Assembly (NCBI GenBank): GCA_937873665.1
Contig: CALMYW010000519.1
Span: 16,764-80,763 of the forward strand
Reading direction: 5' to 3'
Source of the DNA: an uncultured Sphingorhabdus sp.
GTDB taxonomy: Bacteria > Pseudomonadota > Alphaproteobacteria > Sphingomonadales > Sphingomonadaceae
Length of the DNA stretch: 64,000 nucleotides
In this document: positions 1 to 64,000 of the stretch, in pieces
How the letters are laid out: every line of letters begins with the position of its first letter
Numbering within the stretch: position 1 is the first letter of the stretch
Made by a program: the position numbers and the translations under genes
Notes under the pieces: generated by a model
What the model was told of the DNA's origin: nothing
The model's input: only the letters and a program-made list of their open reading frames with translations
Databases searched by the model: none

Positions 1-55
1 CTTCCTGATCATCAGCGAGGTTCCGCTTCGCAAACGAGCGGAGGCACAATCATGA
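1..55 (+). CDS. 3' end of an upstream conjugation gene (partial)
   Basis: A frame open from the left edge ends in TGA at 53-55, giving a 17-residue tail ending in RKRAEAQS. The stop overlaps the traU ATG in an ATGA junction, the same coupling used by the next genes. From the usual F-type order it may be the end of TraW or of a TraF-type signal peptidase. The fragment is too short to decide. Confidence 0.5.
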   Translation, partial: FLIISEVPLRKRAEAQS

Positions 56-1071
56 ATTTGAAATCAAGGCTTTGCAGCGCATTTGTGGCAATGCTTCTAG
101 CAATTGGTACGAGCGTAACACCTGCCTATGCCGATGCGGGACCTGGTCGCTGCACGGGCAAATTCGTCAACCCGATCACCGATATCTGCTGGTCGTGCCT
201 CTTTCCGATCTCGGTCGGTGGCCTCAAAATCTGGCCGTCAAACCGCCCCGATCCCGACAATCCGGATTCGCCCCTATGCCTTTGCGGAATCCGCCCGGGC
301 ATCGCCATGGGCTTCTGGGAGCCAGTGCGTTTGGCGGATGTCTCGATGAAGCCATGGTGTTTCGTCAATCTGGGCGGATTGAAACTCGATCCCGGGTTCG
401 ACATCGGCTTCAAGACGATTGCAGGTCCCTCGGCAGTCGGGGGTGCCACGCAGTATAACTCGCAGTGGCATATCCACTGGTATGCCTATCCGCTGATCTA
501 CTGGATGGAACTGGTCGCAGACTTTCTCTGTCTAGAAGCGGCTTCGGTCGACATTCTCTACATCAGCGAGATCGACCCGCTCTGGCAGGATTCCGAACTG
601 ACCGCGATCATCAACCCCGAAGCGGTGCTGTTTGCAAATCCGCTGGCGCTCGCCGCCTGTGCCGCCGATTGTGTGCTGGCAACGCGCAAGCTCCCCTCGG
701 ACAAGCTCTTCTGGTGCGCGGGCTGTCAGGGATCGATGTATCCGATGAACGGCAATGTCTCGGCTACCATCGGCCATGTCCAGGCTTCAAGGCTCGCTTT
801 GTCGCGCTTTGCCTACAAGCTCCACCGCCAGCTCGTCTCCTGGGGGACGATGGGTTCCAAAGGCCTGTGCGGCAAATATCTGATGCCGGTGATGAGGAAG
901 CAACAATATCGCTTCCAGCCCACCAACCCCAACCCGCTCACCAAGGGCCGCTATGCCTGTGCGCCGATCGGGGCGTCGACCACCTTCAATTCGGCAGGCC
1001 AGGTCTATCCCGCAATCGGCGAGGATATGGGCTATCTGGTCTGGCGCAAACGGAATTGCTGCGCTTTATGA
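52..1071 (+). CDS. traU: TraU, F-type mating pair assembly protein
   Basis: This 339-residue periplasmic protein matches TraU in length and layout, a factor needed for DNA transfer and mating-pair stability in F-type type IV secretion. Residues 1-27 form a signal peptide with a hydrophobic core and an AYA-type cleavage site. The mature protein is cysteine-rich, with blocks such as CWSCLFPISVGG and CAADC, as expected for a disulfide-bonded family. A GGAGG lies about 8 nt before the ATG at 52. The gene overlaps its upstream and downstream neighbours by ATGA, so it is almost certainly translated from one transfer-operon transcript. The identification rests on family pattern and on synteny with trbC-traN-traF-traH-traG. 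Confidence 0.93.
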   Translation: MNLKSRLCSAFVAMLLAIGTSVTPAYADAGPGRCTGKFVNPITDICWSCLFPISVGGLKIWPSNRPDPDNPDSPLCLCGIRPGIAMGFWEPVRLADVSMKPWCFVNLGGLKLDPGFDIGFKTIAGPSAVGGATQYNSQWHIHWYAYPLIYWMELVADFLCLEAASVDILYISEIDPLWQDSELTAIINPEAVLFANPLALAACAADCVLATRKLPSDKLFWCAGCQGSMYPMNGNVSATIGHVQASRLALSRFAYKLHRQLVSWGTMGSKGLCGKYLMPVMRKQQYRFQPTNPNPLTKGRYACAPIGASTTFNSAGQVYPAIGEDMGYLVWRKRNCCAL

Positions 1072-1832
1072 AATACTCACTCCTTTTCGCTGGTTTTGCC
1101 CTTTGCATCGGGACGGCCGCTGTCGCAGGACTGGCCGCTCAACATGGCGAGACCGAGCTCGACCTTTCCGCGATCCGCGCACGCGCCTCCGAAGCCGAGG
1201 CTGATGCAGCCGCGTTGAGCGCCACAGCGCGTGTGCGCGCCGAACAATTGCGCGAGAGCGCCAAAGAAACTGCACAGACGAGCGAGGCCAATGGCAAGCG
1301 CTATGCAGCTTCGGTGCGACCTCCTGCCGGGCCACCGCTTGATCAAGCCTTCGACTTCGACCGGCTCGTTGCCGATACCGCAGGCTTCGACGAAGCTCGC
1401 ATGGGAGTCGCACCGCGTTTCATCGCCTTTGCCAGCGTGTCGATGCCGGCGCCCGCGCTCAAACAGATGATCGGCGATGTCTCGCAGGCAGGCGGCGTGG
1501 TCGTTTTCCGTGGATTTCCTCAGGGAAGCGCCAAAGCACTCACCACCGCACTTTTGAAAGTGACCGGAAGCCAGGGCGTTCCCGAAAATGTCGGGATCGA
1601 TCCGCGCCTCTTTCGCGCGTTCAGGATCGATACCGTCCCTGCTTATGTCGTAACCGCGAGCGACTTTGATGTGTGCGACGGGTTCGATTGCGTCTCGAAC
1701 GTCCCGCCGCACGACCGCATGACGGGCAATGTCAGCGCCGAATACGCCCTGTCGACCTTTGCCTCAGGCGGCGGACCCGGCGCGCCGCTTGCCCAGCTTC
1801 ATCTCAAGGCTTTGCGAAAGGCAAAGCCATGA
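1068..1832 (+). CDS. trbC: TrbC, type-F conjugative pilus assembly protein
   Basis: The start is the ATG at 1068 inside the ATGA overlap with traU; a longer open frame upstream is only read-through. The 254-residue product begins with a hydrophobic export signal (about residues 1-24), then an Ala/Glu-rich helical stretch (about 30-75), then a thioredoxin-fold-like region containing FASVSMPAPALKQM and GGVVVFRGF, typical of the TrbC family. TrbC is periplasmic and works with TraW and TraU in pilus and mating-pair assembly. The gene ends in an ATGA overlap with traN. Position between traU and traN is the canonical F-like order. Confidence 0.9.
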   Translation: MKYSLLFAGFALCIGTAAVAGLAAQHGETELDLSAIRARASEAEADAAALSATARVRAEQLRESAKETAQTSEANGKRYAASVRPPAGPPLDQAFDFDRLVADTAGFDEARMGVAPRFIAFASVSMPAPALKQMIGDVSQAGGVVVFRGFPQGSAKALTTALLKVTGSQGVPENVGIDPRLFRAFRIDTVPAYVVTASDFDVCDGFDCVSNVPPHDRMTGNVSAEYALSTFASGGGPGAPLAQLHLKALRKAKP

Positions 1833-3568
1833 CCGGCAAAACACTTATCCGGCTTGGCGCGCTGTTCCTTATCGCAGGATCGCTGCCCATGAAGGGCGCG
1901 TCTGCACAAACTTCGACGGCTGCGGCCAAAGCCGATGGCAAAGCCTTTGGCCGCGAAAAGGCTGCGACCGCGCAACCAGCGGCAAGCACCGATCCCGATG
2001 CCGAGCGCATTCCCAATTTTAACGATAGCCCTTCCCAATCGGCTTATTTCGACAATCCCGATGCCATGGCGGGTGCAGCAGCTAGCCAGACAAGCGCGCA
2101 TGAAGGCTACCGCGCGATACGCTCGTCGATCGACCAGCGAGTGCGCTTTGCGCCGGTTGATCTGGATGCGACGATCGCACGCAGCAAGGCGATCAGCGAA
2201 GACCCGCTAAGCTATACAAGCGGCATGAGCGTGAGCGGAACGCAGGGGCGCTGCGTTCCCCTGCCTTCGGCTACGGCAAGTTCAACCCGCTATTTTGCTA
2301 CCTGCAATTCGGGTTTCTCAGCGAGCGAAGAGCAGAAGAGCTGCAATATCCCGATTGTCGTTACCGCCGCACCCGCTACGCGCTATACCTATTGGTGCAG
2401 CGCCTTAGGCACCAACAGATTAAACCGGGTCGATGATTGCGCACTCTTTGACAATGCCCAATGCACCTATGCGGGCGAAATGCCGGGTATCTGCCTCGAA
2501 TGGGAGACGCGTCCCAACAACCAGCGCTACTGCATTGAGCCCGGCGAACCCATTACCATATTAAGCTGTCCGTCGCAGGTCGCAGGCGGCACGGTCCGTG
2601 GTACCACCACCCAGAACAGCATTGTCGTCACGCGCGGTGAAAGCCAATGCGCGCCCTTTGCAAGCAACACCGATTGCGCTGAAGATCGCGAAACTTGTAC
2701 CGACAGCGATCCGGTCACCCGCATTGTCAACGGCATAGCGGTTACCCAGCCCTGCTGGGCATGGGCGAAGAGCTATACCTGCCGGACCTTTACTGCGGCC
2801 GAGGATTGCCAGGCGCTAACACAAACCCCCGGCTGCAATCTGGTGCGCGAGGATTGTCTGACCGACGAGCCATGCCGGACATGGGAGCGGGTCTATGATT
2901 GCCCGGTCCCCGACCAGCCAGCCTCGGCGAACCAGTTTATCTGCGATGGGGATGTCTATTGCATCGACGGGGCGTGCGAGACCATCGAGCGCGAAGCCAA
3001 TGACGAGTTCAAGGATGCCGTCGTTGCACTGAATGCGCTTGATCAGGCCCGCCGCGAATTTGATCCCAATTCGCTCACCTTGTTCCGGGGCACGCGCAAC
3101 ACTTGTTCATCGAAGGTGTTCGGTGTCCTCAATTGCTGCAAAGGCAAGGGCTTTCCGCTCATCCCCGGCATCAGCCTGCTCGTCGCACTGGGCTGCAACA
3201 CGCAAGAGCTGCTTTTGCACGAACGCGATGCCCAAGGGCTGTGCGCCTATGTCGGAACCTATTGTTCGGACAGCTTCCTCGGTGTCTGCCTCACCAAGAA
3301 GAAGGTCTATTGCTGCTTTGAATCGAAGCTGTCGCGTATCCTCCAGGAACAAGGGCGCCAGCAACTGCCAAAGCCCTGGGATAAGCCCAAGACCGAGGCT
3401 TGCGCAGGTTTCACTATCGACGAATTTGCCCGGCTTGATCTTTCCCGCATGGATTTCTCCGAAGTCTATGCCGAGTTCACCCAAGCCGCACGACTTCCCG
3501 ACGAGCTCGAGGCTGCCACCCAGATCCAGCAGAAAATCGAGGATTATTATGCCAATGCCCAGATTTGA
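1829..3568 (+). CDS. traN: TraN, cysteine-rich outer-membrane mating-pair stabilisation protein
   Basis: The start is the ATG at 1829 in the ATGA overlap with trbC, giving 579 residues. Residues 1-26 are a signal peptide. From about residue 145 onwards the protein holds roughly 32 cysteines in closely spaced short motifs (for example CRTW, YDCPVP, NCCKGKG), the hallmark of TraN, the outer-membrane adhesin that stabilises contact with the recipient. The N-terminal mature region is Ala/Lys-rich and low in complexity. The 3' end overlaps traF by up to 20 nt. TraN length and receptor-facing parts vary widely among F-like systems, so recipient specificity cannot be read from this sequence. Confidence 0.9.
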   Translation: MTGKTLIRLGALFLIAGSLPMKGASAQTSTAAAKADGKAFGREKAATAQPAASTDPDAERIPNFNDSPSQSAYFDNPDAMAGAAASQTSAHEGYRAIRSSIDQRVRFAPVDLDATIARSKAISEDPLSYTSGMSVSGTQGRCVPLPSATASSTRYFATCNSGFSASEEQKSCNIPIVVTAAPATRYTYWCSALGTNRLNRVDDCALFDNAQCTYAGEMPGICLEWETRPNNQRYCIEPGEPITILSCPSQVAGGTVRGTTTQNSIVVTRGESQCAPFASNTDCAEDRETCTDSDPVTRIVNGIAVTQPCWAWAKSYTCRTFTAAEDCQALTQTPGCNLVREDCLTDEPCRTWERVYDCPVPDQPASANQFICDGDVYCIDGACETIEREANDEFKDAVVALNALDQARREFDPNSLTLFRGTRNTCSSKVFGVLNCCKGKGFPLIPGISLLVALGCNTQELLLHERDAQGLCAYVGTYCSDSFLGVCLTKKKVYCCFESKLSRILQEQGRQQLPKPWDKPKTEACAGFTIDEFARLDLSRMDFSEVYAEFTQAARLPDELEAATQIQQKIEDYYANAQI

Positions 3569-4376
3569 ACGCCGTGCGCTCGCGGCGATGATCGTGCTCG
3601 CACTCACAGTCGACAGCACTCAAGCAGCAATTGCTCAGACCGGCGCCACCAACGCACCTGCAGAAAATGACGCCTTTTACTGCGAGGAGAGGAAGCTCGG
3701 CTACTGGTTCTACTGCACGAAGCCCAAGCCTGCACCCAAGACAGAAGCAGCAGCACCCGCACCAGTCCCCGATGCCGTGACACGCATGGATGCGATCACG
3801 GCAGAACTGCGCGAGCTGAAAGCACGTGCAATTCTCGAGCCGACGCCCGCCAATGTTACCGCCTATATTCGTTTCCAGCGCGAGCAACTCGATCGCGCCT
3901 CCTTGTTCGCCGACGTCTGGCAACGCGCGATCTGGCAGGATCCTGATCTCGATTATACACTGCAGCGCCCGGTCTCGACGCTCGCCAAACGGCAATGGCA
4001 GGGCAGCCGCGCCAGCGAACGCAATGGGGTGATGGCCGGATTGTCGGCGCGCTACGGGCTCTTCTATTTCTTCGCCCAAAGCTGCGGTGCCTGCGAGGTC
4101 ATGTCGCCAATTGTCCGTTCGGTTACATCGAACTGGGGCATTACTGTGCGCGCGATCTCGACCGATGGCGGCCCCTCGCGCCATTTCCCCAATTACATCG
4201 TCGAGACCAACCAGCGCAGCAAAATGGGGCTCGAGCCCAAGGTCACGCCCGCAGTGGTGCTTTGGGATGCCTTGAAAGGCCGCCCCATTCCCATCGGATA
4301 CGGCGTGATGTCCGCCGATGAACTGCAGGACCGCATCTATCTTCTCACACAAAAGGAAGCCGGCCATGACTATTAG
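3549..4376 (+). CDS. traF: TraF, thioredoxin-like conjugation protein
   Basis: The start is ATG 3549 or the in-frame ATG 3555, both overlapping the traN 3' end; the open frame back to 3033 is a shadow of traN. The product is 273-275 residues with a signal peptide (to about residue 30), an early pair of cysteines in the segment YCEERKLGYWFYC, a Pro/Ala linker, and a C-terminal thioredoxin fold. The Cys179-Gly-Ala-Cys182 motif is intact, so this copy may be redox-active and help fold cysteine-rich TraN and TraU. Many F TraF homologues lack the CXXC, which makes this one closer to the TrbB-like active class. Confidence 0.9.
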   Translation: MPMPRFERRALAAMIVLALTVDSTQAAIAQTGATNAPAENDAFYCEERKLGYWFYCTKPKPAPKTEAAAPAPVPDAVTRMDAITAELRELKARAILEPTPANVTAYIRFQREQLDRASLFADVWQRAIWQDPDLDYTLQRPVSTLAKRQWQGSRASERNGVMAGLSARYGLFYFFAQSCGACEVMSPIVRSVTSNWGITVRAISTDGGPSRHFPNYIVETNQRSKMGLEPKVTPAVVLWDALKGRPIPIGYGVMSADELQDRIYLLTQKEAGHDY

Positions 4377-5802
4377 ACCGAAAACAGCAATTGCCGCCCT
4401 CCTCGCCTGCTCGCTGCCGCTAACTGCGGCGCAAGCCGATGTTGGCAGTTCGATGGATTCCTTTTTGACTGATGTCGGCGGTGCCGCCAATGTGTCGGGA
4501 CCAACCGCGTATGAAGGCCAGTCCGCAGGCTATTACAGCCTCGGCAATGTCTGGACGCGCTTCCCCCAGAAGACGACCAACATCGCCAATCTTCAACTTC
4601 CCCGCGCCCGCGCGGGCTGCGGCGGCATCGATATTTTTGCTGGCAGTTTCAGCTTCATCAATGCAAGCGAGATTGTGGCGATGCTCAAGGCCGTCGCCAA
4701 CAATGCGGTTGGTTTTGCCTTCAGCCTCGCGATCGACACGGTATGCCCTGAATGCTCGAAGATCATGCAGGAGTTTTCGCAAAAAGCGCAGCTGATGAAC
4801 AATCTCAACATCAACAGCTGCGAAATGGCGCAAGGTCTGGTCGGCGGCATCTGGCCCAAGGGCGACCTTGCCGACAAGGCGATTTGCGAGGCGATCGGCA
4901 ATAGCGAAGGCATTTTCACCGACTATGCCGCCGCCAAACATGGCTGCGGCACCCGCGGGCAGCGCGCGAGCACGACGGCGCAAGGGGCAGGCAAATATGA
5001 TGATGTGAACACAGGGGTTCCGCGCAATTACACTTGGACCATCCTCAAAAAATCGGCCTTCTTTTCGCCCGGAGGGACATTCGATCGGGAGCTTGCCGAA
5101 TATGCGATGACGCTTATCGGCACGATCATCTATGTGCCACCCAAGGATGAGGAAGAAGGCAAGTTCGTTCCCTTTGCGGGCGACGCGTCTTCGACGCTCG
5201 TAACCGCCTTGCTCGACGGCACGCAGGGCAACCCGGTCAAAATCTTCGACTGCGACGAGCCCGACAAATGCCTCAACCCGACCTTCAAGACGCTGAGCCT
5301 GCAGACATCAAAAGCACTGCGCCCGCGCGTGGCAGCACTCATCGAAGGCATGGTGCAGGCGATCCGCGACGATACACCCATCACCGAAGCGCAAAAGGAG
5401 CTGCTGCAGGTGGCCTCGGTTCCGCTTTACAAGATCCTGACCGTGCAGGCGGCCTATGGCCGCGGCATGCCGACCGACGACCGCGAGACCCTGGCCGAGA
5501 TTGCAAGTGTAGACCTGCTCTTTGCCATTCTCGACCGGATCACCGGCGAAGCGGGCCGGTCTATGTCGAGTTTCATCGGGGCCGATGAAGCCAAGATCGC
5601 GATGTGGCAAGGTCAGGTGAACGCGGTCCGCCAGAGCCTCGCTGACCGGCAAGCCAACACACATTTGCGCGTCAACGCGATCATGCAGATCATCGAGAAG
5701 ACCGCCTTCCTCGAAAATGTGCTCGCCGCCTCGATGTCGCCCGGAATGGCGGCATCGCTCGACTGGTCGCGTGCGGTCCAGACCCGCAGCCTCGCCCACT
5801 GA
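4366..5802 (+). CDS. traH: TraH, conjugative pilus/mating-pair assembly protein
   Basis: The start is ATG 4366, overlapping the traF stop by 11 bp. The 478-residue product has a signal peptide of about 24 residues, then the TraH N-terminal pattern (GGAANVSGPTAYEGQSAGYY), a conserved Gly/Cys segment (RAGCGGIDIFAGSFSFIN) and a cysteine block around DTVCPECSKIM. TraH is a periplasmic/outer-membrane-associated protein needed for pilus assembly. Length agrees with the F family (about 450-480). The traF-traH-traG order is the standard F arrangement. An 18-nt gap with AAGGAA precedes traG. Confidence 0.93.
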   Translation: MTIRPKTAIAALLACSLPLTAAQADVGSSMDSFLTDVGGAANVSGPTAYEGQSAGYYSLGNVWTRFPQKTTNIANLQLPRARAGCGGIDIFAGSFSFINASEIVAMLKAVANNAVGFAFSLAIDTVCPECSKIMQEFSQKAQLMNNLNINSCEMAQGLVGGIWPKGDLADKAICEAIGNSEGIFTDYAAAKHGCGTRGQRASTTAQGAGKYDDVNTGVPRNYTWTILKKSAFFSPGGTFDRELAEYAMTLIGTIIYVPPKDEEEGKFVPFAGDASSTLVTALLDGTQGNPVKIFDCDEPDKCLNPTFKTLSLQTSKALRPRVAALIEGMVQAIRDDTPITEAQKELLQVASVPLYKILTVQAAYGRGMPTDDRETLAEIASVDLLFAILDRITGEAGRSMSSFIGADEAKIAMWQGQVNAVRQSLADRQANTHLRVNAIMQIIEKTAFLENVLAASMSPGMAASLDWSRAVQTRSLAH

Positions 5803-5820
5803 CGCACAAGGAACACCAAT

Positions 5821-8526
5821 ATGGTCGAGGTCTTCACGGTCGGTGGCGGCGACTATCTGGTCAATGTCTTCAATGCGGTCGCCGCCTGGACGGGGAATGG
5901 CGGTTACAAGGGTCTGCTCCAGGTCGTGATGGTGATGGGGCTTGGCTTTTCCGCACTGATGCTCGCCTTCAACCAGGACTGGCGCGCGTGGATCAACTGG
6001 TTCCTGGGTGCTACCCTCATGTACAGCTGCCTGATGGTCCCCCGGCTCGATGTGCAGGTCACCGACCGATTGAATCCAAGCCTCGCACCCTCGCAGGTCG
6101 CCAATGTGCCGCTGGGTCTTGCCTTGATGGCAAGCTTTACCAGCCAGATTGGCGATTATCTGACTGGCTCGGCTGAAGTGGTATTCGGGCTGCCAGGCGA
6201 TCTCAATTACTCGCAGAACGGCATGATCTATGGCGCGCGCCTCTATGATGCAACGCGGTCGCTTCGTATCTCCGATCCCGAATTTGCTGCCAATCTTGAC
6301 GAACATTTCCGACAATGTGTTTTCTATGACGTGCTGCTCGGCCGCTATTCGATGAAACAGCTCGCTGAAAGCACCGACATCTGGGCGACGATTGCGCCGG
6401 GCAGCCAAGCGCGCGCACAGCGATTCCTGACCCGCGACACGTCAACCGGCGAAGTCACCGCCAATATCATCACCTGCAGGGAGGCTTATACCAGCCTCAA
6501 CGGCCAATGGGTGCAGCTCATTGACGGCATGGGCAATGTTTTTGGCCGTCAGCTCTATCCAAACCAGAGCGCAGCCCTCGCCAAGGCCAAGCTCTTTGCC
6601 GACCTGCCCATCGCCTATCAATATCTGACTGGGGTTTCCTCCAATGCGACCGCGATCTTCAAGCAGACGCTCACCATCAATGCGATGAGCCAGGCCATGC
6701 ACGCAATGGGCGGCGCCAGCGGGGCTGGCAATGTCGATGTCTATGCCCAGACCCGTGCCGATATTCAGACCGAGCGCACCTACAGTTCGATCGCGAGCAA
6801 TGCCATGAAATGGGTGCCGCTCCTGAATGTTGTGCTCACGGTCCTGTTCTACGCGCTCTTCCCTGTCCTCTTCCCGCTGTTTCTGATGCCCAAGACCGGA
6901 CCGCTTGCCTTGAAAGGCTATGTCACCGGCTTCTTCTATTTGGCCGCTTGGGGACCGCTCTTTGTCATCCTCCACATGATGCTGATGTTCAAGGGGGCGG
7001 CTGACATGACGGCTGCCAGCAATGGCGGCATGACGCTTGCGAGTTTCACCGGCATGGCGGACGTCAACAGCGACATCGGCATATTGGCTGGCTATCTCAT
7101 CGCCTCGGTGCCATTCTTGGCAGGCGGGGTCGCCAAGGGGGCAATGGCGATCTCGCACCATGCCACCTCCTACCTCAATCCGAGCCAGAATGCTGCTGAA
7201 GAAGCCGCGCGCGAGGCAAGCACCGGCAATGTCTCGCTCGGCAATACCAGCTTCGAGACCTCGAACGTGCTGACCCGCCAGTTTGCCCAAGGCAATGTCG
7301 CCCCGTCCTTCACATATGGTGCAGCGCAGACGCGCGGTTACAGCGAGAGTGGCACGATGACGACGAGCTTTGCCGAAGGCAGCTATGACCAGCTCCCGAA
7401 CTCAAGCTACCCGTTCACCCCAACACTGGGTCAGGAGTTCACCTCGCGACTATCGACGATGGCGAGCCAGTCCAAATCGAACAGCGAGACCTTCTCGAAC
7501 CTCGCCCAGCAATCGACCGCGAATGCGGTCACGCATTTCCGGGAATTGCGCAACCAGGTCAGCAGAGGCAGCTCCTTTGAAACCGCAACCGGCCAGACCA
7601 ACTCCGACAGCGTCAACACAGCGTTCAACGAGGTCGATCAGGCCTCGAAAGCGCTGCAACGCCAATATGGCCTCAGCCGCCGTGCATCCGATGACATCAC
7701 CACAAGCTGGTTCCTCAATGGCGAGGGATCTGCTGGCATTGGCGGGAAGCTGGGCCCTGCCAACCTCGGGGTCGGTGTCAAAGGCGGGCGCAATCAAAGC
7801 TGGACTGACAGCGATATCGGTATCGCGTCCGAGGATCGTTCGCGCATCATGGGCAGCCTCAAGCAGATCTCCGATAGCCGGAACTGGTCGAGCGCGCGTG
7901 ATAGCTTCGTTAGGACTGTCAGCACGTCGACCAGTTCGTCGATATCGACGAGCGCGAATGGCATGAACGCGTCGCTGACCGAAGCGCAAAGCTTTACGCA
8001 AGAAGCCCGGCGTTCTGAAGAGATCGCAAACCGGTTGGAGCAGCAAGCGTCTATGTTCGAAGGGAACAGCGCCTCCGGCAGCCTGAACCTGTCGCAGACC
8101 TACCGCGAATGGGGTCTGGGAGAGATGGAGCGCAACCGCGACTTTTACGGCAATGCGCGCTTTGACGACATAGACTTCCAGTTGAGCGAGGAAGGCCAGG
8201 CACTTCAGGCGCGCTTTGTCGACAGCTATGCAGATACCTTGCGCGACGGCATAGAAAACCAATTGGTCCTTGCACCCGGAAAGCCGGTCTCAAGGCCAAA
8301 TGTGTCTTCTCCAGCAGATGTAAGAGGTAACTCGAAGGTTGGCGCTGGCAGCGGCCAGTCGGCAGTGGGTAACGCAGCTCCTGGCTCCGTTCGCGAAGAG
8401 GTAAACGCCGCTCAACAATCGGGCCGCAAACGCATCGACACCATTCGCGATTACCTAGAAGGAACCACGAAGGGTGCCCGCGGCGCAGACGAGGAGTCAG
8501 CGGACAACGTAAAGGAATGGCGCTAA
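5821..8526 (+). CDS. traG: TraG, inner-membrane mating-pair stabilisation protein
   Basis: The 901-residue product starts at ATG 5821 with the TraG N-terminal pattern VFTVGGGDYLVNVFNAV. Hydrophobic segments cluster in the N-terminal half (about residues 35-75, 335-385, 410-440). The C-terminal half is a long Ser/Asn/Gln-rich periplasmic region with coiled-coil potential. In F, the N-terminal part supports pilus assembly and the C-terminal part stabilises the mating pair and takes part in entry exclusion. It is the last gene of the plus-strand transfer block, and no clear terminator is visible after it. The product is slightly shorter than F TraG (about 940 residues). Confidence 0.92.
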   Translation: MVEVFTVGGGDYLVNVFNAVAAWTGNGGYKGLLQVVMVMGLGFSALMLAFNQDWRAWINWFLGATLMYSCLMVPRLDVQVTDRLNPSLAPSQVANVPLGLALMASFTSQIGDYLTGSAEVVFGLPGDLNYSQNGMIYGARLYDATRSLRISDPEFAANLDEHFRQCVFYDVLLGRYSMKQLAESTDIWATIAPGSQARAQRFLTRDTSTGEVTANIITCREAYTSLNGQWVQLIDGMGNVFGRQLYPNQSAALAKAKLFADLPIAYQYLTGVSSNATAIFKQTLTINAMSQAMHAMGGASGAGNVDVYAQTRADIQTERTYSSIASNAMKWVPLLNVVLTVLFYALFPVLFPLFLMPKTGPLALKGYVTGFFYLAAWGPLFVILHMMLMFKGAADMTAASNGGMTLASFTGMADVNSDIGILAGYLIASVPFLAGGVAKGAMAISHHATSYLNPSQNAAEEAAREASTGNVSLGNTSFETSNVLTRQFAQGNVAPSFTYGAAQTRGYSESGTMTTSFAEGSYDQLPNSSYPFTPTLGQEFTSRLSTMASQSKSNSETFSNLAQQSTANAVTHFRELRNQVSRGSSFETATGQTNSDSVNTAFNEVDQASKALQRQYGLSRRASDDITTSWFLNGEGSAGIGGKLGPANLGVGVKGGRNQSWTDSDIGIASEDRSRIMGSLKQISDSRNWSSARDSFVRTVSTSTSSSISTSANGMNASLTEAQSFTQEARRSEEIANRLEQQASMFEGNSASGSLNLSQTYREWGLGEMERNRDFYGNARFDDIDFQLSEEGQALQARFVDSYADTLRDGIENQLVLAPGKPVSRPNVSSPADVRGNSKVGAGSGQSAVGNAAPGSVREEVNAAQQSGRKRIDTIRDYLEGTTKGARGADEESADNVKEWR

Positions 8527-8536
8527 TCCAGCCGCT

Positions 8537-8758
8537 CTAAAGAAGGCTTGTTGCAACAAGGTAGGCAAATACGCCAGCTATCGCAACGACGCAAAAGATC
8601 AGCAACTTTCTGCTGATCGGATCGCGCCATGATTTTTGGAGTCGATATCCCGTTAAACGGTCTTCAGCGATGGCCTGGTCGATTTCTGCGAAACCAGACC
8701 ATTGACGGCCCGCATCGCTTGGTTCGCGATCTTCAAATTTCTCGGGTTTGTTATCCAT
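8537..8758 (-). CDS. Small single-pass membrane protein
   Basis: A 73-residue ORF on the minus strand, taken from ATG 8758, which has GGAAGTG at good spacing; the frame continues upstream but without a ribosome site. The N-terminal 50 residues are polar and acidic (begins MDNKPEKFEDREP). Residues about 53-72 are one hydrophobic segment (LLIFCVVAIAGVFAYLVA), so the protein is probably N-in with a C-terminal anchor. It converges on traG with only 10 bp between stops. I do not recognise the family. Its place beside traG could mean a conjugation-linked role, for example entry exclusion, but that is inference. Confidence 0.6.
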   Translation of the reverse strand: MDNKPEKFEDREPSDAGRQWSGFAEIDQAIAEDRLTGYRLQKSWRDPISRKLLIFCVVAIAGVFAYLVATSLL

Positions 8759-9216
8759 TGGGCCACTTCCTTTCCGACTGCTCGCGGGCCACCTCAACTC
8801 TGCAGTGTGTGATTAGGTCATAGCCGAACGAACCCGCGAAGTCAGCAAATTCGTTAGAACGCACGACTTTACTGATGCTCCTTTATGTGAATTTGCGGCG
8901 TGGAATCGCAGATTGTTTCGACCGATCATCGCGCCCAGGGCTCGCAGCGCGAGCCACCAAAACGACACCCTTGCAACGGCGCGACGAAGCTGGACGTCCT
9001 GCGCGCGGGCGTGTGCGCCTGCGGGCGTCCAGCAAGGAGAGAGGCAAGAGTGTCAGCGGGTCAGACAAAAGCGCCGCACCCTGGCCGAACCTGAGAGGCC
9101 AGAGAGCGACACCAAAATCTCCCGCTCATTTGGGCCATATCGCGCTTTCGTATTTCTGCAGATTAGACTCTTTTAAAGTTTGAACGCACATTCTCTCCTT
9201 CGAGGAGGGATTCGCA
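8759..9216. other. Intergenic region with hairpins
   Basis: I see no convincing gene here; the short open frames lack ribosome sites and family-like sequence. It holds a perfect 7-bp hairpin at 8939-8955 (GGCTCGC/GCGAGCC, 3-nt loop) and an imperfect GC-rich hairpin at 8991-9031 (TGGACG.../...CGTCCA). The right end carries the promoter and the strong ribosome site of the next gene. Confidence 0.4.
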
Positions 9217-9513
9217 GTGCGCCTTTTCATCGTGTTGAGTTTGTCCGTTGCCGGTATTCTATGTGCACCCGCTGCTGCGCATCCCGGTGGCCTGGCAGCT
9301 GATGGCTGTCACAATGATCGGCGTAATGGCGGTCGGCATTGTCACCGCGCTGCCGCGCAACCTGTTCGAGAGGTCCAACGCGCTTTTGGTCGTGATGTCT
9401 ACTATCCCAACTGCGCAGCCGCGCGCGCAGTAGGTGCTGCGCCGATCAGAGCCGGAGAGCCAGGCTATGGGCGACATCTTGATCGTGACGGCGATGGAAA
9501 AGCCTGCGAATAG
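9217..9513 (+). CDS. Secreted small protein with Excalibur-type C-terminus
   Basis: GTG start at 9217, preceded by GAGGAGGGA at ideal spacing. The 98-residue product has a signal peptide (about 1-21), then a His/Cys segment (DGCHNDRRNGGRHCHR) and a C-terminal DRDGDGKACE, the calcium-binding Excalibur motif (DxDxDGxxCE). The middle YYPNCAAARAVGAAPIRAGEPGY also fits Excalibur domains, which often accompany secreted SNase-like nucleases. The gene converges on an SNase-like gene 28 bp away, so the two may form a periplasmic nuclease/cation-binding pair. The role is not known. Confidence 0.75.
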   Translation: MRLFIVLSLSVAGILCAPAAAHPGGLAADGCHNDRRNGGRHCHRAAAQPVREVQRAFGRDVYYPNCAAARAVGAAPIRAGEPGYGRHLDRDGDGKACE

Positions 9514-9541
9514 CAGGGCTAAGCTGGCATATTCCGCTAGC

Positions 9542-10087
9542 CTAGCACCAGTCGCGTTTCTGGCCGCCCTGATAGGGTTCTGCCAAGCCTTCTGATATTA
9601 GCGTATCTGCAACATCGCTGCCATCAACCCGCACTTGGCGCAACAGCCGACCATAGCGATCGCGGTCCCGGTCTGCGGTCGCTGCGAAAGCAAGTTCACC
9701 AGAGTTCAGCAGCTCCAATAGTCGCAGCTTTGCCTGCTCTCCTTTTGCGGCTTCAGCCGCGCAAGCGGGCTCGGATATCTCTGGTGTGTTGAAGCCAACG
9801 AGCCGGATCTTGTCGCCATTCATCCGGATCGTATCGCCATCGACGACGCAGTTGGTATCACTGCCGCCTGCGCACAAGGAAAAGCTGAACGTCGCCGCAG
9901 ATGTTAATCCCACGCGCTCTGCACTTCCATTCGTTTGCCAGAAATGCATGCCAACCCCAATGCCACCGCCGAGGATAATGGCTCCGCCAAAGAGGAGAGC
10001 GATGTCCTTGGCGCCAAAAGCCTTGGATCGCTTCGATCGCTTCATGGGAATGATGTTAGAATGTCGCCTAGGTCGTTTCATATGCAC
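9542..10087 (-). CDS. Membrane-anchored thermonuclease-like (SNase) protein
   Basis: Up to 181 residues; starts are possible at GTG 10087, ATG 10081 or ATG 10045, none with a clear ribosome site, so the start is uncertain. A Lys/Arg-rich N-terminus is followed by one transmembrane segment (GGAIILGGGIGVGMHFW) and an SNase fold carrying VDGDTIRMNGDKIRLVGFNTPE-type sequence, in which Asp-Gly-Asp and Arg match the calcium and phosphate-binding residues, and later DRDRYGRLLR with the second catalytic Arg. It is expected to be a periplasm-facing DNase/RNase. Such nucleases are common on conjugative elements, and their role there is unclear. Confidence 0.85.
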   Translation of the reverse strand: MHMKRPRRHSNIIPMKRSKRSKAFGAKDIALLFGGAIILGGGIGVGMHFWQTNGSAERVGLTSAATFSFSLCAGGSDTNCVVDGDTIRMNGDKIRLVGFNTPEISEPACAAEAAKGEQAKLRLLELLNSGELAFAATADRDRDRYGRLLRQVRVDGSDVADTLISEGLAEPYQGGQKRDWC

Positions 10088-10156
10088 ATTTGGGTCGGTT
10101 TAGTTTGGCAGTGACTAGGTTAGACAGAGATGGGCATCAAGTGTCATTGACTCATT

Positions 10157-10171
10157 GTTCCTTATATGTTC
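10157..10171 (+). promoter_or_regulatory. LexA (SOS) box, GTTC-N7-GTTC
   Basis: The sequence GTTC-CTTATAT-GTTC matches exactly the direct-repeat LexA operator of alphaproteobacteria. It sits 10 nt before the first ATG of a three-gene run that ends in an SOS response-associated peptidase, so control by DNA damage is a well-supported inference. Confidence 0.75.
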
Positions 10172-10181
10172 CATTTAGTCC

Positions 10182-10418
10182 ATGAACAGAATCACCCCTG
10201 ACGCGCTGACGCGTCACCTGGAAGCCGCCTTGATGATGGCGCCGCCCGAGACATTGAATGCCTTGCAGCATCCCGACCGATATCGGGGGCTTCGTGCCGT
10301 TTCCCGGCTAGCCGATCGTCTCGCACACCGACTGCAATGCTTCGATATATCGCTGGCAGATGGCAGTGCGATGTGCAGTGACGATAACGTCCAGCAGCAA
10401 CTTGCAGGCTGTGCGTGA
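10182..10418 (+). CDS. Hypothetical protein, first gene of SOS-type operon
   Basis: A 78-residue protein from ATG 10182, helical and rich in Ala, Leu and Arg (RYRGLRAVSRLADRLAHRLQ), with no signal peptide or membrane segment. No ribosome site is obvious, so it may be read from a short leader starting just downstream of the LexA box. The next gene overlaps its stop codon. I do not recognise the family with certainty; similar small proteins seem to occur with SRAP genes in sphingomonads. The shared SOS box suggests a role in damage response. Confidence 0.6.
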   Translation: MNRITPDALTRHLEAALMMAPPETLNALQHPDRYRGLRAVSRLADRLAHRLQCFDISLADGSAMCSDDNVQQQLAGCA

Positions 10419-10767
10419 GCGCGAACCTGCTTTTGGATGGGTGCCAGGCAAGGAAGGCTATTTGCCTGTGCGCACCTTGTTCGACTGCGCTCTCTACAAG
10501 ATCAACCTCAGAGTGACCTGCGGCGTCTGTGGGCGCAGCACTGTCATTGATGCACCAGGGCATTGGTGGCGATGCGAGCAGCTCACGACGGATGATAATC
10601 TGAAGGCATTTGTCGACCGGCTCTATTGCCGGGCTTGCTGGGGGCGATCCTATTTCAAGCGCCGTCCGGCAAAGGTCGAGCAAACCAGTGATCCTGTCGA
10701 CGGGCCACTGTTGCCAGGCCCAGACCACTATGCGTGGAAGCGCATTGTCAACCGCCAGCGTTCGTGA
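10411..10767 (+). CDS. Small zinc-ribbon-like protein
   Basis: GTG 10411 is chosen because it overlaps the preceding stop, giving 118 residues; the frame is open further upstream but would lie inside the previous gene. It contains CGVCGRS and, about 40 residues on, YCRACWG, two CxxC knuckles of a zinc ribbon, with an extra Cys/His in GHWWRCEQ between them. It lies 12 bp before the SRAP gene and probably shares its SOS promoter. A nucleic-acid-binding role is inferred only from the zinc ribbon. Confidence 0.6.
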   Translation: MREREPAFGWVPGKEGYLPVRTLFDCALYKINLRVTCGVCGRSTVIDAPGHWWRCEQLTTDDNLKAFVDRLYCRACWGRSYFKRRPAKVEQTSDPVDGPLLPGPDHYAWKRIVNRQRS

Positions 10768-10779
10768 TTGGATAGCTTC

Positions 10780-11358
10780 ATGTGTAACCTCTACGGCCAC
10801 AAAGTATCCCGCGCCGAATACCTGTTCCACTTCCGCTCAGCCGATGAGTGGCGACGGGAGCTTGAGAAGGACTACACATCGCCGGGGCGCGAAGGCTGGA
10901 CCGTGAGGATGCACAATGGCCAACGCACCATGACAGCTATGAAATGGGGATTCCCGCCACCACCGAACATCAAAGGTCCAGTGGTGAATGTCCGCAACTA
11001 TGACAGCCCGTTTTGGCGACCCACACTCGCCAATTCGGAACATCGCTGTCTTGTTCCCGTGACGCAGTTTCAGGAATGGAGTGCAAAGCCCGATCCCCAA
11101 ACTGGTAAGAAACGAGCCTATTGGCTCCACCTACCATCCCAGCCCGTATTTGCCTTTGCCGGGATATGGCAGCCCGATACACAAGGCGATGTGTTTGCAT
11201 TCCTAACCTGCGAACCCAATCCGCTGGTTGGTGCCATTCATCCAAAGGCGATGCCGGTCATACTGCAACCAGAGGACCATCAAGACTGGCTTGATGGTGC
11301 TGATGCCCGCAAGTTGGCACAGCCAATTCCATCACAACTTATGGCGATTGTTGATTGA
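10780..11358 (+). CDS. SOS response-associated peptidase (SRAP/YedK/HMCES family)
   Basis: The start is set at ATG 10780 so that Met is removed to expose Cys2 (MCNLYG), the residue that forms the covalent DNA-protein crosslink with abasic sites in ssDNA. The 192-residue protein keeps the family residues: Asn70 (VVNVRNYDS), Glu99 (FQEW) and His154 (HPKAMPVIL). Family knowledge: SRAP shields abasic sites in single-stranded DNA and is autoproteolytic or amidolytic. On a conjugative element it could protect the incoming ssDNA strand. An upstream LexA box and two co-transcribed small genes support SOS control. Confidence 0.92.
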   Translation: MCNLYGHKVSRAEYLFHFRSADEWRRELEKDYTSPGREGWTVRMHNGQRTMTAMKWGFPPPPNIKGPVVNVRNYDSPFWRPTLANSEHRCLVPVTQFQEWSAKPDPQTGKKRAYWLHLPSQPVFAFAGIWQPDTQGDVFAFLTCEPNPLVGAIHPKAMPVILQPEDHQDWLDGADARKLAQPIPSQLMAIVD

Positions 11359-11580
11359 GTTGCAGTGCGCGCAAAATGGCGGCTAAGTTCGACACTGCCG
11401 ACAGTCTCCTTTTGAGGGAGTGATCGCGGTAAGCGGCCATTCGTTCATTCGACGCTCGAGAGGCAGTTTTTCTCCTCGACAAGTCCTGATCGGCGATTGT
11501 CGAGTGGCAACGACGTTGTGTCAAAAGTGCTGCCTAAGTGCTCAGAGAAAGGACCAAATAGCCCAAAGATGGTAAAAATT

Positions 11581-11604
11581 AAGATAGTAACTAATTACTA
11601 TCTT
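11581..11604 (+). promoter_or_regulatory. Perfect palindromic operator upstream of the TetR gene
   Basis: AAGATAGTAA and TTACTATCTT form a perfect 10-bp inverted repeat around CTAA, ending 16 nt before the TetR ATG. Size and position fit an autoregulatory TetR operator controlling the whole exporter operon. Confidence 0.75.
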
Positions 11605-11620
11605 TGTGGTATGGTGGTCT

Positions 11621-12217
11621 ATGACCCGCAAAAAGCTTCCTGCCGATGTGCGCCGGGCCGCAACCGTTGAAGCGGTGATCGCACTGGCGGCTACGACCAA
11701 TCCCGCCGACATCACCACCACACAGATTGCGGCATATATGGGCGTGACCCAAGGGGCGCTGTTTCGTCATTTTTCCGACAAGGAAGCTGTCTGGTTAGCC
11801 GTGATGGGTTGGACGAGCGACACCCTGCTGGCGCGGATTGATGCAGTTGATGGAGCAACGCCCACGGATAAGTTGCAGGCCATCTTCGCAGCCCATGTCG
11901 AGTTTGTTGTCGAGCATACCGGCGTTCCCCGTATCCTGTTCGGGGAATTGCAGCGCGATGCGGACGCCCCAAGCAAGGCGAGAGTGCGAGCGTTGATGAG
12001 CGGGTATCGCAGCCGCGTGCTTGGCCTGCTCGAACTTGCCAAGACACAAGGCCAGATCGACGAAAAGGCTGACTGCACCGCAGCCGCCACGATGTTCCTC
12101 GGCATGGTGCAAGGGCTGGTAATGCAGGCGATGGCGGCCGATGATTTCACCACTATGCCTGCGCTATCGACGAGGCTTTTCGAAGTCTTCCTGGATGGAC
12201 TGCGAGGAACCAAATGA
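11621..12217 (+). CDS. TetR-family transcriptional repressor
   Basis: The start is ATG 11621 (198 residues); the in-frame GTG 15 nt earlier would overlap the operator region. The N-terminal HTH spans about residues 27-50 (ITTTQIAAYMGVTQGALFRH), then a helical ligand-binding domain. The gene overlaps the adaptor gene by ATGA, and a perfect palindrome lies just upstream, so it likely represses itself and the three exporter genes until an efflux substrate binds. The inducer cannot be inferred from sequence. Confidence 0.9.
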   Translation: MTRKKLPADVRRAATVEAVIALAATTNPADITTTQIAAYMGVTQGALFRHFSDKEAVWLAVMGWTSDTLLARIDAVDGATPTDKLQAIFAAHVEFVVEHTGVPRILFGELQRDADAPSKARVRALMSGYRSRVLGLLELAKTQGQIDEKADCTAAATMFLGMVQGLVMQAMAADDFTTMPALSTRLFEVFLDGLRGTK

Positions 12218-13395
12218 CCTTGCCGTTCACGATGAGCCGCCGTGGCTGGACGATGCTGGCGGTGCTGGTGCCCTTGCTGTTGCTGTTTGCATGGGTCGCC
12301 TTTCGATCTGGCCCGTTGGCACCGATCAACGTGACAGTCACCCAGGTGGAAGAGCGCAGCATTTCCCCGGCAATGTTCGGCATCGGCACCGTCGAGGCGC
12401 GCTACACGCAGAAGATCGGGCCAACCGCTGCGGGCCGGGTGACAATGGTCGCGGTGGATGTTGGTGACACAGTAGTCGCAGGGCAGTTGCTGGCGCAGAT
12501 CGATCCCATCGACCTTGACCAGCGCATTGATGCAGCGGCTGGCGGGACGGCGCGGTCAGCCGCGCTTGAACAGGCCGCCGTCGCTCAGATCGCGGATGCG
12601 AACGCGCGGGTTGTCCTCGCCCGGTCCGTGGCCGCACGGACGGAAGAACTAAAACGCGGTGGCTGGGTTACCGATGCGATGGTTGATCAACGCCGTCAGG
12701 AACTGGCCGCTGCGCAGGCAGGGCTTGCCGCTGCACAAGCCAATCGCAGAGCTGCTACAATGGATCGCGGGCGTCTGGGCGCGGAACGATCGGCGTTGGT
12801 CGAGCAACGTGCCAACCTGCGCCTAGTCGCACCGCACGCCGGGCTCGTGGTGCGCAGAGCCGTAGAGCCCGGCACGACCGTGGTGGCCGGTCAGGCTGTG
12901 ATCGAGATTATCGATCCTACACAATTGTGGATCAACGTGCGCTTCGATCAGACCCAATCGGCTGGTCTGGCGGCGGGTCAGCCGGTTCGGGTTGCTTTGC
13001 GGTCAAGGCCGGATGCACCCCTTTCAGGCATCATCGAACGCGTTGAGCCGATGGCAGATGCGTTGACCGAAGAAGTGTTGGCCAAGGCGCGGTTCACTGC
13101 AACCGGCGGACTACCCTCAATCGGTGAGCTGGCGGAAGTAACCGTGGCCCTGCCTGTACAGGCACGATCGCTGGCCATTCCCAATGCAGCTGTTTACCGG
13201 ATCGATGGACAGGTTGGCGTTTGGGTGATCCGCGATGGCGACCTCGTCTTTGCGCCCGTCAAACTAGGCGCACAGGATCTGGATGGCTGGGTGCAGGTGT
13301 TAGGCGGCCTCACCCGGGGCGAGGCAATCGTGACTCACAGCGCGCGGGCACTGTCGGCCAGCAGCAGGTTCAGCATTGTCGAAGCGCTGCCATGA
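12214..13395 (+). CDS. HlyD/MFP periplasmic adaptor of an ABC exporter
   Basis: A 393-residue protein with an N-terminal membrane anchor (about residues 11-30), a lipoyl half-motif (GRVTMVAVDVGDTVVAGQLLAQID), an alpha-helical hairpin rich in Ala/Arg/Glu (about 105-195), the second lipoyl half (LRLVAPHAGLVVRRAVEPG) and a beta-barrel C-terminus. It bridges an inner-membrane pump to an outer-membrane channel. ATGA overlap with the TetR gene upstream and with the permease downstream indicates translational coupling. With the FtsX-type permease and ATPase it resembles DevBCA/MacAB-like exporters. No TolC gene is present in the window. Confidence 0.9.
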   Translation: MTLPFTMSRRGWTMLAVLVPLLLLFAWVAFRSGPLAPINVTVTQVEERSISPAMFGIGTVEARYTQKIGPTAAGRVTMVAVDVGDTVVAGQLLAQIDPIDLDQRIDAAAGGTARSAALEQAAVAQIADANARVVLARSVAARTEELKRGGWVTDAMVDQRRQELAAAQAGLAAAQANRRAATMDRGRLGAERSALVEQRANLRLVAPHAGLVVRRAVEPGTTVVAGQAVIEIIDPTQLWINVRFDQTQSAGLAAGQPVRVALRSRPDAPLSGIIERVEPMADALTEEVLAKARFTATGGLPSIGELAEVTVALPVQARSLAIPNAAVYRIDGQVGVWVIRDGDLVFAPVKLGAQDLDGWVQVLGGLTRGEAIVTHSARALSASSRFSIVEALP

Positions 13396-14594
13396 TCAGC
13401 CTTGCTGGGCGCGACATCTTGCATGGCTGGGGCAAATTTGTCCTTACCGGCGTGGGTCTCGGCCTGTTGATTGGCGTGACTTTGTCGATGGCTGGCGTCT
13501 ATCGCGGCATGGTCGATGATGCGCAGGCTCTGCTCGATAACAGCCGGGCCGACCTGTGGGTCGTGCAGAAGGACACGCTTGGCCCCTATGCCGAACCCTC
13601 CAGCCTGACCGAAGACAGCGAACGCCCGATCCAGGCGATGCGCGGTGTCGCCCAAGCCGCGGGCGTTACTTACCTCACCATGCAGATCGCATACGGTGAC
13701 AAGGATGTGCGGGTGATGGTCGTCGGAGCGGAAATGGGCGAACCGGGATTACCCGGACAGCCGACCCATCTCATCTCCGGACGGCAGATCGTGCGCGGCC
13801 ATTATGAAGCTGTGGCCGATGTGAAGACTGGCTTCGCAATTGGTGATCGTGTCAGGGTGCGCCGCAATTCTTACACCGTCATCGGGTTGACCAGCCGGAT
13901 GGTGTCGTCGGGTGGTGACCCGATGTTATTCCTGTCGCTAAAAGATGCGCAGGCCGCCCAGTTCGAAAGGGATAGCGACGCCATCGTTCGTCAGCGCGCG
14001 CGAACGGCTGCCAATCCGCAACTGAACCCGCCGGGTAATCCGGCGGTGGCGCAAGCCGTAGACGCCGTTCAAACGGGCAATATCAACGTCAATGCCATTC
14101 TGGTCACCATCACGCCAGATGCCAATCCCGATGACGTCGCCGCCGCGATCCGCCGCTGGCAACGGCTGACGGTTTATACCCGGGCTGAGATGGAAGAAAT
14201 CCTGGTTCAGAAGCTAATCGCCAACTCGGCCCGGCAGATCGCAATGTTTCTGGTCATCCTTTCGATTGTCAGTGCTGCTATCGTTGCGTTCATCATCTAC
14301 ACCATGACCGTCGGCAAGATCCGTGAAATTGCCGTGCTGAAACTGATCGGCACCCGCAATCGCACGATCTCGTGGATGATTCTGCAACAGGCGCTGGGGC
14401 TAGGCCTGATCGGCTTCATTGTTGGCAAGATCGCAGCCAGCCTGTGGGCACCCTTCTTCCCTAAATATGTTTTGCTCCTGCCATCGGATTCGATCTTGGG
14501 TTTCGTGGCGGTGATGCTGATCTGCACACTTGCGAGCCTTCTGGCCATTCAGGCCGCGATCAAGGTCGATCCGGCGGAGGCGATCGGTGGCTGA
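13392..14594 (+). CDS. FtsX/MacB-like ABC transporter permease
   Basis: The start is ATG 13392 in the ATGA overlap with the adaptor gene, giving 400 residues. It has an N-terminal transmembrane helix (about 15-37), a large periplasmic domain, and three C-terminal helices (about 278-300, 330-350, 368-392), the FtsX/MacB topology. The segment GKIREIAVLKLIGTRNRTIS matches the coupling region of DevC-type permeases. It likely exports a lipid, peptide or hydrophobic drug with its partners. The stop overlaps the GTG start of the ATPase. Confidence 0.88.
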   Translation: MISLAGRDILHGWGKFVLTGVGLGLLIGVTLSMAGVYRGMVDDAQALLDNSRADLWVVQKDTLGPYAEPSSLTEDSERPIQAMRGVAQAAGVTYLTMQIAYGDKDVRVMVVGAEMGEPGLPGQPTHLISGRQIVRGHYEAVADVKTGFAIGDRVRVRRNSYTVIGLTSRMVSSGGDPMLFLSLKDAQAAQFERDSDAIVRQRARTAANPQLNPPGNPAVAQAVDAVQTGNINVNAILVTITPDANPDDVAAAIRRWQRLTVYTRAEMEEILVQKLIANSARQIAMFLVILSIVSAAIVAFIIYTMTVGKIREIAVLKLIGTRNRTISWMILQQALGLGLIGFIVGKIAASLWAPFFPKYVLLLPSDSILGFVAVMLICTLASLLAIQAAIKVDPAEAIGG

Positions 14595-15303
14595 GGGCAT
14601 CATCCTTGAGAATGTCGTCAAGACCTACGGCAGCGGCGACACGGCAGTTTATGCCCTGCGCGGCGTAGACATGGCGGTGGCCAAGGGCGAGGTCGTGGGG
14701 CTGATCGGGCCATCGGGTTCGGGCAAGAGTACTCTGCTCAAATGTCTTGGCGCGGTGATCGAGCCGACATCGGGCAAAATGACGATTGGCGACCAGTGTA
14801 TTTATGACAATGGCTGGAAAGTCCGAGATCTGCGCGCGCTGCGGCGCGACATGATCGGCTTCATTTTTCAGGCCCCCTACCTGATCCCATTCCTTGATGT
14901 GACAGACAATGTCGCGTTGCTGCCCATGCTGGCCGGAAAGCCGAATGCAGTGGCGCGAAAGATGGCGTACGATCTTCTCGATGCGCTGGATGTCGGCCAC
15001 CGCGCGGCTGCCATGCCCTCACAACTTTCCGGAGGGGAACAGCAGCGCGTGGCCATAGCCCGCGCGTTGATCAATCGTCCGCCAGTGATCCTCGCCGATG
15101 AACCCACCGCGCCGCTGGATGGCCAACGCGCGCTAGCCGTGGTTGGTCTGCTCAATGACATGGCGCGGCAGTTTGATACGGCAATCATCATTGTTACTCA
15201 TGACGAAAAGATCATTCCGACCTTCAAGCGGCTTTATAATATTCGTGATGGGAGGACAGTTGAAGAGGTGCCAAGCGCGCCCGTTCCGAAGGTTTCAGCA
15301 TAG
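14587..15303 (+). CDS. ABC transporter ATPase (LolD/MacB/DevA-like)
   Basis: GTG 14587 gives 238 residues and overlaps the permease stop; the upstream frame is shadow. It has Walker [10 protein letters not shown] (41-49), Q-loop [10 protein letters not shown], signature [10 protein letters not shown], Walker B VILADEPT and H-loop THD. The D-loop region reads APLD instead of the common GNLD. It belongs to the LolD/MacB class that pairs with FtsX-like permeases. It is the last gene of the TetR-controlled operon. A perfect 9-bp palindrome at 15326-15345 follows 22 nt after the stop. Confidence 0.93.
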
Positions 15304-15848
15304 TCCAAGGCCCTCATGCATTGCCCTTCCTGCCTCGGCAGGAAGCCGATCGACCGAGAACCTCAGGAAAGCTGCGAAGTCATTCTAACGGCAGCTTGCT
15401 GAGATTGGAATTGCCAAAAGCCGCCGGTCCGGACACGGCCCGGTCCTAACCGTTCGACGACGTCACCCGAGCACCCGCGCAAATGTCCGCAACTGGCGTA
15501 AGCCGATATTCAGCGATCCCGCAAGAAGTGACGGCTAGATCCCAAGCACAGTAATTCCAGCTCTGAAAGTGCTGAGATGAGTGAAGATCGGCTATCGACG
15601 GACCGATTTTGGGCGGTGAACGTCCGCTATGTTAGCGGACCCTGACCGAAACACAGGCCAGTCGTTCGAGCGATTGCCGTTGACCAAACGTCAGCCGCTC
15701 GCTCAATTCATCGCATACGTCTCCTGATGTTCAAAGCCGACATTGGCGCGAAGAACGGGACCAGCGCCTTTACGCGTTTCGGTCCGTTCATGCACCGGCT
15801 CAGGCCAAGGCCAGGCAGCATAGCCGCTCTTGTAGACTAGAATAAACA
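15304..15848. other. Intergenic region with two perfect palindromes
   Basis: I see no supportable gene. CTTCCTGCC/GGCAGGAAG (2-nt loop, 15326-15345) may end the exporter transcript, although no T-run follows. GTCCGCTA/TAGCGGAC (3-nt loop, 15622-15640) looks like a dispersed repeat or hairpin remnant. The rest has no visible structure. Confidence 0.45.
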
Positions 15849-15968
15849 TTATGCGTCACGGTCTTGATCGTCCTTGCTGCGCCCGTTCCGCCAACGCCTA
15901 AGTTCGGCGAGCAGCGGTACCAGTGCCGCAATCACAGCCGCGGCCGCAGTGAGATAGTTGGGGTCCAT
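15849..15968 (-). CDS. Candidate 39-residue membrane miniprotein
   Basis: On the minus strand a GGAGG lies 5 nt before ATG 15968, opening a 39-codon frame to TAA. The peptide begins MDPNYLTAAAAVIAALVPLL, a hydrophobic segment from about residue 6 to 20, and ends in a highly charged tail (RRWRNGRSKDDQDRDA). The strong ribosome site, the amphipathic layout and codon choice rich in G/C third positions support a real small gene. It stands alone between the exporter operon and the transposase-like gene. Function unknown; a toxin-like or membrane-regulator peptide are possibilities only. Confidence 0.5.
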   Translation of the reverse strand: MDPNYLTAAAAVIAALVPLLAELRRWRNGRSKDDQDRDA

Positions 15969-16029
15969 CCGAGCCTCCACGCCGCCGCAAGAGGATCGCG
16001 TTCGGCTACCCCGATTATATGCATGGGGC

Positions 16030-16070
16030 CTTAAGATACCGTTAACTAGTTGTTAACGGTCTTAAGATAC
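16030..16070. repeat. Composite direct and inverted repeat
   Basis: Two copies of CTTAAGATAC (16030-16039 and 16061-16070) flank a perfect inverted repeat CCGTTAAC/GTTAACGG with a 5-nt spacer (16039-16059). It lies about 100 nt before the transposase-like gene. It could be an operator or a remnant transposon end; no second copy was found downstream of that gene. Confidence 0.6.
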
Positions 16071-16173
16071 GATGTTTACACGATTATTTGGAGCATCAGA
16101 GTGCTACGAGTTTCGGAATTACATGGTGTGTTTTTTTGCGCATTCATAGCCCATTGGTTCAGGGGCTGACTTT

Positions 16174-17121
16174 GTGGCGAATCGCGTCGCACCGAGCATT
16201 CGTTGGGCGTTGCGTCACAGCGCCGACAGTAATGCCGCATTGGCCCGGCGGTTCGAACTCGATCCGAAGACCGTCGCGAAATGGCGCTCGCGCCCGGATT
16301 ATGAGGAACAACGCCCTGGCCCAAAAAGTGGCAGGTCGATGCCATCTGAGGTGGAAATGCTGGGGATAGCTGCACGCACTATGCTGCAACTTCCGCTAGA
16401 CGATTGCCTTGCTCTGTTGCATCGTGAGAACCCAAGACTGACCCGATCCTCGCTCTATCGGTCATTCAAGAGGCATCGCGTCGATGGCAAGCTCAACCTC
16501 TTGAGTTCGAGCGATTCAATCTATCGTCGCAAAGCGGTGAAAAGCATCGGAAGTCTGCTGGGAAATATCATCGACATCGAGGTGGATGGACGACAGAAGG
16601 CTGTGCTTGTTCTGACCGATATCGTAAGCCGTTGGACATTTACGCATGTCCTGCGACGTCTCGACGCCGACAACATTATTGAGGGATTCGAGCGTTGCTT
16701 CGCCAGCTTCGGTCATCGCGTGCATTGGCTCTTTGCTGATACCGGCAGCCGCATGCGCTTGTATCGACCCACTGGCTTCGCGGAAGGGCCAAATCCCGAG
16801 GAGTATCTCATGAAGCGTTATGGCGTTCGGACGGCTCCCGCCCATAGCCGGGCCAACTGGTCGGAACTCGGTATCGCAAAAGCGCTCGGTGCCGTGCTTT
16901 CGAGCTCAACTGGGGATTCGGCCGATTTTGCGCAGAAGCTCGATCGATATGTTCGATTCTTTAATGAGGAAGTCTGTTTGCAGGTGCTGGGTGGCAGCAC
17001 GCCAGCCAGGTTCCTCCGCGATCATTCCGTCAAGGTGCCTAGATTCCCAGTTCTACGAAGAGCGTATCTCGGTGTTGAGATCGACAACGGGCTTAACTTG
17101 TCCGAGCGAACGGAAAACTGA
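16174..17121 (+). CDS. IS481-like transposase relative with altered catalytic core
   Basis: 315 residues from GTG 16174. An N-terminal HTH (SNAALARRFELDPKTVAKWR) and a linker resemble IS481-family transposases, then an integrase-core-like domain. The first Asp region is present (IIDIEVDGRQKAVLVLTD). The usual TDNG motif reads FADTGS, and the usual NGxxER region reads NWSELGIAK, so the third acidic residue is displaced. This points to a decayed or repurposed transposase. No flanking terminal inverted repeats or target duplication were seen. It precedes the ATPase/STAS/membrane trio by 456 bp and may only mark an insertion point. Confidence 0.6.
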   Translation: MANRVAPSIRWALRHSADSNAALARRFELDPKTVAKWRSRPDYEEQRPGPKSGRSMPSEVEMLGIAARTMLQLPLDDCLALLHRENPRLTRSSLYRSFKRHRVDGKLNLLSSSDSIYRRKAVKSIGSLLGNIIDIEVDGRQKAVLVLTDIVSRWTFTHVLRRLDADNIIEGFERCFASFGHRVHWLFADTGSRMRLYRPTGFAEGPNPEEYLMKRYGVRTAPAHSRANWSELGIAKALGAVLSSSTGDSADFAQKLDRYVRFFNEEVCLQVLGGSTPARFLRDHSVKVPRFPVLRRAYLGVEIDNGLNLSERTEN

Positions 17122-17577
17122 GCCAACGCCGGCTTGCTGGGGCCACCTGGGGAGCCGGTAGCGCCGATGAACCACCGGCAGCTATTAACGATCTCGCTGA
17201 CGCCCTTGATCGGCAGCAATGTTAGCGGCTCTAAACCTTTCCTGGACGCGTTCGAATATCGGCATCCACACCATTGGATATCGAAACACTCGCCACAGAA
17301 CGCTAGTGACTATGCGGCAGTATTTCGAATGTACGCCGCTGTCCGCGGATCGCAGTCGAAAACTGAACCGAAACAGCGTCAGATGTCAGCGCTGATGTAA
17401 TCAAGCCCCAACAAAGACTATATGCAATTAGAGTATCGCCGTAGTGCTTAGCTCTTTGAAACCAGGGTTCGATTCAACCTAATTGTCCACAACTAATTTC
17501 GTTGTTCGATTGAACCCTATTCCTGCTTCGATCATGCAGTCTGCCATGGATGCTCACATGATCCTTCGGTTTTTTAT
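17122..17577 (+). other. Intergenic region with inverted repeat
   Basis: No supportable gene. Near 17464-17519 an imperfect inverted repeat (AGGGTTCGATTCAAC and GTTCGATTGAACCCT) encloses an AT-rich stretch with TTGTCCACAA, about 60 nt before the ATPase gene. This is a plausible promoter/operator of the downstream trio. Confidence 0.45.
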
Positions 17578-19086
17578 ATGGCAGGGCTGATATCGGCTAG
17601 AAAGCGCGCGACCACTTTGGCGCTGGTCAACGGTTATGGGAGCAAGATCTCAAACCCGCGTATCCGCCATTTCCTACTTCGTGAACTCATGGCGCTGGTT
17701 CGTAGCGAGATTAGGCGGACACATGGCAGCCGGTCAGGCAAAAGAGGCCCTGGTCGTGCTGCCGACCGTTTTGCACGCGCGCAGAGCCGCAAGGTCAAAA
17801 AGCAGGTCGAGAAGCAGTTGGGATTTACAAAGCGTCAATTCGGACTTTTGAGCAAAGCAACCTTGATGCGCCGTTTCCGGTCCTCGGAACTGCTCGACGC
17901 GCTTGATCCGGGTCGACAGAGTCGATGGATTAATGTGGTTAAACGGCCGATAAGGGATGAAAATGCTCCGCTTCCTTCTGTCGAGCTCAAAAATTTCGAC
18001 CTGATCAGATTCCCGCACGAAACGCTCGACACGCTTGCCGAGATTTCAAAAGTCGAAGGCCAGGAGCTGGTGGCAAGGCTCGATTTTCTCGACAAGCACG
18101 TGAATGACGCCGGTGCGTTTCTCGTACTCGCTGAAATCTGGCCAGCGATCACTGCCTCCTTCAGCCATGGTCGAATGGAGGCCTCGATACAGAAGGTCGT
18201 GAGCGCGATCGGGCTTGATCGTGAACTTGGCGTCCAGCTGCCCGCCGTTTCCAACCATGATGACGTCTGGGCGTTTCCTGCAGAACGGCGCCGGCCCAAG
18301 GGTACGACCAAAGATCCCGACGCAGAATTGTCGCCCACCGACCGCGACAAGCTGGCAACGCGGTTTTGCAGCCTAGTCGATGGCTGGCTATGCGTTCCCA
18401 ACGATCCCGAATGCGAAGATGCCGGTTACGAACTGACAATCGATGCCAAGAGCCATTTGGCTCTGCTGATTGGCGAGGTTCTGTGCAATGCCGAGCGCCA
18501 CAGCCAGCCAGGGAGCGACGACGGCGACTGGTCAACGACGGCATTCATGGTCCGGCGGCAGCGTGACGACGGCGAGTGGGAACTTTTGTGCCATATGGCG
18601 TTTTTGAGTGTTGGCCAGTCAATGGCGGACTCGTTGCAGGAGGCATCGCCCGAAGTGCGCAAATTTGTCGACAGCTATACATCGATGCACAGGCGCTGCG
18701 GACTACGGCAGGACACACTTGAGACAATCGTTGCCTTACAGGATGCGGTAACTGGAAATGCTGAAGCTTATGAGGACACGCGCGGCGGCTTTGGGCTTCA
18801 GGATGTCCTTGCCTTCATCAACGACCTCGCTGAAAATGACAAAACCGGAAAGGAAGCCAAGGTAACGATTTTGTCAGGAAACAGCTGTATCCAGCTCAGT
18901 ACGCCGCATCTCGCCGGAAAACGCGAGGCGCTGGGCGAAAAGCGGTTGCACTGGTGCAATGTTGAGAATAAGCGCGAGCAGGCCCCAGATCCTGCAATGG
19001 TGTCGGATCTGAAGCGAAGATTTGCTGGTACTTTGGTGACGGTAGCATTCACGCTCGATAATAATTATGTAGATAGCTCGGAGTGA
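17578..19086 (+). CDS. GHKL/histidine-kinase-like ATPase of a STAS-linked pair
   Basis: A 502-residue cytosolic protein. The N-terminal 150 residues are basic and helical, without recognisable motifs. Around residues 285-300 an N-box is visible (LLIGEVLCNAERHSQ, with Glu, Asn and His placed as in GHKL ATPases), followed by an atypical G1 region (FLSVGQSMADSL) and a G2-like GGFGLQDVL near residue 400. No His-phosphorylation or receiver domain is seen, so this is not a standard sensor kinase. The next gene overlaps it and encodes a STAS-like DUF4325-type protein, a pairing I know from predicted signalling or conflict modules. Start ATG 17578 lacks a clear ribosome site; a later start is possible. 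Confidence 0.65.
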   Translation: MAGLISARKRATTLALVNGYGSKISNPRIRHFLLRELMALVRSEIRRTHGSRSGKRGPGRAADRFARAQSRKVKKQVEKQLGFTKRQFGLLSKATLMRRFRSSELLDALDPGRQSRWINVVKRPIRDENAPLPSVELKNFDLIRFPHETLDTLAEISKVEGQELVARLDFLDKHVNDAGAFLVLAEIWPAITASFSHGRMEASIQKVVSAIGLDRELGVQLPAVSNHDDVWAFPAERRRPKGTTKDPDAELSPTDRDKLATRFCSLVDGWLCVPNDPECEDAGYELTIDAKSHLALLIGEVLCNAERHSQPGSDDGDWSTTAFMVRRQRDDGEWELLCHMAFLSVGQSMADSLQEASPEVRKFVDSYTSMHRRCGLRQDTLETIVALQDAVTGNAEAYEDTRGGFGLQDVLAFINDLAENDKTGKEAKVTILSGNSCIQLSTPHLAGKREALGEKRLHWCNVENKREQAPDPAMVSDLKRRFAGTLVTVAFTLDNNYVDSSE

Positions 19087-19091
19087 GTCTG

Positions 19092-19421
19092 ATGATGATT
19101 ATGAGCAAGATCGATATCGACGACCTTACCGGCAATGGTAAAGTGCATACACTGAGTGGGCATTCCAAAGGGCTTGCCGCGCGCAAGAAATTTGACCTCG
19201 ACGAGCTGGACAGGGAAAATGCGATCGTGGATGTGGTCGTACCCGACCATCTGTTCAGCTTGAGCCCTTCTTTCGTGCAAGGGTTGTTCACCGCGAGCGT
19301 CCGCTTTTTCGGCAACAGCCGCGAGCGGTTCTTTGCGCACTATAATTTCCATGCAAGCGATCTTGCCATGCGCCAGATCAACCGCGGCATGGATGCCATA
19401 TTGACCAATCGCAGTCTGTAA
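19092..19421 (+). CDS. STAS-like (DUF4325-type) domain protein
   Basis: 109 residues from ATG 19092, chosen for the GGAG 8 nt upstream; GTG 19083 overlaps the ATPase stop and is an alternative. The C-terminal half (DHLFSLSPSFVQGLFTASV, then FFGNSRERFFAHYNF) fits the DUF4325/STAS-like pattern: a helix carrying a conserved Ser-Phe segment, followed by a strand. In STAS-type partner switching, an ATPase or kinase phosphorylates such a domain. Close coupling with the GHKL ATPase suggests the two proteins interact. Confidence 0.6.
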   Translation: MMIMSKIDIDDLTGNGKVHTLSGHSKGLAARKKFDLDELDRENAIVDVVVPDHLFSLSPSFVQGLFTASVRFFGNSRERFFAHYNFHASDLAMRQINRGMDAILTNRSL

Positions 19422-19437
19422 TCCAATCGCTCAATCC

Positions 19438-20010
19438 ATGTCCGGGGGCTCGCAAGGCGTTACTGACGCCGTATTTTACGGGTGGTTGGTTACAGCCATT
19501 GGCTGGGTCATCACGATGGGTTGGAATTTCCTCAATCGCAGACATAGCAACGAACTAGCCGCCAGCATACGCAAGGACAATTTTGCGCTCGATCAATGGA
19601 ACAGCGTACGCGATTCGATCGAGGCCTGCCTGACTGCCTTCAGCGAAGCGGCGCTTGAACTATCGCTGATCCATAGCCAAACCCTCGCCGAGCTTAAACT
19701 GCAATGCGAAACTTCGCTTCGCATCCTTACCCTGAAGCAGGATTTGCTCGCCCAAGCGCTCAAGACCGCAGATGAAACCTATTATGTCGATGGCGATGAC
19801 TGGGAACCCATGGCTAATGGACCTGAAGTTGATCTGGAAACAAGCTGGGATCATGTTGTTGCAATCGGCGAGCAGATACGCGCCGCGCGCAGCATCGCAG
19901 CGGTAAAAAACGCGATACTGCCTGCGAAGATACAAGTCAGGGAAATTTGTGACCCTATCCGACAGCGCGTGCGCGTCGAGACCATCAAGCATGACCCCGA
20001 CAAGTCCTGA
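19438..20010 (+). CDS. Single-pass membrane protein, third gene of ATPase/STAS module
   Basis: 190 residues from ATG 19438, 16 bp after the STAS gene. Residues about 12-31 form one transmembrane helix (FYGWLVTAIGWVITMGWNFL), followed by a basic stop-transfer and a long helical cytosolic domain rich in Leu, Glu and Gln (about 40-180). The architecture resembles effector or anchor subunits in predicted membrane-acting defence modules, but there is no direct motif for pore formation. Tight spacing supports one operon with the two upstream genes. Confidence 0.6.
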   Translation: MSGGSQGVTDAVFYGWLVTAIGWVITMGWNFLNRRHSNELAASIRKDNFALDQWNSVRDSIEACLTAFSEAALELSLIHSQTLAELKLQCETSLRILTLKQDLLAQALKTADETYYVDGDDWEPMANGPEVDLETSWDHVVAIGEQIRAARSIAAVKNAILPAKIQVREICDPIRQRVRVETIKHDPDKS

Positions 20011-20373
20011 ATTATGAGAGTTTCGGTCACAAACCCGCGATGACTATCAGGCCTTATGGCCTATGCCTATTGCTTGCAAGTCTACCTTTCGGTCGGGCGC
20101 GGATCGACTGCATTACAGTCTGCCGCATCCTATTTAGTATGGTCGCCTTACGGCCAAGTGTGGCCACAATACACAGCAGAAATGTGTGGCCGGTTTGATC
20201 GGACAAGCAACGTATCCCGGACGGCAACTTAGTCAGCAAATGCCGACCTTGAGTCCGTCGTTGCAATTGCAACAAGGCTATCTTGGTGTCGACGGCCCAA
20301 CGCCTCGTCCTGACACACTCTGCAAGAAACCTACGGTATCGCGCTACTGAGCGGTGGCTTGGCCGACAGCTGA
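20011..20373. other. Intergenic, no gene seen
   Basis: Lies between the membrane protein stop and the 3' end of the small minus-strand HTH gene. Open frames here have no ribosome sites or recognisable protein character. TGTGGCC occurs twice near 20159 and 20186 without larger symmetry. Confidence 0.4.
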
Positions 20374-20550
20374 TCAATGCTCCCGCATATAGGCACTTAC
20401 CCGTTCGAGCGTGCGGCGCCTCGGGGAACGTCCCGAACGCAAATCCTCGACAAATCGCGGATCCTTGACCGCAAGCCGCCCGAACCGTGTGGGCGATAGG
20501 CCATGCCGCTCGATATATTGCTCGATTTCGCCGAGGAGAGGATGCCTCAT
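20374..20550 (-). CDS. Small HTH-type protein divergent from S24 repressor
   Basis: A 58-codon frame on the minus strand, ATG 20550 to TGA 20374. The peptide begins MRHPLLGEIEQYIERHGLSP and continues with FGRLAVKDPRFVEDLRSGRS, a compact Cro/Xre-like helix-turn-helix followed by a basic segment. It closely resembles a family of tiny sphingomonad HTH proteins I recall. It is transcribed away from the S24 gene across a 101-bp region holding a LexA box and five half-sites, so the two may form a bistable switch as in phages. No strong ribosome site is visible. Confidence 0.65.
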   Translation of the reverse strand: MRHPLLGEIEQYIERHGLSPTRFGRLAVKDPRFVEDLRSGRSPRRRTLERVSAYMREH

Positions 20551-20572
20551 AGACTCACACTTTCTTGCTTGT

Positions 20573-20587
20573 GTTCTTGTTATGTTC
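20573..20587 (+). promoter_or_regulatory. LexA (SOS) box in divergent control region
   Basis: GTTC-TTGTTAT-GTTC, an exact alphaproteobacterial LexA site, lies between the small HTH gene and the S24 repressor gene. Its right half overlaps the first half-site of the operator array, so host LexA and the element's repressor could compete. Confidence 0.7.
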
Positions 20588-20627
20588 CTATTAGGAAGAC
20601 TTCCTAGAGTCTAGGATAAATTCCTAG
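20585..20627 (+). promoter_or_regulatory. Array of five alternating TTCCTA/TAGGAA half-sites
   Basis: Half-sites TTCCTA (20585), TAGGAA (20592), TTCCTA (20601), TAGGAT (20612) and TTCCTA (20621) alternate in orientation. Neighbouring sites form perfect palindromes: TTCCTA-T-TAGGAA, TAGGAA-GAC-TTCCTA, TCCTAG-AGT-CTAGGA and CTAGGA-N5-TCCTAG. The array ends 24 nt before the S24 ATG and is the likely cooperative operator of that repressor. Confidence 0.75.
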
Positions 20628-20651
20628 CAGCGAGACAAAGGACCAAATGCG

Positions 20652-21296
20652 ATGAGCGATCCCCGTGCAGTACTGGACGAGCTGATCCGGAAAAATGGTG
20701 ATGACTATTCGGCGATATCGCGCCTCCTTGGGCGTAACGCCGCCTATATACAGCAGTTCATCAAACGCGGATCGCCGCGCATGCTGTCCGAAGGCGACCG
20801 GAGCATCCTTGCCCGCTATTTCGGGGTCGAGGAAAGCCTGCTTGGTGGACCGACGCGGCGTGGCGGCCCCGTCACCGAACTGGTGCAGGTGCCGGTTCTC
20901 GATGTATCCGCCTCTGCAGGGCACGGCGCGCTTGCCGAGATGGAGCAGAAAAGCACGCAGTTCGGGTTTGACGAGCAATGGCTGCGCAAGCTGACAACGA
21001 GCCGTGGTCCTAGCCTCTCGATCATCCATGTACTGGGCGATTCCATGGAACCAACGCTCGCCGACAAAGACGATGTCATGGTCGATCTGGGCGACGGCCA
21101 AGCCCGGCTGCGTGACGGGATCTATGTGCTGCGCATGGATGATACGCTCAGCGTCAAACGCATTGCACTTGAGCCCAAGGGACGGCTGATTTCGGTGATT
21201 AGCGACAATCCGGCCTATCCAACCTGGCATGGGCTTGACCGGCGCTCGGTCAATATCGTTGGCAGGGTGCTTTGGTTTGGACGCAAATTGCAGTAA
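20652..21296 (+). CDS. S24-type LexA/CI-like repressor with autoprotease
   Basis: 214 residues from ATG 20652, with AAAGGA 9 nt upstream. An N-terminal helical DNA-binding region (about 1-62, YSAISRLLGRNAAYIQQFIK) is followed by a hinge with a candidate Ala89-Gly90 cleavage site and a C-terminal S24 domain. The catalytic Ser131 (GDSMEPTL) and Lys169 (SVKRI) are both present, so RecA-stimulated self-cleavage is plausible. It probably binds the adjoining half-site array and controls itself and the divergent HTH gene. This could link element gene expression to DNA damage. Confidence 0.88.
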   Translation: MSDPRAVLDELIRKNGDDYSAISRLLGRNAAYIQQFIKRGSPRMLSEGDRSILARYFGVEESLLGGPTRRGGPVTELVQVPVLDVSASAGHGALAEMEQKSTQFGFDEQWLRKLTTSRGPSLSIIHVLGDSMEPTLADKDDVMVDLGDGQARLRDGIYVLRMDDTLSVKRIALEPKGRLISVISDNPAYPTWHGLDRRSVNIVGRVLWFGRKLQ

Positions 21297-21306
21297 AGCT
21301 TTTCCC

Positions 21307-21732
21307 ATGTTCCTGCTTTTTGCTGCCACCGTAGTCGCTTCCGGCAAGAATTTCGCCTGCACACCGACGCATGTCTGGGACGGCGATGGTCCGATCTGGT
21401 GCGCTGAAGGCCCGCATGTCCGTTTGTCCGGAATTGCGGCGCGCGAGATGGACGAAAGCTGCCGGACCAACCAGCCCTGCCCTGAAGCCTCAGCACTCGA
21501 AGCGCGCGACCAGCTGGTTGCCTTTCTGGGTGGCGCGCGAGGGTCAAACGAGACCGGTCATATCGCCGTGCGCGGGCCCAGGCTTAGCTGCCGCTCCGAC
21601 GGTTCGGCGGGCGGCACGCGTACAGCAGCCTTCTGTACCCTGCCCTCGGGCGAGGATCTGTCCTGCGCGATGGTCGAGAGCGGCACCGTGTTGCGTTGGG
21701 ACCGTTATTGGCGGAACCATATATGCCCATGA
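21307..21732 (+). CDS. Small SNase-like secreted protein, partly degenerate
   Basis: ATG 21307 follows the S24 stop by 10 bp, giving 141 residues with a short hydrophobic N-terminus (MFLLFAATVVASG), probably a signal. HVWDGDGPIW and VRLSGIAARE correspond to the SNase Asp-Gly-Asp and Arg/Glu segments. The usual YGR motif is missing, and there are six or more cysteines instead, so nuclease activity is uncertain. It ends in an ATGA overlap with the next gene. It may be co-transcribed with the repressor. Confidence 0.65.
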   Translation: MFLLFAATVVASGKNFACTPTHVWDGDGPIWCAEGPHVRLSGIAAREMDESCRTNQPCPEASALEARDQLVAFLGGARGSNETGHIAVRGPRLSCRSDGSAGGTRTAAFCTLPSGEDLSCAMVESGTVLRWDRYWRNHICP

Positions 21733-22022
21733 GCCAACCTGTCCGCGAGACCGGCCTGCTCGTCGATAGCGCGCAGGGGCCTCAGCTGAAGCTGCCAGGT
21801 GGCGGCAATTGGCAGATCGAGCCCTCGCGTGCCGTCAACCGGTTGATCGGCGAGCGCGTCACGCTCGAAGGCACAAGATCGGGGTTCAACGACATTGCCT
21901 GCCAGCGCATCTGGAAGGAAGGTACCGAACGTCCGCGTTTCGAGATCGGGCTGGTCGAGAAATGGACTGTGTCCACGTTTGTTGCATCGAGCCTGATATT
22001 GGCGGTTGTCGGCTATTTCTGA
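21729..22022 (+). CDS. Small OB-like (DUF5818-like) membrane-tailed protein
   Basis: ATG 21729 in the ATGA overlap gives 97 residues. Residues about 10-65 (GLLVDSAQGPQLKLPGGGNW, then LIGERVTLEGTRSGFNDIA) form a small beta-rich domain that recalls DUF5818, frequent in sphingomonads. The C-terminus ends in a hydrophobic segment (VSTFVASSLILAVVGYF), a likely membrane tail. Function unknown. A strong terminator at 22171 separates it from the convergent relaxase gene. Confidence 0.6.
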   Translation: MSQPVRETGLLVDSAQGPQLKLPGGGNWQIEPSRAVNRLIGERVTLEGTRSGFNDIACQRIWKEGTERPRFEIGLVEKWTVSTFVASSLILAVVGYF

Positions 22023-22170
22023 GCCGTCGCCGCGGCCAATTTGGCCGAAATTGTCAAGCGACTTTGGCGGCCCTTGACGTTTCTATCCAAGAATTTTTAG
22101 CAATTTGGGCGTAGCAAGAAGCTGCGACCCAAGGGGTTTGGGCAATCGGTTCAAACATCCTTTCCTTTGA

Positions 22171-22201
22171 AAGACCCGCCGGCAAGGCGGGTCTTCTTTT
22201 T
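22171..22201 (+). terminator. Rho-independent terminator
   Basis: AAGACCCGCC and GGCGGGTCTT form a perfect 10-bp stem with a 5-nt loop, followed by CTTTTT on the plus strand. It closes the S24-led plus-strand operon; on the minus strand it lies downstream of the relaxase stop but has only a weak T-run there. Confidence 0.9.
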
Positions 22202-22235
22202 CATGGGCAGCCAAAAAGGGATCGCTGCTGCCAAG

Positions 22236-25166
22236 CTAGATTCCAATCTCGAACGGTTTGATGATCGACCGGTCGCGCTCGGGCGGCTCGCGTCCCTGGC
22301 TCGTCTGGACCTCCTGTCCTTTGGCAAGACCTGCAGCGGCAGCTTTCTTCAACATGCCCGTTGCTTCAAGCGCCGATGTCTTCATGCCGGAATTCCGCTC
22401 CACTGCCGCCTGCAACCGGTCCCTGTTGTCGAGGAACAATGTGAGCCCATCACGCAGCCGGGTGATGGTGACCAGGAAGGTCTGCTGGTTCGAAAGATTT
22501 TTCTCGCGGCTGTCCATGACTGCAATGCCGCGATCAGAGGTCAGGCCCTGCGCCATATGGGCGTTGAGCGCATAAGCGAGGTCGAGCCGCTTGAGCATCG
22601 GATCGTCCTTCCCCAGCTGTTGCTCGATCCCCGATGAGGTGCGGACCGTCAGTCCCTTGGGATCAACCGCCAATATCTGCGCCTGATCGGCGTTGAGCAG
22701 CCCCCGCTTATGGTCAGTGTCGGTCCAGCGGATACGGTCGCCCTGATGCAGATCGAGGGGCTTTGGCTCGAACAAGCGCAACGGATCCTGATTGCCTTGC
22801 GGTCGCAGCTGGCCTGGCCTGAACACAAATTGCCTCCCGCGCCGGTTTTCAAGCGTGACGCTCCCCTGGGCTGCATCGACGCTTGCGACCGTGTAGCGGC
22901 CTTCGTGAAGACCTTGGCTGCGCTGCCGCCTGGCGACCTCGACCAGCATGCCGGGCGCGTAGCTTTTCGCATAACGCAGCTCCTCGCGGGTCAAATTGAC
23001 GCGCGCGAGCGTTTGGACGCTGAGCGCCCCTTTCCCAAGCTCGCCATTGGCCCTGAGCCCGGTCTGCACGGCTTCATTGACCGCACTTCGCAAATTTCGG
23101 CCCGAGGCATAGATCGACGTGCGCTCGCGCTCGGCGGGCGACAGCGACAGCCAGGCGCTGGCGGCTGCAAGTGCCGCATCCTCTTTCACCTCAACAATAT
23201 GCGGTTTGAGACGATTAAGTGCTTCAGCGATATTGCCGCCCTGGGCTGCCTGTTGCGCCGCGCGCAGCGTCTTGTCACGCGCGCGGATATTGAGGTTCAT
23301 GATCGCGGTTTCAACGCCTGCCTTTTGCATGACATCAAAGGGCTTGCCCGCATCGACCGCACCCAGCTGCTTGCGATCACCGATGCTCGCAAAGCGGTCG
23401 ACTTCAAGCAAATTGGCGAGCCGCACGAGCTTTTCCTTGTCGCTATTTCCGACCATCGAGGCTTCGTCGAGCAGGAGAACACTTCCCCTATATTGCGCCC
23501 TTGCTTCGGCGAGTTTGAGCGGATCGGGTGAGGAGAGGAGGCTTGCATGACGCCGCAGGAAACGCGCCACAGTCATCGATGCTATCCCGGTATCGCGCTC
23601 GAGCATCTGGACCAGTGTATTCTGAACGGCCAGCCCCAGCACATCGCGTCGTTCTTCGCGCAATATGTCGGCAACAGGCTTCAGGACGGTGCTTTTACCT
23701 GCCCCTGCTATCCCCTGGATCGCGACGATACGGTTGTGCGAACTCAGGATCAGGCGCCCTGCCCCTTCCTGGCCGTGGTTGAGGGTCATGCCATATTTGA
23801 GTTGGGAAAGCGCCTGCAGCCGTTCACCCGCAACGTCGGATTCCACGATGGGCGCGATGCGATTCCGCCCTTTGTCGACCGCACCCAGGATGCGCTGTTC
23901 GAGCGCAAGCGCATCGGCGCTGGTGACGATGCCGCGATCGACGCCTTTACCTGCAACCAGATGGCCCTGGCGCAGCAATTGCGCGACGCGCTCCTCGATC
24001 TGCGGCAAGGCGGTTGGCAAGCCAAAATCGAGCGCTGCCTTATAGATTGCGGTCTTTGCAAAGGCAGCTTCGCGCTCACCCAGATGGCGCACAGCCGAGG
24101 CAACGGCATGCACGGCTGCAATCTGTTCGGGGCTCCGCTTTCCCAGCGCTTTGGGTATCAAGGGATCGACAGGCGAAAGCCCCAGTCTTTCGGCAAGGCC
24201 GCTGGCCCATAAGCGCATATTGCCGACGCTCTCTGCCACCCTTTGAGTGAAAGTCGGGACATGGCCGATGTCCGAAGCCGCACGTGCATTGGCCCGTTCG
24301 ATGATTGCAGCCGGGTCAAAGCCGAGCTCGTCAGCCTTCGCCGCCCAGCTTTGTGCAAGTGCCGCACGGTCCTCGATCTTGGGCTTGGCAGAGCGAGTTA
24401 TCAGATTGGCAGCATTGCGCGCAGAGAGGCCTTTGCTATCCATGTTGGATAGCGCATTGATGATTTCCGCGCGCCGCGAACTGAACGCGTCGCGAATGTC
24501 CTTTGGCACGCCTTTGGCTTCAAAATTGCCATGCTTTCCCTGTTCGCCAATCTCATAGCCAAGCTTTTCAACCGACAGCCGGAAGCGGGCCATCGTCATG
24601 GCGTTCAACAGGGTATTATGATCCCAAAGCTTGTCATTTCTGAGTGCACGCCATTTGCCATCTGGTCCTTTGGTTGCATTGGCAACGACGGCATGAAAAT
24701 GCGCATTGGGCTCCTGGTTACGGTTGGTGTCGTGCCCAAACATCGCCACCAACAGGTTTCGGGTTGGTACAATCTTCTCCCGGCCTTTTACCTCCATCCG
24801 GGTTTCGGCAAGGTGGGTTTCAGCCCAGCCAAGCGTTTCCTTGACCGCTGCCGCATAAGCATCGAGGATGCGGGTATCGCCGCCGACCAGTGCGATCAGC
24901 GACCAGCTTTTGGGCATTGAGAAAGTGAGATCGGTGCCAGCCCGGTGCGGCCTCAAATCGCTCCCCAAACGCGTGCCGTCCGGAAGATGGCCTTTGAGTA
25001 TCGCCTCAAACTGTTTTGCCTCGACACGGCCATCCAGTCCGAGCGCTTTCGCACCCTGTCCGACCCATTCGCCCGACCGGTCAGCGTCCGCGCGGGTATA
25101 ATAATTGTCGGCGGCAAAATAATTGGCGGCACCCCCTGCTGTGCGGACATTGGCTACCGAGAGCAT
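22236..25166 (-). CDS. traI: MobF-family conjugative relaxase/helicase
   Basis: 976 residues from ATG 25166 with GGAAGG upstream. The N-terminal relaxase domain has a tyrosine pair Tyr22-Tyr23 (NYYTRAD) for nicking and covalent DNA attachment, and a metal-binding His cluster including His156 and His158 (NAHFHAVVAN). A RecD/TraI-like SF1 helicase follows: Walker A GIAGAGKST (about 485-493), Walker B VLLLDEASM, and later helicase motifs. It nicks oriT and unwinds the transferred strand, delivered by the TraD protein encoded upstream. Length is typical for compact alphaproteobacterial MobF relaxases and much shorter than F TraI (1756 residues), with no extended C-terminus. Confidence 0.95.
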   Translation of the reverse strand: MLSVANVRTAGGAANYFAADNYYTRADADRSGEWVGQGAKALGLDGRVEAKQFEAILKGHLPDGTRLGSDLRPHRAGTDLTFSMPKSWSLIALVGGDTRILDAYAAAVKETLGWAETHLAETRMEVKGREKIVPTRNLLVAMFGHDTNRNQEPNAHFHAVVANATKGPDGKWRALRNDKLWDHNTLLNAMTMARFRLSVEKLGYEIGEQGKHGNFEAKGVPKDIRDAFSSRRAEIINALSNMDSKGLSARNAANLITRSAKPKIEDRAALAQSWAAKADELGFDPAAIIERANARAASDIGHVPTFTQRVAESVGNMRLWASGLAERLGLSPVDPLIPKALGKRSPEQIAAVHAVASAVRHLGEREAAFAKTAIYKAALDFGLPTALPQIEERVAQLLRQGHLVAGKGVDRGIVTSADALALEQRILGAVDKGRNRIAPIVESDVAGERLQALSQLKYGMTLNHGQEGAGRLILSSHNRIVAIQGIAGAGKSTVLKPVADILREERRDVLGLAVQNTLVQMLERDTGIASMTVARFLRRHASLLSSPDPLKLAEARAQYRGSVLLLDEASMVGNSDKEKLVRLANLLEVDRFASIGDRKQLGAVDAGKPFDVMQKAGVETAIMNLNIRARDKTLRAAQQAAQGGNIAEALNRLKPHIVEVKEDAALAAASAWLSLSPAERERTSIYASGRNLRSAVNEAVQTGLRANGELGKGALSVQTLARVNLTREELRYAKSYAPGMLVEVARRQRSQGLHEGRYTVASVDAAQGSVTLENRRGRQFVFRPGQLRPQGNQDPLRLFEPKPLDLHQGDRIRWTDTDHKRGLLNADQAQILAVDPKGLTVRTSSGIEQQLGKDDPMLKRLDLAYALNAHMAQGLTSDRGIAVMDSREKNLSNQQTFLVTITRLRDGLTLFLDNRDRLQAAVERNSGMKTSALEATGMLKKAAAAGLAKGQEVQTSQGREPPERDRSIIKPFEIGI

Positions 25167-25203
25167 CGATCACGCCTTCCGGCAACATGCGGCATGAGCG
25201 GTC

Positions 25204-27543
25204 TCACAGATCCATATCGAGGTCACCCAGATCGACCGCATCCTTCGCTTCGTCGCTCTCGCGCATCCCGTCTTCAAGCATCAGCCGTCTTGCTGCATCG
25301 GCTTTGCCAGCACCCTGTTCCGGGGCTTGACGTTGCGGCTGAATTGCAGGCTGGGATGGCGGCATGACGCCCGGCGACGACAATTGGTCTTGCCCCTCCG
25401 ATGAGGGGGTATCGACCCGCAAAACCTTGTCCATTGGTATTGCAGGCTGGACGGTACCGGGCTTGGCTATTTGCGGCTGCGCCGCGTGCTTGTCTGGCTG
25501 CAACGGCTCAAGCTTGGCTAGGGGTTTAGCCGTGGCTTCCGCCTCTGAAGGACGAGACTGCAAATCAGGCTCTGTGCGCTCATTTTCAGCCACCGGTTTC
25601 GCCTCGGTCAGCGCCAATTCTCCTTGCTTCGGAACAACGCGTTTGCCCGCACCATCATCGTTTGAAGACGGATGTTCATCAGCTCCTGTCTGGCCTTCGG
25701 AATGCGGCATTTGATCTGGGTGTGATCTGTTCAGCGGACCGTCATCGCCCGCACGCCGGATGAAGGGTTCGGCCCTTTTCTTGCGCGATACAGGGACAAG
25801 CTTGACCGGTGCTGCCGGAAATCCGTCGGGAAATTTCAAATAGCCCGAAAGCCTTGGCAGGTTCATCAGCTGGTCGGGTAACAAGAGCGGCTCGATGTTC
25901 TTGCGCGGGGTCAGGCTGACGGCATCGCGGGCATTGTTATAACCGTATGTATAGCCCTCCTCCATGTCGCGCACCTGGGTATGGCCGATAAAGTCCGAAC
26001 ACCATGTCGCAGTCTCGCGGTCGGCGGTTCCGAGGATCAATTTGGTCCGGGCAAGCGAGGACAAGGTCATCGCCATATTGTCCCCATATACTTCCTTGAG
26101 TTTGGCATAGGCATGGATGCCTGTGACAATTGCTCCACCAAAATTGCGCGCGGTCTGGAGCCCTTTTTCCAATGCGGGCAGCCGGTGAAGCGCGCCCATT
26201 TCGTCGATGAAAAACCAGAGCCGCAAGTTGCGCGTACGCTCCATCGCCATCAACGTGTTCATGGCGGTATCGAGCCAGACAGTCAGCAGCTGTGAACAGA
26301 CGCTCATGTCTATATAGCGCGCGGAGATGTACAACATCGAGCCGTCGCGCTTGTCGCTTTCAACCCAGTCCCGTACCGAGAATTGCGGACCTGCTCGCGG
26401 CAGAAGTTTCAGCGCCTTGGCGTTGGCGTTGAACACCGCCCGGATCGATTCCGCCATGCGTGCAGCCTCAGGCGCGGTCAGCGGATCGGCAATCGTACCG
26501 CGCATCAATTTGTGCACCTGCGTCAGGTCAGCGGTCATCAATTCGCGCGCCAAGGCCTCGTTGGTTGCGCTGCCCTTGGCTCTGAGTTTCAGGCACATTT
26601 CGACAAACAAGAGCCTGGCGGCCAGCACCCAGAACTGCTCCGAACCACCGCCGTCATGCGGAACAAGCGCTTCGGCGGCCGCTGAAAATTCGGCTTCATC
26701 GCGGCATTCGTCAAACACGCTCCATTGCGGGCAACGGGCATCGAGCGGGTTCAAGATGATGTCCCGATCGCTCTCGTAAAAATGCTCGATAAAGGTACCG
26801 GTCAGATCGAAGATAACGGCACGCTGGCCGCTCGCCCTTGCCTCCTCGATCATGTCGGAAAGCGCGACTGTCTTGCCCATCCCCGTGGTACCAATAAGCA
26901 TCGCATGGCTTTGTTCGAGCCGCCATGGATAGCTGACCTGCGCCAGATGCGAGGGTGCATAAGGAAAGAGACGGTGCAACTCGCTCGGAAGTGCAAATCG
27001 CCACTGGACCCCCAGCGCTTCGCTCAGCTCGCGCTTGCGTTCGCGGGCATTATGCTCGCCGATTTCAGCGACCAATTCGGGAAGGGTCGCAAGCATCGCG
27101 CCGCGCTCATGCTTGCGCTCTTTCGACCGGCTGCCAAAGTGCGATGCAAACCAGTAGAAGGCGACCATCGCAGGTATAAGGAGCAGCGCCGCACGCGTCA
27201 GTGCCTGCTTGAGCAATGCAAGCATATGCTCCCAGGCAAGCATGATCGGCGGATAATGTTGGGCAGTACCCAATGGTAGCTCGACCGTGCCACCGAGCCC
27301 GGTTTCAATGGCAATGAGTTTGGCCGGATCGAACTCCATGAAACCGTAAATCGCGGCATAAATCCGCATCCAGACGAGATAGGTTTCGTGGGTAGAAAGC
27401 CCGCCCGACAGCGTCCACCAGCACATGCCGCCGATCACGATAGCAGCGACAATGAGCGGGCCTTTGAGCCCGGCTGCAAACATGAAACCGAAATGCCCCA
27501 GAAGCTGGCTGCCGCGGGTGAAGTTCAAAAGGTTGCGCTTCAT
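25204..27543 (-). CDS. traD: TraD, type IV coupling protein
   Basis: 779 residues from ATG 27543, with AAGGGG upstream. Two transmembrane segments (about 22-45 and 112-132) precede the RecA-like ATPase: Walker A GTTGMGKT (218-225) and Walker B LWFFIDEMGAL. The C-terminal 200 residues are a low-complexity Pro/Glu/Gln/Lys tail, as in F TraD, where it contacts the relaxosome. It couples the relaxase-DNA complex to the transfer channel in the inner membrane. Its start overlaps the stop of the RHH gene (ATGA), and the relaxase follows after 37 bp, so the three genes form a relaxosome operon. Confidence 0.95.
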   Translation of the reverse strand: MKRNLLNFTRGSQLLGHFGFMFAAGLKGPLIVAAIVIGGMCWWTLSGGLSTHETYLVWMRIYAAIYGFMEFDPAKLIAIETGLGGTVELPLGTAQHYPPIMLAWEHMLALLKQALTRAALLLIPAMVAFYWFASHFGSRSKERKHERGAMLATLPELVAEIGEHNARERKRELSEALGVQWRFALPSELHRLFPYAPSHLAQVSYPWRLEQSHAMLIGTTGMGKTVALSDMIEEARASGQRAVIFDLTGTFIEHFYESDRDIILNPLDARCPQWSVFDECRDEAEFSAAAEALVPHDGGGSEQFWVLAARLLFVEMCLKLRAKGSATNEALARELMTADLTQVHKLMRGTIADPLTAPEAARMAESIRAVFNANAKALKLLPRAGPQFSVRDWVESDKRDGSMLYISARYIDMSVCSQLLTVWLDTAMNTLMAMERTRNLRLWFFIDEMGALHRLPALEKGLQTARNFGGAIVTGIHAYAKLKEVYGDNMAMTLSSLARTKLILGTADRETATWCSDFIGHTQVRDMEEGYTYGYNNARDAVSLTPRKNIEPLLLPDQLMNLPRLSGYLKFPDGFPAAPVKLVPVSRKKRAEPFIRRAGDDGPLNRSHPDQMPHSEGQTGADEHPSSNDDGAGKRVVPKQGELALTEAKPVAENERTEPDLQSRPSEAEATAKPLAKLEPLQPDKHAAQPQIAKPGTVQPAIPMDKVLRVDTPSSEGQDQLSSPGVMPPSQPAIQPQRQAPEQGAGKADAARRLMLEDGMRESDEAKDAVDLGDLDMDL

Positions 27544-27866
27544 TTCGAAGCCCCTTCGACGGTAGCGGTCGCAATCCCCAATTGCTTGCAGCGCCGCGCA
27601 TAGGCGGCATGCGCACGGTCCCTCAATTGTGGATCGGCATGGCCTGCAAGGAGCGCATCGATACCAACCATCGCGAACACCGATTGGCGGTGAATACGCT
27701 CGATTGACGATGCCTGCCCTGATGCCGGATCCTCGCCGTCACAGGCCGCCATGAGTAGCAAACGCACCCATTCGCTGACGCTCATACCCTTGGCCTTGGC
27801 CGCCATGCGGACACGGTGTGCGAGGTCATTCGATACATAGATTTGCAGTGACAATGGACGTGCCAT
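27540..27866 (-). CDS. Ribbon-helix-helix relaxosome accessory protein (TraM/TraY-like role)
   Basis: 108 residues from ATG 27866 with an AAGGAAGGAG ribosome site. The N-terminus (LSLQIYVSNDLAHRVRMAAK, then GMSVSEWVRLLL) fits a ribbon-helix-helix DNA-binding fold, and a helical C-terminal half probably oligomerises. It is the first gene of the RHH-traD-relaxase operon and lies next to the repeat-rich noncoding stretch proposed as oriT. A role in binding oriT repeats and repressing its own promoter is inferred from that placement. The family has no secure name here. Confidence 0.8.
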   Translation of the reverse strand: MARPLSLQIYVSNDLAHRVRMAAKAKGMSVSEWVRLLLMAACDGEDPASGQASSIERIHRQSVFAMVGIDALLAGHADPQLRDRAHAAYARRCKQLGIATATVEGASK

Positions 27867-28400
27867 TGCGAACTCCTTCCTTGAAAAGGAGCCCGTTCAC
27901 ACTTGCGGAAGGCGATTTGGATTTAAGTCATCTATTAGAACATGTCAAGAACATTGAAGCTCGCGGAAAACCGCCATTGCTGTTCGGGGATGATTTGGAT
28001 CCAAGTCATTGGGACTCGTGATTTGAAAATGATTGGAAAGTTGCCATTCCTGATATTTGCCTATTTCTCCCCGATTTCTGCCATTTTTCGCCAGCGACAT
28101 GTCGCGTACGGTGTGCTTGCATTTTCAGTGCTCCGAAGGTGGATTCGATGATGATTTCTGACTTGGAAAAAAGCCTATGAAACTGCGGGTTTCGATGGAT
28201 TTCATAGCCCGATTGGCGCCTGAATGGAATCGAAAACGAGCGGACATCGCCGCTTCATTTTTGGCAGTTTTCCGTTAAAGGGTCAGCAAATAGCCATATT
28301 TGACGGTTAAAACGTGAGGCGTTCCGCGCCTCTCCGCCTATCCCCTACCCTGCAAATGCCGGGTCATTTTTGCCAAATCATGGGTTGCAGTATTGGCACT
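27867..28400. other. Candidate oriT / relaxosome-binding region
   Basis: No gene seen. It contains two 18-bp direct repeats, GATTTGGATTTAAGTCAT (27914) and GATTTGGATCCAAGTCAT (27992), with an inverted partial copy TGACTTGGA (28159); an 8-bp inverted repeat CTATGAAA/TTTCATAG (28175-28207); and GAGGCG/CGCCTC with a 5-nt loop (28316-28332) followed by a pyrimidine-rich CTATCCCCTACCC. It is AT-rich and lies directly upstream of the relaxosome operon, as expected of oriT. The nick site cannot be assigned from sequence alone. Confidence 0.5.
28104..28126 (+). repeat. Left copy of att-like direct repeat
   Basis: GCGTACGGTGTGCTT followed by two variable bases and ATTTTC. The same 15-mer and ATTTTC recur in the same orientation at 45501-45523, directly upstream of the tandem integrases. 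Identity is 21 of 23. Confidence 0.6.
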
Positions 28401-28438
28401 AAAAAAGGCCCCGCAACTGATGCTGCGGAACCTTTTTG
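28399..28438 (-). terminator. Terminator of ssb1
   Basis: On the minus strand, AAAAAGG...CCGCA and TGCGG...CCTTTTT give a long stem ending in a U-tract (TTTTTTAG), 27 nt after the ssb1 stop. The A- and T-tracts on both sides make it potentially bidirectional. Confidence 0.8.
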
Positions 28439-28464
28439 GTTTGACGATCAGGAATGCTGCGGCG

Positions 28465-28833
28465 CTACTTCGAGCGCCGCTTCTTGGGTTCATCATTGGA
28501 GGCCTCCTTCGCCTTGACGAGGAAGTCGACCTGCTCGGCGACGATCTCGCAGCCGTAACGGTCGGTGCCATTCTGATCAGTCCATTTGGTGTAGTGGATA
28601 CGCCCGGTGACCATGATCATCGCGCCCTTGGTGACATGCTCTGCAACGCATTTGCCGACGCCGTTGAAGCAGGTGATCCGGTGCCATTCGGTTTCGGATT
28701 GGCGGTTGCCTTCGCCGTCTTTAAAGCTGCGGGTGGTGGCAAGTGATACGGTGGTGATCGATGCCCCTGACTGGGTGTTACGGACCTCCGGAGTGTTGCC
28801 AACGAAGCCGACGAGAGTGACTGTGTTTTTCAT
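28465..28833 (-). CDS. ssb: Single-stranded DNA-binding protein (copy 1)
   Basis: 122 residues from ATG 28833. The OB fold is recognisable from NTVTLVGFVGNTPEVR, the WHRITCFNG segment and the C-terminal strand DRYGCEIVAEQVDFLVK. It lacks the acidic DDxxF-type tail of chromosomal SSB and ends in basic PKKRRSK, typical of plasmid or phage SSBs. It would coat ssDNA during conjugation or replication. Its long leader carries the same element found upstream of ssb2 and of the DUF2493 gene. It differs clearly from ssb2, so it is not a recent duplicate. Confidence 0.9.
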   Translation of the reverse strand: MKNTVTLVGFVGNTPEVRNTQSGASITTVSLATTRSFKDGEGNRQSETEWHRITCFNGVGKCVAEHVTKGAMIMVTGRIHYTKWTDQNGTDRYGCEIVAEQVDFLVKAKEASNDEPKKRRSK

Positions 28834-28867
28834 GGCATTGACCTTTCGAAGCTGTTTCTAACCGTCC

Positions 28868-29011
28868 AAGGGACCATCCCTTTGACTGAGCCCCGTTAAG
28901 ACCGGGCACGGTCAGGACTGCACCGAGCGCAGCGAGGGAAACCCCGCTCACAGGAGTGGTGCGGGCAGCGGCGCGAAGCGCAGCAACACGGTCCGCATGA
29001 GCGCGGGTTGC
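28868..29011 (-). promoter_or_regulatory. Structured leader of ssb1 (leader element copy A)
   Basis: Given in plus-strand letters: GCGGGCAGCG (28961), a GCGC/GCGC mini-stem, GCAACACGG (28983) and CGGGTTGC (29004). The GCAAC and GTTGC parts can pair with each other. A second hairpin AAGGGA-CCA-TCCCTT (28868-28882) sits nearer the start codon. The core begins about 128 nt upstream of the ssb1 ATG. Confidence 0.65.
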
Positions 29012-29163
29012 AGACCTGCCCGGGTCCGGTCAGGGGCGTGGATTAGTCATGAAAGGGGATGTTCATTTGGGCGGCTACGGCTTTGATTTGGAACGCCCAT
29101 GAAGAAGGCTCTGCCCGCCATTGTCATTGCTTGGGAACCCGTGCTGTGCTTAACACCAGAACC

Positions 29164-32100
29164 ATGCAGGGGTCTTCCGACATCGATACATTTATTGCCG
29201 CATGGCGCGATACGGGAGGATCGGAGCTCGCCAATACGCAGAGCTTCATAAACGGACTGTGCCAGATTCTCGAGATCGATGCGCCTGCGGGTAGCCGGGC
29301 CGACGATACGCATAATGATTACGTGTTCGAGCGCCGCGTGTTTCAGGACAATGGCGATGGAACGCAGAGCTTTGGCCGCATCGATTGCTACAAGCGGGGC
29401 GCGTTCATTCTGGAAGCAAAGCAAGGCAGCGAGGCAGATCGGGCGGCGGCAGAACGTAACGAAGACGATCTCGACATTTTCGGCCAGACCGCCAGTGCCC
29501 GCGTCAAGCGCGGCACTGCGAGGCGCGGCACGCCTGGCTGGGCCAAGGCGATGGTGCAGGCCAAAGGGCAGGCCGAACGCTATGCCAAAGCACTGCCCAT
29601 AGACCATGGCTGGCCGCCCATATTGCTTGTGGCGGATATTGGCTATTGCATCGAAGTCTATGCCGATTTCACCGGAACGGGGAAAGCATATGCGCAATTC
29701 CCGGATCGGGCACGTTACCGCATCATGCTGGAGGATCTGCGCGATGAGGCGGTGCGCGATCGGCTGCGCGCGATCTGGACCAACCCCAAAAGCATCGACC
29801 CCGCCGCGCGCGCCGCCGCCGTCACACGTGATATTGCCAATTTGCTCGCGACAGTAGCCCGCAGGCTTGAAAAGCGCGGCTATAATGCCGAAACGACGAG
29901 CGGCTTTTTAATGCGGGTGCTGTTCACGATGTTCGCCGAAGACAGTGGTCTTATCCCGCACAAGAGCTTCACCAACCTGCTTAAAAACCAGCGCGCGCAC
30001 CCTGAACATCTGGAACATCAATTGGCCGCATTATGGGCGGCAATGGATGAGGGGCAATTCTCGCCTGCGCTGGGCGTGCCGCTCAAAAAGTTCAACGGCT
30101 ATCTGTTCAAGGAACGCACCGCTATTCCGCTTGATGCCGAAGAACTCGAGGTGCTGATCCAGGCGGGCGAGCATGTGTGGACAGAGGTGGAGCCTGCGAT
30201 TTTCGGCACACTGCTGGAACGCGCGCTCAACCCCAAAGAGCGGGCAAAGCTTGGCGCGCATTATACCCCGCGCGCCTATGTGGAACGCCTGATCAGCCCG
30301 ACGATTATGGAACCGCTGCGAGCGGATTGGAACGGCGTGCGCGTCGCCGCGTCTGAGCTGATTGGCGAAAACAAGGCGATTGAGGCCAAGGCGCATGTCG
30401 AAGCGTTTCACGCCAAGCTGGCGCAAACCAAGGTACTTGATCCGGCGTGCGGCACCGGCAATTTCCTCTATGTCGCAATGGCGAGGATGAAAGAGCTGGA
30501 AGGCGAAGTGCTTGATCTGCTGGTCGAGCTGGGCGATGACCAATATGTTGCAGAGATTAGTGGCCACACTATCACGCCGGAAAACTTCCTTGGCATAGAG
30601 ATCAACCCGCGCGCGGCGGCGATTGCGCAACTGGTGCTTTGGATCGGCTATCTGCAATGGCATTTCCGCGTCAACGGTGCAGACAAAGCCCCGCCTGAGC
30701 CCATCCTGCGCGATGTGCGCACCATCGAAAATCGTGATGCCCTGATCGATTGGGACAAGCGCGAACTCGTCCGCGATGATGCAGGCAAGCCGATGACGCG
30801 CTGGGATGGCGAGACGATGAAGGATCATCCGGTGACGGGCAAAAAAGTGCCCGATGAAGCGGCACAGGTGGAAGTCTATCGCTATATCAAACCTCGCGCG
30901 ACCAAATGGCCCAAGGCGGATTTCATCGTTGGCAACCCGCCGTTCATTGGCGGCAAGGATGTTCGCGAACGATTGGGCGATGGCTATTTTGAGGCGTTGT
31001 TTAAAACCACCGATGTGCCCGAAAGCGCGGATTTTGTGATGCACTGGTGGGACAAGGCGGGGTTGGCGGCGCGCAAATCTGCCACGCGGCGATTTGGGTT
31101 CGTTACCACCAACAGCATCACACAGGTGTTCAGCAGGCGGGTGATAGCCAAGCATCTGGAAGCGAAAGACCGCGTGAGCCTGCTATTTGCCATTCCCAAC
31201 CATCCTTGGGTGGATGAAAAGGACGGGGCCGCCGTGCGTATTGCGATGACGGTTGCGGCCAAGGGCAAGACCGAAGGGCGGTTGCTATCGGTCACCGATG
31301 AAAGCGCTGCACCGGAGCGCGTGGAGTTTTCGGAAAGCATCGGCGCGATCAGCAGCGATCTGCGCACCGGGGCCGATGTGACGGCGACGGTGCAGCTAAA
31401 GGCGAATGAAGGCCTATCGTCCATGGGAGTTAAACTTCATGGCGATGGCTTCGTAGTTACACCTGAGCAGGCAGAGCAACTTGGCGCTAGTAACTTCCCG
31501 AGTAAAATTCGAACAGGAGACGGCGACGAGCTCGAGGTCATCTTTGACTATCGTAATGGCCGCGATCTCGCATCCCGTCCGCGCGGAGTGAAACTGATTG
31601 ACCTTTACGGACTTACTGAGGAGCAAGTGCGGGAGGGGTATCCAGCGGTTTACCAGCATATCCTTACTAACGTAAAACCACACCGCGAACTAAACAATCG
31701 CGCCAGTTATCGGGAAAATTGGTGGCTTTTCGGAGAGGTTCGCTCCGAGATGCGCAAGGCTTTGCGTGGTCTTTCTGAATATATCGCGACAGTCCATACG
31801 GCAAAGCACCGAGTTTTTCAGTTTATGCCGACAACCATCTATCCTGATAGCATGGTGGTTAGCATCGCCACCGAAGACAGATATATATTAGGAATTGTTT
31901 CCAGTTATGTTCATGTTGTTTGGTCTGCCGCGACCGGAGCAAGACTCGGCGTTGGAGATGACTTGCGATATAGTAATTCCATTTGCTTCGCCAAATTCCC
32001 CTTCCCCGCCGATGTCCCCGAACAGCTGAAGGACAAGATCCGTGCCGAGGCCGAGGCGCTCGACGCGTTGCGCAAGCGCGTTCTGGCCGAGCACGTGGAT

Positions 32101-32640
32101 CTGACCCTCACCAAGCTCTACAATGTGCTGGAGGCGCTAAAAGAAGACCGCGCGCTGACCGACGGGGAGCGGGACATTCATGACAAGGGTCTTGTGACGC
32201 TGATCCGCCAGCACCATGATGCGCTCGATGCTCTGGTCGCGCAGGCTTATGGGTGGGAGGGGGACTTGGCGGACGAAGAGATATTGACCCGCCTTGTCGC
32301 GCTCAACAAGGCGCGCGCTGCCGAAGAGGCCAAGGGCGTAATCCGCTGGCTCCGCCCCGAATACCAAGCGCCAGACTATACCGCCCCCATCAACGCGACG
32401 CTCGATCTGGGCGAGTCCACCGCCCCCGCACCGGATAATGTCATCCCCTGGCCCGAAAAGCTGCCAGACCAAGTCAGCGCAATCGCCGCCGTCCTCGCAG
32501 CCGCGCCAACGCCGCTTGCCGCGCAAGACATCGCCCGCAACTTTAAGGGCAAACGCGCCGTGTCGGTTAAGCCTGTGCTGGATGCGCTCGCGGCAATTGG
32601 CCAAGCAAGACGATTAAAGGATGGTCGGTACGCTGCATAA
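29164..32640 (+). CDS. Type IIL (MmeI-like) restriction-modification enzyme
   Basis: 1158 residues from ATG 29164, chosen because the family N-terminus (FIAAWRDTGGSELANTQSFI) begins just after it; the frame is open from 29059. An N-terminal PD-(D/E)xK nuclease is visible: Asp74 and Glu84-Ala-Lys86 (RIDCYKRGAFILEAKQ). A gamma-type adenine methyltransferase follows: motif I DPACGTGNF (from 426) and motif IV NPPF (591). A target-recognition domain fills about 750-960, and a helical tail the rest. One polypeptide would both cut and methylate. The region 31420-31985, covering the recognition domain, is AT-richer than its flanks, suggesting a swapped specificity domain. BREX PglX-like and DISARM methylases are alternatives, but the fused nuclease favours type IIL. 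Confidence 0.88.
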   Translation: MQGSSDIDTFIAAWRDTGGSELANTQSFINGLCQILEIDAPAGSRADDTHNDYVFERRVFQDNGDGTQSFGRIDCYKRGAFILEAKQGSEADRAAAERNEDDLDIFGQTASARVKRGTARRGTPGWAKAMVQAKGQAERYAKALPIDHGWPPILLVADIGYCIEVYADFTGTGKAYAQFPDRARYRIMLEDLRDEAVRDRLRAIWTNPKSIDPAARAAAVTRDIANLLATVARRLEKRGYNAETTSGFLMRVLFTMFAEDSGLIPHKSFTNLLKNQRAHPEHLEHQLAALWAAMDEGQFSPALGVPLKKFNGYLFKERTAIPLDAEELEVLIQAGEHVWTEVEPAIFGTLLERALNPKERAKLGAHYTPRAYVERLISPTIMEPLRADWNGVRVAASELIGENKAIEAKAHVEAFHAKLAQTKVLDPACGTGNFLYVAMARMKELEGEVLDLLVELGDDQYVAEISGHTITPENFLGIEINPRAAAIAQLVLWIGYLQWHFRVNGADKAPPEPILRDVRTIENRDALIDWDKRELVRDDAGKPMTRWDGETMKDHPVTGKKVPDEAAQVEVYRYIKPRATKWPKADFIVGNPPFIGGKDVRERLGDGYFEALFKTTDVPESADFVMHWWDKAGLAARKSATRRFGFVTTNSITQVFSRRVIAKHLEAKDRVSLLFAIPNHPWVDEKDGAAVRIAMTVAAKGKTEGRLLSVTDESAAPERVEFSESIGAISSDLRTGADVTATVQLKANEGLSSMGVKLHGDGFVVTPEQAEQLGASNFPSKIRTGDGDELEVIFDYRNGRDLASRPRGVKLIDLYGLTEEQVREGYPAVYQHILTNVKPHRELNNRASYRENWWLFGEVRSEMRKALRGLSEYIATVHTAKHRVFQFMPTTIYPDSMVVSIATEDRYILGIVSSYVHVVWSAATGARLGVGDDLRYSNSICFAKFPFPADVPEQLKDKIRAEAEALDALRKRVLAEHVDLTLTKLYNVLEALKEDRALTDGERDIHDKGLVTLIRQHHDALDALVAQAYGWEGDLADEEILTRLVALNKARAAEEAKGVIRWLRPEYQAPDYTAPINATLDLGESTAPAPDNVIPWPEKLPDQVSAIAAVLAAAPTPLAAQDIARNFKGKRAVSVKPVLDALAAIGQARRLKDGRYAA

Positions 32641-32675
32641 CCAGAAGCCGAAATACTGAAGCCTTCACTTATTAC

Positions 32676-33296
32676 TTAAAGCAATGTGCCCTGCCCACTT
32701 TCTTCAGGTTTCTTGCGCCGCTGACGCCGCTTGAAATCCCATGGCGGTTCAGGGTTATCCATCGCCCATAGTCCACGCCGATTTCGCTGCGCGTCCTCCT
32801 GCGCACTGAAATATTCGTCTTCCCGCTCGAATGTCCATCGCTCGACCACCCAAGCCCAGCCATTTACGATCATCTCAAGCTCAATGTTTCGGGTAGCTGG
32901 GCGAGCGTTCTTAACGGTGCCTGTGCTGCATAGACCATTTAGATAATAGTTGATCCTGCCGACCTCCAATTGCTCGGTCAGGTATCCCATGCACAACATC
33001 CGTTTGTATGGATCAATTGGAACGCCGCCGGTTGATTCCTTACCTATCGGATCAAGACGCAGGGTTTTCCCGGCGATCAAACTTTGAAGAAATGCTTGCG
33101 ATTCAGGGCCGAAAGGCTGTTCAATCTCAGGTGCATCAATGAATGCGAAGCGAAAGGGAATGCGTGGAACCCAGGCTTCACGCCAAGGATGCCAGACATT
33201 CGCCAAAAAACCGTCACCATCAAACACCTTAACGACGTTGGCCTTCAAGACCTCAACTGGTGAGGCTGGGCCGGGATCATCAGGGACTATGATCAT
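32676..33296 (-). CDS. SNase-like nuclease domain protein
   Basis: 206 residues from ATG 33296; a frame up to 33362 would overlap the neighbouring gene. The SNase core is seen in VVKVFDGDGFLANVW (Asp-Gly-Asp), FAFIDAPEIEQPFG (the usual Arg region is changed to FRFAFIDAPE), and a C-terminal RNRRGLWAMDNPEPPW, which matches the end of thermonuclease domains. No signal peptide is visible, so it may act inside the cell, unlike the two other SNase-like proteins in this window. It is the last gene of a minus-strand run with CBASS-like genes; whether it belongs to that system is not clear. Confidence 0.75.
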   Translation of the reverse strand: MIIVPDDPGPASPVEVLKANVVKVFDGDGFLANVWHPWREAWVPRIPFRFAFIDAPEIEQPFGPESQAFLQSLIAGKTLRLDPIGKESTGGVPIDPYKRMLCMGYLTEQLEVGRINYYLNGLCSTGTVKNARPATRNIELEMIVNGWAWVVERWTFEREDEYFSAQEDAQRNRRGLWAMDNPEPPWDFKRRQRRKKPEESGQGTLL

Positions 33297-33318
33297 AGCA
33301 GACCGTTCGTCTCGGCCG

Positions 33319-34350
33319 TCATTTTCTGAGCAACCAGCCAAAGCGTTCAGGGTCTTGTGCAATCAAAAACTCAGTTATCCGCTGCCTCTGCGATCTTGAC
33401 GTTCGGGACAGCAATGCGCGCAAGTCTTTATCGATAGCGTGTCTGTCAGCGCCAAGTTTCTCGGCTTTCACATACCAATCACGCCCCGCGATCAACTCAC
33501 CGAGTTCGATATGTACAGCGCCGAGTAACGTGCAGGGACGGAAGTCCTTCGGCGTCAATTCATGCGCTGCTAGTCCCTGCGCCTTCGCTTCATCAAGGTT
33601 ATGCAGATCGCGTAACGCTCCTCCGCGAGTGGTTAGAAGCGCTGACCGCGCCTTAGCGTCAGTTCCCGCTTTTGCAAGTGCCTCGTCCGTCAATCCCAAC
33701 GCCGAGTTCGGCTTCGCTGCCTTTCGCCAATGACTGCTAGCGTTAATGGCTTTCCACGGGTCGCGTGATCTTTCCCATTCGTGCGTAAGCGCTTCTGCCT
33801 CAATTAAATGCCATGCTCTTTGAAGTTCTTCGGTCCAGCAATCCTCAGCTTCTGTTTGAAGCCAAGCAACATCGTCGGCATTCAGCCGATCACCGCTGGA
33901 AACGCAGCGAAGCAGCGACATGACGCGTGGATAATGCTCTGATTCTACGAAACCGATCCCGAAACGTTGTTTCAGCTCTTTAGCTTCACGCTGTCTTTTG
34001 AGTTTGGGATCGCGTGCCTGTGCGGCGAAAAACTCCTTCAGTTCAGCAGCCCGCTGCATTGCTTGTGCGGCAAGCGCTTCCGCGGCTTCGGCGGCACGTT
34101 TTTCGGCAAGTGCAATACGATCCGAGCGCTCTTGTTCAGCCTTCTGCTGAAAGGCCTCCCAACCCATCTCGCCAGCAACGAAAAGGCAAAGGGCGTCGAG
34201 TTTGTTTGTCACCAAAAATCCTAGCGACAATCCACTAAGCGGAATACCGTCGTCGATCTTCTTCAAAATACCATTGAGCCGAGCGCCTTGTTGTGCTGCT
34301 CCCGGGAGATCGTCGAGAAAATATCGGCTAGCTAAACTATCTACCATCAT
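33319..34350 (-). CDS. Coiled-coil/TPR-like hypothetical protein
   Basis: 343 residues from ATG 34350 (a second Met follows). Residues about 60-130 form a strong Glu/Ala/Gln/Lys coiled coil. The region about 195-320 has helical pairs resembling tetratricopeptide repeats (ALLTTRGGALRDLHNLDEAK, then CTLLGAVHIELGELIAGRDW). No catalytic motif is seen. It lies 170 bp after the four-TM effector gene and overlaps or abuts the SNase gene, all on the minus strand. A scaffold or sensor role is only a guess. Confidence 0.65.
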   Translation of the reverse strand: MMVDSLASRYFLDDLPGAAQQGARLNGILKKIDDGIPLSGLSLGFLVTNKLDALCLFVAGEMGWEAFQQKAEQERSDRIALAEKRAAEAAEALAAQAMQRAAELKEFFAAQARDPKLKRQREAKELKQRFGIGFVESEHYPRVMSLLRCVSSGDRLNADDVAWLQTEAEDCWTEELQRAWHLIEAEALTHEWERSRDPWKAINASSHWRKAAKPNSALGLTDEALAKAGTDAKARSALLTTRGGALRDLHNLDEAKAQGLAAHELTPKDFRPCTLLGAVHIELGELIAGRDWYVKAEKLGADRHAIDKDLRALLSRTSRSQRQRITEFLIAQDPERFGWLLRK

Positions 34351-34520
34351 ACCTTATCGCGCAGATCATTGGCGGAAAAACTAACGAGAATGTCCAAAGT
34401 TGCTTTGCATGGAACTAGTCGATGGTCTGTCGTGTAGCACGATCTGAAACGATAGCTCTATTGCGTTTATGTTGGATAACTGAATGTTGAGATCGTTGAT
34501 GGCAACGGCGCTGGGCCTAC

Positions 34521-35372
34521 TTAACATTTCTTGGTGTTAGCCTTGTGATCACGATACGCGTTCCAGCTTTTGCAGAGACTGTTTTTTCGAAGTTTGTAAA
34601 GATAGGGGAGATTCATCGGCGCTGCTTCAACGGCAGCATTATAATCAAGCAGGAGCAACATAACATCGCCCATCTGGGCACCCCTAGCTTGGGCTGCATT
34701 TAGTCGCAACCGAAGTTGGCAGATTGAGCGGGCAGCGGCCCAGTGCCCCTGGAGAGCACCAAACACTTCGGATGACAGGAAAAATGGTAATAGCGCTAAA
34801 AAAACCCGCGCAATCGAAACGCGTAGCTCGGCATTGTCTGAGGGCATCAGAATCAGCCCGCCAATCACTGCGACTAGAGCGATCATAACCAAGAAGAGTG
34901 CCATCCATCGCCCGCTTTCCTCTTGCAGCTTTTCTGTCCAAAACGCAGATTCTTCTAGCATCTCAGCAAGTCGCGACGGCCCTTTTGGAGCCGTAGTCGC
35001 AAAATAGTGTGGATCGGCGAGCTGGGTCGCACGGCTGTCATCCACGTTGAAGGACTGATAAATCTGGAAAAGTTGTTCTGGGGAAGGAGCGTCCGTGAAG
35101 CCTTCCAATACAAGACAAGCCCGCCTCGCTTGATCGCCATCTGTTTTATAACGACGATAATTGTGCGTTGCAGTTAGCCAAATGACAAGTAACACGGCAC
35201 CTGCGGCTGCAAGATAAAGTTGAAGAGCGCTATCATTAGAAAATACGGAGACTGCCGCGATCGCTGCGATTAGGAACTGGGATGTAATCACCCACACCCG
35301 TAGTCGCTGAGCTTCATCGAACGAGGCTCGTTGATATCCCACAAACTGGGCTGGATTGAAGCTATCGGACAT
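34521..35372 (-). CDS. S-4TM-type membrane effector (CBASS-like)
   Basis: ATG 35372 gives 283 residues and overlaps the GrpB gene by 11 bp. Four transmembrane helices fall in two pairs (about 26-45 and 50-68; 156-176 and 186-207), separated by a cytosolic domain, with a cytosolic C-terminal helical tail. This is the layout of the S-4TM family, predicted pore-forming effectors that accompany CD-NTases. On sensing a cyclic nucleotide, such a protein would permeabilise the inner membrane and stop phage spread. Position two genes downstream of a CD-NTase supports this; direct effector activity is inferred. Confidence 0.75.
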   Translation of the reverse strand: MSDSFNPAQFVGYQRASFDEAQRLRVWVITSQFLIAAIAAVSVFSNDSALQLYLAAAGAVLLVIWLTATHNYRRYKTDGDQARRACLVLEGFTDAPSPEQLFQIYQSFNVDDSRATQLADPHYFATTAPKGPSRLAEMLEESAFWTEKLQEESGRWMALFLVMIALVAVIGGLILMPSDNAELRVSIARVFLALLPFFLSSEVFGALQGHWAAARSICQLRLRLNAAQARGAQMGDVMLLLLDYNAAVEAAPMNLPYLYKLRKNSLCKSWNAYRDHKANTKKC

Positions 35373-35880
35373 TTGCCCCACCCAAAACGCTGCGTACAAA
35401 CTCGCTTTTTCCAGCTGCATACGCGTCTAGATCGGTAGGATGCAGGTCCGCAAGGTTCCTCTTCAGAATTTCATAACGCCTAGCTAGGCTACTGTCGGAT
35501 CGCAAAGCATCGCGAAATGTAATCATAGCTTGCCAGTACGGCCCATTTATTGGCGCAACGTGCAAGTGTACCGCCGGTTTATCTTCTTCGCGGACAAGTT
35601 CCAAGAATGAAACACCGTATTCCTTTGATTGAGCCTGCCCCTGCTTATAGCCAAGCTTTTTTAGATCTTCGAAAAATGCTTCCTTTGAAGGTGAAAAGGT
35701 CCCGATTAGTAGATCAATGATCGGCTTACCCGAGATTCCCGCTATCGCTGCACTACCTATAGGCTCAATATCGCAAGGACCGAGGGCCTGTTTTATTCTT
35801 TTCATTTCTGCGACTTGAAGCTGAGGCCAAGCGGGATCGTAAGGGAGTATCCAAACCTCCTGAGATGTCGATTCACTCAT
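35362..35880 (-). CDS. GrpB-family nucleotidyltransferase-like protein
   Basis: 172 residues from ATG 35880. The N-terminus YDPAWPQLQVAEMKRIKQAL and the segment IEPIGSAAIAGISGKPIIDL match GrpB/UPF0157 proteins, a nucleotidyltransferase-fold family also found fused to dephospho-CoA kinase. The conserved Gly-Ser and Lys-Pro-Ile-Ile-Asp are kept, and HLHVAPINGPYW carries the family His segment. It sits between a CD-NTase gene and an S-4TM effector gene and overlaps the latter, so it is probably part of the same system, perhaps as an auxiliary enzyme. The substrate is unknown. Confidence 0.8.
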   Translation of the reverse strand: MSESTSQEVWILPYDPAWPQLQVAEMKRIKQALGPCDIEPIGSAAIAGISGKPIIDLLIGTFSPSKEAFFEDLKKLGYKQGQAQSKEYGVSFLELVREEDKPAVHLHVAPINGPYWQAMITFRDALRSDSSLARRYEILKRNLADLHPTDLDAYAAGKSEFVRSVLGGANVR

Positions 35881-35928
35881 TCGACAGAACTAACGGCAGT
35901 CACTGTTTAACAGCAACAATTTTTTGAC

Positions 35929-35997
35929 AAAATGGCGAATGGCCTTGCTGTGCGTTTGCAACCTAGCACGTAAATTTGTCAGCGACTTCGCCATTTT
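35929..35997. repeat. Long inverted repeat between CD-NTase and GrpB genes
   Basis: AAAATGGCGAA (35929-35939) and TTCGCCATTTT (35987-35997) are perfect 11-bp inverted repeats 47 nt apart in the 156-bp gap. It may be an internal promoter region, an RNA processing hairpin or a mobile-element scar. Confidence 0.55.
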
Positions 35998-36036
35998 CGC
36001 AAGATACAGGATCGCTCAATTGCAGACCCTTATTCG

Positions 36037-37482
36037 TCACTCAATTATCACCAAGAAAGGCGCACTCTGACCGACAAGACGATCATCTGAACGCCTGATT
36101 ATGAACGCTTCGGCGATATGCACCCCGCGATAGCGTAGCGATTCCCATCTCCGATTCCCAGTCATGGCAGGATTGAATCCCCCGCGCCCTTGCCCCAACG
36201 CCATTGCCATTGCACCGGTATTCGTAATTCTCCATTGTACTCGATAGCCTTCTGGCAACGATTGCCCGTTATTAACCGTGACATCGAACCAAATTCCACC
36301 CGATCTGGATAGGCTTTCTTCTTGTTGCAGACGCCTGCCTGACATTGCATCCTTCGAACTTTGCCAAATAGCAACGACTTGGACGTTTTGGCTGAATGAG
36401 TCTGCCTTGGGCCAAGGCGGTGCCTGCATGTGAGGAGGCGAGAAGAAGGTACGAGGCAGAATAGCAACCCCAAAACTCGCAACTGCATCCACAAGTCCGT
36501 CCAGATGAGCGGCGGTAGACGCCAATAGATTTGAAACAAGCGATTTGCTTTCATCAGCGCTTGCTTTCGTCAGAACGGATTCTCCCTTTGCGAATTCATC
36601 GCCGAATATGCGCCTCCAAGCTGCTATGCTCCTTGCGCGATCTTCCTCATCATAAGCCTCATCAATCCAATTTCGGTATTTGTTGATGAAATTTCGGAAA
36701 TTTGAGTATTGTGCCTCGGTCCAGCTCGCGGCAAGGTCCTCGGATGCCAAATGTGGGTTGCTCACCACAGGCTTGTGGGGTCGAGCCTGGAGCCAATCAT
36801 CCAGTCGGCCCATTACGGTCTTTAGTGTGGTTGGCACGTCAGCAAACGCGTCCGATTCCTTGTCCGTCCAGTAAATTTGGTTTGCCAATAGCGTCGTGAG
36901 CAAGACGGACGGACAAGTGAAGGTCGTCTTGATATCTCTAAGATACTTGAGCAAGCGAGTCACTTTACGAAATGAGTTGCTGCCTGAGTAGCCATTCTGT
37001 TCTTTCAACCATTCAGTAAACAACATGGGCTCCGATCGTTCAAATAAATCGGCTCCTCTGTTGCAGACTTCGTAACGATCCGGAATCAGCCGCCCCACCA
37101 CGCATGGCGCAATATCGACCTGCCGGTCGCCGACATAAGTGATCGTGACACAATAGTCCCACGTCTTAGCCTTATCGCCGTAAGTCGCACTATCCGAGAA
37201 TGCTTGCCCTAATGATTTCACATAATCAGCTGCTGTCCAATTATCGACTGGCTCGACAAGGACCAATAGGTCGGCATCGAATTCGGCTCCATGCAGTGGT
37301 TTGATAATCGTATCATGCGCCCATGACCCTTGCGGATAAAAGCGGATGATTTCAGGCGCCCAGTCACATTGACGCACGAAATTGGTCAGCGCACTGACGT
37401 TTGTTTCAAGCGCATTAAGCCTTGTTCGATTAAGATTTACGGTATCGTTCAAGAAGGACCTGAACTGCGAAATTAACTTCAA
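36037..37482 (-). CDS. CD-NTase with AGS-C sensor domain (CBASS-type)
   Basis: 481 residues from TTG 37482; GGGGGG lies just upstream and the N-terminus (QFRSFLNDTVNLNRTRL) fits the family, so the rare start is accepted. The polymerase-beta-like core has Gly52-Ser53 (YPQGSWAHDT) and Asp69-x-Asp71 (EFDADLLV), with a later Asp in QVDIAPCV, the full catalytic set. The C-terminus from about residue 385 (GIWFDVTVNNG, RWESLRYRGVHIAEAFIIRR) matches the AGS-C nucleotide-sensing domain. It should make a cyclic oligonucleotide upon infection to trigger the S-4TM effector. No Cap2/Cap3 or HORMA partners are present, so a short type I-like CBASS is the best fit. Confidence 0.85.
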   Translation of the reverse strand: MKLISQFRSFLNDTVNLNRTRLNALETNVSALTNFVRQCDWAPEIIRFYPQGSWAHDTIIKPLHGAEFDADLLVLVEPVDNWTAADYVKSLGQAFSDSATYGDKAKTWDYCVTITYVGDRQVDIAPCVVGRLIPDRYEVCNRGADLFERSEPMLFTEWLKEQNGYSGSNSFRKVTRLLKYLRDIKTTFTCPSVLLTTLLANQIYWTDKESDAFADVPTTLKTVMGRLDDWLQARPHKPVVSNPHLASEDLAASWTEAQYSNFRNFINKYRNWIDEAYDEEDRARSIAAWRRIFGDEFAKGESVLTKASADESKSLVSNLLASTAAHLDGLVDAVASFGVAILPRTFFSPPHMQAPPWPKADSFSQNVQVVAIWQSSKDAMSGRRLQQEESLSRSGGIWFDVTVNNGQSLPEGYRVQWRITNTGAMAMALGQGRGGFNPAMTGNRRWESLRYRGVHIAEAFIIRRSDDRLVGQSAPFLVIIE

Positions 37483-37629
37483 ATGCCCCCCAAAAAAGAA
37501 ATAGAATTATCAAGTGCCCAACAAAGCAAGTGGGGTTTGCTGCCTACAGATTCAAGTTCTTACCAGGTACCCTACGCTGGCGTGATACGGCGCATAGCGC
37601 GAAGCGAAATCCGCTGTTAAAAGAAAGCG

Positions 37630-40107
37630 ATGTCAGGAATGAGTACGACGGCCAAAGGAAATGCGTTTCGCGATACACTGGAAAAGGTGCTGAGCGCTGC
37701 TGGCTTCAATACGTCCACGGAAACGAAGGTGGGTCAGAAGAACGTAGACGTTGCTGCAGTGTGGACAAAAGACGATGTGGCTGGCGAACAGCGGTACGTC
37801 TTTGAGGCTAAAGATTACAAAGGGACGTTACCGGCAAAGGAGTGTAGCGAATTCGTCTCTGATAATCTTCCGCTCCTTCTCGAAGGTGCGATTGACCGTG
37901 CTTGGCTCATATCGAAAGGCCCAATTGCGCCAGGTGGGCGCGCTGCTGCGGAGCGGCACCGTGGCTTGCAGATCATTACGTTTATCGAACTCCAGCGGCG
38001 GTTGCTTCTGATCGACTCATATCTGAAAGACCTCATTGAGACTTACGAGCAATCCCAGTTGGAAAGCTTTTACGTGCGGCCTGAAACGGCTAGTGGAGCG
38101 GACCTCGAAAATCACATCAAAGGTTGGATAGAAAAAGACGACGCGCCACCGCTCTTCGTTCTGGGTGCCTATGGCAAAGGCAAATCTACCTTTGCAACCC
38201 ATTTGGCTGCTACTATGGCGCGCTTAGCGCTGGTCGACCCTAGTGCGCGTGTTCCCATATTGGTCCGGCTGGGAGAAATTGCCGACGAGCAGTCAATTGA
38301 AGGCCTGCTTGGCAAAGTCCTTGCCAGCCAACATCGCGTGACCAATTACCATTTTGACACGCTGCGAGCCCTAAATCGCAACGGCCGGTTTCTGATCATA
38401 TACGATGGCTTCGATGAGATGAAGCATGGGCTGACGCCAGCAAAATTCCAGCAAGTGTTGGCTGAACTTATGCGCTTGGATGAGGGAGATGCCCGCATAC
38501 TTGTACTTGGTAGAGACACGGCCTTCCACGACGAGGTAGAGTTCCGAGCCGTGATCGACGGCATTCAGCGAACAAGCGCCGGTCGTGAAATCACCACGCC
38601 TGGACGACGCAGCTACAGCCATGTCGAGATCCGCGGCTTCACTGCGGACGAGGCTCGAACGTTCGTTTCCAACTATCTTCCGATACGCGCCGAAAGCGAA
38701 CGCGAAGGGCCAGCGACGGACCAGGCTTGGATTGCGCAGCGCGTCGTCGAACTTAGCAGCGGTCGCTTCGACCGGCTGCTCGAGCGTCCTGTACACGCGC
38801 AAATGCTCTGCGAAATCGCGGTGCAACCCGACCAGCTCCGTGCGGACATGTCAGTATATGAACTCTTCGATAGCTTTGTGCACCTTTTGATTCACCGCGA
38901 ACTCGAAAAGCGCGGTCGGGACCGATCGTTCCCGCTGGACTCGCGTCGACGGTTTAACGCCCACCTAGCTTGGTGGCTTTGGGAAATGGGAGGTGCATCC
39001 ACCACGACGTTAGCGGATATTCCACAGCACATTTGCGACGCCGCGACACGGGACCTCCATCACTCTCTCGATCGTGAGGAGATGCGCCGGGAACTCATCC
39101 AAGGATGCCTTGTCGAGAAGGGGGTGAATACGATTTACTTCCACCGCTCGCTGCAAGAGTTTCTTGCAGCGGAGCACCTTATTGAAACTGACCTCCTTCA
39201 ACGCACTGGATCGCCGAGCTGGTTACACGAGGTCACTAGTTCTGTGACTCCAGAAGTTATCGAGTTTGTGGTCGCCGGTACTATTGTATCAAAGGAACGA
39301 CGGGACCGAGCGCTCTCGTGGCTTGGCAACCTCGCTGACGCCAAAGGTGAGCGCATTGCGCTGCCAGGTTTTGATCTCTTCACGCAACTCGGTAAATCGC
39401 TAAATCTTGTGATTGAGGAGCCAAATGACTCTCCATGGCTGATTTGGCTGGCGTTCTTTCTTAGAACCGGCGCGCGTGACTTTGGTGCACGTGGTTCCAA
39501 CACCTTTCCCGTTCTCGCTGATCTGATCTCCGGAACGAGGGGCGCATCACTGGAATGCCAAGCGGCCGCGCTTTATCTGCTATGTAGAGTATTATTTCAC
39601 AAAGTGACGGATCAGTCGTTCGCTGTCGCGCTAGCAGCGATGATCCCTGTGAAGCAGCTTTCCGAAGCGACGACCGAGGCGCGAGTGAAGAAATCGGAAA
39701 GACAGATTATCCGCCAAGCAGACGACTTTACGTTCTGGGCGCTCCTGCGCTGCTGGAAAGTGGACCGGCATGAGGATGAAACGCTTCTCCTCTCTGTGGA
39801 CCTCATTAGCCTGCATAACGATACAATGGGGGCGATGCCCTATGGCTTCGACAATGATGGGGCGATGCCGGTGCAAGAAGTGGTTACGGTGCAGGTACAA
39901 TCCATCTATCGCGCCCTTGCTAGCTTCAAACCAAGCGTTCCTGAAAAGGAAATCGAGGCCATAAGGCCCTTCTTCAACGACGCAGACGTCCGCAGGAAGA
40001 TCGCGCCTGTCAAGGTAGAGTATCGGCGCCCGCAGGTGCAGGTCACGCCTCAAACCATGCCAGAGGAACGGCATACCTTGACGTTACGTAGGCGTTCCAG
40101 CAATTGA
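37630..40107 (+). CDS. Nuclease-NACHT NTPase (antiphage NLR-like)
   Basis: 825 residues from ATG 37630; ATG 37639 is an alternative. Residues 8-120 form an Mrr-like restriction endonuclease with Asp40 and Glu59-Ala-Lys61 (VFEAKDYKG). A NACHT STAND NTPase follows: Walker A GAYGKGKST (179-187), Walker B FLIIYDGFDEM (about 254-264) and a winged-helix-like region. The C-terminal 350 residues are helical, perhaps repeats that sense a phage ligand. Family knowledge: bacterial NACHT proteins provide antiphage defence, with N-terminal nucleases as effectors. It is transcribed divergently from the CD-NTase with 147 bp between them, as a stand-alone unit. Confidence 0.85.
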   Translation: MSGMSTTAKGNAFRDTLEKVLSAAGFNTSTETKVGQKNVDVAAVWTKDDVAGEQRYVFEAKDYKGTLPAKECSEFVSDNLPLLLEGAIDRAWLISKGPIAPGGRAAAERHRGLQIITFIELQRRLLLIDSYLKDLIETYEQSQLESFYVRPETASGADLENHIKGWIEKDDAPPLFVLGAYGKGKSTFATHLAATMARLALVDPSARVPILVRLGEIADEQSIEGLLGKVLASQHRVTNYHFDTLRALNRNGRFLIIYDGFDEMKHGLTPAKFQQVLAELMRLDEGDARILVLGRDTAFHDEVEFRAVIDGIQRTSAGREITTPGRRSYSHVEIRGFTADEARTFVSNYLPIRAESEREGPATDQAWIAQRVVELSSGRFDRLLERPVHAQMLCEIAVQPDQLRADMSVYELFDSFVHLLIHRELEKRGRDRSFPLDSRRRFNAHLAWWLWEMGGASTTTLADIPQHICDAATRDLHHSLDREEMRRELIQGCLVEKGVNTIYFHRSLQEFLAAEHLIETDLLQRTGSPSWLHEVTSSVTPEVIEFVVAGTIVSKERRDRALSWLGNLADAKGERIALPGFDLFTQLGKSLNLVIEEPNDSPWLIWLAFFLRTGARDFGARGSNTFPVLADLISGTRGASLECQAAALYLLCRVLFHKVTDQSFAVALAAMIPVKQLSEATTEARVKKSERQIIRQADDFTFWALLRCWKVDRHEDETLLLSVDLISLHNDTMGAMPYGFDNDGAMPVQEVVTVQVQSIYRALASFKPSVPEKEIEAIRPFFNDADVRRKIAPVKVEYRRPQVQVTPQTMPEERHTLTLRRRSSN

Positions 40108-40451
40108 TATTGGAGTTGATCGAACGAACGTGAGTTCGTGGGAACCTCACTGCTCCATAAGCGCGCTTCGCGGAAAACGATGGTCGGTTTCAACGAAATC
40201 TTAGCAGCGCAGATGAGACTATGAGAACGTATGGCCGCGCCCAAGGATTTAAATCGCAGCGTCGAACGGCAGAACTGTTAGCGCGAGTAGAGGTAAAAAG
40301 CGCCTGCTGAGCTGCGACAGCTTCCGATGAAATTGCGGAGTTCACCGTTGTTGCAAAACCGGCTAAGAGCAGCCGCTGCAACAGAATGGGCAAAACTGCT
40401 GCAAGTGAAACCATTTAATTTCAGTATCATAGTACAGATAATCGAAAAGGA
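40108..40451. other. Intergenic, no gene seen
   Basis: AT-rich spacer after the NACHT gene. Short frames lack ribosome sites. It probably carries the promoter of the HEPN-like gene at its right end. Confidence 0.4.
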
Positions 40452-40961
40452 ATGGTTATGAGCACAGCTTGGTTGAAAGCAAACTTGCCAGGGTTTGCAA
40501 ACTTATCGCTGGCCGAGCGCCGAGCAATTGCCGATTTCACATTTTTGTGGACGCTTTTTGAGGCAAGGATTCTCGCAACACGCGGAAGCGCGCAGGCAAT
40601 CACAAGCGCGGTGACGGCATGGTACCAGGCTGGCCAGCTTGCCGTCAATTCCTTCGATGGCGAACTTGCCTATTTCCGCAGCCGCTATTTTGAAAACGGA
40701 GAATTCACCCATCATTTTGATGGGCTGCATCTGAGGCAGAACGACAACCCCGCGCTCGTAAGAGGCGTGATTGATGGAAGCGACAATGGGGATCAAAACC
40801 GTGTGATCGCGATTCTGACGATACTCTTCCGATATCGAAACAACCTCTTTCACGGGATAAAGTGGCAGTACCATTTTGTCGATCAATTAGAGAACTTTCG
40901 GCAGGCCAATGCGATTCTAAAACGAGTTCTTGAACGTCACGGAAACTTGCTTGGGCCTTAA
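40452..40961 (+). CDS. HEPN-like protein, possible RNase
   Basis: 169 residues from ATG 40452 (or ATG 40458), with AAAAGGA 5 nt upstream. The all-helical sequence carries Arg129-x4-His134 in RYRNNLFHGIKW, which fits the HEPN RNase motif R-x4-6-H, with a polar residue after the Arg. HEPN proteins are frequent toxins or effectors in defence islands. No nucleotidyltransferase antitoxin of the MNT type is adjacent, so it is either an orphan or paired with the next gene 63 bp on. Confidence 0.6.
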   Translation: MVMSTAWLKANLPGFANLSLAERRAIADFTFLWTLFEARILATRGSAQAITSAVTAWYQAGQLAVNSFDGELAYFRSRYFENGEFTHHFDGLHLRQNDNPALVRGVIDGSDNGDQNRVIAILTILFRYRNNLFHGIKWQYHFVDQLENFRQANAILKRVLERHGNLLGP

Positions 40962-41024
40962 CCTCCACCTATTCTCACTGAACATTAAGCCTGCATCACA
41001 TTGTCCGAGCATTTGGGGTTAGCC

Positions 41025-41807
41025 ATGCTGAGAAACACAGAAATCTCAGAACTTCGTCCCGAGATGATCGAAGTCGTGAGAAGGGCTCAGCACCTTGTGC
41101 ATTCCTACCTCGCGGGATTGGCTTTCATTGCCAAGGACACGGCACGTGACCCCGCCTTCACCTCAAATCATCTTCTTTCTTACCTTTCGCAGGATATCCT
41201 TCAGTCAGCGATGGCAGTGATGACTCTCACTACTGAAGGGGTGCTAAATGTGGTCCGTCGAGAGCTTCGATTTTTAATCGAGGCGTCAATCAAGATTTGC
41301 TATGTTCAGCAGCGCAGTTACTCATCGACTATCGAGGAGAAGTTGCAGCTCTATGATAAGGTTTTTCAGTCGCAACGCATTTCAATCAAAAACAATCTCG
41401 ACCTACCGCTTTTGTCGGAAGGTATTCGAGAAGAGTTCTACGAAGAAGTCGGCCGCTTATATGGAGCAACCTCGAAGTACGTTCATCTGTCACCCGACCA
41501 GATTGTCGAATCAATCGCTTTGGCTCAGGCCGGCATAACGTCCGGCATGGAAGGGCCATCCGAAGTTGAAAAGCTGAATTTATTGGCCGAACGCGTTCTA
41601 GCAGCATCGTTAGTCTTACTTTTTCATAGCGTCCCTAGTTGGGTGGCGGGAGACTGGTTAGTAGACCGAAACGGCAGCACGATTGATTGGCACTTTGTGC
41701 AGTCAAAATTCATTGCCGATCTAGACCAGCAATTTGACTATAAGCACGAACGGCAAGATCGATTGGCAGAAATCCAAGCGCACCGTGCTGTTGGAATAAG
41801 GTTCTAA
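41025..41807 (+). CDS. Helical hypothetical protein in defence block
   Basis: 260 residues from ATG 41025, preceded by GGGGTT; a TTG start at 41001 is less likely. It is predicted helical throughout, with the segments LRFLIEASIKICYVQQ and YGATSKYVHLSP recalling a family of HEPN-like or AbiV-type uncharacterised proteins. No R-x4-6-H motif is intact. It follows the HEPN-like gene in the same direction and may be its partner. I do not recognise a specific function. Confidence 0.55.
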   Translation: MLRNTEISELRPEMIEVVRRAQHLVHSYLAGLAFIAKDTARDPAFTSNHLLSYLSQDILQSAMAVMTLTTEGVLNVVRRELRFLIEASIKICYVQQRSYSSTIEEKLQLYDKVFQSQRISIKNNLDLPLLSEGIREEFYEEVGRLYGATSKYVHLSPDQIVESIALAQAGITSGMEGPSEVEKLNLLAERVLAASLVLLFHSVPSWVAGDWLVDRNGSTIDWHFVQSKFIADLDQQFDYKHERQDRLAEIQAHRAVGIRF

Positions 41808-41819
41808 GCCACCTCGCAA

Positions 41820-42689
41820 TCAGCTTTTAGGCAAAATATACTCGGCAAAGTTTGGTACGATGTGTTCGTCCCAAACCTCTGCGCCTATCAGTTTTTCGCC
41901 AGCGCTGTTTATTTCTTCCAGCGGCAAATCACTCACGCGCACGCCGGTTGGGACATAGCGCAGCACGGCTTGCCCAATAGTGATCTCACGGCTCGGAAAG
42001 CTCTGCGAGAATTTGCGCAACTGTGGGACCAACCGGTGGTGAAGCTGGCTATCAGAGCGCCCTTCATGCTCTGCATAAGCACGGCGAAGCTCCGCGCTAA
42101 CCACATCGTCAACCGTAGCCTTTGTGAGCGCTGCATCTTCGGCGGCGACAATTTCGGGTAGGTAGTCATTCATTGGATCACCTTGCGGATTTTGAAGCCG
42201 GATCGTGGCATCGACAATGACGAAAGGTGGTGCAACTACCCAAGCGTGACCACGCTGAGCCCCAGGGAAGTCTATAACGTCGCAGGAAGCCTGACCGCGC
42301 CAAAGGTCAGCCTCAGTGACTTCGGCAACGAAAGAGCCCATGAGTCCGAAGCTCCAAATGCCCATACGATCGAGGATGCGAGGCAACATGGAGGAAACAT
42401 GCACGCAGCTTCGCTGCATACCTTCCTTCTCAAACAGGTCTGCCATGAAGCTTGCCAATTTTGGTACGATAATGCGCGCTCTTGCGTCATATTCAGCAGA
42501 GCGCGGACGCGTATCTACCCACTGCGCGTATTTCTCCAGAAATTGCCCGTCCATTTGCTCCCGCTCAAGGAAAGCCTGCTGATCGTAGAAACCAAACTCT
42601 GCCGTATTGATGCCAAAGCCACGCAGCTCTTCCTCTATGCTCTGATGTGCGTTGACTTGCGCTCTAGCACGCTGCTTTGCTTGTCCCAT
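41820..42689 (-). CDS. Transglutaminase-like cysteine protease-fold protein
   Basis: ATG 42689 is chosen for its GAGGAAG ribosome site, giving 289 residues; the frame runs back to 43022 but overlaps the integrase and lacks a site. Cys95 (QRSCVHVSS) at a helix start, His148 (RGHAWVVA) and Asp160 (FVIVDATI) are spaced and set as a papain/transglutaminase Cys-His-Asp triad. No signal peptide or membrane segment is visible. It converges on the preceding gene (12-bp gap) and lies next to the recombinases. An effector protease or protein-modifying role is inferred from fold only. Confidence 0.55.
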   Translation of the reverse strand: MGQAKQRARAQVNAHQSIEEELRGFGINTAEFGFYDQQAFLEREQMDGQFLEKYAQWVDTRPRSAEYDARARIIVPKLASFMADLFEKEGMQRSCVHVSSMLPRILDRMGIWSFGLMGSFVAEVTEADLWRGQASCDVIDFPGAQRGHAWVVAPPFVIVDATIRLQNPQGDPMNDYLPEIVAAEDAALTKATVDDVVSAELRRAYAEHEGRSDSQLHHRLVPQLRKFSQSFPSREITIGQAVLRYVPTGVRVSDLPLEEINSAGEKLIGAEVWDEHIVPNFAEYILPKS

Positions 42690-43009
42690 GGCTTCCTCTG
42701 AGTTTTTTGGCCTACCCCCTGCATTATAGACCGTGGCCCGCTCGAGCCATCGATCATTTATTCGCGCAACCCTATTCCCCTTTTGTTGCATCCCAACGAT
42801 GACTGCTTTCCCATCATTGGCCGTAGAACTGGCCAGTCCGTAATCTCCAACGTTGTCGCCCAACCTGGGCCGATCACAGCCGCCGATTCCAGTCGTTCGG
42901 AGTCGACTTCCACCTGCTGAATCTATGACGGCTTTCGACGGCGCGGTTTTGGCATCGTGAACGGCTGCTATGTTGGTGAAATAGGAACCCGAGTTTGCTG
43001 ATGCACAGA

Positions 43010-44194
43010 TCATCCGCTCCAACCATCCAACAACTCCCCTACCTTCTCCGCCGCAGCGACAACCTGCCCGTCATCCAGATGCGCATAACGCGCAGTCGAT
43101 CCAATTCGCGCATGGCCAAGCAGCTTCCCGATCATGGGTAGCGTCTCGGACATCGCCGCAGCATGACTTGCAAAACTGTGCCGAAGATCATGCAGCCGGA
43201 CATGGGGCAGGCCAGCTGCCTTCCTTGCGTGGTAAAAATGGTGCTCCACCGATGATCTGAACTGCGTTGTCTTATCATGCCAAAATATCTGGTCGTGCGC
43301 TTTATGTCGCGGCAAGGCGTCGAGCAACGCCCTGACTTCTTCCCCGACCCAAACGGTGCGCGGCCCGGTCTTGCTGTCGTGCAATAACAAGCGCCGCCCT
43401 TTGACCTCACCCCATGTCAGTCCCAAGATTTCGCTTTTTCGGCATCCGGTGAGCGTAATCACAAGAAGCGCCGTTGCCTGCATCGGAAAATCCTGTTTCA
43501 GCTCTTCGAGCACGGCGCCAAATCGCGCCAATTCTTCCACGGACAGAAAGCACTGAAATTTGCGTTTGCGGTTGGGCCGGATACCGCGACAGGGATTTGA
43601 ACATTCCTCGCGGTAGCCCCAGCTTTCCGCCCTGTTGAACATGGCGCGGACCAGTTCGAAGCAGCGGTTTCCGGCACCGGGCCCTCCCCTGTCGGTAACA
43701 CGCTTGAACCATTTGAGCACTTCGGCTTGCGTGATCTCGTCAACGAAACGACCGGGAAAGGCGTTATCCAGATATTTGCGGCGCGAAATATCATGGCTGG
43801 CAATTGTCGATGGTTTCCATTGGATGGCAACCTTCTGCCAAAACTCCTCCAAAAAGACGTCAAAACGGGGCGAAGAGCGAATACGCTGTGCGGTGTCAGC
43901 TGGATTGTCGCCGGTTTGTGCGCGTAGCAGTATGCGCTTTGCGACATCAGTCGCCTGTGCATTGGTGAGCAGAGCGGCATTTCCAATCGTAACGGTGCGC
44001 ACGCGGCCTGCCATCATGGTCTGCAAAATGTAGACTTTGCGACCCGACGCATAATGGCGCACGCCGAAGCCAGCCAAGGTCAATGACCAGATGGTCTGTC
44101 TTGGACGGCCCCAGCGGCGTATCCCGCTGAAGGGAGTGATGCCAACGATTGCAAGTTCTTCTGCAACAATGCGGGCAAGGCTATGGGCGGTCAT
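43010..44194 (-). CDS. Tyrosine recombinase (second of tandem pair)
   Basis: 394 residues from ATG 44194 in an ATGA overlap with the upstream recombinase. All catalytic residues are seen: Arg in LTGCRKSEIL, Lys in DSKTGPRT, HDLRH, His in LGHARIGS and the nucleophile Tyr in TARYAHL. A core-binding domain precedes. The N-terminal arm domain is shorter than that of its partner. It probably acts with the first recombinase at the direct repeats flanking the defence block. The stop lies about 320 bp from the start of the minus-strand transglutaminase-like gene. Confidence 0.92.
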   Translation of the reverse strand: MTAHSLARIVAEELAIVGITPFSGIRRWGRPRQTIWSLTLAGFGVRHYASGRKVYILQTMMAGRVRTVTIGNAALLTNAQATDVAKRILLRAQTGDNPADTAQRIRSSPRFDVFLEEFWQKVAIQWKPSTIASHDISRRKYLDNAFPGRFVDEITQAEVLKWFKRVTDRGGPGAGNRCFELVRAMFNRAESWGYREECSNPCRGIRPNRKRKFQCFLSVEELARFGAVLEELKQDFPMQATALLVITLTGCRKSEILGLTWGEVKGRRLLLHDSKTGPRTVWVGEEVRALLDALPRHKAHDQIFWHDKTTQFRSSVEHHFYHARKAAGLPHVRLHDLRHSFASHAAAMSETLPMIGKLLGHARIGSTARYAHLDDGQVVAAAEKVGELLDGWSG

Positions 44195-45447
44195 GCTTTT
44201 ACTCCCATTGCTGAAGCTATCGAGGAACAGATGCGCGATGCGGCATCCATCACAGCGTCGTCGGCCAAGTGCGCATAACGCGCGGTCGTTTCCGGCAAAC
44301 TATGGCCTAGGAGCTTCCCGATCACGCTGAGCGAGATGTCGTCGCGGATCGCAACCGAGGCAAAACTGTGCCGCAGGTCGTGCATCCTGACATCGGCGAG
44401 TGCCGCGCGTTTGCGCAATATCCGCCAAATGGGATCAACGTTGAAGGGGACATGGGTTTTGCGGACACAGCCAAAGAGCAAGCCCGATTGCGAACGATTG
44501 GGTAACGCATCGATAACCGCCTGTGCCTGCCGGTTGAGATAGATGACCTTGGGACCTGTCTTACTGTCGGGAAGGAACAGGCGTGGCGGCTTGATATACT
44601 CCCAGCGCAATGCAACGATCTCACTGCGGCGTGCGCCAGTGAAAATCAGAAGCCTGATGATAGCGACCGCCTTCGGGAACTCGCTTTCCGCCTCGCGCAG
44701 GACGGCAAAGAGGCGGCGATATTCAGCCGGGCTCAAATAGCGTTCGGGTAGCTTCCGCTTGAAACGCGGAGTTCCTCTGCACGGGTTCGAACCTCGCCGC
44801 CTATACCCCAATTGCTCGGCATAATTGAGCATCACTGCCAATACCGGCAATGTGCGATTGAACACACCCGAGCGCGAGGCCATCGCATCGCGCCAGCGCA
44901 TGACTTCGCACCGCGCAATCGAGGCCAATGGCATATCGCCAAAGACCGGTATCAATTCCGAATAAACTGCCTGGCGATTGCGATAGACGGTCTGCGGTTT
45001 CCAATGCCGCTCATAATCACTCAAAAATTCATCGACATAATCGGCAAATATGACAGACTTTGGTAAGCGCTCTTTGGCTCTTGTCGGTAGGCCATCAAGC
45101 TGGTTTGCAGCCAACCGTTCGCGCGCCTTCCGCCTTGCCTCCTCAGCGCTGACCTTGTTGACAGGTCCCAGACTGATCGTGCGTTGTACTCCGCGTTCGC
45201 GATAAAAGACGACCCAGTTTTTGCCATTGGGCGGACGGAAACGAAGACCGAAACCGGGAAGCTCGCTATCCCAGATCGTTTCGCTATGCTTGCTGCAACT
45301 TCTGCGCGCGGTATGATCGGTCAGCCGGACAGGTGGATTTTGTCGTCGGCGATCCGTTTGGGATTGCTGATTCGTTTCCCCTTCAAGACCCGTTTTCGGG
45401 GTAAGCGGATAGCCATTTCCACCCCCCGGAACGAGCGTGTCGCCCAC
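44191..45447 (-). CDS. Tyrosine recombinase/integrase (first of tandem pair)
   Basis: 418 residues from GTG 45447; later starts are possible since the first 55 residues are low in complexity. It carries an arm-type DNA-binding region (WDSELPGFGLRFRPPNGKNW), a core-binding domain and the catalytic domain: Arg in GARRSEIV, Lys in DSKTGPKV, HDLRHSFAS, LGHSLPET and Tyr in TARYAHL. It overlaps the next recombinase by ATGA. Its start lies 54 bp from the right att-like repeat, the usual place for an element's own integrase. Only two recombinases are present, so this is not a RIT trio. Confidence 0.92.
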   Translation of the reverse strand: MGDTLVPGGGNGYPLTPKTGLEGETNQQSQTDRRRQNPPVRLTDHTARRSCSKHSETIWDSELPGFGLRFRPPNGKNWVVFYRERGVQRTISLGPVNKVSAEEARRKARERLAANQLDGLPTRAKERLPKSVIFADYVDEFLSDYERHWKPQTVYRNRQAVYSELIPVFGDMPLASIARCEVMRWRDAMASRSGVFNRTLPVLAVMLNYAEQLGYRRRGSNPCRGTPRFKRKLPERYLSPAEYRRLFAVLREAESEFPKAVAIIRLLIFTGARRSEIVALRWEYIKPPRLFLPDSKTGPKVIYLNRQAQAVIDALPNRSQSGLLFGCVRKTHVPFNVDPIWRILRKRAALADVRMHDLRHSFASVAIRDDISLSVIGKLLGHSLPETTARYAHLADDAVMDAASRICSSIASAMGVKA

Positions 45448-45500
45448 GACACAAACTCGTTGATTTTCAACAATATAACTCTCTAAACTTGCCGAGGTCG

Positions 45501-45523
45501 GCGTACGGTGTGCTTAGATTTTC
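45501..45523 (+). repeat. Right copy of att-like direct repeat
   Basis: GCGTACGGTGTGCTT, AG and ATTTTC. It matches the copy at 28104-28126 in 21 of 23 positions and is preceded by GTCG in both places. It lies just upstream of the first integrase. Confidence 0.6.
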
Positions 45524-45660
45524 CCAGCTGCGAGGGTTCGATCCAGTGTCCAATGCTTTACGCGATGGTGCCTTTTGCGTTCTTCTCAAAACGGACCTTG
45601 CCTTCGCGTAAAACGCGTTCGCAAAATGGCTAGCGCCAAGATCACTTTGGCACGCGAGCA

Positions 45661-45691
45661 AGAAAAAAGAGGAAGCCCGTGATGGACTTCC
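45661..45691 (-). terminator. Terminator of the 78-residue gene
   Basis: On the minus strand GGAAGTCC and GGGCTTCC form a stem (one G-T pair) with a 5-nt loop, followed by TCTTTTTTCT, 17 nt after the gene's stop. Confidence 0.85.
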
Positions 45692-45708
45692 CCTTGAGCG
45701 TATTTTCT

Positions 45709-45945
45709 TCAAAACTCGTCGAGCATTTGGCTTGGAACCGAGTCGACAATCCGGTCGACCAGGTGCTGGGGTAATGCTCCATAATCGCCTTCGTCGACGA
45801 CGATATAACCCCGCTCGAAATCGGTCAGAATATATTGGTTGAAGTAGCTGTGAAAGGAGCGTGCGTAAGCGCAATGCATCGCAGCCTTCAGTGCCTGCTC
45901 ATCGGCTTGGCGTTGCGTATATTCGAGTGCTTGTGAACCGTTCAT
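45709..45945 (-). CDS. Small hypothetical plasmid protein
   Basis: 78 residues from ATG 45945 with AGGAGG at good spacing. A helical N-terminus (ALEYTQRQADEQALKAAMHC) is followed by a mixed segment ending in an acidic tail. No known motif. It has its own long structured leader (45946-46050) and its own terminator, so it is a separate transcription unit of the backbone. Function unknown. Confidence 0.7.
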   Translation of the reverse strand: MNGSQALEYTQRQADEQALKAAMHCAYARSFHSYFNQYILTDFERGYIVVDEGDYGALPQHLVDRIVDSVPSQMLDEF

Positions 45946-46298
45946 GATAACCTCCTGATGATAAAGTGATGCTTCGCATCAGGATGCGGACAATGGGCAG
46001 GAAGGACGGGTCAGGGACCGCATGAAACATGCGGCCGCGCGAGCGGCGATGGGGGCAACGATTTTTCTGGGTGCGCTATGGCAGAGCCGAGCCGCATCCG
46101 GAAAAATGGTGGGGCCCCGTCGTCCTTGACGCGTCCCGAGACCTACCCATTAGACTTGGAATATTGTGAGAGAGCCCCTCCCCCACTCTCCATTAAACCG
46201 GTGTGGAGGCCACACTGAAGATTTCATTTTCCTACAGGCGCCCTGTCCGGATAGCGTCCTGAATTGGAGGGGACCAACGGCCAGCGAAAGGACATCTT
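45946..46298. other. Structured intergenic/leader region
   Basis: No gene. Hairpins GATGC/GCATC (45968-45980), CCGCATG/CATGCGG with AAA loop (46018-46034) and GCCGC/GCGGC (46034-46047) lie in the leader of the minus-strand 78-residue gene. They resemble in layout, but not in sequence, the leader elements upstream of ssb1 and ssb2. The right part carries the promoter and AAAGGAC ribosome site of the next plus-strand gene. Confidence 0.45.
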
Positions 46299-46529
46299 AT
46301 GGCCCGGTCCAAAACCAGCGCAGTCGATGCGCTTAAACGCCTGCAAGCCCAACGAAGCGAGCTCGATGCACGCGAAACCAAGCTGCGCACCGATGCAGCA
46401 AACGAACTGGGAAGAATGCTGCTCGAATGCGGCGCCGAGACGATCGATGCTGCAAAATTGCGACAACTGATAAAGCACACCAGCGCGATGGGCATTGATA
46501 CGGTGCTTACAAAACTCGGCAAAGCCTAA
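46299..46529 (+). CDS. Small coiled-coil protein, TraC-like
   Basis: 76 residues from ATG 46299, with AAAGGAC about 8 nt upstream. Residues 8-40 form a coiled coil (VDALKRLQAQRSELDARETK), then ELGRMLLECGAETIDAAKL, a pattern similar to the small TraC/DUF6437-type proteins of alphaproteobacterial plasmids. Such proteins accompany mobilisation genes, but their role is not defined. It stands alone on the plus strand, converging on ssb2. Confidence 0.7.
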   Translation: MARSKTSAVDALKRLQAQRSELDARETKLRTDAANELGRMLLECGAETIDAAKLRQLIKHTSAMGIDTVLTKLGKA

Positions 46530-46590
46530 TCCATGAATGGCGGTGGCATGGGGCTCGATGCCCCTGCTGCCGCCCTCAATTCCAGCACAT

Positions 46591-46625
46591 AAGAAAAGAC
46601 CCCGCCAGCTTGTGCCAGCGGGGCC
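46591..46625 (-). terminator. Terminator of ssb2
   Basis: GGCCCCGC and GCGGGGTC form a GC-rich stem on the minus strand, followed by TTTTCTT, 19 nt after the ssb2 stop. Confidence 0.75.
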
Positions 46626-46643
46626 TTTACGTGTTTTTGCCGA

Positions 46644-47036
46644 TCAGTCTTCGTCGATCGGCGGCGCGTCTTCGTTGTCGTTCGAACGCGGCTTGGTGTG
46701 AAAGTCGACCTTGTCCGCATAGATTTCGCAGCCGTAGCGCTTGACGCCGTCCTGGTCTTCCCAGGATGAATAATGGAGCCGTCCCTCAACGCTCACCAGC
46801 TGGCCCTTCTTGCAATATTTGGCGACGTTCTGGCCAAGGCCGTTGAAGCAGGTCACGCGGTGGAATTCGGCATCCTTCACGGTATAGCCGTTTTCGTCCT
46901 TGAACGTCTTGCCCTCCTTGTTGCGGGCGGGCCGGTCGGTGACAACATTGATCGTGGTGATCGAGCTGCCACCCTGGGTTGAGCGGCTTTCGGGGTCGCG
47001 TGAAATGCGGCCGACGAGGATAACGAGATTGGTCAT
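46644..47036 (-). CDS. ssb: Single-stranded DNA-binding protein (copy 2)
   Basis: ATG 47036, preceded by CAGGAGAAG, gives 130 residues; the frame upstream is leader. OB-fold segments are clear: TNLVILVGRISRDPESR, FHRVTCFNGLGQN and VKRYGCEIYADKVDFHTK. The C-terminus is acidic (NEDAPPIDED), resembling the interaction tail of SSBs more than copy 1 does. It belongs to the plasmid backbone, outside the proposed inserted element. The two SSBs share about the same length and leader element but differ in sequence. Confidence 0.92.
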   Translation of the reverse strand: MTNLVILVGRISRDPESRSTQGGSSITTINVVTDRPARNKEGKTFKDENGYTVKDAEFHRVTCFNGLGQNVAKYCKKGQLVSVEGRLHYSSWEDQDGVKRYGCEIYADKVDFHTKPRSNDNEDAPPIDED

Positions 47037-47059
47037 GTTACTTCTCCTGAATGCTGCAT

Positions 47060-47200
47060 CCGGGACCATCCCCGGCTGCGAACAGAAAAGGAGAAACGGC
47101 GAGCGGGCGGTTGCACCGCGTTCACGCGGGGAACCCGATAAGCGTCGGGTGGTGCGGGCAGCGGCTTTAGCCGCAACACGGCCGGCAGAGTTCGGGTTGC
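47060..47200 (-). promoter_or_regulatory. Structured leader of ssb2 (leader element copy B)
   Basis: Plus-strand letters: GCGGGCAGCG (47154), a variable stem GCGGCT/AGCCGC, GCAACACGG (47173) and CGGGTTGC (47193). A second hairpin, CCGGGA...CCCCGG (47060-47075), shares GGGACCATCCC with the ssb1 leader. The core begins about 118 nt before the ssb2 ATG. Confidence 0.65.
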
Positions 47201-47476
47201 AACCGACCGCTGGCTGGTTCACCTCGGTTCGCAAAAAGCCGGTATGATCCTGGGTGCAGACAGATTTCAGGAAAGAGCTGTCGCTGTCTCATTCCTCGTT
47301 TTGCAGTTTTCGCCCATCCCGGTCCACCCTCAGATAAGGCTTACATCGCTTCCTCATGTCAACACTGTCAGGTTCGCAGACGGGAAGCCTCAAGCCGCAA
47401 TCGGAAACGGCGTTGAAGGAACCTCCACCGGCGGTGTGTCATCTGATCGCTGGTCCAAACGACGCCCTTTGAGCAT

Positions 47477-47731
47477 TCAGGCCTGGGGTGCGATGAGGCG
47501 TCCCCAATCGGCAAAACTGGGAATGAAACCCAGATCCTCGATCACATGCTGCTCGCCAATCAGGCGGACAGGGACATGCTTTCCATCGGCATTGACGATT
47601 ATGCTCCCAAAGAGCGTCTCGAGCATTAAGATGCCCTCGGCATGGTACCGCAAGGTCCGGTGGCGCGGGTCGGCGAAGATCGCTTTCGACTGGTCGAACC
47701 ATTGGTAAAGTGCCAGATAATCGTCCGGCAC
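47477..47731 (-). CDS. DUF6915-like protein, N-terminally shortened
   Basis: 84 residues from GTG 47731. The sequence LYQWFDQSKAIFADPRHRTL and GEQHVIEDLGFIPSFADWGR match a plasmid-associated family I recall as DUF6915. Related proteins have about 20 further N-terminal residues ending in RKWGG. Here the codons before the GTG read RKWG followed by TGA, so the N-terminus has been cut by a stop codon. It may start at GTG or be a decaying gene. Function unknown. Confidence 0.6.
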   Translation of the reverse strand: MPDDYLALYQWFDQSKAIFADPRHRTLRYHAEGILMLETLFGSIIVNADGKHVPVRLIGEQHVIEDLGFIPSFADWGRLIAPQA

Positions 47732-47794
47732 TCATCCCCATTTACGGACCATCCACAGCGGCTCAACAGCTCCTAGGATGCCTCCCCTCTTGGT

Positions 47795-47825
47795 AGAAAA
47801 ACGCCAGCGCCCAAAGGCGCTGGCG
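47795..47825 (-). terminator. Terminator of the DUF2493 gene
   Basis: CGCCAGCGCC and GGCGCTGGCG form a perfect 10-bp stem with a 4-nt loop, followed on the minus strand by TTTTTCT, 18 nt after the stop. Confidence 0.92.
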
Positions 47826-47843
47826 CGAATGGAGGGTGGCTCA

Positions 47844-48797
47844 TTACCCCGATCTGGGGGTTCTTGCCTTCGGTGAGGTGCCAAGCGGACCGCGGCGGTC
47901 AACGACCGTCACGCGGGCGGCTTTGGCATCGATCACCAAACGTTCGAGGACGCCGTTTCCAGGAAAGGCGACGACATAGCGCGGATCGAGCGAGAGCATC
48001 TGCTCGTTGCGCTTGAACCCGGCGCGTGCCCCCAGTCGCCGGTCGAGCGCAAAGGTCAGTTGGGCAATCCCGCGACGCTCGGCCCAGGACGCCGCCAACC
48101 GGTCAACACCCTTGGTGTCGCCGCCATGCACCAGCACCATGTCGGGAACCGTGCCATGCACTTTGTCGAGTGTGGCCCAGACATTGGTTGCGAAGCTTTT
48201 GGCTTCATGCTCGGTTGGAAAGCGACAGCGTCCGCCGGCGAAGATGACGGGGGTGCCTTCGGGCATTGCTGCGCGCTTCTTCGCTGCACTTCTTGCGCGC
48301 AAAAAGTCGCGACCCTGCACCACGGCCGAGGTAAGCATGGCGCCATGGTTGAAGCGCGAACTGGAGACGGGTTTCCAGGACGATCCGAACTCGTTCATGT
48401 AGAGGGCTGCTGCAAATTCGCGCATCTCTTCCAGTGCCAACATGCTTGCTTCGGCACATTGCGCGCGTTCGATCTGGGTCTCGAGTTCATGCGTCAGTAT
48501 CTCCGAGCCATCGTTCGAAGCAATGAGTGCGCGCACCTCGTCGGTCGCACGGTCGACACTCGTTGATTTGCGTTCCGCCGCACGGTGAAAGAGATTAACG
48601 AGGCCCCAGCCCAGATCCTCGGCATCGGCTTCAAGCGCTGTATCGCTGAACAGTGCAAAAAGATCCGACCAGACGCCTTCGAGCGTTTGGGCAACAGCCT
48701 CGGCACAGGGAAAGTCGGTCTGAGTTACGGGAGGCGGGCTTATGGTGAAACCGGAAAGATCGAGCCCGGCAAGTTGCTCGGCAAAAGTTGTTTGCAT
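47844..48797 (-). CDS. DUF2493 (SLOG-like) domain protein
   Basis: 317 residues from ATG 48797 with AGGAGAACC upstream. The N-terminal 170 residues are helical. The C-terminal part shows a Rossmann-like SLOG fold: VIFAGGRCRFPTE, DMVLVHGGDTKGVDRLAASW and YVVAFPGNGVLERLV, the DUF2493 pattern. SLOG domains bind nucleotides or nucleotide-derived signals, but this family's role on plasmids is unknown. It forms its own transcription unit with leader element copy C and a strong terminator. Confidence 0.85.
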   Translation of the reverse strand: MQTTFAEQLAGLDLSGFTISPPPVTQTDFPCAEAVAQTLEGVWSDLFALFSDTALEADAEDLGWGLVNLFHRAAERKSTSVDRATDEVRALIASNDGSEILTHELETQIERAQCAEASMLALEEMREFAAALYMNEFGSSWKPVSSSRFNHGAMLTSAVVQGRDFLRARSAAKKRAAMPEGTPVIFAGGRCRFPTEHEAKSFATNVWATLDKVHGTVPDMVLVHGGDTKGVDRLAASWAERRGIAQLTFALDRRLGARAGFKRNEQMLSLDPRYVVAFPGNGVLERLVIDAKAARVTVVDRRGPLGTSPKARTPRSG

Positions 48798-48922
48798 TGT
48801 GGTTCTCCTGACTATTGGCTGCTAGCGGCCTCTCCGCCAGCGAGAGCCCGTCAGGGCCAGCTTCAGGCAGGCAAGCGCACCGACGCGCCAGCGGAAGGGG
48901 AACCGGCCAAGGGCAGGCTGGC

Positions 48923-48974
48923 GCGGGCAGCGCTTGTGCAACAAGCGCAACACGGGCCTGCCCGGGCGGGTTGC
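48923..48974 (-). promoter_or_regulatory. Leader element copy C upstream of DUF2493 gene
   Basis: Plus-strand letters: GCGGGCAGCG (48923), a variable stem GCGCTTG/CAAGCGC, GCAACACGG (48947) and CGGGTTGC (48967). It starts about 126 nt upstream of the ATG, nearly the same distance as in the two ssb leaders. Confidence 0.65.
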
Positions 48975-49066
48975 GCAGGGCTGGCGGCTGGCCCAGGGCC
49001 TCTCTCGCTATGGCGATGGCCGCACGCCTCAGGCGTCAGGAATTCATGTAAGCGCGTCTGCGCCCT

Positions 49067-49798
49067 TCAGCCGGGACCAACCAATCCGAACCCGGCGGCT
49101 GTGAACACCAGCTGATCCTCGGCCGGAAAGGCGGCGAATGCTGTCAAACGATCTTCTTCGTAGCGCAAATGCCAGGTTCGCTGCGTCACGGGATCGCGCC
49201 CGCCAAAGACGCTTGGCTCCAGGATGACGATGTTGCAGCGCGCCTCGGGATCGCGCGCCGATATCGTGCGGATCAAAGCGAGCGATGCCTCACGAGCGGC
49301 AGCGGCAAGGTCCTGGCAGGCACCATAGTCGTTGCGGTCGATCCAGCGCGCTTGCTCAGCATCGAAGGGGGGACAGGTCAGATCGATCGCCTGCTCAGAG
49401 CGAACGGCTACCGTGAAGCTTGAATGCTCGCTGGTGGCTGAGGAAGGCTCGAACCCCGGTGAACGCAAGAAAAAGCGCAAGCGCCAATATGCCGTCTCGG
49501 CAATGGCGGTTGCCTCGGCTTCGCTTGCATAGAAAATCCCGGGGCGTTCATCGGCACGACGAAATCGGCTAGGAGTGCGATGGCCATAGCGGAAGGGCGA
49601 AGCCAGCAGATAATGGAGACCTTGTGCAGCCTTGGGCAAATCCGGTTTGGCGGCTTCCGCAAGCGCCTCAAGCCGTGCCTGATCGGCAAGCGAAGCGGCC
49701 AAGCGGTTGGTCGAGATGCGGTGCTGTGCCTCGACCACCCGCCAGACATGACCGTTGTAGGCGCGAACCTCAGACGCGAGCGCGGTGGGCGTCCACAT
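49067..49798 (-). CDS. RES-domain toxin
   Basis: 243 residues from ATG 49798, overlapping the Xre antitoxin gene by 29 bp. The RES fold is visible: WRVVEAQH near the N-terminus, SPFRYGHRTPSRF, then GIFYASEAEATAIAETAYWR, giving the Arg, Tyr and Glu expected for NAD-degrading or ADP-ribosylating activity, and a later Ser/Trp segment. Family knowledge: RES toxins deplete NAD+ or phosphorylate/ADP-ribosylate targets and are neutralised by Xre/MbcA-type antitoxins. The pair would stabilise the element by post-segregational killing and may aid phage defence. Confidence 0.85.
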   Translation of the reverse strand: MWTPTALASEVRAYNGHVWRVVEAQHRISTNRLAASLADQARLEALAEAAKPDLPKAAQGLHYLLASPFRYGHRTPSRFRRADERPGIFYASEAEATAIAETAYWRLRFFLRSPGFEPSSATSEHSSFTVAVRSEQAIDLTCPPFDAEQARWIDRNDYGACQDLAAAAREASLALIRTISARDPEARCNIVILEPSVFGGRDPVTQRTWHLRYEEDRLTAFAAFPAEDQLVFTAAGFGLVGPG

Positions 49799-50147
49799 AG
49801 TCGCAAACGGTCAATAGGCCCTTGAAGCTGTCGATGAGATCGAGCGGCCGGGCATCAAGGTCAAGATTATGCGTCTGGAGCCAGCGGCGCGCCGCCGCGT
49901 CGTCGCTTCCCAGAAGCGAATCCAGGCTTCTGAACAAGCGCAGCAGAAATTGTCCGGCCTCAAAGGACTTGGACGCCGGATCGAGCATAGTGCGCCCGGT
50001 GGTCAACCGCGAGGCGGTCGCCTGCGAGAGACCGAGAATGGTCCCCAATTTGGCGGTGCTCAGACCCCAATAATCTGCTATTTTTGCAATAGCAGAGGTG
50101 AGAACGCGGGCATCCTCCTGTGCATCAACCTTGAAGCGCGTAGCCAT
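49770..50147 (-). CDS. Xre/MbcA-type antitoxin of RES toxin
   Basis: 125 residues from ATG 50147 with AAAGGATG upstream. The central HTH (LGTILGLSQATASRLTTGRT) and the C-terminal region (SLDSLLGSDDAAARRWLQTH, related to the MbcA/ParS/Xre toxin-binding domain) are typical. Two overlapping palindromes directly upstream are likely its operator, giving autoregulation together with the toxin. Gene order antitoxin-toxin and overlap are standard for this TA class. Confidence 0.85.
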   Translation of the reverse strand: MATRFKVDAQEDARVLTSAIAKIADYWGLSTAKLGTILGLSQATASRLTTGRTMLDPASKSFEAGQFLLRLFRSLDSLLGSDDAAARRWLQTHNLDLDARPLDLIDSFKGLLTVCDYVDAHRARV

Positions 50148-50159
50148 GGTTCATCCTTT

Positions 50160-50197
50160 CATTTGAATATAATGACATATATTCATTCAAATGAATA
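50160..50197 (-). promoter_or_regulatory. Two overlapping palindromic operators of the RES/Xre module
   Basis: CATTTGAAT (50160)/ATTCAAATG (50185) is a perfect 9-bp inverted repeat. TATTCATT/AATGAATA with a 2-nt spacer (50180-50197) is a second, overlapping one. Both lie within 50 nt of the antitoxin ATG in an AT-rich promoter region. Confidence 0.75.
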
Positions 50198-50229
50198 GTA
50201 AAATCTTCGTGTCGATGAACGCTCCGCAT

Positions 50230-51159
50230 TCAGGCCGCTTCTGCCACGGACTCTGCCTCGCCGAGGCCACATTCGCGGCCACCGAGTTTCAACAGCAGCG
50301 CACTTGCTTCTTCGGCGCGGGCAGCGGCGGTGAGGATTGCGCGGTCATCGTCGCGCAACAACTTGAGCCAATGGTCGACATAGCTTGCATGATTGTCGAG
50401 ATGGGTGACCGGAAGTCCGAGTTCAGCGCCCAATATCGCGCTCGACAATTCGGCAATCAGTTCTTCGGCGGCATAGGCCGCACTGCCGAAGCGGTTTTTG
50501 AGATTACGGTCGAGCCGTGATCCATGCCCGGTCCAGTGCGACAATTCGTGACCAAGCGTCGCATAATAATGGTCAAAGCCTGAAAAGAGCTCGGGTGAGG
50601 GCATGGTGATCCGGTCGGCGGCCGGTTCATAATAGGCTTCGGAGCCCATATGGCGAAGTGATGCCGGTATCTGGCTGAAGAATAAGTCAAGGTCAGCTTT
50701 GCGCCCCTCCGGTTCGACCAGCGTAAGATCGTGCAAGGGATGATAGCGTTCGGGCAATCCGTCGATCTGATCGGCATTGAACACGGCATAGGCACGAAGC
50801 ACACGGCGGCTTTCTACCTGTGTTTCTCCGCTTTCGGGCGCCTCGACCTCCTTGGAATAGCATTTGTAGAAAATCGCGATGGTCGACTTCTCGCCCTTGC
50901 GCACCTGCGCGTTCAATTTGTTCGCCTGCGCATAGGTCATCCAATAGGGCGAGGCATAGCCGCACATATCAGCAACCATCCAGAGCCAGAAGACATTCAT
51001 ACCCCGATAGGGCGTGCCGCAACTGCGCAGAGGGCGCGACACAGGGAGACCACGCCAGGGTTTGACCCAGGGTTTGGTGCCAGCCTCGAGCCTCTCGATG
51101 ATCTGGTTGGTGATGTGGGTCGCAGGCGACACGCCAGCGCGTTTCGAATGATAAGCCAT
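50230..51159 (-). CDS. ardC: ArdC-like antirestriction/ssDNA-binding metallopeptidase
   Basis: ATG 51159 has AGGAG upstream and gives 309 residues; the open frame to 51288 is leader. An N-terminal ArdC domain (QIIERLEAGTKPWVKPWRG, YRGMNVFWLW, GEKSTIAIFYK) binds ssDNA. The C-terminal zinc-metallopeptidase domain has His204-Glu-Leu-Ser-His208 (LGHELSHWTGH) and a downstream AAEELIAELSS that supplies the third ligand. ArdC-type proteins protect incoming conjugative DNA from restriction. It follows parB on the minus strand but has its own leader and may be separately regulated. Confidence 0.9.
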   Translation of the reverse strand: MAYHSKRAGVSPATHITNQIIERLEAGTKPWVKPWRGLPVSRPLRSCGTPYRGMNVFWLWMVADMCGYASPYWMTYAQANKLNAQVRKGEKSTIAIFYKCYSKEVEAPESGETQVESRRVLRAYAVFNADQIDGLPERYHPLHDLTLVEPEGRKADLDLFFSQIPASLRHMGSEAYYEPAADRITMPSPELFSGFDHYYATLGHELSHWTGHGSRLDRNLKNRFGSAAYAAEELIAELSSAILGAELGLPVTHLDNHASYVDHWLKLLRDDDRAILTAAARAEEASALLLKLGGRECGLGEAESVAEAA

Positions 51160-51175
51160 GTGGGAAACTCCTGAA

Positions 51176-51244
51176 TGTCGGCCGGACCAGTCCGGCAATC
51201 GACATGGACCACAGGCTCCCCTCTCCTCTCTTTCCATTTGGCGA
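51176..51244 (-). promoter_or_regulatory. ardC leader with hairpin and ParB-shared motif
   Basis: A hairpin (TGTCG...CGACA with inner CCGGAC/GTCCGG, 51176-51204) is followed by a 31-nt pyrimidine-rich stretch (51214-51244) ending CCATTTGGCGA. The stretch aligns without gaps with the parB leader at 53431-53461 (20 of 31 identical). Confidence 0.5.
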
Positions 51245-51250
51245 TGAGAA

Positions 51251-51285
51251 GAAGCGGCCCCCATGTTTGCCAAGGGAGCCGCTTC
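51251..51285 (-). terminator. Hairpin after parB, possible weak terminator
   Basis: GAAGCGGC and GCCGCTTC are perfect 8-bp inverted repeats with further C/G pairing inside, 36 nt after the parB stop. The minus strand continues with TTCTTCTC and not a full U-tract, so termination may be partial. Confidence 0.5.
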
Positions 51286-51320
51286 CAACGCAGGCTCAAA
51301 CCCGTCCTGTCAGGAGGAGG

Positions 51321-53366
51321 TCAGGCGGCGAGTTCGACGCCCGCATTGTTGGTTGTTTCCCGATTGATGGCGGGATCTAGGGCGGTCGACCCATCGGCAT
51401 CCGGTTCAGCACCGTCTGCTGCATCTGCTGCGATCTCCGCATCGGTTTCGTTCGCAGATCTGTCGCCAGATGTATCGGCAAAGCGCATTGCGGGGGGCAG
51501 CCAGGCAAGTGCTCGTTCCTTAACCTCAACTTCGGTGATGAAATTGCCGGCGAAGATGCGTTCAGCGCTTGCAGCAAGTTCACCTTTCTTCGATGCTGAG
51601 AAGCGCGAAGCAAGCGTAGGCCCACCCACATCGGTCAATGCTTCGAGGATCACGGCTTTCGAGACCCTGTCGAAATAATTGGCCGCAGTCGGACGCCACC
51701 AGGCTGCCATGTCGATCCCGGTCAATTGCCCCAGATGGTCGTGGAAGACATTGCCGCGATTGCCGCTCACATTGAGGCTCGCCTCGAGCGTGCGACCGAC
51801 CACCCAGCCAAGCCATGCCGAACGGGCTTCATCGTCGAGGCGGCGGAAGAGGTCGAAACGCTCGGCAATGCTGTCGCCCGCGCGCCAGCTTTCATCGAGA
51901 CCGCCGCGAAGTTCGGCGATCGCAGCAGTGGCTGCCGCATCCTTCGCTTCAAATCCGTGCGCCGGACCCGATGAAGCCGATCCCCGGATGGTAAGGCCCG
52001 GTGATGTAGACCAGCGGTAGGTGTCCGCGTCGGCCAGAATGAACACGAACAGGTCGAGGGCGAGCGCGGGATCGCTTGCAACATGGAGCGCCAGCACGTC
52101 GCGGCGTTGCATCGCGAGTTCGTCGACGAGCCGCTGCGACATGGCCGCGCGAGCGGGCTTGTCACCCGATCCACTGCTGACGACCTCGACCGCGCCTTCC
52201 TCGCTTGAGTTCACGACAAGCACATTAGTGAAATATTGCGGCTGGAGCGTGGGCACACCGTCGCGGCCAAGCGTCAGGATCATCCCGCTTTCGCGCTTGA
52301 TGTCGGCGTCGATCTCGACCGGACGGTCACGGATCGCGGCAATTTCGGCATCGATGCGCTCGATTTCTTCGGACGCTGCACTTGTATCGTCCTCGCTTGC
52401 ATCTTCATCCTCGAGGATGACCGCTTGCGCGTCATAGGCGGCATCGAGCTCTTCGATGCGGGCCAATTCGTCTTCGGTGTAGACGCGCTGGGGTACGGGA
52501 ACGCGGTGCAAGCCTTCGACAAGGTCATGGCTCACATAGACGTCGAGTGTCGGCTTAACCCAGGCAAGGCCCTGCTCTGCCGCAACGCTGGCTGCCGCCT
52601 CTTCCATCCTGGCATTTGCGAGATTTTCCAGAAGTGCAACGTCGAGCCAGCTTTCATTCTCTTCATCGTCGAACAGCTCGCGGTCGACGCGCCCGCCGGC
52701 TGCAAGATAGGCGTCCTTCCCGACCAGTTTCGCACGCGGATCGCTGCCGCGCACCGTACTGTTCAATACCATGCGGCGAATGCTGTCAGGCGAAGCGCGG
52801 TAGCAGGATTGGACGACTTCATCATAGACACGCGCCTGGATGGCCTGATCCGAGGTTGCCCCGTAAGCTTTCGCCATATCGAGCGTGATCTCGCCTGCAG
52901 CCAGCGCTTCGAAGACCACAGGGGCAAGCGATGCCAGACGCAGGCGGCCTTCGACGAAGCGGACGGTCAAGCCAAAGCGTCGTGCGACATCTTCGGGCGT
53001 TGCACCGGTTTCGATGATGCTCGCAAAAGCTTGTGCTTCATCGGCCGGGTTCATCTTGAGCGTGTGAAAATTCTCGGCAAGGCTTGCTTCGCGAACCTGC
53101 GTTTCATCACCGTCGAGAACCAGACACATGATGGGGAGTGTGCGCGACAGATGCTTGTCTGCCGCAAGCGCGAGCAAAGCCCTGCGGCGGCGTTCGCCTG
53201 CTTCCACCTCATATTGGCCCTTCTTGCCTTCGCGAACCACGAGGTTCTGCAAAAGGCCGTGCGCTGCCACACTTGCCTTGAGTTCGGCATCGGCGACCGG
53301 ATCGGAGCGCTTGCGGACGTTCCGAGGGGATGCAACAAGCTTGTTCAACGGAATTGACTTGATCAT
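51321..53366 (-). CDS. parB: ParB/RepB/Spo0J-domain protein
   Basis: 681 residues from ATG 53366 with CAGGAGAAAT upstream. The N-terminal ParB/sulfiredoxin-like domain is clear: SIPLNKLVASPRNVRK, YEVEAGERRRRALLAL (the GxRR CTP-binding box) and REASLAENFHTLKMNP, followed by HTH helices (TPEDVARRFGLTVRFVEGRL). A long C-terminal extension of about 450 residues holds an acidic coiled coil and an Ala/Asp-rich tail. No ParA gene is adjacent. This large ParB type is common on sphingomonad plasmids, where it may act in regulation or replication as well as partition. Confidence 0.9.
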   Translation of the reverse strand: MIKSIPLNKLVASPRNVRKRSDPVADAELKASVAAHGLLQNLVVREGKKGQYEVEAGERRRRALLALAADKHLSRTLPIMCLVLDGDETQVREASLAENFHTLKMNPADEAQAFASIIETGATPEDVARRFGLTVRFVEGRLRLASLAPVVFEALAAGEITLDMAKAYGATSDQAIQARVYDEVVQSCYRASPDSIRRMVLNSTVRGSDPRAKLVGKDAYLAAGGRVDRELFDDEENESWLDVALLENLANARMEEAAASVAAEQGLAWVKPTLDVYVSHDLVEGLHRVPVPQRVYTEDELARIEELDAAYDAQAVILEDEDASEDDTSAASEEIERIDAEIAAIRDRPVEIDADIKRESGMILTLGRDGVPTLQPQYFTNVLVVNSSEEGAVEVVSSGSGDKPARAAMSQRLVDELAMQRRDVLALHVASDPALALDLFVFILADADTYRWSTSPGLTIRGSASSGPAHGFEAKDAAATAAIAELRGGLDESWRAGDSIAERFDLFRRLDDEARSAWLGWVVGRTLEASLNVSGNRGNVFHDHLGQLTGIDMAAWWRPTAANYFDRVSKAVILEALTDVGGPTLASRFSASKKGELAASAERIFAGNFITEVEVKERALAWLPPAMRFADTSGDRSANETDAEIAADAADGAEPDADGSTALDPAINRETTNNAGVELAA

Positions 53367-53430
53367 GGGATTTCTCCTGAAGTGCGAGCCGACGCACCGC
53401 CAATCGGACGCCAGAGCTCAGCTGCTCGAG

Positions 53431-53461
53431 GGCCCCCTCCCCTCTTTGCTCCAGTTGGCGA
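53431..53461 (-). promoter_or_regulatory. parB leader motif shared with ardC
   Basis: A pyrimidine-rich 31-nt stretch ending CCAGTTGGCGA, 65 nt upstream of the parB ATG. It matches the ardC leader in position and sequence, with the 3' end most conserved. Confidence 0.45.
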
Positions 53462-53502
53462 ACTACCATGGCCCTACTTTGCCCAGCACAATCGGCCACG
53501 AG

Positions 53503-53551
53503 CATAAAATTCTTGAACCTTTCATATTGTGGAAGTATTGAGAATTTTATG
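53503..53551 (+). promoter_or_regulatory. Inverted-repeat operator of AbiE operon
   Basis: CATAAAATTCT (53503-53513) and AGAATTTTATG (53541-53551) form a perfect 11-bp inverted repeat whose right arm includes the abiEi start codon. AbiEi proteins are known to repress their own operon through inverted repeats. Confidence 0.7.
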
Positions 53552-54235
53552 ACAGCTTTGGTCAAAGAAATTTCAAAGGCGGGATTGGCAGGCCGCATCC
53601 TTGCAGAACGACAGCTCGCAGAGCTTGTTGGCGGGAGTGCTGCGCGCCGTTACGGGCTGGTCAACCGTGCGATCAAGGATAGAGCGCTGCTCCGCATCAA
53701 GCGCGGGACCTATGTGCTCGCAGCTCACTATCGGGCCGAGCCGGTCCATCCCTTTGCTGTCGCGCAGAGCCTGCTTCCCGGCAGTTACATCTCATTCGAA
53801 ACAGCACTTTCCTATCATGGCTGGATCCCGGAGAGCGTGTTTACGACTGCCAGTGTATCGCCGGGCCGTAAGACGCTCGAATATACAACCGAAGCCTTCG
53901 GCAGCTTTGTCTTTCACCCGCTCGCTATCCATCAATATCGCCTGCTGACCAGCGTCGATCGCGTGGTCCTCGGCAAACAGACTGCTCTTGTTGCCCAGCC
54001 CTTGCGGGCCCTTCTCGACCTTATGGCGTTGCGCAAGCAGCCTTGGCAGGGCCTCGATTGGCTGACGAGCGGCATGCGGATCGACGAAGCGCAGCTGTTT
54101 GCGCTTAAGCGCACAGATTTTGCCGCATTGAAGCCCGTCTACAAGCATAAGGCGGTGAATGCGTTTCTCAACCAACTCGAAGACGCGCTGTTGAGCGGGA
54201 AGGCAACTGGCCGACGGAGTTCGCGAAATGATTGA
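53549..54235 (+). CDS. abiEi: AbiEi-type antitoxin/repressor
   Basis: ATG 53549 gives 228 residues; the longer frame would run through the operator. The N-terminal winged-helix region (LAELVGGSAARRYGLVNRAI, then LLRIKRGTYVLA) and the C-terminal antitoxin domain (SYISFETALSYHGWIPES and later helices) match AbiEi. It overlaps the AbiEii gene by 8 bp. Family knowledge: AbiEi/AbiEii is a type IV toxin-antitoxin that also gives phage resistance. The inverted repeat around its start suggests autorepression. Confidence 0.88.
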   Translation: MTALVKEISKAGLAGRILAERQLAELVGGSAARRYGLVNRAIKDRALLRIKRGTYVLAAHYRAEPVHPFAVAQSLLPGSYISFETALSYHGWIPESVFTTASVSPGRKTLEYTTEAFGSFVFHPLAIHQYRLLTSVDRVVLGKQTALVAQPLRALLDLMALRKQPWQGLDWLTSGMRIDEAQLFALKRTDFAALKPVYKHKAVNAFLNQLEDALLSGKATGRRSSRND

Positions 54236-55118
54236 TCTGATCAAGGAACGGCTGCGCCGCTATGCTGCTGCAAATCCGCTCGAAGAAGAAAATGCGGTCA
54301 AGGAAATCCTCCAGGAAATCGCGCTCTACGCGCTTTGGCGCAGTGATTTTTTCGATGTCGCCCTGTTCCAGGGAGGCACCAGTTTGCGCATCCTGCACGG
54401 CCTGCCGCGGTTTTCCGAAGATCTGGATTTCCTACTGCGTACACCAAACCCTGATTTTGACTGGTCGCCCTATCTGGCCACGCTCACGCAAGTGGCTGCG
54501 GAGTTCGGCGTCAAGCTGGAGGCGCAGCCGCCTGCCCGGATGGATAAGGCCATCCATGCAGCGCTCATCAAGAATGATTCCATTGCCAATCAGCTGGACT
54601 TGTCTTTTGTCGGCCAAGACCGGCGAAAAACAATCCGGATCAAGCTCGAAATCGACGTCAATCCGCCCTTGGGATCGGGGGAGGCCACGAGCTTTCTCGA
54701 TTTCCCCCTGGATTATGAAGTGCGCCATCAGGACCTACCGTCCAATTTTGCGCTCAAGATTCATGCGCTTTTATGTCGCGGCTTTTTGAAGGGTCGCGAC
54801 TGGTTCGATTTTTCCTGGTATGTTTCGCGCGATATCTCGCCCAATCTCGCTCTCTTGCGCAATGCTCTCATTCAGGCAGGTCCTTGGAAAGGCGATGAAA
54901 CCATTTCCGTCGATATCGCATGGCTGAAAGCAGCACTTTCCAGCACGATCGCCAAGATCGACTGGAAGGAGGCGGGTGAGGATGTTGCCCGGTTCCTCCG
55001 CCCAGCAGAGCTTCGCTCAATTGACCTGTGGAGCGAGCGGTTCTTCACGGCAAAGCTCGATAAACTTGCAATTGCGGCGATTGAAAAGCCGATTCAAAAG
55101 AGCAAATTAGATCGGTGA
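54228..55118 (+). CDS. abiEii: AbiEii/AbiGii nucleotidyltransferase toxin
   Basis: 296 residues from ATG 54228. The nucleotidyltransferase core is clear: Gly49-Gly50-Thr-Ser-Leu-Arg (FQGGTSLRIL) and Ser-Glu-Asp65-Leu-Asp67 (RFSEDLDFLL), with later KLEIDVNPPL and FALKIHALLCRGFLKGRDWF, which matches the conserved Lys/Asp segments of the family. It probably transfers nucleotides to tRNA or another RNA and arrests growth when AbiEi is lost or during infection. Codon use and GC match the backbone. No terminator is visible after it. Confidence 0.9.
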   Translation: MIDLIKERLRRYAAANPLEEENAVKEILQEIALYALWRSDFFDVALFQGGTSLRILHGLPRFSEDLDFLLRTPNPDFDWSPYLATLTQVAAEFGVKLEAQPPARMDKAIHAALIKNDSIANQLDLSFVGQDRRKTIRIKLEIDVNPPLGSGEATSFLDFPLDYEVRHQDLPSNFALKIHALLCRGFLKGRDWFDFSWYVSRDISPNLALLRNALIQAGPWKGDETISVDIAWLKAALSSTIAKIDWKEAGEDVARFLRPAELRSIDLWSERFFTAKLDKLAIAAIEKPIQKSKLDR

Positions 55119-55474
55119 TTTTTGCAGTCACTAACGAAGTAAGCCAGCCCGTAGGCAATTTGGTGCCGTGGGACGCTATAAAGTTTCAGACATAGGGGTA
55201 TCTTGCACCATTGACCGCTTCCGCTAACATTTCCGCCGTTCGTCGCTCTGAATTTGATCGTCAGAACCGGTCGTTCGTTCAGCAGATTTGCAGAGCCCAT
55301 GAATGACCGCCTTTGCGGCCGCAGACCGTATGTCTGTGCGGCTGCTTTGTTGTCGGAGACGGTCCGTCAGCTTCCATTGTGCTGAGTCATCCTCCTTGGT
55401 TGGCGGCGCGAGACCGATTGGGTGGAACCACCAAACGTGGCCTCGGAGCCTTCTGGAGGCCAACCGATCGAACG
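55119..55474. other. Intergenic, no gene seen
   Basis: Lies between convergent abiEii and the GAP1-like gene. Open frames lack ribosome sites and family-like content, and no strong terminator is visible on either strand. Confidence 0.45.
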
Positions 55475-57517
55475 TCATTTGATCTTTTTAGCGATGTAGT
55501 CCGCTCTTGCCTTCATCCCCTTCTCGTTTGAGTTTTTAAGCCTTTTGTAAACGTCTCCTAAGTATCGGCGGCCGCGGCTAGTTTGAGCCGCTTCATCAAT
55601 CAGCGCGAGCGCCATGTTCCCATCATCGGCCAATCTTCCGAAAATGTCTGGATCGAGGCGATTGTCGACAAATTTACGCGTCACGGTTTCCCGCAAACGA
55701 GAGCTGTTGTCCCAAACAAGCCAACTGCCTCCTTCAAGGCGCCGGGTCACCATGATTTCCACTTCATAGCGGTAGCGATCCGCTCGCAATGCCCGGTAGA
55801 CCCGAGCATAGGAAAATCGAAGCAGCTCGGCCGGTGATTGCGAGCGGGATCCCAAAGCCCTTGCGCAAAAAAAAGCGGCAAGAAACTCTTCGTCTGACTG
55901 ACTCAATTGCCCTTTTGCATGCTTCAACGCGGTTAGCCATGGATCGTCGGCAAGATCGCTGGAGACACTGTCCGGGTTAGAATAGCGTGCCAAGTCGGCA
56001 ATGGAGGAAAGCCTCCCGACTTTGCCGGATGCCAGCACCGCCCCTAGCTTGTCCGGATTGTTGGCGAGGGCCCGCAACCAAAGCTGAACGGCTTGGTGAT
56101 CGGCTTCTGCTGATTCCAGCGCGCGAACAAGCGCGTCTGGTTCGCTATGATGTACGATCATACTCGCCGGGCCTGTTCTGCCAGCGGCAAGAAGGGCCAA
56201 GGCTGCTTGGCCAGCGTCTTTGATCAGTATGTTGGATGCGAGTTCGTCATCGACGTCCGGCATTCGCCAGAATTCGGCCTCAAGCAAAATGTCCGGTCGT
56301 TGTTCTACGATCGGTGGAATGAGCGACGCGTGCGTTCGGAGCCCAGCGATGATTTCCTGACCTGGCATTTCCTTCAGCGCGTGGGCAGCTAGCTCTCCCA
56401 GGGGTCCGTCTTCAACCAAAGCTTGATGGAAGCGATCGGGCGACCGCTTCCAGAGCGCAATTCCGAATTTATCGGCTACCTCAATCTTCTCGCCGAAAGC
56501 CGAGGGCGATTTGAGCGTGTCGAGCAAAAATTCAAAAACGGTATCGTCAAGACCATCGAAGCTTCCCAGCGCCTTTCGGAAAAGGAGTGAGCGAACCGAG
56601 CGTGCTTGTCGACGCCCATTTTGATCCAAGCTGGCAAGCGCCCCTACAGCGCCAACCAGGTCGGGCGTGTCATTGACGAAGAGGCTCGAGTAGAGGTGAC
56701 ACAGCGGGACCATTGCGCGTCTGCCGCCATCGACGTCGCCGCCCGCACGCCGGAGGAAATCGCGAAGACTTCCCCCTGCTGGTGTCACTAAATCGATCAG
56801 CAGAGGGTTAAGAGCAGGGTTTGGGCGCACGTCGTGTGCCGCTATCGCATTTGGGAATTTTGAGGCGAGTTGACGATCGCTTAGCGGCGCAAGTTGGAGA
56901 TCGAGCGCTACACCCTTGCCGGCGCGATCCATCCCTGAAAGTGTGCAGAAGCCGAATGCTCGCCGTAGCCTTGGCCATTGCTGCATCCATATTGTGGTCA
57001 CAAGTCGCTCGTCCTCGAATGGCTCCTCGCATGCGGCGACGATCGCTTTTTCTGGGAAGGAATAGAGCGCATTGACGATTTGCCCGGCTCGCAAATAGCC
57101 GTCCAGCCGTTGCGGAACAGCCGATGGAAGGACCGTTATTGGAACTCGATAGGCTGAAGCTGCATCCTGATTGCTTGGTCGTTTGAACCCATCAAACAGG
57201 GGTTGGGCCGATGCCATTGTCGCGAGGTCAGCATTGTCGATAATCAAAGAGTGAGTCCATACGCAGCCAGGACGCGGCATTTCCGGAGCTGCCCAGGTTC
57301 GCGCGAGTACATATTTGCCGACCTTTTCCAGCGCGTAGCCGGTCAGATAGCCAGTCCGCTCGGGCTTGACACCAGGCCCAGACAAATCGCTCATCACGAG
57401 CATGATACGAGATTCACGGCTATCGAGCGGTAGCGAACTCGAGATGAGCCGGTGTCCATCGCTATAGCCGTGCAACGCCTGATGGACGACAATTGGTTCC
57501 ATCAGCAGATCAACCAT
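55475..57517 (-). CDS. GAP1-like GTPase-associated protein
   Basis: 680 residues from ATG 57517, overlapping the GTPase gene by 16 bp. The N-terminus (VHQALHGYSDGHRLISSS, then VMSDLSGPGVKPERTGYLTG and PGCVWTHSLIIDNADLA) matches the GAP1-N1 domain, described by comparative genomics as part of GTPase-centred conflict systems. The remaining 450 residues are helical, without known catalytic motifs, and may hold the GAP1 middle and C-terminal domains. It is the last gene of the five-gene overlapping operon. Function has been predicted, and I know of no direct biochemical test. Confidence 0.75.
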   Translation of the reverse strand: MVDLLMEPIVVHQALHGYSDGHRLISSSLPLDSRESRIMLVMSDLSGPGVKPERTGYLTGYALEKVGKYVLARTWAAPEMPRPGCVWTHSLIIDNADLATMASAQPLFDGFKRPSNQDAASAYRVPITVLPSAVPQRLDGYLRAGQIVNALYSFPEKAIVAACEEPFEDERLVTTIWMQQWPRLRRAFGFCTLSGMDRAGKGVALDLQLAPLSDRQLASKFPNAIAAHDVRPNPALNPLLIDLVTPAGGSLRDFLRRAGGDVDGGRRAMVPLCHLYSSLFVNDTPDLVGAVGALASLDQNGRRQARSVRSLLFRKALGSFDGLDDTVFEFLLDTLKSPSAFGEKIEVADKFGIALWKRSPDRFHQALVEDGPLGELAAHALKEMPGQEIIAGLRTHASLIPPIVEQRPDILLEAEFWRMPDVDDELASNILIKDAGQAALALLAAGRTGPASMIVHHSEPDALVRALESAEADHQAVQLWLRALANNPDKLGAVLASGKVGRLSSIADLARYSNPDSVSSDLADDPWLTALKHAKGQLSQSDEEFLAAFFCARALGSRSQSPAELLRFSYARVYRALRADRYRYEVEIMVTRRLEGGSWLVWDNSSRLRETVTRKFVDNRLDPDIFGRLADDGNMALALIDEAAQTSRGRRYLGDVYKRLKNSNEKGMKARADYIAKKIK

Positions 57518-58386
57518 TGGAGCGGCAAGGTAATGTCGGTGCTCAGCTGATCTCCATCTACTATTTGAATTCGATCCGAAGGGCGCTCCAGTTCGCGCAA
57601 AGCGTCAGTCTCGGGAAGGCTCTCAGCCTTGTCGGGATCCTCATACACGCCCCCTTGCGCACTTACCCCCCAAACGCGCCATGTCCACGGGTCGCGACCG
57701 TTGCGCAGATATTGGGCGAGTAGTGGCAGCTTGGCCTCCAGCAGTTCCTCAGGCGAAAGTTCTTCGGCCGCCACCTTGTCCCAAGCCGATATGAGAACCG
57801 CTAGGCGTCGTGTCCCAACATTCAACTCGCCAGACATCAACATCTGCAAGAGGTCGACGATCCTCACCTGCGTGGGCGCGAAATCCGGACTCCAATCAAT
57901 CGGCTCTGGATCAGGCGTAGTCGGCAAGCCATTGCCTGCTGCTTTTGCCATTGCACTTGCTAACTTCGATTGTTCGACGATCCACAAAGGATGCTTGATC
58001 GTGTCTCCGTTCACGAGCAAAACAATTGCTGGGGTCGACAGTGTTTCCAGCATGCCGTGATCCGCCTCTCGAAGTTCCCACATCCTGCCAAAATCCTCAC
58101 CTGGCATGTCTGGAAAAGAAACTTCGACCAGTCGATTTCCTTCATCCTTCAGCCTCATCGAGACAGTTTTGGCACCACTGTGTTGAGTTCGCTGTTGGAT
58201 CTTGCCCGATCGCCAGCGCTTGGCCAGCGCGTTCAAATGCTCATAGTTCCCTTGGCTGAGATTCTCGAAGCCAAGCGTGGTCGATGCGCCAGGCTCCCGA
58301 ACCATGTGCCAAAGAGCCGCAAGGAAAGTTGTTTTTCCCGACGCCGGCAAGCCGATGATTGAAACATGGGCCGTTTGGTCAGTCAT
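57502..58386 (-). CDS. Predicted GTPase, double-GTPase-1-like
   Basis: 294 residues from ATG 58386, in an ATGA overlap with the second GTPase gene. It has Walker A GLPASGKTT (12-20), a DxxG-type switch in SFPDMPGEDF (about residues 88-97), a VLLVNGDT strand, and LISAWDK in place of the NKxD motif, placing it in the TRAFAC-type GTPases. The likely family is DO-GTPase1 of the GAP1/GASH systems. It has no transmembrane segment. With its paralogue encoded upstream, it may form a heteromeric switch that responds to infection. Confidence 0.75.
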   Translation of the reverse strand: MTDQTAHVSIIGLPASGKTTFLAALWHMVREPGASTTLGFENLSQGNYEHLNALAKRWRSGKIQQRTQHSGAKTVSMRLKDEGNRLVEVSFPDMPGEDFGRMWELREADHGMLETLSTPAIVLLVNGDTIKHPLWIVEQSKLASAMAKAAGNGLPTTPDPEPIDWSPDFAPTQVRIVDLLQMLMSGELNVGTRRLAVLISAWDKVAAEELSPEELLEAKLPLLAQYLRNGRDPWTWRVWGVSAQGGVYEDPDKAESLPETDALRELERPSDRIQIVDGDQLSTDITLPLQWLIC

Positions 58387-59429
58387 CGGATGCCGTCCTG
58401 GTTGACGGCAAAACGATCAAACATGCGATCAAATCCTGCGTGAGGCTCGGGACCAGGAACCGTCGAGGGTGTCGGCGCTTCGAGCCAGTAGAGAAGAAGA
58501 TCGCCAACGCCGTCCCCCCTCGGCACCAGCTCACTGTCTTTTGGGGATGCTGCAACCACGAAGTGCTGAATTTCGCCGAGATGGGCTGAATGCGCGGTCG
58601 ATATCGCGTGCACCAAGCCTTCGAATTCGCGTTGCGCGCGCTCAGCGTGCGGCGATTTGAGCACAGCATCCTTCTTGGTGAGGACGATGGCCAGACGGCA
58701 GCCCTTTCGTATAGCTTTGGATTCGATCAGCGCATCGATGATCTGCGGTGTTGCCGCTTTGACCTCATGGCGCTGTGTGCCATCCGCCAGTTGCTCGCCA
58801 TTTACCAGCAGTGTGATGCAATCTGCCCTTCGAAGCTCAAAAAATTCGTTTGCATGCACGAGCTGGTCAGTTGCCGCCAGATAGTCTTCCCCCGATCGGT
58901 TGCCGATAAACAGAGATCTCACATTACCGGAAGTTTGGGCGAGGTCGAGATGAAAGAAGGTGGCATCTGCGCCGCTGCTGGTCCGCTCGGTGTGAGGCGC
59001 CGTTCGGCGTGAAGCTGCGCGAGCATCATGGCATGTCTTTTCCAACCCAACGAGAGTCGTTGATCCGGCGAAACCGACGCCCGCTACGGGGCCTGCCTGA
59101 AACAAGTCATAGAGGCCGGCAATAAGACTGGTCTTTCCAGACTCGTTTGGACCAACCAGCCCAATTACGCGCGACACATGTCGGCGTTGCATTTCGGATG
59201 CGTCAGCGCGTTGCAGCGCCAGCCCTGCAGCGAGAGACATCACTTTTCTGGCGGGCTCGGGTTCGACTTTGTGCTCCTCGACAACGGCTATGTCCTTCAC
59301 GGACGGCGCGCTCAAGTGTGGGCACTCGTCGAGCGCGTAGCCTTCGACGCACTTACTGTCCGATCCAAAGCTGCACGCGGCATTGCTGCAAGTCTGTTGC
59401 TGAGAGAGCATCGGGTCAGTCGCCGACAT
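58383..59429 (-). CDS. Predicted GTPase, double-GTPase-2-like, with Cys motif
   Basis: ATG 59429 gives 348 residues and overlaps the GASH gene by 14 bp; a TTG start 18 nt earlier is possible. The N-terminus has four cysteines (14, 19, 27, 36) that may bind zinc. Walker A is GPNESGKTS (93-101), and VLTKKDAVL supplies an NKxD-like motif. The DxxG position reads IGNRSGEDY, so the switch is changed. This asymmetry with the first GTPase fits a pair in which one partner is mainly regulatory. Family assignment to DO-GTPase2 is by pattern and operon context. Confidence 0.72.
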   Translation of the reverse strand: MSATDPMLSQQQTCSNAACSFGSDSKCVEGYALDECPHLSAPSVKDIAVVEEHKVEPEPARKVMSLAAGLALQRADASEMQRRHVSRVIGLVGPNESGKTSLIAGLYDLFQAGPVAGVGFAGSTTLVGLEKTCHDARAASRRTAPHTERTSSGADATFFHLDLAQTSGNVRSLFIGNRSGEDYLAATDQLVHANEFFELRRADCITLLVNGEQLADGTQRHEVKAATPQIIDALIESKAIRKGCRLAIVLTKKDAVLKSPHAERAQREFEGLVHAISTAHSAHLGEIQHFVVAASPKDSELVPRGDGVGDLLLYWLEAPTPSTVPGPEPHAGFDRMFDRFAVNQDGIR

Positions 59430-60516
59430 AAAGGAAGAGATGTTCAAGATAGAATAGTTCGGCCAAGCGCACCGCTGGAAGTTTAGTGTCGGCAGGCAGC
59501 CCTGTCATTGCGGCCCAGCTCACTTGCCACGCATCTGCTGAGTTGACCTCCGCTCTTTTCTCCAATGCAAAATGGAGCGGTGTGGTGACCGGAGAAACTG
59601 CTTTCGCGCTAGAGACGGCCTGTGCCCAACCGATATCGGGCGCGTTTATCGCGTCTTGGATCGTGGTCGGCTTGTCGCCCACACCGGCGCGTGCGAGCAT
59701 CGCAGCAACAGATGCAGGGCCAGGCGAAATTTCTGCAAGCTCCCCCAGCTCTTTTCCAAAAGCGAGTGGCCTGAACATAGGGTCAACCTTTGAAAACGGC
59801 TTACCAGCAACGCTACTGTACTCGCCCATCAGCCACCACAGCATTTGGAGCTCTTCATCGCCAAAGGTCAATTGGCGCGAAAGCCGTTTTGCAACCTTGT
59901 TCTGGGCCTCGACGATTCGCTCCAGTGCTGCGCCGACCGAATCGCTCAGCCTTTCGATTTCCTGTTTCCATTGGTCCTCGTCCGCCGGCTCTTCTGTTTC
60001 CTCCGAAACTTCGAAATTCAACTTGGGTACCGCAATCTCCAGATCTTTGGCGTCCGGGCGTGTATGGGCTTTCTTCCGCAGGGCCGTAAGGGCTGTGCTT
60101 GCCATTGCGGCAAGGTCCATCGGGAGCTCGGGCGACCGCAGCCCGGCAAATGAGGAGGTGATGACTGCGATTGCGGCATCGGGCAGGCTCGAGAACAAAT
60201 GAACCAACGCCGCTGCTGAAAGGAACTGGAGCTCGCGTTTCGCCGATGAGGGATCCATGGAAGTCGAGCCTCCTGACATCGCAGCAAGAACGGCTTTATA
60301 TTTATCCTCCAGCGCCTCGGTTTTTGTGCCGCTGGGAGGAGCGATACTGGCAAAGGCCAGACGGATCAAAACCTCGACAGTCCGATGATCTGCAATCGCG
60401 GCAGTTTCGACAACGCCCTTCCACCGAGCAGCGCGCGTTGCGCCCTCATCCATAAACAACTCGGCATACCAGCGGGCGAAATCGGAGTTCATTTCCGGAA
60501 CCTTTACCATCCTCAA
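59416..60516 (-). CDS. GASH-like all-helical GTPase-associated protein
   Basis: 366 residues from ATG 60516, in an ATGA overlap with the phosphoesterase gene. It is helical throughout, with no catalytic motif; notable segments are NSDFARWYAELFMDEGATRA, ELQMLWWLMGEYSSVAGKPF and the C-terminal LPAVRLAELFYLEHLFLYVGD-type end. This agrees with GASH, the GTPase-associated system helical protein of predicted conflict operons. It could be a scaffold linking phosphoesterase, GTPases and GAP1. Assignment relies strongly on its neighbours. Confidence 0.65.
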   Translation of the reverse strand: MRMVKVPEMNSDFARWYAELFMDEGATRAARWKGVVETAAIADHRTVEVLIRLAFASIAPPSGTKTEALEDKYKAVLAAMSGGSTSMDPSSAKRELQFLSAAALVHLFSSLPDAAIAVITSSFAGLRSPELPMDLAAMASTALTALRKKAHTRPDAKDLEIAVPKLNFEVSEETEEPADEDQWKQEIERLSDSVGAALERIVEAQNKVAKRLSRQLTFGDEELQMLWWLMGEYSSVAGKPFSKVDPMFRPLAFGKELGELAEISPGPASVAAMLARAGVGDKPTTIQDAINAPDIGWAQAVSSAKAVSPVTTPLHFALEKRAEVNSADAWQVSWAAMTGLPADTKLPAVRLAELFYLEHLFLYVGD

Positions 60517-61823
60517 ACCTCCAGTTTGGCGACTTCGGCCGCCACCTTTTCTATCAAGTTTCGTTGGGCAGCGCGGATTAAGGCCCGTCCATATCGCTCA
60601 GGTTCGGGTAGCTTCATCTCGCCTTCTTCGAGCAGCTCCAGGCTCTGGGCAATATCGCGCCGCTGGCTGCTGGAGAGGTTCCAGAACCGATACAATAGGT
60701 CTCGCGTATCCTCCTCGCCCATGGCAGCCTCCGCATCCTGGGCGGCGATGGCCTCGCCGCTGGCTTCGAGCACCGGCACTAACGTCACAGTCGAATCCGT
60801 TGATCGGACATTGACCGCCGGAATTTCCGGCTCTTCTGGGATCAAGATGGTAGATTCGAAAACATCTGCGCCTTGACTGGTCTGAATTGCCACAAACCGT
60901 TCCGGATTGTCTTGCATACGACGTTGGTGCAGTCGAACTCTAACACAACGGGTTTTACCTGCGCCTTCGATTTCAAGATGGATTAGATTATATCCCGGAT
61001 CATAGGGCTTTTCAGATCGCGAGGGATTAACGGCTCCAGCACCAAGCCGAACATAATTTGCTTCCATGACCGCCCGTTGCTTATGCTTGTGGCCGAAAAG
61101 ATGGAACATCGCGCGTGTGGTGAGTGCTTCATCTACGTCTTCACCATCCTCGAGCCATTCAATTGGGTGATGTACAAGCGCGAGATTGATGGTGTTCGGC
61201 GCTGGGTCGAGCACGGTTTGAAGCGGGCTGAGATAGAGATGGCCGGGCTTGTCGTCTTGCCCTTCCCGGCCTGAAAGCAACGTGGAGGAGAGCCCGTAAA
61301 GGCGAAGGTTCACGCCGCCGTCCAGAGGTATGTCCTGATGCCAGAACGGCTTGGCGGGCCAGATTTGGCAACCAAACGGAGCGGCGAAGTCATTATATGC
61401 TGAATGAGGCTGGAGAAGCTGTTGGCCTGCCGCTTCGTCTTTGAGTTGCTGCCGAAGCTTGGCTTCGCGTTTTGCGAGCGCAGTCGAGCCGATAGCGTGC
61501 TGGACGTTCTGGATCGACACACCATCTTTGATCATGGCTCGATCAACGTCGTGGTTGCCCGGAACGACGAAAATGCGCTCCTTAGGACAGCCGGAGATTG
61601 AGGACAGTTGCTGAATCCAGTCGCGCGCTGCTTTGTACTCATCTGGCGCGGCCTTGTAGGCAATGTCACCGCCCACAAGTATTGCACCTACTTCTCCTAT
61701 TTGCTCGACCTGCTTCGTCAGATCGCGCATCATCCTGGTTCGGATTGGGGAGTCTGGATCCATCCATGGATCGAGGCAATCTGGCGCTTTGAAGTGGATG
61801 TCCGAAATGTGAAGTATGAGCAT
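60513..61823 (-). CDS. Calcineurin-like metallophosphoesterase with helical C-terminus
   Basis: 436 residues from ATG 61823; first gene of the operon. All metallophosphoesterase motifs are present: SDIHF (Asp8, His10), GGDIAY, PGNHD, LVHHP and GHKHK. The C-terminal 150 residues are acidic and then helical (RDLLYRFWNLSSSQRRDIAQ), a region that may act as an adaptor. Substrates of this family in defence operons can be nucleotides, nucleic acids or phosphoproteins; none can be assigned here. The promoter should lie in the 391-bp gap upstream. Confidence 0.85.
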   Translation of the reverse strand: MLILHISDIHFKAPDCLDPWMDPDSPIRTRMMRDLTKQVEQIGEVGAILVGGDIAYKAAPDEYKAARDWIQQLSSISGCPKERIFVVPGNHDVDRAMIKDGVSIQNVQHAIGSTALAKREAKLRQQLKDEAAGQQLLQPHSAYNDFAAPFGCQIWPAKPFWHQDIPLDGGVNLRLYGLSSTLLSGREGQDDKPGHLYLSPLQTVLDPAPNTINLALVHHPIEWLEDGEDVDEALTTRAMFHLFGHKHKQRAVMEANYVRLGAGAVNPSRSEKPYDPGYNLIHLEIEGAGKTRCVRVRLHQRRMQDNPERFVAIQTSQGADVFESTILIPEEPEIPAVNVRSTDSTVTLVPVLEASGEAIAAQDAEAAMGEEDTRDLLYRFWNLSSSQRRDIAQSLELLEEGEMKLPEPERYGRALIRAAQRNLIEKVAAEVAKLEV

Positions 61824-62215
61824 GTATGATCGTCCCCTGCGAGCCAGGGAGGCAACCCCGCCATGCAGAACCCGAGATAGCTCAATTCAAACAAAGTTCA
61901 AGAAGATGGTGTATGCTTAGAGCGTCGACACTTTGGTTTAGGATTTGCCGATTGCGTGAACGGCACGGTTGCAATCATAAATCGCAATTGTTCCATGTTA
62001 AAGCACAGTTATTCGATAATGTGGGTGGGCGTATTTACTTTGACGTTCTGCGAACCAGTCCTTTGCAGAACGAGCCTCTGTCGGTTCGGTGATCGTCCAA
62101 CGAAGCCGCCATGCGCAGGTAAAATGAACAAAGAGCAGCTTAGCGAAATCTAGGCTCCATATCGGACTGTCGCCACTGTCCAACTTGGCTGCCCCTGATA
62201 TCATCCGCTCAATCT
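61824..62215. other. Intergenic region upstream of the GTPase operon
   Basis: No gene seen. It holds a perfect 8-bp inverted repeat CGTTCTGC/GCAGAACG (62044-62051, 62065-62072) and an AT-rich part near 61900-62030 likely to include the operon promoter. It also separates the helicase 3' end from the operon. Confidence 0.45.
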
Positions 62216-64000
62216 TCAAACATGGGGCTTTGAAATAGCAGTCAAGATCGACGCCGCATCTGCGCATGGCAGAAAGAGCCGCGTCTGATAACGAATGATC
62301 TCGGTGAAGCAGCCTTTCGCTTTGTACCAATCCAGCCTCTCCGCCGACCAGCCTGACAGTTCCAGACGCTGACTTCCATTGACGAGCGAGCGCTTGACGG
62401 TCAGCGGCTCGACACCCAGGAGCAGCAAAGGCTTTCCAGTCCGCATGACTAGCGAAGCAAGCTCGGCTGGCGCGATTGCTTGAGGCAGGTCTGTGCCCAA
62501 GGCCGCCGCCAACTCTGGAATGTCGCCCATGCCGATCTCGCGCCCCAGCAGTGAACGGCCATCCTTCGCCGCGATCCGGCTCACTCTGACATAGTCGCCC
62601 GGAAGCTTGTCCCAGATCGGCAGCAATAGGCCGGTCGCAAGATGCAGCCGCTCGCGTTTTGGCGACGCCAGCGCTTCGGCGGTTTCGGCCCGCCAATCAT
62701 TCTCAAACTGCTCGCGCCCGACCGGTTGCCAATTGCTCTCGGCAAGCTGTCCGGATGTCAGATATTCGGCGCGCAAGGGCCGGACGAGTTCAAATCGTTC
62801 GATACGCTCGCCGTCATCGGTGAGAAGCCCGCGTGCGCGCACGGCCAGCGCGACGCGCCCCGAACGCTGGTTTTGCATCGGACGGGTATGAGCATGGCCT
62901 AGATCGTGGATTTTGGTAAGGTCTTCAAGGCCGAGCGGTCGCTGGCGGCGGGCAATCTCGATCTCGAGCAAATGCGTCGTGGCACCCGATGCAGCGTCGA
63001 TGCGCAGGACTTGATCTGTGAGTATTTGATAATCCTCGACAGGGATTGTTTCGACGCCAAGATCAAGCGTCCCTGCGACACGCGCCGCATCGACACGCGC
63101 TTCAACTAGGCCCAGATATTCATCGAAAATGCCGTTCTGCAACTGGATCGGAAAGGCGAGGATGCGATTGAGCCAGCGCTGAATGGTCGGCAGCTCGTCT
63201 AGCAATCCGCCACCTTCGGCCTCGATTCTGAGACCCGACAGCTTTTGGAATCGGTCCAGGCTGACGGCGTCGAGCTTGCCTTGGTAGAGCAAGTGGAACC
63301 AGCGAGTGAGTGCGTCTTTCGCGTAAATGCTCTCGAGATTGTCGGCCGGATTGAACAGGTTCTGCCCGCCCGTTTGGCGCTGACCGCGAGTGAGCGCGCC
63401 AAGGCTGTCGAGACGGCGCGCTATCGTCGAAATGAAGCGCCTTTCGCCCCGAACATCGGTCGTGACGGGCCGGAATAGAGGCGCTGACGCTTGATTGGTC
63501 CGGTTGGTGCGGCCAAGTCCCTGAATGGCTGCATCGGCGCGCCAGCCCGGCTCGAGCAGGAAATGGATCCGGCGCTCCTGGTTCTTCGCATGCAGATCGG
63601 CATGATAGCTGCGTCCCGTGCCCCCCGCATCGGAGAAGACGAGGATACGCTTGTCGCCATCCATGAAGGCCTGGGTTTCGAGGACATTGGAGCGGGACGA
63701 ACGCGACTGCAGCTTTTGACTACCGTCGGTTCCGACCACCAACCGCCGCGAACGTCCCGTGACCTCGGCCACTGCATCGACACCGAAGCGTTCGATGATG
63801 GCATCAATCGCGGTTGCTACAGGCGGAAGCGCACACAGCCGCTCGATCATCGCGTCACGGGCTGCGACGGCGGCACGGCAGCGGACCGGATTGCCGTCGG
63901 CATCGCTCATTGGCTCGGAACGGGCTTCGCCATTTTCATCGACAAAGACCTGCATCAACCGGACGGGAAAGCTCTGTACCAGATAGTCGATCACATATTC
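62216..64000 (-). CDS. Strawberry-notch-like helicase, C-terminal part (partial)
   Basis: The frame is open to the right window edge, so the start is outside. About 594 C-terminal residues are visible. RILVFSDAGGTGRSYHADL followed by FLLEPGWRADAAIQGLGRTNRTNQ matches the SBNO C-terminal helicase region, including the motif VI-like QGLGRTNR. The remaining part (about residues 200-590) is a family-specific C-terminal domain. Such very large SF2 proteins with methyltransferase-like N-termini are common in alphaproteobacterial plasmids and phages, and are suspected to act in DNA transfer or defence. No enzymatic function can be confirmed from this part alone. Confidence 0.85.
   Translation of the reverse strand, partial: EYVIDYLVQSFPVRLMQVFVDENGEARSEPMSDADGNPVRCRAAVAARDAMIERLCALPPVATAIDAIIERFGVDAVAEVTGRSRRLVVGTDGSQKLQSRSSRSNVLETQAFMDGDKRILVFSDAGGTGRSYHADLHAKNQERRIHFLLEPGWRADAAIQGLGRTNRTNQASAPLFRPVTTDVRGERRFISTIARRLDSLGALTRGQRQTGGQNLFNPADNLESIYAKDALTRWFHLLYQGKLDAVSLDRFQKLSGLRIEAEGGGLLDELPTIQRWLNRILAFPIQLQNGIFDEYLGLVEARVDAARVAGTLDLGVETIPVEDYQILTDQVLRIDAASGATTHLLEIEIARRQRPLGLEDLTKIHDLGHAHTRPMQNQRSGRVALAVRARGLLTDDGERIERFELVRPLRAEYLTSGQLAESNWQPVGREQFENDWRAETAEALASPKRERLHLATGLLLPIWDKLPGDYVRVSRIAAKDGRSLLGREIGMGDIPELAAALGTDLPQAIAPAELASLVMRTGKPLLLLGVEPLTVKRSLVNGSQRLELSGWSAERLDWYKAKGCFTEIIRYQTRLFLPCADAASILTAISKPHV

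What the first reader, a model, noticed from the sequence alone, without database searches (positions are those of the whole stretch)
55475..61823. Five-gene GTPase/GAP1/GASH/phosphoesterase operon, a likely untested conflict system
Seen: five minus-strand genes with start/stop overlaps of 4, 14, 4 and 16 bp: phosphoesterase, all-helical protein, two P-loop GTPase-like proteins with unequal switch motifs, and a GAP1-N1-like protein. Known: comparative genomics has predicted GAP1/GASH/double-GTPase systems as NTP-dependent conflict modules. Inferred: a calcineurin-type phosphoesterase is the effector or reset enzyme, and the GTPase pair is the switch. The phosphoesterase in first position, with a helical tail, may define a distinct subtype.
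Basis: partly seen in the sequence, partly recalled or inferred. Interest (0 to 1): 0.85.

Follow-up and report, generated by a model that had tools for sequence, protein, structure and literature searches.

The report
GTPase-switched bacterial conflict operon, textbook type
A bacterial mobile element carries an intact five-gene 'GTPase switch plus effector enzyme' operon of a kind predicted in 2020, for which no laboratory test was found here; it is a standard member of that kind, though one of its proteins may share its shape with GTPase regulators of human cells.

The parts
60513..61823 (-). Effector gene: calcineurin-like phosphoesterase domain (about residues 1-300) plus C-terminal GAAD adaptor
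   Evidence: PF00149 1.2e-9, PF19976 GAAD 1.3e-17; D8 H10 D53 N90 H91 H218 H219 H245 H247 identical in all 57 aligned rows, of 62 loci with a phosphoesterase hit (five left out by length or because a longer neighbour had been picked; L083 duplicates L006); NCBIfam DS8_antiphage 3.7e-24 and DS9_1 2.8e-17, both far below curated cut-off
60531..60707 (-). GAAD, GTPase-associated adaptor domain (residues 373-431)
   Evidence: tracks the core in pairs of loci with different effectors
59416..60510 (-). GASH all-helical protein (likely ATG start 60510; mechanical TTG start 60516)
   Evidence: PF19994 9.6e-17; AlphaFold2 model pLDDT 91, no clear PDB relative
58383..59429 (-). DO-GTPase2 with N-terminal zinc ribbon (likely ATG start 59429)
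   Evidence: PF19993 2.6e-53; four-Cys ribbon in 53 of 74 aligned rows; G3 Asp position 183: D 58, E 10, N 5 (window included), A 1 of 74
59322..59390 (-). Zinc ribbon cysteines C20, C25, C33, C42 of DO-GTPase2 (numbered from the mechanical start TTG 59447)
57502..58386 (-). DO-GTPase1
   Evidence: PF19975 8.5e-71; G1 GxxxSGKT, RT pair in likely switch I, G3 DxxGE, G4-like SAWD
55475..57517 (-). GAP1 with GAP1-N1 domain (likely ATG start 57502)
   Evidence: PF20012 1.6e-30; 850 homologues at E <= 0.001 among the 7994 candidates scored; AlphaFold2 model pLDDT 87, pTM 0.67
56618..57493 (-). GAP1 residues 9-300: longin/DENN-like region of the predicted model; Arg82 codon at 57272-57274
   Evidence: DENN chains are the only matches among the 50 listed rows that cover this region; Arg82 in 126 of 126 aligned rows; no sequence support
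55478..56296 (-). GAP1 residues 408-680: armadillo/HEAT-like helical repeats in the model
55230..62176 (.). Cargo segment: flanks 49951-55229 (96.1% identical) and 62177-64000 (99.9%) are present in genome G001, with 18.6 kb of other DNA between them

Best explanation
This is a complete GAP1-N1-type DO-GTPase conflict operon carried as exchangeable cargo on a conjugative element. Proposed working (inferred unless marked): DO-GTPase1 and zinc-ribbon DO-GTPase2 form a GTP-loaded hetero-pair; GAP1 and GASH, the least conserved core proteins in all seven locus pairs printed (shown), form the sensing and regulatory platform; GAP1's N-terminal half controls the nucleotide state of the pair, possibly through a longin/DENN-like fold and an invariant arginine; the effector is docked through its C-terminal GAAD. 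On a trigger such as phage or plasmid entry the GTPase state changes and the phosphoesterase is released or activated to cleave a nucleotide or nucleic acid, stopping growth or replication.
For: Membership: all five Pfam families above gathering cut-off; core order kept in 71 of 76 scored loci. Effector role: intact metal site in 57 of 57 aligned rows; homology to metallophosphatase domains whose catalytic residues are essential for phage defence in DS-8 and DS-9; the first-gene slot holds another GAAD protein in 9 of 71 loci, by Pfam a patatin, an alpha/beta-hydrolase or a nucleoside phosphorylase in three of them. Adaptor: in three pairs with different effectors GAAD identity (0.80, 0.63, 0.75) lies at or above the core range (0.65-0.80, 0.49-0.64, 0.57-0.68). 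Switch: G1, RT, G3 and G4-like motifs conserved in 74 aligned rows of each GTPase. Sub-assemblies: partial rank correlations of identity over 53 loci, GASH-GAP1 0.37 [0.20, 0.54] although not adjacent, DG1-DG2 0.37 [0.24, 0.51]. Defence setting: CBASS, type IIG R-M and AbiE in the same window; GAP1 relatives in 29 of 72,556 plasmid records, 28 of them conjugative or mobilizable, and in 0 of 50,697 phage records.
Against: No experiment on any GAP1-N1 system was found. The partial correlations are weak, rest only on loci with a phosphoesterase, are confounded by shared ancestry and by the shortness of GAAD, and also link the phosphoesterase to several proteins (GAAD 0.24, DG1 0.26, DG2 0.26, GAP1 0.19); they link GAAD to GASH (0.25) and DG2 (0.19) and not to GAP1 (0.00), which differs from the published idea that GAAD docks on GAP1. 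GAAD also tracks the core in same-effector pairs, so tracking alone does not prove docking. The window's DO-GTPase2 has Asn for the G3 Asp, so its nucleotide cycling is uncertain. Substrate and trigger are unknown.
Confidence: 0.65

Rival explanations
1. Same operon, but it is a plasmid-versus-plasmid or element-stability system (exclusion or addiction) rather than an anti-phage one.
For: Nearly all plasmid carriers of GAP1 relatives are transferable (28 of 29); it sits near AbiE toxin-antitoxin and ParB genes; no phage record carries it at E <= 1e-5.
Against: It shares the element with CBASS and R-M, which act on phage or incoming DNA; its effector domain is homologous to the DS-8 and DS-9 phage-defence enzymes.
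Confidence: 0.2
2. The phosphoesterase is not the damaging enzyme but makes or removes a nucleotide signal (reset or signalling enzyme), with another protein doing the damage.
For: Kaur et al. predict it as a nucleotidyl phosphodiesterase and note SLATT pore genes beside some systems; a CBASS cyclase lies about 18 kb away in the same window.
Against: The slot is taken by patatin, alpha/beta-hydrolase or phosphorylase proteins on related cores, which fits an effector slot; none of the other four genes looks like an effector.
Confidence: 0.2
3. A housekeeping GTPase regulatory module with no conflict role.
For: Kaur et al. found no link of GAP1-N1 systems with multicellular habit (P 0.9998 in their table 1).
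Against: Very patchy: PF20012 in 3 of 398, 3 of 369 and 1 of 385 genomes (samples overlap); mobile cargo; effector replacement.
Confidence: 0.08

Closest known systems
GAP1-N1-containing GTPase-centric systems (Kaur et al. 2020, eLife, PMC7159879)
   Same: GAP1-N1, GASH, two DO-GTPases with one zinc ribbon, calcineurin effector, GAAD on the effector: every element tested matches
   Different: The only departure seen in the window is Asn at the G3 Asp of DO-GTPase2 (5 of 74 rows)
DS-8 and DS-9 anti-phage systems (DefensePredictor, PMC13092281)
   Same: Homologous metallophosphatase domain (E 3.7e-24 and 2.8e-17), shown there to be essential for defence (passages)
   Different: DS-8 has a NACHT ATPase and DS-9 a HAD partner; scores here are far below the curated cut-offs (84.6 against 790 bits, 62.7 against 420)
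Longin-DENN GTPase regulators (DENND1 GEFs; FLCN-FNIP2 and C9orf72-SMCR8 GAPs)
   Same: Predicted GAP1 residues 5-309 superpose on DENN chains; invariant Arg in a strand-strand loop, as longin-type GAPs use an Arg finger
   Different: No detectable sequence similarity; GAP1 continues into armadillo/HEAT-like repeats; bacterial; its GTPases are of another TRAFAC family (as Kaur et al. class them)

Membership tests
GAP1-N1 GTPase-centric system | GAP1 protein with GAP1-N1 domain | tested here: met
   PF20012 105.8 bits, cut-off 27
GAP1-N1 GTPase-centric system | Two DO-GTPases, one with N-terminal zinc ribbon | tested here: met
   PF19975 238.8 and PF19993 181.5 bits, cut-offs 27; four ribbon cysteines
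GAP1-N1 GTPase-centric system | GASH protein | tested here: met
   PF19994 61.7 bits, cut-off 27
GAP1-N1 GTPase-centric system | Effector coupled by GAAD, EAD1 or fusion | tested here: met
   GAAD PF19976 64 bits, cut-off 23.6, on the phosphoesterase
GAP1-N1 GTPase-centric system | GTP-dependent deployment of the effector on invasion | not testable with these tools
   needs experiment
DS-8 / DS-9 anti-phage systems | Curated NCBIfam score and partner domain (NACHT or HAD) | tested here: not met
   scores far below cut-off; no NACHT or HAD listed for the five proteins at E <= 0.1
DENN module | Pfam uDENN/DENN/dDENN sequence profile | tested here: not met
   25 GAP1s scanned at E <= 10 (HMMER filters on), no DENN or longin family among the 10 listed
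DENN module | Profile similarity to DENN sequences | tested here: inconclusive
   hhalign probability 2.3% over 11 columns, but the DENN alignment held only 13 vertebrate DENND1 proteins
DENN module | Longin-DENN-dDENN fold | tested here: inconclusive
DENN module | GEF or GAP activity on a GTPase | not testable with these tools
   needs biochemistry

The most novel reading that the evidence does not exclude
GAP1 is a prokaryotic longin-DENN-like GTPase regulator: its N-terminal ~300 residues have the DENN-module fold, Arg82 in the loop between strands 68-76 and 86-94 acts as an arginine finger (or the fold acts as an exchange factor), and with the DO-GTPase hetero-pair it forms a bacterial counterpart of the Rag-FLCN/GATOR switch, wired to a swappable immune effector. 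The DENN and d-DENN domains, written in 2012 to be known only together in the DENN module and placed at the eukaryotic stem (PMC3521125), would then have a bacterial relative in a conflict system.
Probability: 0.35. Interest if true: 0.8.

Novelty: new member of a known kind. Interest (0 to 1): 0.5.

Why it matters
The system class has been a prediction since 2020 with no test that I could find, and this window holds a compact, intact, cargo-borne copy well suited to a first test. The survey gives natural cases of different effectors on related cores, in which GAAD stays with the core, as expected of a plug. If GAP1 is a longin-DENN-like regulator, a whole class of bacterial conflict systems would run on the same kind of GTPase control that eukaryotes use for membrane traffic and nutrient sensing, which bears on where the DENN module came from.

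Tried and rejected

Bias: loci L001-L074 were fetched with the peptide patterns PEM[PS]RPGC and [IL]W[ML]QQWPR, so conservation of those stretches in them, Arg82 included, is partly by construction, and the survey favours one GAP1 branch. Arg82 was therefore also read in the 120 listed word-search hits (P0001 is the window's own protein) and in GAP1s found by profile: L082 and L084 and L085 (eight sequences).

Dropped before the count of 76: L075-L077 (short copies of L082-L084), L078-L081 (window-flank matches and G001 pieces), L083 (GAP1 identical to L006), L084 (its GAP1 was not recognised by my profile), L085-L086 (fetched after the labelling run). Near-duplicates such as L054/L055 were kept in that count. 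Five of the 76 lack the core as scored: L008, L023 and L074 keep GAP1 or pieces of it (L008 also a DO-GTPase1 tail), L042 has DO-GTPase1 in two frames, L047 lacks GASH in its 4.5-kb record. L027 and L058 were counted but lie near contig ends and their first gene was not seen. L055 has phosphoesterase and GAAD in two frames and L060 its phosphoesterase in pieces; both count as phosphoesterase. Alignment counts of 57, 72 and 74 rows come after length filters and still hold L083 beside L006. In one search I chose seven pairs to print; besides the three quoted, L004/L007 (GAAD 0.77, core 0.64-0.79) and L028/L029 (0.28, core 0.22-0.36) also differ in effector, and L002/window (0.40, core 0.36-0.49) and L004/L006 (0.83, core 0.84-0.92) share it.

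Full report
What is there. Five minus-strand genes lie at 61823-55475 with near-zero spacing. Pfam-A assigns each to its own family above the gathering score: PF00149 calcineurin phosphoesterase plus PF19976 GAAD; PF19994 GASH; PF19993 DO-GTPase2; PF19975 DO-GTPase1; PF20012 GAP1-N1.

What it is. Kaur, Burroughs, Iyer and Aravind (2020, PMC7159879; I saw the abstract, passages and section 28) predicted this set as GAP1-N1-containing GTPase-centric systems: GAP1, GASH, two DO-GTPases of which one bears a zinc ribbon, calcineurin phosphoesterase as the most common effector, and GAAD as an alpha-helical adaptor on the effector polypeptide. Each sequence feature tested here is met. I found no experimental paper in the searches (open-licence PMC papers only, listings).

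Neighbourhood survey. A scan of the genome-contig collection (84,980 species) gave 74 loci; HMM searches of genome samples gave a few more. With profiles grown from the window proteins, 76 loci with a recognised GAP1 were scored, window included; 71 have GASH-DG2-DG1-GAP1 consecutively on one strand. The mechanically called spacing is between -120 and +60 bp in 65, 69 and 68 of the 71 for the three junctions. In front of GASH stands a phosphoesterase with GAAD in 59 (58 plus L082, whose GAAD Pfam recognises), phosphoesterase and GAAD in two frames in 1 (L055), another GAAD protein in 9, and no scored gene in 2 (L027, L058). Pfam on eight of the nine (all but L044): patatin phospholipase with a separate GAAD protein (L001), alpha/beta-hydrolase (L007), nucleoside phosphorylase with GAAD below cut-off (L039), a 1205-aa protein with a sub-threshold NPHP3_N match that I read as a STAND-type ATPase (L035), and proteins of 311-316 aa whose front part has no Pfam match at E <= 0.01 and which by eye resemble GNAT acetyltransferases (L028, L032, L038, L046; L044 by similarity). 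Section 28 of Kaur et al. lists alpha/beta-hydrolase and PNPase for GAP1-N1 systems but not patatin or acetyltransferase; their figure and source data were not seen. An Acetobacter plasmid, pAOF1, has five consecutive same-strand genes ending in a GAP1 relative 38% identical to the window's, the other four annotated 'all3488' or hypothetical; I did not scan those four.

Effector and adaptor. The nine predicted metal-site residues of the phosphoesterase are identical in all 57 aligned rows, so it should be an active enzyme. It is homologous to the metallophosphatase domains of DS-8 and DS-9, whose catalytic residues are required for phage defence (PMC13092281, passages). In three pairs of loci with related cores and different effectors (L006/L007, L001/window, L035/L052), GAAD identity was 0.80, 0.63 and 0.75 against 0.65-0.80, 0.49-0.64 and 0.57-0.68 for the four core proteins. 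A fourth pair (L004/L007) is close to the first, a distant one (L028/L029) gave 0.28 against 0.22-0.36, and two same-effector pairs behave alike, so the point is that changing the enzyme does not unhook GAAD from the core.

Switch. Both GTPases keep G1 (GxxxxGK[TS]), an RT pair in the likely switch I, a G3 ending in GE and a G4-like motif (SAWD in DO-GTPase1, mostly TKxD in DO-GTPase2) across 74 aligned rows each. Naming RT as switch I is my reading. In DO-GTPase2 the G3 Asp position is D 58, E 10, N 5, A 1; the window is one of the five with Asn.

Sub-assemblies. Partial rank correlations of pairwise identity over 53 phosphoesterase loci with bootstrap: GASH-GAP1 0.37 [0.20, 0.54], DG1-DG2 0.37 [0.24, 0.51], GAAD-GASH 0.25 [0.07, 0.39], GAAD-DG2 0.19 [0.03, 0.34], GAAD-GAP1 0.00 [-0.17, 0.20]; the phosphoesterase domain itself correlates with GAAD 0.24, DG1 0.26, DG2 0.26 and GAP1 0.19. 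This hints at a GASH-GAP1 unit and a GTPase pair, with GAAD nearer GASH/DG2. It is weak evidence: GAAD is short and shared ancestry is only partly removed.

Setting. Genome G001 shares 49951-55229 (96.1%) and 62177-64000 (99.9%) but has 18.6 kb between them that encodes nitrate reductase alpha, beta, delta and gamma subunit homologues, an integrase-like protein and an IS110-type transposase. The operon is therefore one of at least two cargoes in the same slot of an element with a TrwC relaxase, TrwB coupling protein and TraG. The same window carries a CBASS cyclase and 4TM effector and a type IIG R-M enzyme and AbiEi/AbiEii next door. On plasmids GAP1 relatives occur in 29 of 72,556 records, 4 of them over at least 80% of the query.

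Verdict. Known kind, standard member, high confidence in identity; mechanism inferred. The DENN-like reading of GAP1 is the part worth a specialist's time, at about one chance in three.

Noticed in passing
window 34521-37482: CBASS-like pair on the minus strand: oligonucleotide cyclase 36037-37482 (PADLOC 2.1e-186) and 4TM effector 34521-35420 (1e-77). The neighbouring 33319-34350 ORF has no Pfam match at 1e-5 or PADLOC match at 1e-6.
   Followed up: partly
window 37630-40107: 825-aa protein with Mrr nuclease and NACHT domains, no PADLOC match at 1e-6; a likely NLR-type defence protein.
   Followed up: no
window 41820-45447: Three adjacent minus-strand genes, two with tyrosine recombinase domains and one without a Pfam match at 1e-4; looks like a recombinase-in-trio element.
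   Followed up: no
window 29059-32640: MmeI-type single-chain type IIG restriction-modification enzyme (1193 aa).
   Followed up: no
window 53468-55118: AbiEi/AbiEii toxin-antitoxin pair directly beside the operon; the plasmid copies found are about 73% identical, in Sphingobium and Sphingomonas, while G001 holds a 96% stretch.
   Followed up: partly
L084:1641-12156: Mu-type transposase, TniB and TniQ genes stand directly upstream of a GASH-DG2-DG1-GAP1 core whose GAP1 and downstream nucleoside phosphorylase both end in EAD1: a Tn7-like carrier and the EAD1 style of coupling.
   Followed up: partly
first genes of L028, L032, L038, L044, L046: A family of 311-316-aa GAAD proteins in acidobacterial, verrucomicrobial and Nitrospira MAGs whose front part has no Pfam match (four scanned) and looks GNAT-like by eye: a possible unlisted effector type.
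   Followed up: partly
L008:9888-12034, L023, L074: GAP1 left alone: L008 keeps a DO-GTPase1 tail and a whole GAP1, L023 and L074 only part of GAP1, so cores appear to be lost in pieces.
   Followed up: partly
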